IMG/VR virus record: IMGVR_UViG_3300044499_000058 | Coordinates: 1-30,931 of that record | Reading direction: 5' to 3' (one strand) | Length of the DNA: 30,931 nucleotides | Source: a virus | Notes under the pieces: generated by a model | The model's input: the letters and a program-made list of their open reading frames with translations, nothing else | What the model was told of the DNA's origin: nothing | Databases searched by the model: none | Shown: piece by piece, positions 1 to 30,931 of the stretch | Position numbering within the stretch: position 1 is the stretch's first letter | How the letters are laid out: the number at the start of each line of letters is the position of its first letter | Made by a program: the position numbers and the translations under genes

Positions 1-1082
1 CCGACGCGCGCCGGATCATTCAACGGCTCGCCGCGGTCGATCGGATCAACCCCGCCATCGACCAGGGAGCGGCCGATCGCGCCCTGGCCGCCCATTTCCG
101 CGCCGTCGGATTGGACCCTCTGCCCGTTCAGTGGGTGACGGACGCTCAGATCGCATATTTCACCGTGTATAAGGCCGCGGAGTCCGCCGCGAGGTCCGCC
201 GCGGAGTCCGCCGCGGAGTCCGCCGCGTGGTCCGCCGCGGAGTCCGCCGCGGAGTCCGCCGCGTGGTCCGCCGCGTGGTCCGCCGCGTGGTCCGCCGCGA
301 GGTCCGCCGCGTGGTCCGCCGCGAGGTCCGCCGCGTGGTCCGCCGCGTGGTCCGCCGCGTGGTCCGCCGCGTGGTCCGCCGCGGGGTCCGCCGCGAGGTC
401 CGCCGCGGAGTCCGCCGCGGGGTCCGCCGCGGGGTCCGCCGCGGGGTCCGCCGCGAGGTCCGCCGCGAGGTCCGCCGCGTGGTCCGCCGCGAGGTCCGCC
501 GCGAGGTCCGCCGCGGGGTCCGCCGCGATTGATCGGTGGATCGGGATCTGGCTACCCTTCGTGGATGCCTTCGAGGCGGGCTTGTGGCTATTTTGGGTCC
601 TGCCGGATCGGGTCCTCGCGGTCCCGCGCCCGGCGATTCGGATCCTGGACAATCAACTCCACTGCGCCGATGGGCCAGCAGTCCGCTGGCCAGGAGGCGC
701 ACAGTATTTCTTTTGGCGGGGCATCCAGGTCTCCGCCGATGTGGTGCTGCACCCGGAACGCCTGGCAGCCCGGCAGGCCCTGACGGAACGGAATGCCGAG
801 GTCCGGCGGGTGATGGTCGAGCGCATCGGCCATGATCGGTTCATCACCGAGCTCGACCTTCGCCCGGTGCACCAGGACGAGACCGGGTCGCTGTACCGCG
901 TGGGCCTGGCCGAGGATGAGCCGCTCGTGATCGTGCACGTCACCAATGCCACTCCAGAGCCGGACGGATCTCGACGTCGCTTCTTCCTCCGGGTGCCGCC
1001 GGAGATGGAGCGGGCCCGGCAGGCGGTGGCGTGGACCTTTGGACTTCCGGAGCGCGAGTACCGGCCGCTGGAAGAGTCGTGA
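1..1082 (+). CDS. DUF6745-like protein with 29 SAA tetrapeptide repeats (5' partial)
   Basis: The frame is open from position 3 to the stop at 1080-1082, so the true start is probably left of the window; the first possible start inside is a TTG at 111. Residues encoded at 180-527 are 29 tandem four-residue units X-Ser-Ala-Ala, where X is Glu, Arg, Trp or Gly. The C-terminal half (about 528-1082) has features I associate with DUF6745: GPAVRWPGG, a WRGIQVSADVV stretch, NAEVRRVMVERIG, DETGSLYRV, NATPEPDGSRRRF and AVAWTFG. No biochemical function is established for this domain to my knowledge. The stop overlaps a GTG that could start the transposase, and the ATG I prefer lies 20 nt downstream, so the two genes are probably co-transcribed. 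A role in the phage early operon is inferred from position only. Confidence 0.7.
   Translation, partial: DARRIIQRLAAVDRINPAIDQGAADRALAAHFRAVGLDPLPVQWVTDAQIAYFTVYKAAESAARSAAESAAESAAWSAAESAAESAAWSAAWSAAWSAARSAAWSAARSAAWSAAWSAAWSAAWSAAGSAARSAAESAAGSAAGSAAGSAARSAARSAAWSAARSAARSAAGSAAIDRWIGIWLPFVDAFEAGLWLFWVLPDRVLAVPRPAIRILDNQLHCADGPAVRWPGGAQYFFWRGIQVSADVVLHPERLAARQALTERNAEVRRVMVERIGHDRFITELDLRPVHQDETGSLYRVGLAEDEPLVIVHVTNATPEPDGSRRRFFLRVPPEMERARQAVAWTFGLPEREYRPLEES
180..527 (+). repeat. 29-copy 12-bp in-frame tandem repeat array
   Basis: The period is 12 bp: an NNG codon followed by tcc gcc gcg. Only the first codon varies, and only among GAG, AGG, TGG and GGG. Unit order by residue is E R E E W E E W W W R W R W W W W G R E G G G R R W R R G. 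Trp units cluster in the middle and Gly/Arg units at the 3' end. The constant synonymous codons for Ser-Ala-Ala indicate expansion by DNA duplication or slippage rather than protein-level convergence. The array is free of stops in every frame, which creates long shadow reading frames on both strands. Confidence 0.95.
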
Positions 1083-1102
1083 TCATCCCCCCGGAGACGA
1101 AG

Positions 1103-2836
1103 ATGGCGCTGGCGAATGTAATCGAGGCGGCATCGGGCTCGGCCGAGCGGGCCCTGGCGATCGAGCGATACGCCCGGGAATGGGGAATCAGCCAGACCAC
1201 GGCGCGCCGGCACGCAGGGATCCGGGTCCGGCCCTCGGTGGGACCGCCGCGCCCCTATCCCGTCCCCACCGAGGCCCTCGAGCAAGCGCTCGCCATCTGG
1301 CTTTCGAGCGCCACCGAGAAGTACGAGACGGCGACGATGCCGCTCGCCGACGTCATCGACCTGTGCGAGATGAACGGGATCTGGCAGGCCGGGCAGATCT
1401 CGCGGGGGCAGCTCCAGCGCTACATCCGGGAGCGCCACATCACCCTCGAGGATCAGCGGCGGGGTACGCCCTGGATCCAGCAGCGGAGCGAGCACCCGAA
1501 CCACGTCCACCTGGCGGATGTAACGCGCTGCCGCCAGTGGTACCTGCGGGATGACGGCCACGTGGACGTCCAGAGCTACAAGCGTGGCACGGCCGAATAC
1601 CGGAACAAAGACCTCCGCGGCGGCGTCCCGCTCTTCCGGTATGTCCTGGTGGATCACGCGAGCGGGCTGCCCTATGTCCAGTACTGCACGGACGAGACGG
1701 CGGCGACGCTTTTGACCTTCCTGGCCGGCGGCTGGCTGCCCAAGCGCCAACGGCAGGCTCCCGGCCTGCACGGCCCGGCCCTTCGCTGGTGGCCGGTGCC
1801 GTTCGAGCCGGATCGCTACGACGAATGGGCGGGCCTGCCGGAGCTGCGCGATTACTACTTCCGCGGGGCCCCCCGACTCCTCGTCGTCGATCGCGCCAGC
1901 CAGAACCAATCGGAGTTCACGCGGGAGCTGTGCCGCCGCCTAGGGATCGAGCTGGTCATCGCCCAGGAAGCGCGGGCCAAGGGCGCCGTCGAGACCATGA
2001 TGTGGATCTGGGAACGGAAGTTCGAGACGCGCCTGGCGACCCAGCCCGCGACCGACCTCACCACTCTGAACGTCTGGGCGCTCGACTTTCTCGCTCACTG
2101 GTGCCGGAAGGCCGTCCACTCACGCCATGGCATGACGCGGAGCCAGGCCTGGGCGCTGATCCAGCCCGAGCAGCTCCGCGAGCTGCCCGCCTGGCCGATC
2201 TTCCGGGAGCTGGCGCGCCGGGCGCCCGAACCCCGCCTCGTCAAGAGCGGCGAGCCGGGCTGCGGGGTCATTCATCATGAGGGGCGCGTGTGGCGCTTGG
2301 CCGATGCGAGCCTGATCGGTCAGATCGTCCAGGTCTCCTATTCGGTCTTCAGCCCGGCGACGCTGGAAGCCAGGGCGGTGGACGGGCGCGTGTTCCTTCT
2401 GGAGGCCGTCGAGCGAGACCGCTTCGGCTTCTCGCTCCGCGCCCCCCTCATCGGCCAGGCCCACGCTCGGCATCCCGACACGCCGACCCAGGAGACCCAG
2501 AAGCGCCTGGAGGCCGTCCGGACCGCGCTCCCCCCGCTCGAGGTGTTCGGGCGCGAGGGGGAGAAGCGCGACGTGCCGAGCCTCTTGCCACCGCGGCGGG
2601 GCGTGGAGATCTCGGTGGACCTGGACCGGGGGGCGCGGGAAATCACGGAAGGCCAGTTCAATCGCCGGGTCCGGGCGAAACTCGGCCGGGCGCTCGCGGA
2701 AGAAGAAGGGGCCGAGCGCGATCGATGGTTCAGCGCGGCGGCCACGTTACCCGAGGCGAAGGTGGAGGAGTTCATCGCCTGGTGCCTGGCCCGGGTCCCG
2801 ATCGCCTCGCCCAAGATCGTGAGCGTCTCCCGATGA
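1103..2836 (+). CDS. Mu-type DDE transposase (MuA-like)
   Basis: This is the transposase expected to bind the phage ends and catalyse strand transfer during integration and replicative transposition. The 577-residue product has an N-terminal HTH-like segment (about 18-38), then an RNase-H/integrase core. Likely catalytic residues are D139 (HLADVTRC), D263 (LLVVDRASQN) and E297 (AKGAVETMM); the 34-residue D-to-E step is typical of DDE enzymes. A C-terminal beta-barrel region follows. The last 30 or so residues resemble the part of MuA that contacts MuB. I chose ATG 1103 because GGAG lies 6 nt upstream; a GTG at 1079, overlapping the previous stop, is an alternative. The stop overlaps the ATPase start as ATGA. 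MuA is longer (663 aa), so the N-terminal end-binding region looks reduced. Confidence 0.9.
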   Translation: MALANVIEAASGSAERALAIERYAREWGISQTTARRHAGIRVRPSVGPPRPYPVPTEALEQALAIWLSSATEKYETATMPLADVIDLCEMNGIWQAGQISRGQLQRYIRERHITLEDQRRGTPWIQQRSEHPNHVHLADVTRCRQWYLRDDGHVDVQSYKRGTAEYRNKDLRGGVPLFRYVLVDHASGLPYVQYCTDETAATLLTFLAGGWLPKRQRQAPGLHGPALRWWPVPFEPDRYDEWAGLPELRDYYFRGAPRLLVVDRASQNQSEFTRELCRRLGIELVIAQEARAKGAVETMMWIWERKFETRLATQPATDLTTLNVWALDFLAHWCRKAVHSRHGMTRSQAWALIQPEQLRELPAWPIFRELARRAPEPRLVKSGEPGCGVIHHEGRVWRLADASLIGQIVQVSYSVFSPATLEARAVDGRVFLLEAVERDRFGFSLRAPLIGQAHARHPDTPTQETQKRLEAVRTALPPLEVFGREGEKRDVPSLLPPRRGVEISVDLDRGAREITEGQFNRRVRAKLGRALAEEEGAERDRWFSAAATLPEAKVEEFIAWCLARVPIASPKIVSVSR

Positions 2837-4104
2837 AGGTCCCCAGGAGCGCGCCCACCCTGAAGGACGTGCGGAGCTATTTGGCCTCGCGGCGTCCGCC
2901 TGTGTCTGATGCGGTCATTGCCCGGCGGGCGACGGAGATTCTCCGGCGCTGGGGGATTGCCCGGAACGGCGTGACCGTGTCCCGGCCGCTCGTCTGCATG
3001 CTCCGAGGGGGCCACGCGGGGCGGCGGCACTATCACCCGAAAAGCCACGCGATCTGGGAGGCCATGGTCGCGCTCGGAGTGATTCCGGCCCTCCCCAGGG
3101 AAGTCCTCGCCGAACGCGACGCGGTCCTCGCCCGCAAAGGAGCGTCCCCGTGGACGCAATGGTACTGGCGCAAGAAAGCCGAGGCGCTCCAGGCGAAGCT
3201 GGGCCGCGGCGCCGATCAGGAGGTGAAAGAAGTCCCCATGCTCACCGCACCGATGCTCCGGTATTTCGGGTTCACCCGGAACCCGGTCTTCGACGAGATC
3301 AAACATCCCCGGGACGTCTGGTGGGGCAGCCAGCACAAGGAGGCCAAGGCCGTCCTCATCGAGGCGGCCGAGCAGGCGCGCTTTATCCGGTTGGCGGGGC
3401 GGCGCGGCGCCGGGAAATCGCTCGTGGCGGCCGCTGTGGAGCAGGAGCTCAAGCAGCGCGACGACATCACCCTGGTCCAGCCGAGCGCCGTCATCACCCA
3501 CGGGCTCAGCGAGCTGGACCTGGTGAGCGCGGTGATCCAGGCGATCAAGCGCAAGACGGACGCCAAGGACGAAGTATTCCCCGAAGCCCAGAACCGCGTC
3601 AAGCGGGCGCTCGCGATGCGATATCTGTTGATCCAGCAACGCCGCCAGAACCGCCAGGTGGTCGTCTGGATCGATGAGGCCCACGAGCTCCGGGCGGCGA
3701 CGTATCTCTCGCTCAAGCGCTTCCTGGACGAAGTGGACGGCCTGGGCCGGCGGCTCCTGGGGATCGTCCTGATCGGCCAGGACCCCGAGGCGGCCTATAA
3801 TCCGCGGACGCGGGACCTGAGCGAGGTCACGCTGCGCCTGCAGACGTATCGGCTGCAGCCCATGAACCAGGAAATCCCCGACTACCTTCGCCACAAGATC
3901 CAGCGCGCCGAAGGCAGCATCGGGGACGTCATCACCCCCGCGGCGCTCAAGGCGATCGGCACCCGCTGCGCGTTTCCGCTGGACGCCAATGTCCTCTTCG
4001 CCCAGCTCCTGATCGAGGCCTATGACAACAAGAAGAAGCCGATCGGCCGCGAGCACGTCGAGGAGGCCATGCCGGCGGAGGAGACGGAGGAGGTGGCGGG
4101 GTGA
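2833..4104 (+). CDS. AAA+ ATPase, MuB/ExeA-like transposition activator
   Basis: This is the ATP-dependent DNA-binding partner of the transposase, expected to choose target DNA, stimulate strand transfer and give target immunity. The product has 423 residues. Residues 1-135 form a basic extension with helix-turn-helix character. The AAA+ domain begins near residue 141 with YFGFTRNPVF, as in ExeA-like ATPases. Walker A is GRRGAGKS (189-196) and Walker B is VVVWIDEAHEL with D281 and E282. MuB is about 312 residues, so the N-terminal extension is unusually long. The start overlaps the transposase stop by 4 nt. A strong internal ribosome site before an in-frame ATG at 3238 could give a shorter ATPase-only form. 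Confidence 0.88.
   Translation: MKVPRSAPTLKDVRSYLASRRPPVSDAVIARRATEILRRWGIARNGVTVSRPLVCMLRGGHAGRRHYHPKSHAIWEAMVALGVIPALPREVLAERDAVLARKGASPWTQWYWRKKAEALQAKLGRGADQEVKEVPMLTAPMLRYFGFTRNPVFDEIKHPRDVWWGSQHKEAKAVLIEAAEQARFIRLAGRRGAGKSLVAAAVEQELKQRDDITLVQPSAVITHGLSELDLVSAVIQAIKRKTDAKDEVFPEAQNRVKRALAMRYLLIQQRRQNRQVVVWIDEAHELRAATYLSLKRFLDEVDGLGRRLLGIVLIGQDPEAAYNPRTRDLSEVTLRLQTYRLQPMNQEIPDYLRHKIQRAEGSIGDVITPAALKAIGTRCAFPLDANVLFAQLLIEAYDNKKKPIGREHVEEAMPAEETEEVAG
3218..3226 (+). promoter_or_regulatory. Strong Shine-Dalgarno inside the MuB-like gene
   Basis: AGGAGGTGA lies 11 nt before an in-frame ATG at 3238. That ATG is the first residue of the conserved ATPase part (MLTAPMLRYFGF). It could initiate a 288-residue form lacking the N-terminal HTH-like extension. 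The spacing is somewhat long, and GGAGGTGAA also encodes ordinary residues, so chance is possible. Confidence 0.4.
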
Positions 4105-4499
4105 GCGAGCCCGATCTGGCCCAGATGCTCCGGGAGCTCGCGGATCGCGGCTGGAAGCCCGTGCTCTACGCGGAGGCCCAGGAGTGGGTGTGCTATCCAC
4201 AGGCCCAGGTGCGCTGGTGGATCTCGTGCCGAGCGCCGGATCCCCTCGGGGCGGCGCGCACACTCTGGGAACATGTCCGCGTGCATCCGAACGAGCCGCC
4301 GCTCCTCTGGCGGGAGTCGCCGGCACTCCCGGACCAGTTCGGCCGCGACCCCCTCTGTGAGGACGCGTTGCCGCCCGCTCGCAAGCCCCTGCAACAAGGG
4401 CCGCCGCCGGAGACGAGCACCGCTGCGGCCCGTCCCCCGATCGAGTACGGCCGCTCGATCTTCGCCGGTCTCTTCGGGGGCGGGAGGCGTGGGCGATGA
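4101..4499 (+). CDS. Hypothetical early protein, 132 aa
   Basis: I do not recognise this family. The GTG start overlaps the MuB stop (GTGA) and the stop overlaps the next start (ATGA), so it is a coupled member of the early operon. The N-terminal 70 residues are Trp-rich (GWKPVLYAE, QEWVCY, QVRWWISC). The rest is Pro/Arg-rich and probably disordered, ending in GLFGGGRRGR. There is no signal peptide or membrane segment. Its place just after the transposition genes matches the semi-essential early region of Mu-like phages, where small host-takeover or DNA-protection proteins lie. Confidence 0.7.
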   Translation: MSEPDLAQMLRELADRGWKPVLYAEAQEWVCYPQAQVRWWISCRAPDPLGAARTLWEHVRVHPNEPPLLWRESPALPDQFGRDPLCEDALPPARKPLQQGPPPETSTAAARPPIEYGRSIFAGLFGGGRRGR

Positions 4500-4744
4500 T
4501 CACGCCGCGCCGATACTGGCTGTCGATTGCAGCGCTCCTGGCGGCGTGCCTCCTGCTGGCGGGGGGCTGGCGGGAGACATGGCTCCACGCCCGATATGAG
4601 TCGCGCGTGCAGCAGGTCCGCTGGGAGGAACAGGAGGCGCGCCTGCAGTTGGCGCGGGATCAGGTGGACGCGCTGATGGGGCGGCTCGGGCTCCCGAAGT
4701 GGTGGAAGAATTGGAAGCCGCCGAAGCAGGAGGCGCTGCGATGA
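4496..4744 (+). CDS. Small single-pass membrane protein, 82 aa
   Basis: The start overlaps the previous stop as ATGA, and the next gene starts in the same way. Residues 8-23 form one hydrophobic segment (LSIAALLAACLLLAGG) preceded by Arg residues. A charged, probably helical tail rich in Glu, Gln and Arg follows, then a Lys/Trp-rich end. The likely topology has the N-terminus inside. The Leu-Ala-Ala-Cys within the helix could be a lipobox, but charged residues before it are few. The family is not recognised. Confidence 0.65.
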   Translation: MITPRRYWLSIAALLAACLLLAGGWRETWLHARYESRVQQVRWEEQEARLQLARDQVDALMGRLGLPKWWKNWKPPKQEALR

Positions 4745-4929
4745 CGAGGATCCAATTCTGGACAGGCTCGGCGGAGGGCGACCTCGAGCTGGGCTTCTGG
4801 TTCATCGTGATCTACGCGGGCGCCGTTGTGCTCGCGATGGCGGTCGCCGCGCTCGCCGATGTCCTCCAGGCCTGGTGGGACCGGCGGCGGGCTGCCCGGC
4901 GCCCGCGCCGGATCCGGAGGGCCGCGTGA
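4741..4929 (+). CDS. Small membrane protein, 62 aa
   Basis: ATG 4741 overlaps the previous stop (ATGA); an in-frame start further upstream at 4699 would need a longer overlap. One strong membrane segment spans about residues 17-42 (ELGFWFIVIYAGAVVLAM and following). It is followed by a very basic tail of Arg and Ala residues, placing the C-terminus in the cytoplasm. It sits beside another membrane protein, so the two may act together at the host envelope. I recognise no family. Confidence 0.65.
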   Translation: MTRIQFWTGSAEGDLELGFWFIVIYAGAVVLAMAVAALADVLQAWWDRRRAARRPRRIRRAA

Positions 4930-5312
4930 CCGACACGCCGCGGACCCTTCTGGAGATCCTCGCCCCCTCGGACCGGCTCGTCCGGTTCTCGGACGTCCAG
5001 CACGAGATTGGCAACGGCCTCCAGTCCCCACGGGTTCACGCCGAGACCCTGCTCCATGTGCTGGAGTGCCTGGCCCGAACGGACCTGGTCGCCATCCAGC
5101 CGCTCCATGACCTGGCGATCCGGCGAGCGCGGAAGATTCTTGAAGGGATCGATGATACGGTCCGGCGGGTGCGGGCCATCGCCCCGGCGGACAAGGAGAG
5201 CCATGATGAAGACCCTCGAAAAGATCACGACCTGGGAGGAGGCCGACCAGGTGCTGGCGAACCTGGCGCTCGGCCGGCGGCAACTCGAGACGTTGGCGAT
5301 CGCCCGCGATGA
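4926..5312 (+). CDS. Hypothetical early protein overlapping gam, 128 aa
   Basis: The GTG start overlaps the previous stop (GTGA). The first 90 residues look like a compact helical, possibly winged-helix domain (TLLEILAPSDRLVRFSDVQ, then ETLLHVLECLARTDLV), reminiscent of small phage DNA-binding proteins; this is inference. The frame runs 107 nt into gam, and its last 35 residues are a Gly/Arg/Pro-rich reading of gam codons. Every neighbour overlaps by only 1-4 nt. A stop in another frame (5204-5206) would give a normal ATGA junction, so a one-base frameshift near 5190 is possible. Confidence 0.55.
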   Translation: MTDTPRTLLEILAPSDRLVRFSDVQHEIGNGLQSPRVHAETLLHVLECLARTDLVAIQPLHDLAIRRARKILEGIDDTVRRVRAIAPADKESHDEDPRKDHDLGGGRPGAGEPGARPAATRDVGDRPR

Positions 5313-5685
5313 CCAGGTGCAGCGGGCCAAGGCGGACTGCGACCGGCAGGGCGCGCCGATCCTGGACCGGATTGCCGCGCTCGAAGCCGAACTGCATCGC
5401 TTCGCGCTGACGCACCAGGAGGACCTGGCCGGGCGCTCGAAGCAGTTGACCTTTGGCCGGGTGGGATTCCTCCTGGTCCATGAGGTCGGGATCCGCTCCG
5501 TGAAGAAGGCCATCGCCTGGCTCGTCGAGTCGAAACGGTGGGCCTACCTCCGGGTCAAGCACGAGCTGAACAAGGAGACGCTCCGGGACGCGCCGCCGGA
5601 AGTGCTCAAGGCCTGCGGAGCCCGGGTGCGAAGCCGCGACCAGTTCTGGTACGAGATCGACGACCAGCGGGTCGCCGTCGAGTGA
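5206..5685 (+). CDS. gam: Gam-like host-nuclease inhibitor
   Basis: This is a Mu Gam homologue, expected to bind the ends of linear phage DNA and block host exonucleases (the RecBCD type). The 159-residue product has the family pattern: an N-terminal TWEEADQVLANLA segment, a long coiled coil (about 35-75, including ILDRIAALEAEL), then a C-terminal domain with GRVGFLLVHEVG and a WLVESKRWAYLRVK stretch. An AAGGAG site lies 7 nt before ATG 5206; the adjacent ATG 5203 is an alternative. Mu Gam is about 174 residues, so the protein is full length. It lies after the transposition genes, as in Mu. Confidence 0.88.
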   Translation: MKTLEKITTWEEADQVLANLALGRRQLETLAIARDDQVQRAKADCDRQGAPILDRIAALEAELHRFALTHQEDLAGRSKQLTFGRVGFLLVHEVGIRSVKKAIAWLVESKRWAYLRVKHELNKETLRDAPPEVLKACGARVRSRDQFWYEIDDQRVAVE

Positions 5686-5735
5686 TGCTGGAGTTCGTTC
5701 ATGAGGTCAACCCGCAGCCACGAAGGGAGATGCCG

Positions 5736-5882
5736 ATGCGGACGCAAACATGCAAGGCGTGCGGACAGACGGGGCATAACAAACGGGGCTGCCCGAAGAA
5801 CGCCGTCGAGAAAGCGCGCCCGCCTCGGCGCCCGCGCCGCGTGAAAACGTCGGGGGGGGGGGGGCGGTTAGGAACGTGCTGA
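5736..5882 (+). CDS. Zinc-knuckle protein, truncated at a poly-G run
   Basis: The 48-residue product contains CKACGQTGHNKRGCP, a CCHC zinc knuckle (C-x2-C-x4-H-x4-C) of the retroviral nucleic-acid-binding type. A basic linker rich in Arg and Pro follows. I chose ATG 5736 because GAAGGGAG lies just upstream; ATG 5730 and an ATG at 5685 that overlaps the gam stop are in frame. The reading frame enters 13 consecutive G residues at 5852-5864 and stops soon after. With one more G, or two fewer, it would join the reading frame ending at 5950. The annotated end is therefore probably an artefact or a switched-off state. Confidence 0.6.
   Translation: MRTQTCKACGQTGHNKRGCPKNAVEKARPPRRPRRVKTSGGGGRLGTC
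5852..5864 (+). repeat. 13-G homopolymer in a coding region
   Basis: Thirteen consecutive G residues lie inside the zinc-knuckle gene. As written, the upstream frame ends at 5882. A run of 14 or 11 G would fuse it to the downstream helical segment ending at 5950. Such tracts are prone to slippage in replication and to errors in sequencing. Confidence 0.9.
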
Positions 5883-5950
5883 CGCGGCTGCGGGAGCAGC
5901 GCGCCCAGATCGACGCCGCGATCGCGGCCCTGGAGCAGCTCGGCGAGTGA
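5876..5950 (+). pseudogene. Out-of-frame C-terminal part of the zinc-knuckle protein
   Basis: This stretch encodes VLTRLREQRAQIDAAIAAL and a short tail, a helix typical of the C-terminus of small phage proteins. Its stop (5948-5950) overlaps the next GTG start as GTGA, exactly like intact junctions in this operon. This supports it being the real end of the zinc-knuckle gene, separated by the poly-G frame change. It has no convincing ribosome site of its own. Confidence 0.6.
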
Positions 5951-6156
5951 AGATCGACTTCTACGCGGTGAAGGGACGCCCGGGGCGCGTCGAGCCGGAC
6001 CTGGACCATGAGCTGCCGGCCGGCGACGCCATCAACCGGGCCAAAGCCGGCGAGCCCGTCCTGATCAAACTGTGGCTCCGGACGGAAGGCCAGCCGGATC
6101 TCCAGGACCTGGAGCGCCGGCTGGCTGAGGCGCTGGCGCCGCTGGGGTTGAGGTGA
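5947..6156 (+). CDS. Hypothetical small early protein, 69 aa
   Basis: The GTG start overlaps the 5950 stop. The product begins MKIDFYAVKG and has a mixed beta-alpha pattern with a C-terminal amphipathic helix (LQDLERRLAEALAPLG). It has no Cys, signal peptide or membrane segment. I recognise no family. It is probably a soluble early protein co-translated with its neighbours. Confidence 0.65.
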   Translation: MKIDFYAVKGRPGRVEPDLDHELPAGDAINRAKAGEPVLIKLWLRTEGQPDLQDLERRLAEALAPLGLR

Positions 6157-6160
6157 GGCC

Positions 6161-6382
6161 ATGATGACGGTGCGGTACCCTTCGGGCCTGTCGATCACCT
6201 ACAACGAGGCGAACTGGCTCGTGTACAAAACCGACAGTGCCGCCTGGGAGCTCTACACCCGGAATCCCAAGAGCGGCGGCTTTTGGGTGGCCAGCATTCA
6301 GAACTCGGCCGGCGCGCTGGTCGAAGTCCGGCCTGCGTGTCGAGTGGAACAGGTCCCCCGTCCGGCCTCACGGAAGCGATGA
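6161..6382 (+). CDS. Hypothetical small early protein, 73 aa
   Basis: A good ribosome site (GAGGTGAGG) precedes two adjacent ATGs at 6161 and 6164. The product starts with a beta-rich segment (VRYPSGLSITYNEANWLVY) and has aromatic residues in its first 50 positions (WELYTRNP, GGFWVASIQ). A basic tail ends in RPASRKR. The pattern suggests a small beta-sheet domain. The stop overlaps the next start (ATGA). No family is recognised. Confidence 0.65.
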   Translation: MMTVRYPSGLSITYNEANWLVYKTDSAAWELYTRNPKSGGFWVASIQNSAGALVEVRPACRVEQVPRPASRKR

Positions 6383-6702
6383 TGCAGACCGATCTCTTCA
6401 ATCGGGGTCTTCAAAAGCGCGACCAGGCGCTCGGGCGCCTGGAGGCGCACTACGCCGGCTTTCTCCAGGCCATGCGCGAGGAAGCGCGGACGATCTGCCG
6501 CCGCGTGGGGCGGGTCACGACGGACGATCTCCGGACCGTCGCCAAGGTCCGGGGCGTGGATGACCCGGATCCTCACGTGTGGGGGGCGATCTTCAAGGAG
6601 CTGGACGACCGGGGCCGGCCGGTATGGCGGGCGCGCGGGCGAACGCCCTCGACGTTGCTCCGGAACAATGGCCGGCTCATCACGATCTGGGAGCTGCGAT
6701 GA
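6379..6702 (+). CDS. Small phage protein with winged-helix character, 107 aa
   Basis: ATG 6379 overlaps the previous stop; ATG 6382 follows directly. The helical N-terminus (residues 10-45) leads to GRVTTDDLRTVAKVRG, then HVWGAIFKELDDRG and a C-terminal GRLITIWELR. This resembles small phage proteins that carry a "T-x-D-D-L-R ... WGAIF ... W" pattern next to replication genes; I cannot name a function with confidence. DNA binding is inferred. Both ends are coupled to neighbours by ATGA overlaps. Confidence 0.65.
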   Translation: MMQTDLFNRGLQKRDQALGRLEAHYAGFLQAMREEARTICRRVGRVTTDDLRTVAKVRGVDDPDPHVWGAIFKELDDRGRPVWRARGRTPSTLLRNNGRLITIWELR

Positions 6703-6842
6703 GGACCTCGAGGGACATGATCTCGTACTATGCAGCCCAGGCGCGATGGCGCCGGCGCTTGCGGTGGCTCCTGCGGTCTCGGCTCGGAGAGCACTTCATG
6801 AAGGCCGTGGCCCGCGCCCGGAAAAGGTTCGCGGAGGGCTGA
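6699..6842 (+). CDS. Very small basic protein, 47 aa
   Basis: The start overlaps the previous stop as ATGA, and the stop (6840-6842) overlaps the next ATG as TGATG. The product is highly basic, with many Arg residues in helical segments (ARWRRRLRWLLRSRLG, KAVARARKRF). It could bind nucleic acid or be a membrane-surface peptide. Its reality rests on the coupled junctions and not on homology. Confidence 0.5.
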   Translation: MRTSRDMISYYAAQARWRRRLRWLLRSRLGEHFMKAVARARKRFAEG

Positions 6843-7309
6843 TGGCGCCGACGGCGGGTCGGGTCAATTGCATGGCGGCGCTGGCCTACGGGAAGCTCAA
6901 GCTGAGCGTCCAGGACAAAGAGCGTCTGGTGGTCGAGTACTGCCCCGGGAAGACCTCATTCCGCGACCTCACCAACGAGGAGGCCGATCGCGTGATCGAC
7001 GAGCTGAAGCGCCGGGCGGGCCAGGTCCCCACGCGCCCGCTCGAGCGCGATCGCCGGCGGGTACGGCGGCTCGCCGAGGCGGGCGCCGTGGCGATGCTCG
7101 CGACCCCGGCCCAGCGGGAACGCCTCGCCCAGCTCACGCGGGACTGCCTGGAGGCCGGCGTCTCCTCCCCCTATCTGGCCGGCGTGATGCAGCGGGCCTG
7201 CGGCCGGCCGGCGCCTCAGACCTCTCACGACGCGGAGAAGATGATCGAAGCCCTCAAGGCCGTCCTGGCGCGCGCGGCCGCCGGCGAGCTGCCGAAGGAG
7301 CCCGCGTGA
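6842..7309 (+). CDS. GemA/gp16-like regulatory protein (DUF1018-like)
   Basis: Residues 11-55 (AALAYGKLKLSVQDK, then GKTSFRDLTNEEADRVI and DELKRR) follow the DUF1018 pattern of Mu gp16/GemA: a short helix, a Gly-Lys-x-Ser turn, then Leu-Thr and a conserved helix. GemA of Mu alters host gene expression and supercoiling. The 155-residue length and the position after Gam fit. The match is by eye and divergent. The C-terminal half has two further helical blocks (TPAQRERLAQLTRDCLEAG; AEKMIEALKAVLARA). TGATG couples it to the upstream gene. Confidence 0.5.
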   Translation: MAPTAGRVNCMAALAYGKLKLSVQDKERLVVEYCPGKTSFRDLTNEEADRVIDELKRRAGQVPTRPLERDRRRVRRLAEAGAVAMLATPAQRERLAQLTRDCLEAGVSSPYLAGVMQRACGRPAPQTSHDAEKMIEALKAVLARAAAGELPKEPA

Positions 7310-7578
7310 GTGCTCCGCAGCCGATCCGGGCCACCCTCGCCGCGCTGCAGCAGCGGAACTTCGAGGCGCTTAAGGCCCAGGCGATCCGGATCCGCCCCGG
7401 TCAGCGGCGGCTGATCTTCGCCGTCACCGGCCGGCTGGGGCTTCGAGACGAGCAGCTCCACGACTTGGTGGAGTGGGCCTCCGACGAGCGCACGCGCGCG
7501 ATCTCGAAGCTCACGATCGTCGAGGCGCGCCGGCTCACCGGGCTCCTCAAGCGGATGGAAAAACTGGCGGCGCCGTGA
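7306..7578 (+). CDS. Second gp16-like small protein, 90 aa
   Basis: The GTG start overlaps the previous stop (GTGA) with AAGGAG 5 nt upstream. Residues 26-80 (GQRRLIFAVTGRLGLRDEQ, LHDLVEWASDERT, ISKLTIVEARRLTGLL) show the same helix-turn-helix rhythm as DUF1018: a leading helix, GLRDEQLHDLV, then a Leu-Thr-x-x-Glu-Ala helix. This suggests either a duplicated gp16-type module or two halves of one function. It ends 28 nt before the zinc-ribbon gene. Confidence 0.5.
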   Translation: MSAPQPIRATLAALQQRNFEALKAQAIRIRPGQRRLIFAVTGRLGLRDEQLHDLVEWASDERTRAISKLTIVEARRLTGLLKRMEKLAAP

Positions 7579-7606
7579 TCGCGCCGGCGACTTCGGGGAC
7601 GCTCCT

Positions 7607-8341
7607 GTGAGAGTCTTTGGCGCGGCGCACGATCTGCCCGATGGAGCGGTGCCGATGGAGCTGGTGGCCAAGTCGGTCACCACCGAGATGCGCCAGTCCG
7701 AGCGTCTTCGGAACGCCTACGCGAAGGGCTATCGGCAGCCGCTCATCCCTGAAGACGAAGCGCGACGCCGGAAACGCCTGCTGGCTGGGGCGCGCCGCGG
7801 GGATCCCCGGGCGACGGCAACGCTCAAGGCCCGCTATGGAGTCCGTCTGGTCATGCCCGGCCCGGTCCCCGCGGCGCCGGCGGCGCCGTTCGAGGGCGAG
7901 GCGACTTCTGAGAATGTGCACCGCGACAGTGCAGAGTCCATGGCGGAGCGGCGGTGCGCCTGTGGGAAGCCCTCGAAGTACAAGGACGGCCGGTGTACCA
8001 GCTGCTACAACCGCGACTGGAAGCGGGCGCACGGGGCGCGTCCGCGCTATCACGGCCCCTGCGTGGCCTGTGGTGAACGGCCCGGCCGCTCGATCTCGCG
8101 CAAATGCGTCCGGTGTCAGCGCCGGGCATACTGGGCCGAGCGGAGGCTTCGGCGGGCCTGGAAACTGGCGACGGGGTCCGATCGGACGATCCAGCAGGTG
8201 CGCCTCGAGCTGCTGAGCCTGGAAGGGACCCCGAGCCAGGCCGAGGCCCTGGACTTGGTCCAGCGGTGCTTCCAGAGCCTCCAGGAGGGCCGGATGCTCC
8301 TGCAGCGGAATCCCTGGCTCCGCCGCCGGAGCGTGGCATGA
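7607..8341 (+). CDS. Zinc-ribbon protein of unknown function, 244 aa
   Basis: Two cysteine clusters stand out: CACGKPSKYKDGRCTSC and CVACGERPGRSISRKCVRC, each with the spacing of a treble-clef or zinc-ribbon fold. The N-terminal 90 residues are helical and charged. The last 80 are basic and helical (YWAERRLRRAWKLATG). DNA or RNA binding is likely. The GTG start at 7607 has little ribosome site; ATG 7655 is possible. Position after the gp16-like genes is where Mu carries the middle regulator Mor, but I see no Mor/C signature. A similar cysteine-pair protein occurs at 19629. Confidence 0.65.
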   Translation: MRVFGAAHDLPDGAVPMELVAKSVTTEMRQSERLRNAYAKGYRQPLIPEDEARRRKRLLAGARRGDPRATATLKARYGVRLVMPGPVPAAPAAPFEGEATSENVHRDSAESMAERRCACGKPSKYKDGRCTSCYNRDWKRAHGARPRYHGPCVACGERPGRSISRKCVRCQRRAYWAERRLRRAWKLATGSDRTIQQVRLELLSLEGTPSQAEALDLVQRCFQSLQEGRMLLQRNPWLRRRSVA

Positions 8342-8529
8342 GGATCGAACGCCAGACCTATAGGCCCGAGGAAGTCGCCCGGATCCTTCGGATCAGCTTG
8401 ATGTCGGTCTACCGGCGCCTGGAGGACGGCGAGATCCCCTCCATCCGGATCGGGGGGCTCTATCGGATCCCGATCGAGCTCTTCCACACGCGCTTCCCGG
8501 ACCTTTCCCGCCCCCCCCGCTCCCGCTAA
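8338..8529 (+). CDS. Excisionase-type HTH (MerR-like, HTH_17) DNA-binding protein
   Basis: The 63-residue product is almost entirely one HTH_17 domain: YRPEEVARILRISLMSVYRR, EDGEIPSIRIGG, YRIPIE. This is the short winged-helix fold of phage excisionases and small regulators. In a transposing phage no site-specific excision is needed, so a regulatory role, for instance in the middle-to-late switch, is more plausible. The start overlaps the zinc-ribbon stop (ATGA). It is the last gene before the gap preceding the lysis genes. Confidence 0.8.
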   Translation: MRIERQTYRPEEVARILRISLMSVYRRLEDGEIPSIRIGGLYRIPIELFHTRFPDLSRPPRSR

Positions 8530-8594
8530 GTTTCTTTCTCACCGCCCCCACGGTTTTCATCCCTCGTCGCCGATCCGCCGTAGCCTGGGCCGTA
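8530..8594 (+). promoter_or_regulatory. 65-nt gap between early/middle and lysis genes; candidate late promoter site
   Basis: This is one of the few gaps in an otherwise overlapping operon and separates the HTH gene from the lysis cassette. It begins with a pyrimidine-rich stretch (TTTCTTTCTC). I see no convincing -35/-10 pair and no GC hairpin followed by T residues. It is a logical place for an activator-dependent late promoter, but that is inferred from position alone. Confidence 0.25.
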
Positions 8595-9041
8595 ATGAAA
8601 CAGGCCCAGCGCTTCGTCGATGAGCTGCTGCGCCACGTCGGCGAGCGCTATTCCTACGGCGCCGAGGTAACCCTCCAAGACCCGAACGCCAAGGGGCCGT
8701 GGGACTGCTCGGAGCTGATCGAGTACGCGGCCCGCCAGATCGGTCTCTCGATGCCGGATGGCTCCTCCAACCAGGCCCGCCAGGGGATCGTCTGCACGCT
8801 GACGGAGGCGCGGGGTCTGGCGGGCGCGCTCGTCTTTCGGTCCTCACCGCGCTGGCACGTGGGCGTGTCGCTCGGCGACGGGCGCGTGGTGGAGGCGCGG
8901 GATTCGATCGCGGGCGTGGTGATCAGCGAGTTCGACACGGGTCGGGTGCTCGAGCCGCCCGGGCGCGATCGCCCGACGCAGTCGCCGTTCTGGCAGTTCG
9001 CTCGGCGGCGGCCGGAGCTGGAGACGGAGGCCGTGGCGTGA
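8595..9041 (+). CDS. NlpC/P60-family cell-wall hydrolase (probable endolysin)
   Basis: This is a cysteine peptidase of the NlpC/P60 fold, which cleaves peptide stems of peptidoglycan. The 148-residue protein has the catalytic Cys at 38 (GPWDCSELIEYAA) and His at 88 (RWHVGVSLGDGRVVEA), with a polar residue about 12 positions later (E100 region). It has no signal peptide, so export would need the holin. It lies immediately before membrane and lipoprotein genes, as expected for a lysis cassette. In other phages such proteins can be tail-tip hydrolases, but position here is far from the tail genes. Confidence 0.82.
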   Translation: MKQAQRFVDELLRHVGERYSYGAEVTLQDPNAKGPWDCSELIEYAARQIGLSMPDGSSNQARQGIVCTLTEARGLAGALVFRSSPRWHVGVSLGDGRVVEARDSIAGVVISEFDTGRVLEPPGRDRPTQSPFWQFARRRPELETEAVA

Positions 9042-9283
9042 AGGTCCCGGGGTTGGGGGCGTTCGGTCGGGTTCTCGTCCTGGCCCTGCTCATCGCGGCC
9101 GCCTTTGCGCTGGATCGGTGGAGCCTGCGGCCAGACGTCATCGTCGTGCCGCCGCCCTCCGCGCCCGTGGTCCAGGCGCCGCCGCCGGCATCGCCGCCGG
9201 TCAGGACGCGAGCGCGGCTGGCGGACGTCCATCGGGACTGGGGGATCGAGGGCCGGCTCGTCTGTGAATCGAGGATCCCGTGA
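9038..9283 (+). CDS. Small membrane protein with Pro-rich tail (spanin-like)
   Basis: The GTG start overlaps the hydrolase stop (GTGA). Residues 10-26 form a membrane helix (RVLVLALLIAAAFAL). It is followed by a Pro/Val/Ala-rich region (VVPPPSAPVV and PPPASPPV) and a short polar end. One N-terminal helix with a periplasmic tail fits an inner-membrane spanin subunit. The coupled next gene encodes a lipoprotein, the usual partner. Sequence homology cannot be claimed. Confidence 0.6.
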   Translation: MKVPGLGAFGRVLVLALLIAAAFALDRWSLRPDVIVVPPPSAPVVQAPPPASPPVRTRARLADVHRDWGIEGRLVCESRIP

Positions 9284-9585
9284 GGCGCGCCCTGGCCGGG
9301 CTCTTCGTCATCGCCCTGGCGCTGCCCCTCGGGGGATGCGTCGAGATCGTCTTCGGGATCGGCGGGCTCCTCTCCAGCGGCATCAGCATCTACCAGCGGT
9401 GGGAAGATCGGGGGGCGCAGACAGATCAGACCGAGGAAATCCGGAAGCTCCGACAAGAGATCCGTCGCCTGCTGGACACGGTCCTCTTGGAATCGGATCC
9501 CGACCGGAAGGCGGCGCTCGAAGAGGAGCTGGCGGATCGGGCCGTCGATCTCGCCCGAACCGTCGCGGGGCCGGGGCCGCTATGA
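9280..9585 (+). CDS. Lipoprotein with coiled coil (spanin-like outer subunit)
   Basis: The N-terminus is a lipoprotein signal: an Arg-Arg start, hydrophobic LFVIALALPLGGC with the lipobox Cys near residue 20. After a Gly-rich segment there is a long charged coiled coil (about 47-95, with EEIRKLRQEIRRLLD and ALEEELADRAVDLA). Lysis genes commonly pair an inner-membrane spanin with a lipoprotein; here 9038 and 9280 would be that pair. GTGA couples it to the previous gene. It is larger than many outer spanins (about 60-100 aa). Confidence 0.6.
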   Translation: MRRALAGLFVIALALPLGGCVEIVFGIGGLLSSGISIYQRWEDRGAQTDQTEEIRKLRQEIRRLLDTVLLESDPDRKAALEEELADRAVDLARTVAGPGPL

Positions 9586-9680
9586 CGCGGGCGGTGTTCT
9601 GCGCGGGCGCGGGCGTTCTGGTCGAGGCCGGGCTGGCGCGGCCCTACGATGGCCGGGCCCGCCAGAGCTGGTGCGGCTGA
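9582..9680 (+). CDS. Tiny ORF, 32 aa, coupled on both sides
   Basis: ATG 9582 overlaps the lipoprotein stop (ATGA) and its stop 9678-9680 overlaps the next ATG (TGATG). The product (MTRAVFCAGAGVLVEAGLAR and a short tail) has a mildly hydrophobic centre and two Cys. It may simply keep ribosomes moving between genes. Its reality rests only on the junctions. Confidence 0.4.
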   Translation: MTRAVFCAGAGVLVEAGLARPYDGRARQSWCG

Positions 9681-10024
9681 TGGAGCGCACGCGGGCGCTC
9701 GCCAAGGAGCTCCTGCCATGGGGCGCCCTCGCGGCGTTCACGGGCGCAGCGGTCTGGGGCGACGTGGGCCCGGAGATGCGCGAGCTGCTCCTCAAGTGGG
9801 GCCCCGGGCTCTTGATCTTTCTCGTGATCGCACAATCGGTGCCCCCGTTCGTCCGGGCGGCGCAAAAGCAGGCCGACGCGATGGCGATGCTGGCGCGGGA
9901 GCTCCACGAAGTGCCTCGGCGGGATGAATTCAAGTTCCAGGACCTCCTGATCGGTCAGGAGCTGATCCTGCGGGAGCTGGCCGAGCTGAAGAAGCGGGTG
10001 CCCGATGGCGGACGCGCGAGCTGA
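9680..10024 (+). CDS. Two-helix membrane protein, holin-like
   Basis: The 114-residue product has two hydrophobic segments: about residues 13-31 (LPWGALAAFTGAAVWG) and 43-60 (WGPGLLIFLVIAQSVPPF). A charged, coiled-coil C-terminus follows (LILRELAELKKRVP). Two helices and a polar tail beside a cell-wall hydrolase fit a class II holin. Mu-like phages also carry a DUF2730 membrane protein just before the gene type found next here, so that identity is the main alternative. I chose ATG 9680 (TGATG); GTG 9671 is in frame. Confidence 0.6.
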   Translation: MERTRALAKELLPWGALAAFTGAAVWGDVGPEMRELLLKWGPGLLIFLVIAQSVPPFVRAAQKQADAMAMLARELHEVPRRDEFKFQDLLIGQELILRELAELKKRVPDGGRAS

Positions 10025-10325
10025 GCTGATCCGGCGGTACATCCTCATGGTTCTCGACGCGGCGCGGACGCGGGACCGGGAACGGACGGAGGATCCCTCG
10101 ACGTACACGGCCGAGGAGCTGATCCAGCGGCAGCTCGACAAGATGGGGATGCCGATGCTGATGAGCCAGGTCCGCGCCCATCTCTTCTACCTGCGAGACA
10201 AGACCCTGGTGAAGCTCCACGAGACGAAGATCGGCCGGGAGCATTACTGGGCCTGGCGGATCACGGCCGACGGCGTGGACGTGCTGGAGGGCACGAAGAC
10301 CGTGCCGGGCGTCGCCGGTGCATGA
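10005..10325 (+). CDS. Winged-helix phage protein (VpaChn25_0724-like)
   Basis: The 106-residue protein has helices followed by a beta-wing, ending HYWAWRITADGVDVLEGT then VPGV. That terminal pattern matches my recollection of the VpaChn25_0724 family of Mu-type phages, which lies just before the small terminase gene, as here. A DNA-binding role is likely but undemonstrated. It overlaps the holin-like gene by 20 nt and ends 12 nt before the small terminase gene. Confidence 0.55.
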   Translation: MADARAELIRRYILMVLDAARTRDRERTEDPSTYTAEELIQRQLDKMGMPMLMSQVRAHLFYLRDKTLVKLHETKIGREHYWAWRITADGVDVLEGTKTVPGVAGA

Positions 10326-10337
10326 CGAGCCGGCCCG

Positions 10338-10889
10338 ATGAGCCGACGGAAAGGGGCGCCCTGGAAGCACCGGCCGCATCACCGGGCGTTCTATCGCCTG
10401 TCGGCCGCGGCGCGCCAGCGGGCCGTGGAAGGGTTCCGCGCCAACGATGCCACCACGGCGATCGTGGCGGCCCTCGCGGCCACGTTCGAGGAAACGATCC
10501 CCACGGCCTCGTTGAATCGCTATCGGGAATGGTGGGACACGACGCAACGGCCGCAGATCGAGGCGGCCGAGCGGACGGAGGAGCTGGTCCGGGCCTTCAA
10601 GGACCATCCCACGCCGGAGATCGAAGCGGTGATCCGGCAGCTCCTCCAGGCCCAGCGCTTGAACGCCATGACGGAGGACAAGCGGCCCAACCCGGTGGAG
10701 CTGGGGTGGCTCGACGTGGAAGACCGGAAGCTCCGCCTCAAGGAGCGGGAGGTGGCGCTCCGTGAGCGCACCCTCGAGCGCAAGGTGGGCCAGGCGGCGG
10801 GCAAGGTGGAGAAGGAGTTGAAGCGGGCGAAGCTCGATCCGGAGACGGTGCGCCGGATCAAGGAGGAGATCTATGGGATCCCCGCCTGA
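10338..10889 (+). CDS. Terminase small subunit, Mu gp27-like (DUF3486)
   Basis: This is the DNA-recognition subunit of the packaging motor. The 183-residue product starts with a basic segment (SRRKGAPWKHRPHHRAFYRL). It then has a helical domain and a long charged coiled coil (about 125-170, with EDRKLRLKEREVALRERT). This matches the DUF3486 layout of Mu-like small terminases (about 180-190 residues). It overlaps the large terminase gene by 17 nt. The only rival in the region, an overlapping frame from 10322, is Gly/Pro/Arg-rich and is a shadow. Confidence 0.75.
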   Translation: MSRRKGAPWKHRPHHRAFYRLSAAARQRAVEGFRANDATTAIVAALAATFEETIPTASLNRYREWWDTTQRPQIEAAERTEELVRAFKDHPTPEIEAVIRQLLQAQRLNAMTEDKRPNPVELGWLDVEDRKLRLKEREVALRERTLERKVGQAAGKVEKELKRAKLDPETVRRIKEEIYGIPA

Positions 10890-12324
10890 GAGCATCGTCC
10901 GCTTGACGGAGTACCAGCGGCGCTGGGTCGCGGACCGGGCCCGCTTCAAGCTCGCCCGCTGGGCGCGCCAGACGGGGAAGACCTTCGCGGGAACGCTCGA
11001 GCCCGCCCTCGACATGGCCGAAGCGGGCGCGCCCTGGGTCCTGCTCTCCTCGGGCGAGCGCGCCTCGCGGGAGAACGTCGAGATGACCCAGCGGCATCTG
11101 CACGCCATCGGCGCAGGCGCCCAGGCCCTCGAGGGTTATGACGTGTTCGGGGAGGCGACCTACAAGGTCCACGAGCTGCGCCTGCCGAACGGCGGACGCC
11201 TGATCGGGCTGCCGGCGAACCCCGACACGGCTCGCGGGCACTCGGCCAACGTGGTCCTGGACGAATTCGCGTTCCACCGGGACAGCCGGAAGATCTGGGC
11301 CGCGCTCTTCCCGACCATCACCCGCGGCTGGCGGATCCGGGTGCTGTCCACGCCCCAGGGCAAGCAGAACAAGTTCTACGACCTCAGCACGAACCCGGAG
11401 TACGCCCAGCACGTGCTCACGATCTGGGACGCCGTCGCCCAGGGATTGGAGCTCCGGGACGAGACGGGGCAGCCGACGAGTCCCGCGGCGCTCCGGGCGG
11501 GGCTCGACGATGAGGAGGCGTGGCTCCAGGAGTATGAGGTCCAGTTCCTCGACGAGGCGACGGCCTGGCTCTCCTACGAGCTGATCGCCGAGGCCGAAGA
11601 TGACGCGCTGGCCGCGATGCCGCCCTGGGCCCAGGCGCGGGTTGAGGCGGCGCAGGCCGCCCACGCCCGGGCGCCCCTCGAGGTGCAGCCTCTCATGAAT
11701 GTCGAGCTCCCGAGCCTGGCCGGCGAGGCCTTCGTGGGGCTCGATATCGGCCGCCGCCGCGATCTGACGGTGATCTGGCTCCTGGGAGATCGTGGCCCCG
11801 CGAAGGAGACGGTCGCGGCCATCGATCTGGCGCGGCAGCCGTTCGGCGTCCAAGAGCGCGTGCTCTGGACGCTCCTCGCGCGCCTGCCCGTCCGCCGGGC
11901 CGACGTGGACCAATCGGGCCTGGGGATGCAGCTCGCCGAGCGCGCCATCGAGCGCTTCGGCGCCTGGCGGGTGGAGGGGATCACCTTCACCGGGTCGGCC
12001 AAGGAGGCCCTGGCGGTGGGGCTCAAGACCGCGCTCGAAGATCGCCGCGTGCGGATCCCCGTGGACCGCCGGGTCCGAGAGAGCCTGCACAGCCTCAAGC
12101 GGTTTCAGACGGCGACGGGGAACTTCCGCTTCGACGCCGACCGCTCGGAGACGACGGGTCATGCGGACCACGCCTGGGCCCTCGCCCTGGCGCTTCAGGC
12201 CGCGGCCGGGTCGGGGGCGAAGGCCGCCGACGTGGGCGAGCCGGAGGAAGAGCCGCTGGTCGTTGGCGTGGGGCCGGGCGGGTTCACTCGCGGCCAGGCG
12301 CGCTTCTGGGGGCGGGGGCAATGA
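10873..12324 (+). CDS. Terminase large subunit (packaging ATPase/nuclease)
   Basis: This is the motor that packages DNA into proheads and cuts it. The 483-residue product has the Walker A variant RWARQTGKT (K36), Walker B ANVVLDEFAF (D130, E131), and the coupling motif VLSTPQG (157-163). The nuclease domain begins AFVGLDIGRRRDLTVIW (D291, D297) and has a later acidic pair near ADVDQSGLG. An AGGAGG site lies just upstream of ATG 10873. In Mu-like phages the same gene is gp28. The C-terminal 40 residues are Gly-rich and variable. Confidence 0.92.
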   Translation: MGSPPESIVRLTEYQRRWVADRARFKLARWARQTGKTFAGTLEPALDMAEAGAPWVLLSSGERASRENVEMTQRHLHAIGAGAQALEGYDVFGEATYKVHELRLPNGGRLIGLPANPDTARGHSANVVLDEFAFHRDSRKIWAALFPTITRGWRIRVLSTPQGKQNKFYDLSTNPEYAQHVLTIWDAVAQGLELRDETGQPTSPAALRAGLDDEEAWLQEYEVQFLDEATAWLSYELIAEAEDDALAAMPPWAQARVEAAQAAHARAPLEVQPLMNVELPSLAGEAFVGLDIGRRRDLTVIWLLGDRGPAKETVAAIDLARQPFGVQERVLWTLLARLPVRRADVDQSGLGMQLAERAIERFGAWRVEGITFTGSAKEALAVGLKTALEDRRVRIPVDRRVRESLHSLKRFQTATGNFRFDADRSETTGHADHAWALALALQAAAGSGAKAADVGEPEEEPLVVGVGPGGFTRGQARFWGRGQ

Positions 12325-12521
12325 GCGCGCGCCGCGTTTTTTGGCTCGGAACGAATTTCCCCCAGGATCGACGATCTCCCCGAGGGGAACCTCTCTACGG
12401 CTCGGCGCCTCGCCGCGTCGATTTTGACACCCCTCTGACAGATTGTGACACCGGTTCCGGGGCCGACGCATTCAACCGAGGACGTCCCCAGAACGCCGAT
12501 GTACCGGGAGGGCGCCGGTGA
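12321..12521 (+). CDS. Doubtful 66-aa ORF between terminase and portal
   Basis: It begins with an ATGA overlap at the terminase stop and ends with a GTGA overlap at the portal start, like real genes in this phage. Against this, by my count only 40 of 66 third codon positions are G or C, versus 34 of the first 40 in the portal gene. The protein has no recognisable pattern. The same stretch holds iterated TGACA sites and a T-tract. I think it is more likely a regulatory gap than a gene. Confidence 0.25.
   Translation: MSARRVFWLGTNFPQDRRSPRGEPLYGSAPRRVDFDTPLTDCDTGSGADAFNRGRPQNADVPGGRR
12325..12342 (+). terminator. Weak candidate terminator after the large terminase gene
   Basis: A short GC stem (CGCG, loop CGC, CGCG) at 12326-12336 is followed directly by six T residues (12337-12342). 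It sits 2 nt after the terminase stop. The stem is only four strong pairs, extendable by wobble pairs, so activity is doubtful. Confidence 0.25.
12425..12450 (+). repeat. Three phased TGACA direct repeats upstream of the portal gene
   Basis: TGACA occurs at 12425-12429, 12436-12440 and 12446-12450, with steps of 11 and 10 bp, so all lie on the same face of the helix. They sit in the only larger gap of the head region, 68 nt before the portal start. The first lies within TTGACA (12424-12429), a -35 sequence, but I find no -10 at normal spacing. A protein-binding site is a reasonable inference. Confidence 0.45.
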
Positions 12522-14032
12522 GGCCCATCCGGGAGCGTCTGGGGGAGTTCTTGGCCGGCGATCTGATTCGCCGGCGGGTGGGCGAAGCCGAAACCCGGCT
12601 CCAGGCCGAGGCCGACACTCGGGTGCGCGAGGCGCTCTCGGTGGGACTCACGCGCGCCGACCAGCAACTCATGGAGCAGGGTTTCCGCCGGCTGACACAG
12701 GACTCGAAGTACGCGGCCCGGGACCTGACGCCTCTCGCCCAGGACCGGATGCTCGCCCTGGCGTACTGGCTCTGGGAGTCGAACCCGCTGGCCCAGTGGC
12801 TGGTCGAGGTGGTCGTGGACTTCGTCTGGGGCGAGGGCGGAAATGTGACGGCCACCGACCCGAAGGTCCGGGAGGTCGTCCAGGGCTTCTGGCAGGATCC
12901 CGTCAACCAGCTCGAGCTTCGGATGGACACCTTCGTCCGCGAGCTGGGGCTCCAGGGGGAGCTGTGCCTGCCCGTGTTCGTCAACGACGTGGACGGCCAC
13001 GTGCGCCTGGGCTATGTGGACCCCGCGGAGATCGATGAGATCCAGACGGACCCGAACAACATCCTGGTCCCCTGGACGGTGGTCCTCAAGGCGACGGCCG
13101 CCGGGACGCGCCGGCGCTACCTGAAGGTCGTCCGGCTGGACGAGCGCCGCGGCAGCCCGGGATTCGGGTCGCTCATGCCGGCGCTCCCGAACGAGACGGA
13201 TCTGATCAGCGGGCGCCTCTACGACGGCTCCTGCCTCCTCTTCCAGGTCAACAAAGTGTCCAACGCCCGCCGGGGGCGCTCGGATCTCCTGGCGCTCATC
13301 GACTGGCTCGACGGGTACGACGACATGCTCTTCAGCCAGATGGAGCGGGCCCAGCTGCTGGACAGCTTCTTCTGGGACGCGGAGGTCCAGGGGGCGACGG
13401 AGGAGGAGCTCCAAGGGTTCCTCCAGAAGAACGCAAAGATCCGGCGGGGCATGGTGCGCGCCCATAACGAAAAGGTGAAGTGGTCCGCGATCGCGCCGGA
13501 TCTCAAGGCCGCCGACAAGGACACCCTCGCCCGGATGCTCCGGGGCCATCTCCTGGGAAGCCGGAGCCTGCCGGAGCATTACTACGGCCTGGGCGGCGAC
13601 GTCAATCTGGCCACGGCGAAAGAGATGGGCCTGCCGACCCAGAAGCGGATGACACGCCGGCAGAAGGTCGTGCGCTTCATGCTCCAGGACGTAGCGCGTT
13701 TCGCCGTTCATCAGGCGATCCGTCACGGGCGACTGGCGAAGGACGTGGATCAAACCCTGGCCGTCACGCTGCCCGAGATCTCGATGCGCGACACGACGGC
13801 GATCACGACCGCCCTGACCTCGCTGACGGTGGCGCTCGTCCAGGCCGAGCAGCAGGGGTGGATCCGGAAAGAGACGGCGACGAAACTCTTTGCCCTCGTC
13901 AGCAGCCAGCTCGGCCTGGAGATCAAGGCAGAGGAAGAACTGCTCCCGCTCGGCGAGCCAACGCGAGAGGCGATGCGCGACTACGATCCCGCGAAGGTGC
14001 GCCAGCTGCGCGATCGCCTGGAGCGGCCGTGA
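12518..14032 (+). CDS. Portal protein
   Basis: The portal is the dodecameric ring at the head vertex through which DNA enters. The 504-residue length and features fit: YWLWESNPLAQWLVEVVVDF near residue 83, LGLQGELCLPVF (about 144), FQVNKVSNARRGRSDLLALI around 240-260, then a helical stem and crown (ARMLRGHLLGSRSLPEHYYG; a TQKRMTRRQK segment). It lies between terminase and MuF, the invariant phage order. The GTG start at 12518 overlaps the preceding stop. The sequence looks closer to siphovirus-type portals than to DUF935 of Mu, but I cannot score this. Confidence 0.82.
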   Translation: MRPIRERLGEFLAGDLIRRRVGEAETRLQAEADTRVREALSVGLTRADQQLMEQGFRRLTQDSKYAARDLTPLAQDRMLALAYWLWESNPLAQWLVEVVVDFVWGEGGNVTATDPKVREVVQGFWQDPVNQLELRMDTFVRELGLQGELCLPVFVNDVDGHVRLGYVDPAEIDEIQTDPNNILVPWTVVLKATAAGTRRRYLKVVRLDERRGSPGFGSLMPALPNETDLISGRLYDGSCLLFQVNKVSNARRGRSDLLALIDWLDGYDDMLFSQMERAQLLDSFFWDAEVQGATEEELQGFLQKNAKIRRGMVRAHNEKVKWSAIAPDLKAADKDTLARMLRGHLLGSRSLPEHYYGLGGDVNLATAKEMGLPTQKRMTRRQKVVRFMLQDVARFAVHQAIRHGRLAKDVDQTLAVTLPEISMRDTTAITTALTSLTVALVQAEQQGWIRKETATKLFALVSSQLGLEIKAEEELLPLGEPTREAMRDYDPAKVRQLRDRLERP

Positions 14033-14883
14033 TGACGGCGCGCGCCGCCCTGGCCTCGACGCCCCAGGAGCGCTTCCGGCAGCGCATCGACATCATCCGG
14101 GCGCGGATCGACCGCCTGCCCGATGACGCCGTGCGCGCCGCGCTCGAGGAGCTCGAGGCCCTCCGCCGCCGGGTCCTGGGCGAGCTGGCTGGGGCGGAGG
14201 GGTTCTCGGCGCAGCGCCTGGGGGCGCTGGCTGGCCGGATCCAGGACGTCACGGGGGAGTTCGCCTCGCGCTATGGCACGGCGATCCAGCCCTTCCAGGC
14301 CGAGGCCGTGGGCCTCGGCCGGGCGCTGATCGCCCAGCCCGTCGTCGAAGGCGGGCTCACGCTCGGGGTGCCGGAGATCCCACGCCGGCTCGTGGAAGCG
14401 GCCCAGGACTTCCACGCGGATCTCATCACGGGCCTGAGCCGCGACGCCGGCCATCGGATCACCCAGGCGCTCCGGCTCGGGGCGCTCGAGGGCAAGAGCG
14501 TCTTCGAGGTGATGCAGGAGGTAGCCGGCTCGCTCCGGCGCCCGGGGCCGTTCGCGTCGATCGCGGCCCGGGCCGAAGCCATCACACGAACGGAGCTGGG
14601 GCGCCTGCAGGCGATCGCCGGCCAGGCCACGCTCGAGGAGAGCCGGCGCCTGGTGCCGGACCTCCAGAAAGAGTGGCGGCACAGCGGGGCGATCGATTTC
14701 CGGCCGACTCACAAGCTGGCCGACGGCCAGGTGCGGGACGTGCACGACTTCTTCGACATCGCGCCGGCGGCGAACCGACCGGCGGAGCAGCTGCTCTACC
14801 CGCGGGATCCGCGGGCGAGCGCAGCCAACAGCGTCAACTGCGGATGCCTGAGCCTGCCCTACAAGGCGGACTGGCCCGCGTAA
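14032..14883 (+). CDS. Phage head morphogenesis protein (MuF/SPP1 gp7-like)
   Basis: This is a minor head protein normally carried with the portal into the prohead. The 283-residue product has helical N-terminal domains. The C-terminal MuF-type domain shows AEAITRTELGRLQAIAGQAT, EWRHSGAIDFRPTHKLADGQ and a final ASAANSVNCGCLSLPY, the "N-C-x-C" ending typical of the family. ATG 14032 overlaps the portal stop (TGATG). Confidence 0.85.
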   Translation: MTARAALASTPQERFRQRIDIIRARIDRLPDDAVRAALEELEALRRRVLGELAGAEGFSAQRLGALAGRIQDVTGEFASRYGTAIQPFQAEAVGLGRALIAQPVVEGGLTLGVPEIPRRLVEAAQDFHADLITGLSRDAGHRITQALRLGALEGKSVFEVMQEVAGSLRRPGPFASIAARAEAITRTELGRLQAIAGQATLEESRRLVPDLQKEWRHSGAIDFRPTHKLADGQVRDVHDFFDIAPAANRPAEQLLYPRDPRASAANSVNCGCLSLPYKADWPA

Positions 14884-14895
14884 GAAAGGAGCCGA

Positions 14896-15144
14896 ATGAT
14901 GGCGAGCAATGGGTGGCGGAAGGGACTCACGGATGTCGCGATCGCGATGGTCGAGGCCGCGTGCAAGGCCTACAAGCTCGATCCGGACAAGGAGATCATG
15001 GCCGTCGGCGTCAAGAAGGATGACGTCACGATCGTCACGAACGGCGCCCACAAGGTCCGCTGGAAGAAAGGCGCCGACGTGAAGCCGCTCAGCGACTTTC
15101 ACGCCGGCCGGCCGCCGAAGAAGGCCGAGGTGGAGGCGCCCTGA
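14896..15144 (+). CDS. Hypothetical head-region protein, 82 aa
   Basis: GAAAGGAG lies 5 nt before ATG 14896 (a second ATG is at 14899). The product is Lys-rich, with an N-terminal helix (LTDVAIAMVEAACKAYKLD) and a beta segment (DVTIVTNGAHKVRWKKG). The stop overlaps the capsid fusion start (TGATG). Small genes at this point sometimes encode head accessory proteins, but there is no signature here. Confidence 0.7.
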   Translation: MMASNGWRKGLTDVAIAMVEAACKAYKLDPDKEIMAVGVKKDDVTIVTNGAHKVRWKKGADVKPLSDFHAGRPPKKAEVEAP

Positions 15145-17492
15145 TGCACTCCTTCGAGCAGCTCCACGAGAAACTCCGGGCCGCGCTCCAGGCCCGCTAC
15201 CCGGCGGGGGACCAAGCCGCCGGGCCCTATATCGAGGCGACCTTTCTGGATGCCGTCGTCTTCAACATCGGGCCGGAGCGCTACCGGATCCACTACACCG
15301 TCGCGGCCGACGGCGAGGTGACGCTCGGCGACCGGGAGAAGGTCGAGACCCTCTATGCCACGGTGGGCGAATCCGTGGCGTTCGAGCGCTCGCGGGACAA
15401 AACCGGGGCCGTGTGGGATGTGCGGGTCCTGAAGCTCGGGCTCAGCCAGAACGGGTGGCTCTGGACACGGGAGAGCGCGGAAGCGCTCCTGCCGCATATC
15501 ACCGGGGCACCGATCGGGGTGTACGCCTACCAGACCGGGGCCCAGCTCCACGCGGATGGGGAGGCGCTCGTCCAGGCCGGCGGCCCCGTCGTCCGGAACA
15601 TCGTGGGCGACCTCCAGGCGCCGCGGCTGGAGGCCGACGGGCTCTATGCCGAAGCTCATATCCACGAGGACGCCGGCTGGCTCCGGCGGAAACTCCTGGG
15701 CCTCGAGGCCCGAGGGGTGCTCCAGAAGGTCCTGGGGCTCTCGGTCGATACCCTGACGGGCTACGTGCCGGTCCGGGTCCGGGAAGGGATGGCCCGCTGG
15801 ATCCGTGAGATCAAGCGGCTGCTGTCTGTGGACATCGTCACGGCGCCTGCGGCAGATGGGCGCTTCATTCGGGCGACGGCCGGGCCGTTGCTCACCACTG
15901 GAGAGAGGGAGGATCACCCGATGACAAGGCAGGAGCTGATCGCGCTAATCAAGGAGCACCGGCCGCAGCTGCTCGAGGGCCGGACGATGGAGACGCTCAC
16001 GGACGAGGATCTCAAGGGCCTGGTCCGTGAGGCGCTCAAGCCGCCGGCCGAGGCCGCGGGCGAGCCCGAGTGGGCGAAGCGCCTCAAGCAGGACCTGGCG
16101 GTGCGGGACACCCAGGCGCGCGTGACCGAGGCACTCGATGCGACCCAGCTGCCCGCGCCGGTGAAGGAGAAGATCGCCAAGCGTTTTGCCGGGCGCGCCG
16201 CCGAGGCGGCCGAGATCCAGTCGGTCGTCCAGGAAGAGGTCGAGACGCTGGCGAAGCTCTCGCCCACGGGGGACGTCCGGGGGTTCGGCCAGGGTCGGAT
16301 CGAGATCCTGGCGGCCCCGCTCGACAAGGTGCAGGCGGCGATGGACCGCCTCTTCGACGTGAGCCCCGAGCGGTTCACACGGGCGCTCGAGTCCGCGCCG
16401 TTCAACGAGCGCACCCTGACGAGGGTCCGGGAGAGCCTGGCGCCGAACGTGGAGGCCCACAAGGATCGCGGGCTCGATTTCCAGGGCTCGCTCCGGCGGG
16501 CCTACGCGGAGATCACAGGCGACCCGGAGATCACGGGGCGCATCCAGCGGGTCTCGGAGACGATCACGAGCGCCACGTGGGGGGACATCCTGGGCAACAC
16601 CCTCTACCGGCGGCTGCTCCAGGATTATGCCCAGCCGCGCTACAACGAAGGCTCGATCGCCGAGTTCGGCCGGGCCGCGGACTTCCGCACCAAGGAAGCC
16701 ATCGTCCAGCACTACTTCGGCGATCTCGCCGACGTGGATCCCGAGCTCGCCGACTACGTGGAGATCGCGGCGCCGGGCGACGACAAGGTCTCCTACGCCG
16801 TCGGCCAGAAGGGCAACATCCTGACGATCACCCGGAAAACGATCATCAACGACGATCTGGGCGCGGTGTCGCGCCTGGTCGGCCGGCTGGGCCGCGCCGC
16901 CCGGCGGACGCTGGCCCGGTTCATCTGGAGTTTCTGGCGCACCAACGCCGTCTATGACGTGGATGCGCTGGCGTGGTTCCACGCCACGCACGCCAACACC
17001 GGCGCCACGGCGCTCACGGCGGATCTGACGGGCGCCACTGAGGTGCTCGCCAAGATCATCCAGCTCGCGGACATGACGGAGGAGGGCTCGGCGGAAAAGC
17101 TCGGGCTGCCGCCGATCGAGAGCCTCTGGCTGGACGTCCCGCACGCGCTGTACGGCGTGGCGATGCAGATCAACAACTCCATGGAGTTCGGCGCGGGCAA
17201 CGTGAACCCGGTCTTCAAGCACTTCGGCCAGGCGGGCGAGCGCATCAATGTGAACCCGCTCTTCACCGACGTGACGGACTGGGGGCTCCACGTGAGCCCC
17301 GGCGCCGGCGGGCGGCCGAGCGTCGGCGTGGACTTCCTCCAGGGCCGAGAGGAGCCGGAGTTCTTCCTGGCCGAGCAGCCGACGGTAGGCCAGGCGTTCC
17401 TGGGCGACAAGATCCAGTACAAGATCCGCCACGAGTACGGCGGGGACATCCTCGGCGTCAAGGGCGCGACCAAGAACGTCGTGGCCGGCTAA
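15144..17492 (+). CDS. Fused prohead protease-scaffold-major capsid protein
   Basis: One 782-residue ORF carries three phage functions that are often separate. Residues 1-255 look like a prohead protease, with KVLGLSVDTLTGYVPV (candidate nucleophile S200) and SVDIVTAPAADGRF (about 228-241). Residues 260-430 are charged and helical, as in a scaffold or delta domain. Residues about 430-782 resemble an HK97-fold capsid protein of the Mu gpT type, with YNEGSIAEFGRAADFRTKEA, WFHATHANTGATALTADL and a C-terminal IQYKIRHEYGG. In Mu the protease and scaffold are nested by an internal start; here an internal ATG at 15921 (residue 260) has a strong ribosome site. Self-cleavage would then release mature capsid protein. 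Confidence 0.8.
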   Translation: MHSFEQLHEKLRAALQARYPAGDQAAGPYIEATFLDAVVFNIGPERYRIHYTVAADGEVTLGDREKVETLYATVGESVAFERSRDKTGAVWDVRVLKLGLSQNGWLWTRESAEALLPHITGAPIGVYAYQTGAQLHADGEALVQAGGPVVRNIVGDLQAPRLEADGLYAEAHIHEDAGWLRRKLLGLEARGVLQKVLGLSVDTLTGYVPVRVREGMARWIREIKRLLSVDIVTAPAADGRFIRATAGPLLTTGEREDHPMTRQELIALIKEHRPQLLEGRTMETLTDEDLKGLVREALKPPAEAAGEPEWAKRLKQDLAVRDTQARVTEALDATQLPAPVKEKIAKRFAGRAAEAAEIQSVVQEEVETLAKLSPTGDVRGFGQGRIEILAAPLDKVQAAMDRLFDVSPERFTRALESAPFNERTLTRVRESLAPNVEAHKDRGLDFQGSLRRAYAEITGDPEITGRIQRVSETITSATWGDILGNTLYRRLLQDYAQPRYNEGSIAEFGRAADFRTKEAIVQHYFGDLADVDPELADYVEIAAPGDDKVSYAVGQKGNILTITRKTIINDDLGAVSRLVGRLGRAARRTLARFIWSFWRTNAVYDVDALAWFHATHANTGATALTADLTGATEVLAKIIQLADMTEEGSAEKLGLPPIESLWLDVPHALYGVAMQINNSMEFGAGNVNPVFKHFGQAGERINVNPLFTDVTDWGLHVSPGAGGRPSVGVDFLQGREEPEFFLAEQPTVGQAFLGDKIQYKIRHEYGGDILGVKGATKNVVAG
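15905..15912 (+). promoter_or_regulatory. Internal ribosome site before the scaffold-capsid part
   Basis: GAGGGAGG lies 8 nt before an in-frame ATG at 15921, exactly between the protease and scaffold regions. It could start a 523-residue scaffold-capsid protein in excess over the full-length fusion. This would supply the many capsid and few protease copies that a head needs, as Mu does with its nested protease and scaffold genes. Confidence 0.6.
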
Positions 17493-17511
17493 CCCGGCCC
17501 GTGAGCGAGCG

Positions 17512-17538
17512 GGCGGGGGTCCATGACGGGCCCCCGCC
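17512..17538 (+). other. 11-bp GC-rich hairpin after the capsid gene
   Basis: GGCGGGGGTCC (17512-17522) pairs with GGGCCCCCGCC (17528-17538) through ten Watson-Crick pairs and one wobble, with a 5-nt loop. It starts 20 nt after the capsid stop. No T-tract follows, so it is not a classical intrinsic terminator. It may stabilise the capsid message 3' end or reduce read-through. An in-frame ATG (17523) for the next gene sits in the loop. Confidence 0.6.
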
Positions 17539-17567
17539 TCGGATCGCGGAAAAAGGAGACGAGCGCA

Positions 17568-18032
17568 ATGATCGCACGTACGAAGCGACCCCTGATCCTC
17601 ATGCTCCTGGCGGCGTGCCTCGCCGTGTGGGCGCTGTCGCTCGAGGCGGCCGCGCCGGCCCTGCCGGCGAAGGGCTCGGACCTCCAGGTGATGACCTTCC
17701 ACCTCTCGGGGCAGTACACCGCCTCGAAGACCGGGATCGTCAAGTTCAACGCCCCCTTCGACCTGCGGATCCTCTACGTCGAAGTCGCGATCCAGGCCAA
17801 GGGCGGCACGCAGGGCACGTCCACCGTGCAGGTCTTGAATGCCGGGACCGGCGTGACGAACGCGATGGACATCGGGACGCCGGCCGCCGGCACGGTGGTG
17901 GAGGCGACGCTGACCGCGGCCCAGCAGAGCGTGGCCAAGGACGCGGCGATCACCGTGGACCTGGTGATCACGGGCGGCACCTCGCCGACCATCGACAACA
18001 TCACGGTCGTCATCGTAACGGGCCGGCGGTGA
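17568..18032 (+). CDS. Exported beta-rich protein after the capsid gene, 154 aa
   Basis: AAAAAGGAG lies 8 nt before ATG 17568. Residues 1-30 look like a signal peptide: basic ARTKRP, hydrophobic LILMLLAACLAVWAL, then Ala-rich. The rest is Thr/Val/Gly-rich with alternating strands (FDLRILYVEVAIQAKGG, TSTVQVLNAGTGVTNAMD), as in small beta-sandwich proteins. Its slot directly after the capsid gene is where decoration proteins lie, but a signal peptide would be odd for one. It could instead be an exported phage-encoded host-surface protein. It is coupled to the next gene (GTGA). Confidence 0.7.
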   Translation: MIARTKRPLILMLLAACLAVWALSLEAAAPALPAKGSDLQVMTFHLSGQYTASKTGIVKFNAPFDLRILYVEVAIQAKGGTQGTSTVQVLNAGTGVTNAMDIGTPAAGTVVEATLTAAQQSVAKDAAITVDLVITGGTSPTIDNITVVIVTGRR

Positions 18033-18571
18033 ACCGGCCGGCGCGTCTTCTCGTCATCGCGCTGGTCACGCTGGGGCTCGCCTGGCCGGCCGCAAGTCCT
18101 GCCCAGCGCGACCGCTTGGGCGTGGGTGAAGACTTCAAAGCGAAGGTCATCCGCCCCGACACGAGCGAGTACGAGATCACCGTCAAGCAGGAGCCCGGGG
18201 AGCGGCCGAAAACGATCCAGGGCGAGCTCCGCGCCCAGAAGCTGCCGCGCCAGGTCCAGGCCGCGCTCGCCTTTCTGATCCGCTGGGGCGGCGGACCGAG
18301 CACGCCGCCGAAGGTGCCTCGCCTCGCGCTCGATCCGGCGACGCCCGTGGAGGTCGCCGGCCGGCTCTATGCCCTTCGGGACGTGACGATGCTGCCGCCC
18401 GTCGTGGGGCTGTCTATCCTTCGTGATCCCGCGGGGACCGCGACCGGGGTGGCGGTGCGTTCGATCGCCGTCCGCACCCGGGATGGGGAGCTCCGCGGGC
18501 GGGGCGTGCTGCACACCGAAACGGAACCGGACGGCTGGGTCTCTGTCCGGCGCGTGACGATCACACCATAG
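18029..18571 (+). CDS. Exported protein of unknown function, 180 aa
   Basis: The GTG start overlaps the previous stop. A signal peptide is clear: MNRPARLLVIALVTLGLAW then PAASPAQR, with probable cleavage near Ala-Gln. The mature part is a charged, beta-rich domain (EYEITVKQEPGERPK, VEVAGRLYALRDVTML, VSVRRVTITP). No catalytic motif or transmembrane helix is seen. It is the second consecutive secreted product, which argues for an exported function shared with 17568. Confidence 0.7.
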   Translation: MNRPARLLVIALVTLGLAWPAASPAQRDRLGVGEDFKAKVIRPDTSEYEITVKQEPGERPKTIQGELRAQKLPRQVQAALAFLIRWGGGPSTPPKVPRLALDPATPVEVAGRLYALRDVTMLPPVVGLSILRDPAGTATGVAVRSIAVRTRDGELRGRGVLHTETEPDGWVSVRRVTITP

Positions 18572-18583
18572 GAGGAAGAGCCG

Positions 18584-18772
18584 ATGGGTCTGTGTCGCAT
18601 CGTGATCGAGGGGTTCACCTATTTGGAGATGGCGGTGCAGGCCGCCGAGAAGGCGCGCGCCGCGATCGCGGCTGACGTCTCGATCTCGAAAGTTGACGTC
18701 ATCGCGCACCCGGGCGAAGCGGACGAACAAACGGTAAAGGTCTACCGCGCTCTCGGCTACGAGAACGCCTAG
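18584..18772 (+). CDS. Hypothetical small protein, 62 aa
   Basis: A strong AGGAGG site lies 9 nt before ATG 18584. The product has a helix (MAVQAAEKARAAIAAD) and beta strands (SKVDVIAHPG, QTVKVYRALGY), suggesting a small alpha/beta fold. There is no signal peptide, unlike both neighbours. I recognise no family. The ribosome site and frame composition support a real gene. Confidence 0.65.
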   Translation: MGLCRIVIEGFTYLEMAVQAAEKARAAIAADVSISKVDVIAHPGEADEQTVKVYRALGYENA

Positions 18773-18801
18773 GCTCCAACGAGAAGAGGAGACCAGGGAC
18801 G

Positions 18802-19608
18802 ATGAAGCGATACGCCCGACTCAAGATGACGACGTGCCTCGCACTGCTGATCCTCGCGTCGGTCAGCGTCGGCTGGACGGCCAGCGGGATCTACCACCGG
18901 TACGTCCGCGAGTCCGCGAAGCTCTCCGGCTGGCTCACGGCGGTCCAGCTCCGTCCGATCGTGGAGGGCGGGTGCCAGCGGCCCGACCAGCTCGTGCAGG
19001 CGTGGGAGCGGTATTCCCTGGAGCAGCAGGCCAAGCGCACCCTCGCGGCCTGGCTCCGGCCGGGGCCCGCGCACGCCATGGCCGGGACCTGCCAGGTCCT
19101 CGCCGACCGACATGTCCGGAACCTGATCGTCAACGCCGGCGAAGCATTCCTGATCGACGCGTGGCAGAACCTCGTCGAGCTGGAGATCATGAAGTTCCAC
19201 GGCATTGGGACGGGTGCCGTCGCGGCGGCTGAGGGCGACACGGCCCTCGGGACCGAGCTGACGACCCAATATAACCCCGACAACACCCGCGCCACGGGCT
19301 CCCTGACGGAAGCCTCGGCCAGCGTCTTTCGCACCGTCGGCACGAACACGGTGGACGCGACCGCTGCCGTCACGGAGTGGGGTCTCCACAGCCAGGCGGC
19401 GACTGGTGGCGGGACGCTCTGGAGCCGCGTCGTGTTCTCCGTGATCAACTTGGCGTCGGCCGATTCCCTTCAAACGACGTATGACCTCACTGTTGAAGAC
19501 ATCTTCGCGCTGCGAGCACTCCTGCTGGTCTTCCTGATCGAGCTTTTCATCCCCTGGCGGGTCGGCCGAAGGTTGGTTCGGGCGCAGATCATGCCACCCG
19601 GGAGTTGA
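18802..19608 (+). CDS. Membrane-anchored or exported phage protein, 268 aa
   Basis: GAAGAGGAG precedes ATG 18802. Residues 9-28 are hydrophobic (MTTCLALLILASVSVGWTAS), either a signal peptide or anchor. The region 110-230 (NLVELEIMKFHGIGTGAVAA, then DTALGTELTTQY, TEWGLHSQAATGGGTLWSRV) is like a repeated phage structural pattern: "H-x-x-G-T-G", "D-T-x-L", "E-x-G-L" and "R-x-x-F". That part resembles virion or tail-fibre-associated domains in metagenomic phages. A second hydrophobic stretch (ALLLVFLIELFIPW) is near the C-terminus. It may be a fusion of an envelope anchor to a virion-type domain. Confidence 0.6.
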   Translation: MKRYARLKMTTCLALLILASVSVGWTASGIYHRYVRESAKLSGWLTAVQLRPIVEGGCQRPDQLVQAWERYSLEQQAKRTLAAWLRPGPAHAMAGTCQVLADRHVRNLIVNAGEAFLIDAWQNLVELEIMKFHGIGTGAVAAAEGDTALGTELTTQYNPDNTRATGSLTEASASVFRTVGTNTVDATAAVTEWGLHSQAATGGGTLWSRVVFSVINLASADSLQTTYDLTVEDIFALRALLLVFLIELFIPWRVGRRLVRAQIMPPGS

Positions 19609-19628
19609 GCGACCCTACGGCTTGAACG

Positions 19629-20180
19629 ATGACGAAGGTCGTCCCTCTGGAGACGGAAGTCGCGGCCCTGCTCCTCCTGGCAGCGACGTGGCTGCCGGAG
19701 AGAGCAGAACTTCGGCGGATCATCGAGCGGATCGGGCTGGGAGAGCTGACGCCGCGAGAGGGGTTGGTGCTCCTCGATCGCCACGGGGTTCCCCCCGCGC
19801 CGTCGGGCCTGTCCGGCGACGGCCCGGCCTCAGAGGCCGTGGCCCGGGTCGAGCGGGCACTGGCCGCGACGCTCCTGAAACGGTGCGTGGACTGTCTCCG
19901 GCCGATCACGCCGACAGCGACCCGCTGCAAACGCTGCGAGCTGCCGCATCGGCACCGGGGAGCCGACGGCCGGCTGATCCAGCGGAACGAGCCGATTGCC
20001 CCCAAGGCGGTCACCGGGACGCTCCCCTGCCGCCTGTGTGGAATTCACCCCGCCAAGACGAGAAGAGGACCCGGTCCGACCCCCATTTACTGTGAGGAGT
20101 GCCGGCCCTTCGGATACATGGGAGAGCTTCCCGCGAGTGACCCTCACAATCAACTGAGGCGCAGAGGAGGAACACGATGA
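19629..20180 (+). CDS. Zinc-ribbon protein of unknown function, 183 aa
   Basis: Two cysteine pairs are followed by two more: CVDCLRPITPTATRCKRC (about residues 86-103), then CRLCGIHPAKTRRG and YCEECRPFG. This is a pattern for two zinc sites. The N-terminal 80 residues are helical and acidic. It has no signal peptide despite lying among exported proteins. It parallels the 7607 protein in layout (helical N-part, paired Cys clusters, basic stretch), although the sequences are not closely alike. The stop overlaps the next start (ATGA). Confidence 0.65.
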   Translation: MTKVVPLETEVAALLLLAATWLPERAELRRIIERIGLGELTPREGLVLLDRHGVPPAPSGLSGDGPASEAVARVERALAATLLKRCVDCLRPITPTATRCKRCELPHRHRGADGRLIQRNEPIAPKAVTGTLPCRLCGIHPAKTRRGPGPTPIYCEECRPFGYMGELPASDPHNQLRRRGGTR

Positions 20181-20599
20181 AGAGGGTCGGAGTCATGGGG
20201 CTGATCGTGTTGCTGGTGCTGCTCATGCCCGGTTTGGGTCACGCGGGAGTCGGGAAACTGGACCTGTCCTGGAACGACAACGCGACCAACGAGGACGGGT
20301 TTGCGATCGAGTCCCACGTGGGACCGTGTAGTCCGGGGACGGCGTTCACGGAGCTCGCGCGCGTGGGGGTGAACGTCAAGGCGTTTACACATGCCCCGCT
20401 GGGTCCCGGAGAAACCGTCTGTTATCGCGTTCGCGCCTTCAATGCGGCCGGGATGTCCGCGCCCTCCAATGAGGCGGCCGGGACGACGCTCCCCACTCCG
20501 GGCGGGCCGACGAACCTCCTGATCGCGTTCCTCCGGGCGCTCGGCTTGACGGCGGTCGAGGATTGGCTCTTTCCGACCCCACGGGTGACGACGGGATGA
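20177..20599 (+). CDS. Secreted fibronectin type III domain protein, 140 aa
   Basis: GAGGAGGAA precedes ATG 20177, which overlaps the previous stop. The signal peptide is MKRVGVMGLIVLLVLLMPG followed by LGHAG. Residues 28-106 form one FN3 domain: LDLSWNDNATNEDGFAIE, then FTELARVGVNVKAF, then CYRVRAFNAAGMSAPSNEA. The C-terminal hydrophobic helix (NLLIAFLRALGLTAVEDWLF) is unusual for a free secreted FN3 protein and may anchor it. FN3 domains in phages are usually on virion proteins without signal peptides, so secretion points to a host-surface role. Confidence 0.75.
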   Translation: MKRVGVMGLIVLLVLLMPGLGHAGVGKLDLSWNDNATNEDGFAIESHVGPCSPGTAFTELARVGVNVKAFTHAPLGPGETVCYRVRAFNAAGMSAPSNEAAGTTLPTPGGPTNLLIAFLRALGLTAVEDWLFPTPRVTTG

Positions 20600-20970
20600 T
20601 CGCTCGGCTTCTCCTGATCGCAAGTCTCTGGCTTGCCGCGACGATTGCAGGGGCGCTGTTCTGGGTGAATCCATCCTCGCCCCAAACCCCTCCCCGCACG
20701 GAGACGTTTTCCTGGGCGATGTCCGAGGGGGCCACGGCCTACCGGCTCTATCGGTGCGCGTCAAACTGCTGGAACGTGAACCGGATTCCGACGGCCTGGA
20801 GGCGAGTGGCCGAATCGACGACCCCCGGCTTCACGGTGCCGATCCCGGACAGCCGGACCTGGTGGATGGCGGCGGCCGTGTATCGAGACCCGGACCGGGA
20901 GGTATTTCGCTGGAACGCGGTCTGGTACACGGTGCCGGGACCGAAGTTCGTAACGGTGCCGCCCCCGTGA
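20596..20970 (+). CDS. Second exported FN3-like protein, 124 aa
   Basis: ATG 20596 overlaps the previous stop. Residues 5-22 are hydrophobic (LLLIASLWLAATIAGALF), a signal anchor or uncleaved signal. The remaining 100 residues resemble a degenerate FN3 domain: TFSWAMSEGATAYRLYRC, a two-Cys loop (CASNC), TPGFTVPIPDS and WWMAAAVYRD. It is probably an exported paralogue or partner of the 20177 protein, since the genes are translationally coupled. The FN3 call is by pattern and less sure than the first. Confidence 0.65.
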   Translation: MIARLLLIASLWLAATIAGALFWVNPSSPQTPPRTETFSWAMSEGATAYRLYRCASNCWNVNRIPTAWRRVAESTTPGFTVPIPDSRTWWMAAAVYRDPDREVFRWNAVWYTVPGPKFVTVPPP

Positions 20971-21191
20971 CGGATGCCGAGCTCGGCGTCCTCGTGCGAC
21001 GGGCGGTGGAGCGGTCTCGGGGCGGTCGCTTGATTCTCCGTCGCGGCTCCTTCACCCGTCACGGGCGCGTCCTTCAAACCTGCAAGGCCACGGTGCGAGT
21101 CGGCAAGGCAAACGTGCAGGGGTCAAGCCCGGAGGGCATCGGTGAGGCAGTCCACCAAGCGTGTCTCAAGGCCGGGTGGGTCGATGACTGA
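20967..21191 (+). CDS. Hypothetical protein, 74 aa
   Basis: The GTG start overlaps the previous stop (GTGA). The product has a helical N-terminus (TDAELGVLVRRAVERSRGG), then strands (RLILRRGSFTRHG) and a C-terminal helix (GIGEAVHQACLKAGW). It is soluble, basic and without recognised family. The stop overlaps the next small gene by 8 nt. Confidence 0.6.
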   Translation: MTDAELGVLVRRAVERSRGGRLILRRGSFTRHGRVLQTCKATVRVGKANVQGSSPEGIGEAVHQACLKAGWVDD

Positions 21192-21279
21192 GCGGGTCCT
21201 CGTGACGAGCGGGTTGATTCTGCTGACTGGCGCGGTCTGGGCGTGGGCGCTCGGGAGACTCTGGTGTGGCGCTTCATAA
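21184..21279 (+). CDS. 31-aa membrane peptide
   Basis: ATG 21184 opens a 31-codon frame to TAA 21277-21279. The product MTERVLVTSGLILLTGAVWA and 11 more residues is one membrane helix (about 5-24). It overlaps the preceding gene by 8 nt and the next by 14 nt. The coupling and hydrophobicity support it, but its shortness leaves real doubt. It could be a small envelope peptide or a chance frame. Confidence 0.4.
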   Translation: MTERVLVTSGLILLTGAVWAWALGRLWCGAS

Positions 21280-21529
21280 TCTGCTCCGTCGCAACCGGGA
21301 CCAGTTCCTCGTGCTGGAGCATGACGGGACGGGGGCGATGACGATCGAATCCACCGGAGATCGTGCCGTCACCTTCACGATCGCGGGATCCTCGATCCGA
21401 GTAGGAGCACGGGAGAAGCTCAACGTGCGCGGTCGCCAGTTGGCGGTTCGTCGAGTGGTCAACGAGGATGGGACAGGGAGAGAGATTACGTCGTTCGATG
21501 TGGAGTGGAGTGCGGTGTGGAGTCCCTAG
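21266..21529 (+). CDS. Hypothetical beta-rich protein, 87 aa
   Basis: The GTG start at 21266 overlaps the 31-aa gene. The product is strand-rich (QFLVLEHDGTGAMTIE, RAVTFTIAGSSIRV, KLNVRGRQLAVRRVV, EITSFDVEWSAVW), like a small beta-sandwich or beta-barrel. Third positions are less GC-rich than in the structural genes (31 of the first 40 by my count). It abuts the fibre-like gene at 21530 with no gap, so the two may form one structural unit. Confidence 0.6.
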   Translation: MALHNLLRRNRDQFLVLEHDGTGAMTIESTGDRAVTFTIAGSSIRVGAREKLNVRGRQLAVRRVVNEDGTGREITSFDVEWSAVWSP

Positions 21530-22222
21530 ATGGCTTTTCCGCAAGTCGCGGCGACCAATTCCGGCGCGAGCACGGTGAACCAGACCGATCACGCGGTCAA
21601 TCTACCGAGCGGAATCGTATCCGGCGATCTCCTCATTGTCCTCTTCGGTGCCGACTCGAACGAGGAGGTCGGCTGGCCGGGCGGGTGGACCGAGCTCATC
21701 GACCTCAATGCCAATACGGAGTCTACGCTCTCTATCGGGTATCGGATCGCCGACGGGACCGAGGGCAGCACGATCACGGTCACGACGGGGACGTCGGAGG
21801 CGTCCGTGCATCAGTCCTACCGCATCACGGGGCACGCGGGGGCCGGGACGCCGCCGCAGGTCTCGGCCGGCGCCGGGGGGCTCAGCTCGAACGCAAACCC
21901 CGATGGACTGACTCCAACCGGGGGCGCCAAGGACTACCTCTGGATCGCATTCGCGGCGATCGACGGATCGGGGAACCAACCCACTGTGGCTCCTACAAAC
22001 TTTACTAATCTCTTCGCGCAGGAGTCGCCGGGGGGTTCGGGGCACGTGTGTATGGGTGCGGCTCGACTCGAACTGAATGCCGCATCGCAGGATCCAGGAA
22101 CGTTTACGTCGCCGTCTGATGACTGGAACGCCTGCACGCTGGCCGTGCATCCCGCGGCGGAGGTGACGGTGCTTCCGCCGCTCCTGCGGCGCCCTCAGAC
22201 GCTGTATCAGGAGGCAGCCTGA
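21530..22222 (+). CDS. Fibre- or adhesin-like beta-rich protein, 230 aa
   Basis: The product is Gly/Ser/Thr-rich with many predicted strands. It includes NLPSGIVSGDLLIVLFGAD, GGWTELIDLNANTEST and KDYLWIAFAAIDGSGN. The "lP-x-G-I-x-x-G-D-L-L" pattern recurs in surface-exposed phage proteins of the fibre or receptor-binding type. There is no signal peptide, so it is probably virion-associated. GC at third positions is lower here (28 of the first 40 codons) than in the capsid genes, consistent with exchange from another source. TGATG couples it to 22222. Confidence 0.6.
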   Translation: MAFPQVAATNSGASTVNQTDHAVNLPSGIVSGDLLIVLFGADSNEEVGWPGGWTELIDLNANTESTLSIGYRIADGTEGSTITVTTGTSEASVHQSYRITGHAGAGTPPQVSAGAGGLSSNANPDGLTPTGGAKDYLWIAFAAIDGSGNQPTVAPTNFTNLFAQESPGGSGHVCMGAARLELNAASQDPGTFTSPSDDWNACTLAVHPAAEVTVLPPLLRRPQTLYQEAA

Positions 22223-22692
22223 TGCCGACGGATGGCTATATCTACATCGTGAAGAACGGGGACGCTGGGGTCGTCATCTCGACGGCGATCACGCTTCTCC
22301 AAATTAAGGCCGGGGCCGCAGCCCTCGAAGTGATCCGGGCCGTACTAACCCAGGGGCTCTCGGAGACGAGCACCCAGGAACAGGTCCAGCTGCTCAGGAA
22401 AACGGCCGCGGCGACCGTCACGAGCTTCACGCCTCGGAAGACGAACCCGGGAAATCCCTCCTCCCTGGCTGTCGGAGGAACCGCGGCGACGGGCTACACG
22501 GGGTCGGCCGAAGGCACGGATGGGGAGGTTCTCATAGACGAGGGGTTCAACATTCTGAACGGGTGGCTCTGGACCCCGGTCCGGCCCGGGGAGATCTGGG
22601 TCCCACAAGGCGGGATTATCGCCATGAAGTTTCCGGTGGCGCCCGCGTCGGGGACGTGGCGGGCGACGCTGGTCGCGCGCGAGCTCCAGTAA
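22222..22692 (+). CDS. Probable structural protein, 156 aa
   Basis: ATG 22222 overlaps the previous stop (TGATG). The product has an alpha/beta start (GYIYIVKNGDAGVVISTAIT) and a strand-rich C-terminal half (GEVLIDEGFNILNGWLWTPV, GEIWVPQGGIIAMKFPVAPA) like a jelly-roll edge. Similar proteins are seen in uncharacterised phages near capsid or fibre genes, from memory. A surface or trimeric virion role with 21530 is likely. AGGAGG after its stop belongs to the next gene. Confidence 0.6.
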   Translation: MPTDGYIYIVKNGDAGVVISTAITLLQIKAGAAALEVIRAVLTQGLSETSTQEQVQLLRKTAAATVTSFTPRKTNPGNPSSLAVGGTAATGYTGSAEGTDGEVLIDEGFNILNGWLWTPVRPGEIWVPQGGIIAMKFPVAPASGTWRATLVARELQ

Positions 22693-22703
22693 AGGAGGAG
22701 CCC

Positions 22704-22961
22704 ATGAAGCCTGGACGCTTTAGTGATAACGAGGCGGTGACGTTGCTCGATGGACGCAAGGGGATGATCCTCAGGAGCTGTGGGCACTTCGCGATGGATC
22801 CCAACCACCCGAGGCGACCGGACGAGACCCGAGGGCCGCGCTACAAGGTGCTGCTGGATGGCCGCGGTCTCACACCCGCAATGCTGAGCATGACGCCGGC
22901 CGAGGAATCCGCGGAAGCGGCTGGTGCGGTGATCCTGGTGACGGACGAGGATATAGAGTAG
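22704..22961 (+). CDS. Hypothetical small protein, 85 aa
   Basis: AAAGGAGGAG precedes ATG 22704, one of the strongest ribosome sites in the window. The product has a beta-rich N-terminal half (AVTLLDGRKGMILRSCGHF, RYKVLLDGRG) compatible with an SH3-like barrel. An acidic end (DEDIE) follows. It has no signal peptide. Function is unknown. Confidence 0.65.
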   Translation: MKPGRFSDNEAVTLLDGRKGMILRSCGHFAMDPNHPRRPDETRGPRYKVLLDGRGLTPAMLSMTPAEESAEAAGAVILVTDEDIE

Positions 22962-22964
22962 GCG

Positions 22965-24350
22965 ATGCCGGGTTACTACCTCCAGTTGCGGTCGATGCCC
23001 GGGCTCCTCCTGCTGCGGCCGCCTCGCCGCCGTAGCTCAATGACCCTATTCGGCGGCGTCACGTTCGAGCAGGCCCTCGCCGACACGCTCGAGGCGACGG
23101 AGGCGCTCCTCCGCCGCGCCGACCGCACGATGGCCGAGGCCCCGAACCTCGTGGAGGCGCTGACGCCGCAGACGGGCAAGCTCCTCGTCGAGACGGTGGG
23201 GTTGACGAGCGTGCTGACGCGCCTGGTGCTTCGGACCATCGCCGAGGAGCTGATCCCCACGGAGGCGCTGACACGACAGCCCGGCAAGGCGATCGCCGAA
23301 GGCTTGGGGCTCGCGGAAGCTCTGATCTTTCGGGTCGATGCGAAGATCGAGGAGACGGTCAATCTGACAGATATGGTGCTGAACCGGATCGCCCGCACGA
23401 TCGCGGAGGCGGCCGATTTGCAGGAGTCGCTGGCGCCCGTCAGGCTGATCATCCTCCAGGTCGCGGACACGCTGGGCCTGACGGAGGCCCAGCGCCGGGA
23501 GACGCGCCGGACGGAGGCCGAGGCGGCGGCCTTCACAGAGCAGCTGGTGCGGGAGACGCGGCGCGTGCTCGCGGAGAGCCCGGAGCTCGCGGAGGCCCTC
23601 ACGGCGATCAAGACGGTCCTCGTCTCCCTGGGCGACGAAGTTCTGTTCACCGAGGCGCTCACGCGGAGCGTTGGCAAGGCGTCGAACCTCGCCGACGCGG
23701 TCAGCCTGGTGGAAACTCTCCCCCGGGAGACTCGGCGGGCGCTCGTGGAGGCCGCGTTGCTGGGGGAGACGCTGACGCTGGCCAGCGCGGTCAGACTCGC
23801 GGAAGATCTTCAGGCAACCGAAACGCTCCGCCGCATGGCGGCGCGGGCCCCCATCGCGGAGACCGTCCTCCTCGCGGAGGAGGTGGATCGCCTGACGGCG
23901 CGCCTCCTCGAGGAGACGGTCGAATTCACCGAGAGCCAGGTCCGCCAGGCGCGGCGCACGATCACCGAGAGCCTGGGGCTTGCCCAGGCGCTGATGACCG
24001 CGTTCGCCCGTCGGCTGGAGGATGTGGCCCTCCTGGACGAGGCGCGGCGGGCGCAGATCGGGCGCGCCGTCCAGGAGGGCCTGGGCCTGACGGAGACCAG
24101 GATTCTCACCGTGGCGCGCGCCTTTCCCGAGACCGTGGATCTGGCGGAAGCCCTCCAAGCGTTCGCGGTCACGAGCCTGGGGGATGTGATCGTCGCGACG
24201 ACGATCTCGCTGATGCCCCGACGGGCCGTGGCGTCGCTCATCCCGGCGCGAGCGGCGGCGAGTCTCGTGGCGCGCCGGGCGATGTTCTCGCTGGTTCCGG
24301 CGCGGGAGACGGCGACCCTCATGCCCCGACGGACCACGGAGAAGCTGTGA
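22965..24350 (+). CDS. Large 18-residue-repeat protein, 461 aa
   Basis: Residues about 40-410 consist of roughly 20 imperfect repeats, usually 18 residues long. Each has the pattern Thr-Glu-x-Leu-x-Arg ... Arg-x-Ile-x-Glu ... Leu, for example TEALTRQPGKAIAEGLGL and TEQLVRETRRVLAESPEL. Residues about 416-461 switch to five 9-residue units (SLMPRRAVA, SLIPARAAA, SLVARRAMF, SLVPARETA, TLMPRRTTE). Such regular periodicity suggests a fibrous or solenoid structural protein, possibly a virion fibre or a length-determining rod. There is no signal peptide. I chose ATG 22965; ATG 22995 and ATG 23040 are alternatives. Confidence 0.75.
   Translation: MPGYYLQLRSMPGLLLLRPPRRRSSMTLFGGVTFEQALADTLEATEALLRRADRTMAEAPNLVEALTPQTGKLLVETVGLTSVLTRLVLRTIAEELIPTEALTRQPGKAIAEGLGLAEALIFRVDAKIEETVNLTDMVLNRIARTIAEAADLQESLAPVRLIILQVADTLGLTEAQRRETRRTEAEAAAFTEQLVRETRRVLAESPELAEALTAIKTVLVSLGDEVLFTEALTRSVGKASNLADAVSLVETLPRETRRALVEAALLGETLTLASAVRLAEDLQATETLRRMAARAPIAETVLLAEEVDRLTARLLEETVEFTESQVRQARRTITESLGLAQALMTAFARRLEDVALLDEARRAQIGRAVQEGLGLTETRILTVARAFPETVDLAEALQAFAVTSLGDVIVATTISLMPRRAVASLIPARAAASLVARRAMFSLVPARETATLMPRRTTEKL
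23070..24195 (+). repeat. Coding tandem repeats of about 54 bp
   Basis: This is the DNA underlying the ~18-residue repeats of the preceding gene. Copies differ by many substitutions and some units are 19-20 residues, so the array is old or selected for diversity, unlike the near-perfect 12-bp array at 180-527. Boundaries are approximate. Confidence 0.7.
24217..24348 (+). repeat. Five 27-bp coding repeats at the 3' end of the repeat gene
   Basis: Five 9-residue units with Ser/Thr-Leu-x-Pro/Ala-x-Arg cores follow the 18-residue array. At DNA level they share a CTCATCCCGGCGCGAG-like core with substitutions. The change of period marks a separate C-terminal domain. Boundaries are approximate. Confidence 0.6.
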
Positions 24351-24668
24351 ATGGACGCGCCGCTCCCGCTTGTCGAGGGGTGGACCGGTCCGATCGACAT
24401 GCAGCTCACGATGGATGGCGTGGCCGGGAACATGACCGGGACGACGGTGGCGCTGGTGCTCCGGGACAATGCGGGCGCCCTCGTGACGCTGGGGGGCGTG
24501 TCGAGCTGGGTGGACGCCGTTCTGGCCAAGGCGCGCTACGCGCCCGTAGCGGCCGATCTTCTTATGTCGAAGAGCCCCTACACCGCCCGCTGGAAGGTCA
24601 CCGACGCGACCTCGAAGGACGTCTTCTTCCCCAACGCCGACTCGGACGTCTGGATCGTGCGGAAATGA
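24351..24668 (+). CDS. Hypothetical structural protein, 105 aa (BppU-N-like?)
   Basis: ATG 24351 directly follows the repeat-gene stop. The product is a small beta-sandwich-like protein: PIDMQLTMDGVAGNMTGTTV, ALVLRDNAGALVTL, then YTARWKVTDATSKDVFFPN and WIVRK. This arrangement resembles the N-terminal domain of baseplate upper proteins (BppU, DUF2479-like), though the match is by memory. It lies just before the head-tail connector gene, so a fibre-attachment or adaptor role is possible. Confidence 0.55.
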   Translation: MDAPLPLVEGWTGPIDMQLTMDGVAGNMTGTTVALVLRDNAGALVTLGGVSSWVDAVLAKARYAPVAADLLMSKSPYTARWKVTDATSKDVFFPNADSDVWIVRK

Positions 24669-24674
24669 GGCGCC

Positions 24675-25367
24675 ATGGCCCTCGCTGATTGGCTCACGCT
24701 GTTCGATCAGGAGCTCAAGGACACGGCCAACCTCCTCGCCCCGGCCGAGAAGCTCAAGGCCGTCACCGAGGCCATCAAGGAGTACTCGAAGCACCGCCCC
24801 CGCGAGCGCGTGCACGAGATCACGGGCACGGGGTCGGCCTTTGAATTCGCGGTGCCGACGGATTGGGAAGACGGCTTCTCCACGCTCCGCGGAGAGGTCG
24901 AGTATCCGGCCGGAAAGCGGGAGCCGGAATTCATCGAGCGCGAGGACTGGCTGGTGTACCGGGATCCCACGCAGGGGCTTCGGTTCCGACTGATCCGTCA
25001 CACCCCGACCGCGAGCGAAAAAGTGCGCTTCCTCTACACGGTGCGCCACGCGGTGGATGCGACCCAGGACACGGTGGCCGTCTTCGACCGGGAGTCGGCC
25101 GCGAAGCTGGCCGCGAGCTTCGGCGCTCGCGCCCTGGCGGCGTACTACGCGCAGACCCAGGACCCGACGCTCGCCGCCGACGCGGTGAACTACCGCACGA
25201 AGGCCCAGGACTACACGATGCTCGCCGACCGGCTCCTCAAAGCGTTCAAGGAGCACCTGGGGCTGAAGGATCAGGACCAGGTACCGGCGGCGGGCGCGTC
25301 GATTGACCTGGACGTGGACCTCCAGCCGGGCGGGGACCGCTTCTATCACCCGCGGCGGTGGCGCTGA
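24675..25367 (+). CDS. Head-tail connector (adaptor)-like protein
   Basis: The 230-residue protein begins with a helix (LADWLTLFDQELKDTANLL), then FEFAVPTDWEDGFSTLRGEV and YLVYRDP-type strands, and ends in helices rich in Ala (FGARALAAYYAQTQDPTLAA). This layout and its location before the gp10-like gene fit an adaptor that attaches to the portal. Family assignment is uncertain because connectors diverge strongly. TGATG couples it to the next gene. Confidence 0.55.
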   Translation: MALADWLTLFDQELKDTANLLAPAEKLKAVTEAIKEYSKHRPRERVHEITGTGSAFEFAVPTDWEDGFSTLRGEVEYPAGKREPEFIEREDWLVYRDPTQGLRFRLIRHTPTASEKVRFLYTVRHAVDATQDTVAVFDRESAAKLAASFGARALAAYYAQTQDPTLAADAVNYRTKAQDYTMLADRLLKAFKEHLGLKDQDQVPAAGASIDLDVDLQPGGDRFYHPRRWR

Positions 25368-25876
25368 TGGCGGGACGGGATCCCCTGACGATCGAGCTCA
25401 AGACGGCCGGGCCGCTCTTCGAATCGCGGTCGTTTCAGGCGCTCTTCGACCAGGAGATCTCGGCGGAGCTGACGGAGCTGTCGTCGATGGGCCAGCGGCT
25501 CGTGGTCGGCGGCACGCCGCGGGGGGCCTCGGGCCTCGGCCGCGGGTCGATCTTCACGGAGCTGCGCGGGCGTCCGGGGGCGCGGACGGGCGTGGTCGCG
25601 TCCTCGCTCTTCTATCTGCCGATCGTCGAGCGCGGCCGCCGGCCGGGCAAGCAACCGCCGACGAAGGCGCTCCTGCTCTGGGTCGTCCGGAAGCTCGGGA
25701 TCTCGGATGCGCGCCGGGCCCGGAGCGTGGCGTTCCTCATCGCCCGCAAGATCGGCCGCGTGGGCACGACGGGGGCGTCGATGTTCTTTCAGGCTGCGCA
25801 GCGGCTGGACCCGATCGCCCGCCAGCGCTTTCAGGCGCTCGGGGAGCGGCTGGCCCGCCAGCTCGGAGGCCGCTGA
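25367..25876 (+). CDS. Neck/tail-completion protein, HK97 gp10-like
   Basis: The 169-residue product carries FYLPIVERGRRPGKQPPTKA followed by LLLWVVRKLG. This matches the "Y-x-x-x-x-E-x-G" signature of HK97 gp10-type and Mu gpG-type proteins, which join head and tail. It ends with an amphipathic helix (RFQALGERLARQLGG). Start and stop overlap neighbouring genes (TGATG both sides), consistent with a connector operon. Confidence 0.65.
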   Translation: MAGRDPLTIELKTAGPLFESRSFQALFDQEISAELTELSSMGQRLVVGGTPRGASGLGRGSIFTELRGRPGARTGVVASSLFYLPIVERGRRPGKQPPTKALLLWVVRKLGISDARRARSVAFLIARKIGRVGTTGASMFFQAAQRLDPIARQRFQALGERLARQLGGR

Positions 25877-26334
25877 TGGCGCTGAGCGATCTCCGCACCG
25901 CGCTCAAGGCCGTCCTCGATGGCGTGGCCGCGATCGGCGTCGTCACCGATTTCGAGCCTTGGGCGACGCGGAAGGAGCGCTTCCTGGCCTACTTCAAGTC
26001 CGAGGCGCTCGCCTACATGCAGGGCTGGACGATCACCCGAGAGTCCACGGTCGAGACGAAGCGGGACCAGGAGCGCGTGAATAGCCGGCGCCACCTGATG
26101 GTGATCCGGGGCTACCGGGCGCTCGACCAGGAGGGATCCACGGAGAAGGACTTCCAGGACCTGGTCGAGACGGTCTGCGCGGCGCTCCGGGTGAAGGAGC
26201 TCGATCATCTGGATGGGACGGCGCTCCTGGTGGGGCCGCCGTCGGTGCGGATCGCGGAGATCCGGACGTTCAGCGACTATCTGGTCCATTACGTGGAGAT
26301 CACGATGCCGGCTACCGAGGAGGTCACCTTCTGA
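25876..26334 (+). CDS. Tail terminator/completion-like protein, 152 aa
   Basis: ATG 25876 overlaps the previous stop. The alpha/beta pattern (LRTALKAVLDGVAAIGVVTD, then YFKSEALAYMQGWTITR, RRHLMVIRGYRAL, and SDYLVHYVEITM) and its place between the gp10-like and tail-tube genes fit a tail terminator. The fold is usually an alpha/beta sandwich of 130-160 residues, as here. Recognition is by position and pattern, not by a diagnostic motif. Confidence 0.6.
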   Translation: MALSDLRTALKAVLDGVAAIGVVTDFEPWATRKERFLAYFKSEALAYMQGWTITRESTVETKRDQERVNSRRHLMVIRGYRALDQEGSTEKDFQDLVETVCAALRVKELDHLDGTALLVGPPSVRIAEIRTFSDYLVHYVEITMPATEEVTF

Positions 26335-26348
26335 AAAGGAGAAAACCG

Positions 26349-26522
26349 ATGGACGTCCAAGACCTGGTGCGCACGCCCGATGGGGTGCTGGCGATCGTCG
26401 AAGAGATCGCGGAGAACGGAATCCGGGTGAAGGAGCGAGATAGCGAGACGCGAATCTTCTATCCAGCGGGGACCGCGCTGACGATCGTCGAGCGCGAAGC
26501 CGCCGCGGTGAAGGAGGGCTGA
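26349..26522 (+). CDS. Small beta-barrel-like protein, 57 aa
   Basis: AAAAGGAG lies 7 nt before ATG 26349; TGA is at 26520-26522, 4 nt before the tail tube start. The product (VRTPDGVLAIVEEIAENGIR, then VKERDSETRIFYPA) resembles a short SH3-like or KOW-type barrel. It has no signal peptide. The good ribosome site and reading-frame composition support it. Its function is unknown; a tail accessory role is inferred from position. Confidence 0.6.
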   Translation: MDVQDLVRTPDGVLAIVEEIAENGIRVKERDSETRIFYPAGTALTIVEREAAAVKEG

Positions 26523-26526
26523 GCCG

Positions 26527-27513
26527 ATGCCATCGAACACGGTTGCGCGACCCCGCCGTTCCACCCTGGCGGCGAAGATCGAGAGCACGTACGGAACGGA
26601 TCCCTTTGGCGGCGCGCCCGTCGCGGCCGACTTGCTGCCGATCGAAGAGCTGAGTCCGGAGGAGCCTGGGGGCTTCTATCCGTTTCCCGCTCTGTCGGGA
26701 CTGCTCGCCGCCCTGCCGGGGATCCCCGGGGAGCTGATGGCCCGGGCGGCGTTCGATTGGCGCTTTCGCGGCAAAGGCGTGGCCTACTCGGCCACCGTCA
26801 AGCCCGAAGGTGGCTTCCTCCTACGCGCGCTCGGGTTCAGCGAGACGGTGGTGACGACGCCGGGCGCCGAGAGCGTCACGTACAAACATCCCAAGGCGAG
26901 TGGCCACGAATCAGTCGCCCTGAAGTTCATGCAGGAGAATGCCCCGAGCCTCGCGCTCCTGGGCGCCCATGGGGACGCCTCGCTGATCTTCCAGACGGGG
27001 CAGCCGGTGATCCTGCGCTCGACGTTTACGGGGCTCCATGGAGGCCGAGGCACCCAGGCCCTTGTGACCGGCCAGCCCGCGGCGGCGCCGATTCATCCGA
27101 TCCTTGCCGCCGCCGCCTTCCAGATCGGGGCCGCCAACTACGCGGCCCAGTTCCGCAGCCTCTCCATGGCGCTCAACAACATCGTGCCCCCGATTGCGGG
27201 CCCGAACGACGCCAACGCCTTTGCCGGGTTCTTCCTCACGAGGGATCCGACGCGCCCGCCGACCATGGAGTTCGACCCCGAAGCCGTGACGGCGGCGACC
27301 TTCGACTGGTTCTCAACGTGGAGAGCCGGGACGCTGGTGGACTGGAGCTTCCAGACGACCGGGTTGCAATATACGCGAGTCAAATTCAGCGGCGCCAAGG
27401 CCCAGATCAGCCAGCTCCGCTGGGGCGTCCGCGACGAGCTGCGGACGTTCCCGGTCACGCTGAATCTGCTGGGCGATACGGGCGAGGACAGCCTGGTGAT
27501 CACCTTCGACTAA
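26527..27513 (+). CDS. Major tail tube protein
   Basis: The 328-residue product contains two beta-sandwich halves, with RSTLAAKIESTYGTDPFGG near the N-terminus and KFSGAKAQISQLRWGVRDEL near the C-terminus. This pattern is seen in phage tail-tube proteins that are split into two related halves (for example KPEGGFLLRALGFSETVVTT in the first). The next two genes are the tail assembly chaperone pair and the tape measure gene, the fixed siphovirus order. No sheath gene lies upstream, so the tail is probably non-contractile. Confidence 0.75.
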   Translation: MPSNTVARPRRSTLAAKIESTYGTDPFGGAPVAADLLPIEELSPEEPGGFYPFPALSGLLAALPGIPGELMARAAFDWRFRGKGVAYSATVKPEGGFLLRALGFSETVVTTPGAESVTYKHPKASGHESVALKFMQENAPSLALLGAHGDASLIFQTGQPVILRSTFTGLHGGRGTQALVTGQPAAAPIHPILAAAAFQIGAANYAAQFRSLSMALNNIVPPIAGPNDANAFAGFFLTRDPTRPPTMEFDPEAVTAATFDWFSTWRAGTLVDWSFQTTGLQYTRVKFSGAKAQISQLRWGVRDELRTFPVTLNLLGDTGEDSLVITFD

Positions 27514-27527
27514 GTGAGGAGAGCCAG

Positions 27528-27968
27528 ATGGGAACTGTGACGCGCGAAGCACTCTTGAGCCGGGCCACGACCACGCTGGTCCTCCCGGCCTGGTCCGAAG
27601 AGGCCGGGAAGCCCCAGACCGTAAGGATCCGGCGGCTGACGGCCGGCGAGGTCCGCACGCTGCACCCACCACCCGCCCCGGGGCAGGAGGAGTGGCCGCC
27701 GGACGAGCGGGTCCAGCGCCTGCGCGACTGGCGGGCGTCGCTCCCGGAGGCCGAGCGCCGGCGCCTGGATCGGGTTTGGCTGGACGTGGATTTCCAGGTG
27801 ATCGCGCTCTCGGTCATGGAGCCCAAGGTCTCCGCCGAGGAAGCCCGCGCCTTCGGGCCGGACGCGGACTGGCTGATCGCGGAGATCCTGCGGTTCTCGG
27901 GGTTCATCCCGACCGAAAAGACGTCCGATGATGCGCACGCGGCCGCGGCAGCCGGCGCCACAGCATAG
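27528..27968 (+). CDS. Tail assembly chaperone, upstream gene
   Basis: GAGGAG precedes ATG 27528. The 146-residue protein is mainly helical and acidic (VRTLHPPPAPGQEEWPPDER, then FQVIALSVMEPKVSAEEARA), as expected for the G-type chaperone that coats the tape measure protein. It overlaps the next gene by 41 nt in a different frame. In many phages these two are also joined by programmed frameshifting, giving a G-T fusion. Sequence-based assignment alone would be weak; gene order makes it convincing. Confidence 0.7.
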   Translation: MGTVTREALLSRATTTLVLPAWSEEAGKPQTVRIRRLTAGEVRTLHPPPAPGQEEWPPDERVQRLRDWRASLPEAERRRLDRVWLDVDFQVIALSVMEPKVSAEEARAFGPDADWLIAEILRFSGFIPTEKTSDDAHAAAAAGATA

Positions 27969-28503
27969 GACGTTCCGGATCCCGTTGCCCGGAGCCTCAG
28001 CGGCCGGCGGCGCACCCGCGTGGATCGTGGTCCGCGTGCTGCCGGCGGCGGAGTGCTATCGGGGAATGCCGGGGGCGTGGCCGGGCGTCGGCGCCTGTTA
28101 CGCCGCGCTCGATCCCGCGGCGCGCTGGCGGAGTGACGTCGGGTGGGAGGCCTGGGGCGAACAGCTTCTCGCCCGGGCCCTCGTGGCCCCGCGGCTCCGC
28201 CCGGAAGAACTCTGGCTCCTGGGGGAGGATCTGGGGCCCGCCGTGGTCGCCTACTTGCGCCGCATCGGCGTCTTCGCGGATCCCTCCCAGCCCGCCTACC
28301 CGCCGCAGCTCCACGACCTCCTCCGTCGGATGACGCGCCGTGGTGGCCGCTCGCCGGCCGAGTGGCTCGCCGACCCGGCCGACAAATTCAACGCGAACGC
28401 CAGGATCCTGGTCCCGGAGTGGTTCGCCCGGGACGACGAGGCGGCGGCCGCGGCCCCGCCGCTCTATACGAATGATCCGGCCTTGCTGGACCAGGTGACC
28501 TGA
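27928..28503 (+). CDS. Tail assembly chaperone, downstream gene
   Basis: ATG 27928 (and ATG 27931) open a 191-residue frame overlapping the previous gene by 41 nt. The product has a helical central region (LGPAVVAYLRRIGVFADPS) and a Pro/Ala-rich N-terminus. A weak ribosome site is present, so it may be made mainly by frameshift from 27528. Relative to that frame it is +1/-2, the class reported for Mu rather than the -1 of lambda. The stop overlaps the tape measure start (TGATG). Confidence 0.6.
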   Translation: MMRTRPRQPAPQHRTFRIPLPGASAAGGAPAWIVVRVLPAAECYRGMPGAWPGVGACYAALDPAARWRSDVGWEAWGEQLLARALVAPRLRPEELWLLGEDLGPAVVAYLRRIGVFADPSQPAYPPQLHDLLRRMTRRGGRSPAEWLADPADKFNANARILVPEWFARDDEAAAAAPPLYTNDPALLDQVT

Positions 28504-30931
28504 TGAGTGAGAACACGATCGCGCTCATCCTGCAGGCCCACGATGAGGCGTCGGCCCAGCTGGCCAAGGGCATGGAGACCATCAGCCGGGCCACGGCGCA
28601 GCTCCGCGGGCAGCTGGGGCCCACGTCGCAGGAAGTCGCGAAGGTCGATACGAACCTCGCCCAATCGACCCGGACGATGCGGGTGCTCAGCGTGGGGCTC
28701 CTTCAGGAACTGAACCCGGCGCTGGGCCAGATGGTCGTGGCCACATCGGCCGCCGCGAGCGCGACGCGCAGCTTGCCGCTCGCCTGGTCGGTGGCCGCGG
28801 TGGGCCTGGCTGCCGCCGCGACGGCGGTCTCCATCTATATCCAACGGGCTGAGCAGTTCGCCGACGTCCAGGCGAAGGTCAATCTGGCCGTGCGCGGCCT
28901 GGATACGCAAGGCCTGCGGTCCCAGATGCAGGGGCTCTCCGAGCAGCTCGAGCGGCTGAATGTGGAGAGCCCGGTCAACAAGCTCAGGAAGGTCGGAGAG
29001 GTTCTCACGAGCATCATGGACCGGATCTTTGGGGGGCATTCCCAGACGGAGGCCGAGCGGCTGCAGAAGCAGCTCGGCGAGACGGGCGAGGCGCTCGTGA
29101 AGGTCCTCCCGGTGGAGCGACAACTCCGGATGGCCGCCGCGGTCATGAGCGAGCAGCAGGCGCGCCAGGGGCTCCTGCAGGTCCTGATGGAGCAGGCGGA
29201 CCTCGAGGCGGACGAAGCCAAGGTGCTCGAGCTCCGGCTCCGGATCGCGCAGTCCATGTCAAACGAGGCGGCCGCGGAGGAGACGCGGCTTCGCAAACAG
29301 GCGGAACAGAAACGCGCCGCGGCCGTGGCCCGTGGGGCCCCCGGCGAAGAGATCAAGGTGATCTTCGAGGAGCTGGATAAAGACATCGAGACGCTCTCTC
29401 TGAAGGCCGGGGCGCGATTTGAGGCCCTGATGGAGAGTGTGCGGCAGCGGATCCTGCAGCTCCGCGAGCGCCGGCTCCCGCCGGCGGCGGATCTCTCCGA
29501 GGTCGAACGCTTCGAGCGGCCGCCGACGCCGGCGGAGATCGAGCGGGGGCGGCAGGCTGTCCTCAGCGCCGATCAGCGGGAGGTCGCGCTCGCCCGAGAC
29601 CGCGTCGCGCTCCTGCTGGAACAGGAGGGCTTGACGGCCACGCAACGGGTCGCCATGGAGCTCCAGGTCATCGAAGGCGAACGGCTCGTGAAGGTCCAGG
29701 CCGCCCAGGGCCATGAAGGCCGGGAGGCGCTGGCGACCCTGGAAGCGACCATCCGATCCCAGTCCGTCCTCCGCCGGGAGCTGGAGCGGACGGACTTCGG
29801 GGCGGGGATGCGCCGCGGCCTCCGCGACACGCAGGAGGAGCTCGAGAATTGGGGGCAAGCCGGGCAGGAGGTCATCCGCGGTTTCGCGAGCAACTCTCAG
29901 CGCTATTTTTCGGACCTCCTGTTCGTCCCCATTGAGCGCGGGTGGAAACGAGCCCTGGTGGAGGTGCCGCAGCAGCTCGCGATGTCCACCATCCGGCAGT
30001 TGACCGACCTCTTCGGTCGGTTCGCGACTTCACAGCTCTTTCAAGGATTCGGGGCGATGCTGCCGTTTGGCGCGCTGCCCGGCGCCGGAATCGCGAGCGG
30101 GATAGTCCCCGTCGCCCTCTCACAGGCTGCGGCCTTGCAGGCTCAGGGCGTCCAGGTCGCGGCGGGGACCACCTTCTCATCCCTTCAAGCGGGCACCGGG
30201 CAGCTCTTGGCCCCGCCGGCGTCGGGGACGGGGCTGGGCTTTTCGGTCCCGCCGGTTCCGCTCTCCTTCCTCCCCCAGCCCGGCTTCTTGACGTCGGCCA
30301 TGGCGACGCCCCTCTTCCTGGGCTCTGGTGTGCAGACCGGCCTCATCGGGGCCGAGGAAGCCTTCCGGGGGGCAAGCCTTATCGGGACGGGATCAATCAG
30401 CCTCGGGACTGCCCTCAGCGTCGCGGCGGGCTTCGCTGGCCTGGGCCTGACGATCTTCAATGCCGTGACCGGCGGCCCGCCGACCCCCCTGGGCGTCATC
30501 TCGAACACGGCCAGCGGGGCGCTCTCCGGCGCCATGATTGGCAGCGTCATTCCTGGGATCGGGACAGCGGTGGGGGCCATCGTCGGCGGCATTCTCGGCG
30601 GCGGCGCGTCCTTCTTCGGGAAAAGCAAGGGCGGCAAGAAGCCCAGCGCGGCATCCCGGAGCGCCGCGGCCGGAGAGGCGGGAGCCCAGGCCCTCTCCAA
30701 CGCCATCAGCGGGGCGGCCAGCCTGGAACGCATGGTCGAGATTCTCAACACCGACTGGGGACCCCACGGAGAGGTCCAGGTCTTCGTTCGGGAGCATTCC
30801 ACCAAGGGCGGGATGTGGATCGGGGATTTCGACGACCCCCTGCCGTTCCGGTGGACGGTCGCGGACGTGCTGGATCCGGAGGTGGCCGAGAAGATTGAGG
30901 TGGCCGTCGGGCAGACCGGGGCCACGAGCAC
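28503..30931 (+). CDS. Tape measure protein (3' partial)
   Basis: The tape measure protein sets tail length and helps DNA entry. From ATG 28503 the frame stays open to the right edge, at least 809 residues. Residues 1-60 contain TIALILQAHDEASAQLAKGM, typical of tape-measure N-termini. Residues 85-115 are hydrophobic (PLAWSVAAVGLAAAATAV). A long charged coiled coil follows (about 175-460, with VEQ and EAR-rich helices). A Gly-rich membrane-active segment (GAMIGSVIPGIGTAVGAIVG, about 677-696) lies near the window end. Several + frames open in this stretch, such as 29942-30898, are out of frame with it. Confidence 0.88.
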   Translation, partial: MSENTIALILQAHDEASAQLAKGMETISRATAQLRGQLGPTSQEVAKVDTNLAQSTRTMRVLSVGLLQELNPALGQMVVATSAAASATRSLPLAWSVAAVGLAAAATAVSIYIQRAEQFADVQAKVNLAVRGLDTQGLRSQMQGLSEQLERLNVESPVNKLRKVGEVLTSIMDRIFGGHSQTEAERLQKQLGETGEALVKVLPVERQLRMAAAVMSEQQARQGLLQVLMEQADLEADEAKVLELRLRIAQSMSNEAAAEETRLRKQAEQKRAAAVARGAPGEEIKVIFEELDKDIETLSLKAGARFEALMESVRQRILQLRERRLPPAADLSEVERFERPPTPAEIERGRQAVLSADQREVALARDRVALLLEQEGLTATQRVAMELQVIEGERLVKVQAAQGHEGREALATLEATIRSQSVLRRELERTDFGAGMRRGLRDTQEELENWGQAGQEVIRGFASNSQRYFSDLLFVPIERGWKRALVEVPQQLAMSTIRQLTDLFGRFATSQLFQGFGAMLPFGALPGAGIASGIVPVALSQAAALQAQGVQVAAGTTFSSLQAGTGQLLAPPASGTGLGFSVPPVPLSFLPQPGFLTSAMATPLFLGSGVQTGLIGAEEAFRGASLIGTGSISLGTALSVAAGFAGLGLTIFNAVTGGPPTPLGVISNTASGALSGAMIGSVIPGIGTAVGAIVGGILGGGASFFGKSKGGKKPSAASRSAAAGEAGAQALSNAISGAASLERMVEILNTDWGPHGEVQVFVREHSTKGGMWIGDFDDPLPFRWTVADVLDPEVAEKIEVAVGQTGATS

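Follow-up and report, generated by a model that had tools for sequence, protein, structure and literature searches.

Export signals on virion-type proteins encoded between the capsid and connector genes of a Mu-like phage: a conserved slot gene and a recurring accessory cassette

Introduction

The interval between the capsid and head-tail connector genes of the uncultured Mu-like phage described here consists of a conserved slot gene, b1, followed by an accessory cassette that recurs, in similar gene order, at differing head-tail positions in other phages. Several proteins of this interval begin with a predicted signal peptide or membrane anchor, and homologues of some of them do not; export signals are a switchable feature of otherwise similar virion-type proteins.

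Signal peptides are not expected on the virion proteins of tailed phages, and their absence was taken by one survey as support for phage origin (PMC6199706). That the same virion-type proteins have repeatedly gained and lost signals contradicts the no-signal expectation, and we suggest that a signal peptide is no ground for excluding virion-type genes in metagenomes and that virus-surface proteins may be routed via the host export machinery. Forms with and without a signal also provide a natural comparison of what export gives the phage, be it envelope staging, receptor masking or lysogen display.

Materials and Methods

The window, meaning the whole 30,931-nucleotide stretch analysed, is an IMG/VR virus record with a GC content of 69%. 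Relatives (loci labelled L) were collected as capsid-homologous loci from viral and genome collections and as b4-homologous loci from viral contigs; most are metagenome contigs, and genes were called with our own scripts. Signals and anchors were called with a strict home-made rule: the n-region had to be positive and the core, 11 residues long, free of charged and polar residues. Small-residue cleavage sites were recorded but did not enter the rule.

Results

The window carries homologues of MuA (phrog_310, 1.7e-39) and MuB (phrog_296, 5.8e-12) and is that of a Mu-like transposable phage; MuA was not found in the records of 32 relatives, many of them fragments, in a search run without a positive control. 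Besides the transposition module, it encodes a terminase, a portal, a MuF-type protein and a 782-aa protease-major capsid protein (MCP) fusion (15144..17492, + strand), which matches PHROG head maturation protease and major head families (E to 5e-29; phrog_29592, 8e-79) and forms the left boundary of the block. At the right boundary is the head-tail connector gene (24675..25367, + strand), whose homologue in most relatives lies directly 3' of the MCP gene or of b1. Tail-completion, terminator, tube and tape-measure genes follow, several of these tail names being assigned by gene order. Between the capsid end at 17492 and the connector start at 24675 lie 15 same-strand ORFs, one of only 31 codons; the preliminary description gave about 14 genes in about 7 kb. 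Its remark that the spacing is unusual holds: the gap is 7.2 kb in the window and mostly 0.1-1 kb across relatives. GC content drops to 66% in mid-block.

All ORFs of the block are on the + strand. The first, b1 (17568..18032), combines a predicted signal peptide with a jelly-roll domain resembling decoration or cement proteins. The second, b2 (18029..18571), has a predicted signal peptide followed by the motif RDRxGxGExFxAxVI; homologous N-termini, always upstream of b4 and sharing R-[DE]-x-x-x-x-x-E-x-[FL]-x-A, carry a signal in L007 and L084 and none in L082, L083 and L085. A small protein of 62 aa, b3 (18584..18772), has a strong ribosome site and a weak match to phrog_18949. In b4 (18802..19608), a fibre-type domain (phrog_5417, 8e-14) is flanked by N- and C-terminal membrane segments; its structure model (pLDDT 56) was of too low quality for a fold search. 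The zinc-ribbon-like b5 (19629..20180) has CxxC pairs and weak DZR/zf-UBR matches. A signal peptide, a single fibronectin III-like domain and a Cys pair make up b6 (20177..20599), which matches part of the central tail fibre J family (phrog_31, 6e-6 over 23-104); all five of its called homologues have a signal, and an FN3 scan gave no match besides the query itself. A signal or anchor precedes a short beta-type domain with CxxxC in b7 (20596..20970).

The small basic b8 (20973..21191) has an uncertain start codon, and b9 (21184..21279), a possible 31-codon peptide with a single membrane segment, may not be a gene. Signals are absent from b10 (21266..21529, 87 aa), the beta-rich b11 (21530..22222, 230 aa, no family match), b12 (22222..22692, 156 aa, with homologues downstream of b4 in L086 and L088), b13 (22704..22961, 85 aa, with a strong ribosome site) and b14 (22965..24350), a protein with 18/36-residue repeats that has homologues near the cassette end in 13 other loci. 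The last cassette gene, b15 (24351..24668, 105 aa), has a profile homologue in the same place in L089, and a gene of similar size follows b14 in L007, L082 and L085. The earlier labels fibre-like (18802, 20177), zinc-binding (19629) and repetitive (22965) are fair descriptions. The reading as a known anti-phage defence system was rejected: PADLOC models gave no match for nine block proteins.

The five starts previously read as signals or anchors (17568, 18029, 18802, 20177 and 20596) all pass the strict rule. Five positives among 15 ORFs exceed the base rate of 110 in 1673 genes (6.6%) in all loci collected (binomial P 0.002), and not one of 357 core genes (terminase, portal, MuF, MCP, connector, gp10, tail-terminator, tube) was positive. 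The signal-bearing N-termini have a positive n-region, a hydrophobic core and small-residue cleavage sites throughout. Among slot-1 genes, those directly after the capsid gene, the genes with a signal have a good ribosome site only at the signal-bearing start, and 18029 is translationally coupled, with no clear ribosome site of its own. A dual start yielding both cytosolic and exported forms was rejected, as the mature boundary offers no further start that is preceded by a good ribosome site.

Codon differences between L083 and L085 distinguish the signals from the domains that they precede. In three of five genes the signal or anchor region has more amino-acid-changing than silent differences, and the mature parts reverse this or are near parity; a fourth gene has equal changes in its signal while its mature part is conserved, and changes run through the whole of the FN3 gene. 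The fast-diverging signal regions nevertheless remain hydrophobic, with purifying selection on most mature parts. An even number of Cys was found in 25 of 30 Cys-containing exported proteins versus 40 of 96 signal-less accessory proteins, which would speak for oxidative folding. At one member per family the difference is not significant (p 0.25-0.37); we therefore dropped Cys parity as proof of export and use it as a hint only. Odd Cys counts are absent from distinct signal-bearing b1 proteins, by a crude cut on which L004 depends, and are common in signal-less b1. No lipobox ([LVI][ASTVI][GAS]C) is present at the signal end of b2, b4, b6 or b7, and b1 has a chance-like LAAC within the hydrophobic core that is not conserved in L004, L007, L083, L037 or L015. 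We infer, with good support, that Sec exports b1, b2, b4, b6 and b7 or inserts them in the membrane as anchored proteins, and we consider export of the signal-bearing block proteins very likely.

The gene b1 adjoins the MCP gene, and its position is kept in relatives. In the two closest, L004 (capsid identity 65%) and L005 (56%), a b1 homologue comes next after the capsid gene, and the connector succeeds it directly or past one small gene. Therefore, b1 belongs to the ordinary genome plan and the insertion proper comprises 18029-24668. A reading of the whole block as a single insertion was rejected for b1, a fixed slot in relatives. A structural set fixed in all relatives, which the preliminary description had named as speaking against its reading, describes 17568 and not the rest of the block.

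Slot-1 genes bear a signal in 18 of the 43 non-redundant loci that have one, and these belong to three families: b1; a 265-aa family (L038, L084, L085; phrog_4368); and a third family (L042, L043, L051, L052, L057, L064, L079; phrog_5707 for L043). Signals in three different families next to the MCP gene would fit a gene whose product is made in capsid stoichiometry. The 265-aa family had been suspected by eye to be DUF2190, which found no Pfam support. The AF2 model of mature b1 is an eight-stranded beta sandwich (pLDDT 86), and a fold search matched it to jelly-rolls of diverse origin, including the Pam1 capsid chain 7eel_H (TM 0.57/0.53, Z 8.9 over 118 residues); b1 has no sequence match to PDB chains. 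Because the Z-scores are tied with those of many unrelated jelly-rolls, the fold alone proves nothing; fold and position together make a decoration protein the best guess. On the capsid surfaces of Pam1, GP4 and BPP-1, the cement proteins adopt Ig-like or jelly-roll folds (PMC9698820, PMC3863775), and we regard b1 as a putative and rather probable capsid decoration protein.

Signals come and go on these proteins. Homologues of b1 have one in the window, L004, L007, L011, L012, L015, L037 and L083 and lack it in L005, L006, L008-L010, L045, L053 and others; the signal-less forms start where the mature form would (MAAPNFPALG vs AAAPALPAKG; METTNPSPASPGY vs ATSNPSPASPGY). Likewise, b4 has a membrane anchor in the window, L007 and L082-L085 and a soluble N-terminus in L087-L094. 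By a quick method, a capsid tree of 47 loci requires six or more changes of slot-1 signal state, four of them forced by well-supported branches. Relative to the MCP, mature b1 divergence averages -6.3 points in signal/no-signal pairs versus -7.0 in signal pairs (8 and 15 non-independent pairs, respectively), an unchanged rate that suggests the mature domain keeps one job. A single MAG holds two such prophages, L011 with a signal and L106/L100 without, and we rejected the idea that the host sets the signal state on the strength of this pair, binning error being possible.

No isolated phage with an exported slot-1 protein was found by tblastn of b1, b4 and two other slot-1 families against 50,697 phage records, and Microcystis phage Mae-JY22, the sole isolate matched along the full capsid protein, has no slot-1 gene. 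Among 297 genomes in each of two draws, which seem to overlap and may be the same genomes, b1 was found only in the starting genome.

The remainder of the block, 18029-24668, is inserted relative to relatives that have no such genes between b1 and the connector. Elsewhere, b4 and b14, often joined by a b6-type FN3 gene, turn up again with their order kept. In L007 and L084 they are located between the connector and gp10, in L085 between the tail terminator and tube, and in L083 after the terminator; phages whose cores are unrelated (L082, L086-L094) have them too. The b4 domain shares 82% identity with its L007 counterpart and 90% with that of L084, despite only 33-45% identity between the portals, capsids and connectors of those loci and the window's, which indicates that the b4 domain, at least, has moved horizontally. 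We are highly confident that the accessory cassette is mobile.

Discussion

We tentatively suggest that the cell envelope serves as a staging site for virion-surface-type proteins in late infection, with b1 binding the capsid at or after lysis. Soluble b1, b6 and b7 would be exported by Sec late in infection and processed in the periplasm, and at cell lysis the processed proteins would encounter particles, to whose capsids b1 would then attach as a decoration protein. The fibre-type domain of b4 would remain anchored on the periplasmic side, and the signal-less b10-b15 would be ordinary virion appendage proteins. If the mature job of b1 is capsid decoration, then exported b1 must meet capsids at lysis, and we give attachment at or after lysis cautious credence, somewhat short of even. 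It is rather doubtful, though worth stating, that a tailed-phage lineage finishes its virion surface with Sec-travelled proteins that attach at or after lysis, the signal acting as an evolutionary switch on conserved decoration and fibre proteins. To our knowledge no tailed phage has a precedent for adding a decoration protein from the periplasm, and searches of the open-access literature turned up no decoration protein described as bearing a signal. Being anchored, b4 cannot simply join particles, which counts against staging.

Envelope staging has only a slight lead over receptor masking or superinfection exclusion, itself a possibility that we hold with less than even belief. Here, fibre-type domains that the phage itself encodes would, once exported, occupy or jam the receptor from the periplasmic or outer face, shielding the infected cell and keeping progeny from adsorption to debris. 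The anchoring of b4, with its domain predicted to lie outside the cytoplasm, suits this reading, as does the similarity of the exported domains to adsorption-type domains. In mEpimmI phages, superinfection-exclusion lipoproteins are encoded inside clusters of structural genes (PMC11893012), and the Llp protein of T5 acts on the periplasmic side to jam FhuA (PMC9586334). The prophage relative L011, which encodes a Wzy_C-family O-antigen enzyme in this interval, also favours masking. However, masking leaves unexplained both the signal-less b1 and b2 homologues at matching positions and the signals in three slot-1 families beside the MCP gene, and neither a conserved lipobox nor a PADLOC match was found.

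The preliminary description had argued that virion proteins need no signals and that some of these proteins may therefore act on the lysogen surface. That argument finds no support in this form: b1 and b2 homologues without a signal occupy the matching late-gene position in related phages, so the signals sit on virion-type proteins, and the conserved b1 slot argues against a host-surface reading of the whole block. Some block proteins may still act at the host surface, in line with the O-antigen enzyme of L011. Lysogenic conversion, in which proteins displayed on the lysogen would benefit the host through adhesion or biofilm, for instance, appears unlikely. The temperate Mu-like module of the window is in keeping with it, and so is lambda Lom, which is encoded in the late region, exported and expressed in lysogens (PMC12309495). 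Yet the block genes are packed tightly in the late operon, no promoter or terminator of their own rises above chance in 17300-24800 (a weak test in 69% GC DNA), and the conserved pattern at slot 1 speaks against conversion as it does against masking. Slightly less likely still is that nothing is exported and the hydrophobic N-termini are virion parts, such as membrane-active DNA-ejection segments or oligomer stalks: the calls do come from a sequence rule, but the N-termini have complete signal architecture, the segment is dispensable in homologues and never seen in core virion genes, and odd Cys counts are distributed as expected of exported b1 by the crude cut.

Two further observations count against envelope staging. 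The decoration role of b1 rests on position and fold, and jelly-rolls are common. The other is the O-antigen enzyme in the L011 interval.

The closest known counterparts of b1 are BPP-1 Bbp16, GP4 gp1 and the Pam1 cement proteins, which are likewise small beta-sandwiches; b1 and its signal-less relatives lie directly after the MCP gene, and 7eel_H is among the fold matches. Those proteins are made without a signal peptide, whereas b1 has one here. Like the block, T5 Llp, Cor and mEpimmI Lpp are exported phage proteins encoded among virion genes; they are, however, small lipoproteins with a lipobox and without virion homologues, whereas the block has non-lipoprotein signals on virion-type domains in several genes in a row. 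Lambda Lom is similarly signal-bearing and encoded in the late region but is an outer-membrane beta-barrel, and no block protein is predicted to be one. The Mu-like genomes of Pseudomonas phages also contain inserted accessory genes, one of them a putative decoration gene, although these are mostly short ORFs and signal peptides are unmentioned in that paper (PMC4378225). The phrog_5417 appendage cassettes of the environmental phages L086-L094 share with the block a b4-type domain followed by variable genes and a repeat protein, in some cases with a small last gene; their b4 homologues have soluble N-termini, whereas b4 of the block has membrane anchors.

Features around b1 and in the related cassettes

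In L012, a prophage in a Deltaproteobacteria MAG, a diversity-generating retroelement (13444-16273), comprising an Mtd-domain protein and a reverse transcriptase, lies between the homologue of b1 (the signal-peptide and jelly-roll gene that directly follows the capsid) and the head-tail connector gene. Therefore, the interval also houses diversified binding proteins. L011, a prophage in a Syntrophobacterales MAG, has a Wzy_C-family O-antigen ligase/polymerase-like gene (12845-14119), whose product has nine TM segments, immediately flanked by the signal-bearing b1 and the connector. The cassettes of two further related loci, L083 and L085, carry four to six exported genes of unknown family in a row after b4, the fibre-type gene, a longer signal-peptide run than that of the window. 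Within the window, the gap between the capsid gene and b1 holds a GC-rich inverted repeat (GGCGGGGG/CCCCCGCC, 17513-17539), which lacks a T run and is possibly an mRNA-end or processing signal.

Head, tail, replication and probable lysis modules

The Syntrophobacterales MAG contains a second capsid relative, L106 (415-18001), which looks like a contractile-tail phage from the size and order of its sheath- and baseplate-like genes, whereas L011 carries a long gene of the tape-measure type and lacks a sheath- or baseplate-like set. With the L106 tail type judged in this way, the two prophages seem to pair a similar head module with different kinds of tail. The MuA/MuB module of the window (1103-4104) was not found in 32 relatives by capsid or b4, many of whose records are only fragments, and this result suggests exchange of replication and structural modules. 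Upstream of the MuA gene is a long ORF (111-1082) with many SAA(W/R/E/G)SAA-type repeats. Positions 8595-10024 are likely the lysis region, where genes for an NlpC/P60 protein, a membrane-anchored protein and a TM protein are accompanied by an ORF of lipoprotein type (LGGC).
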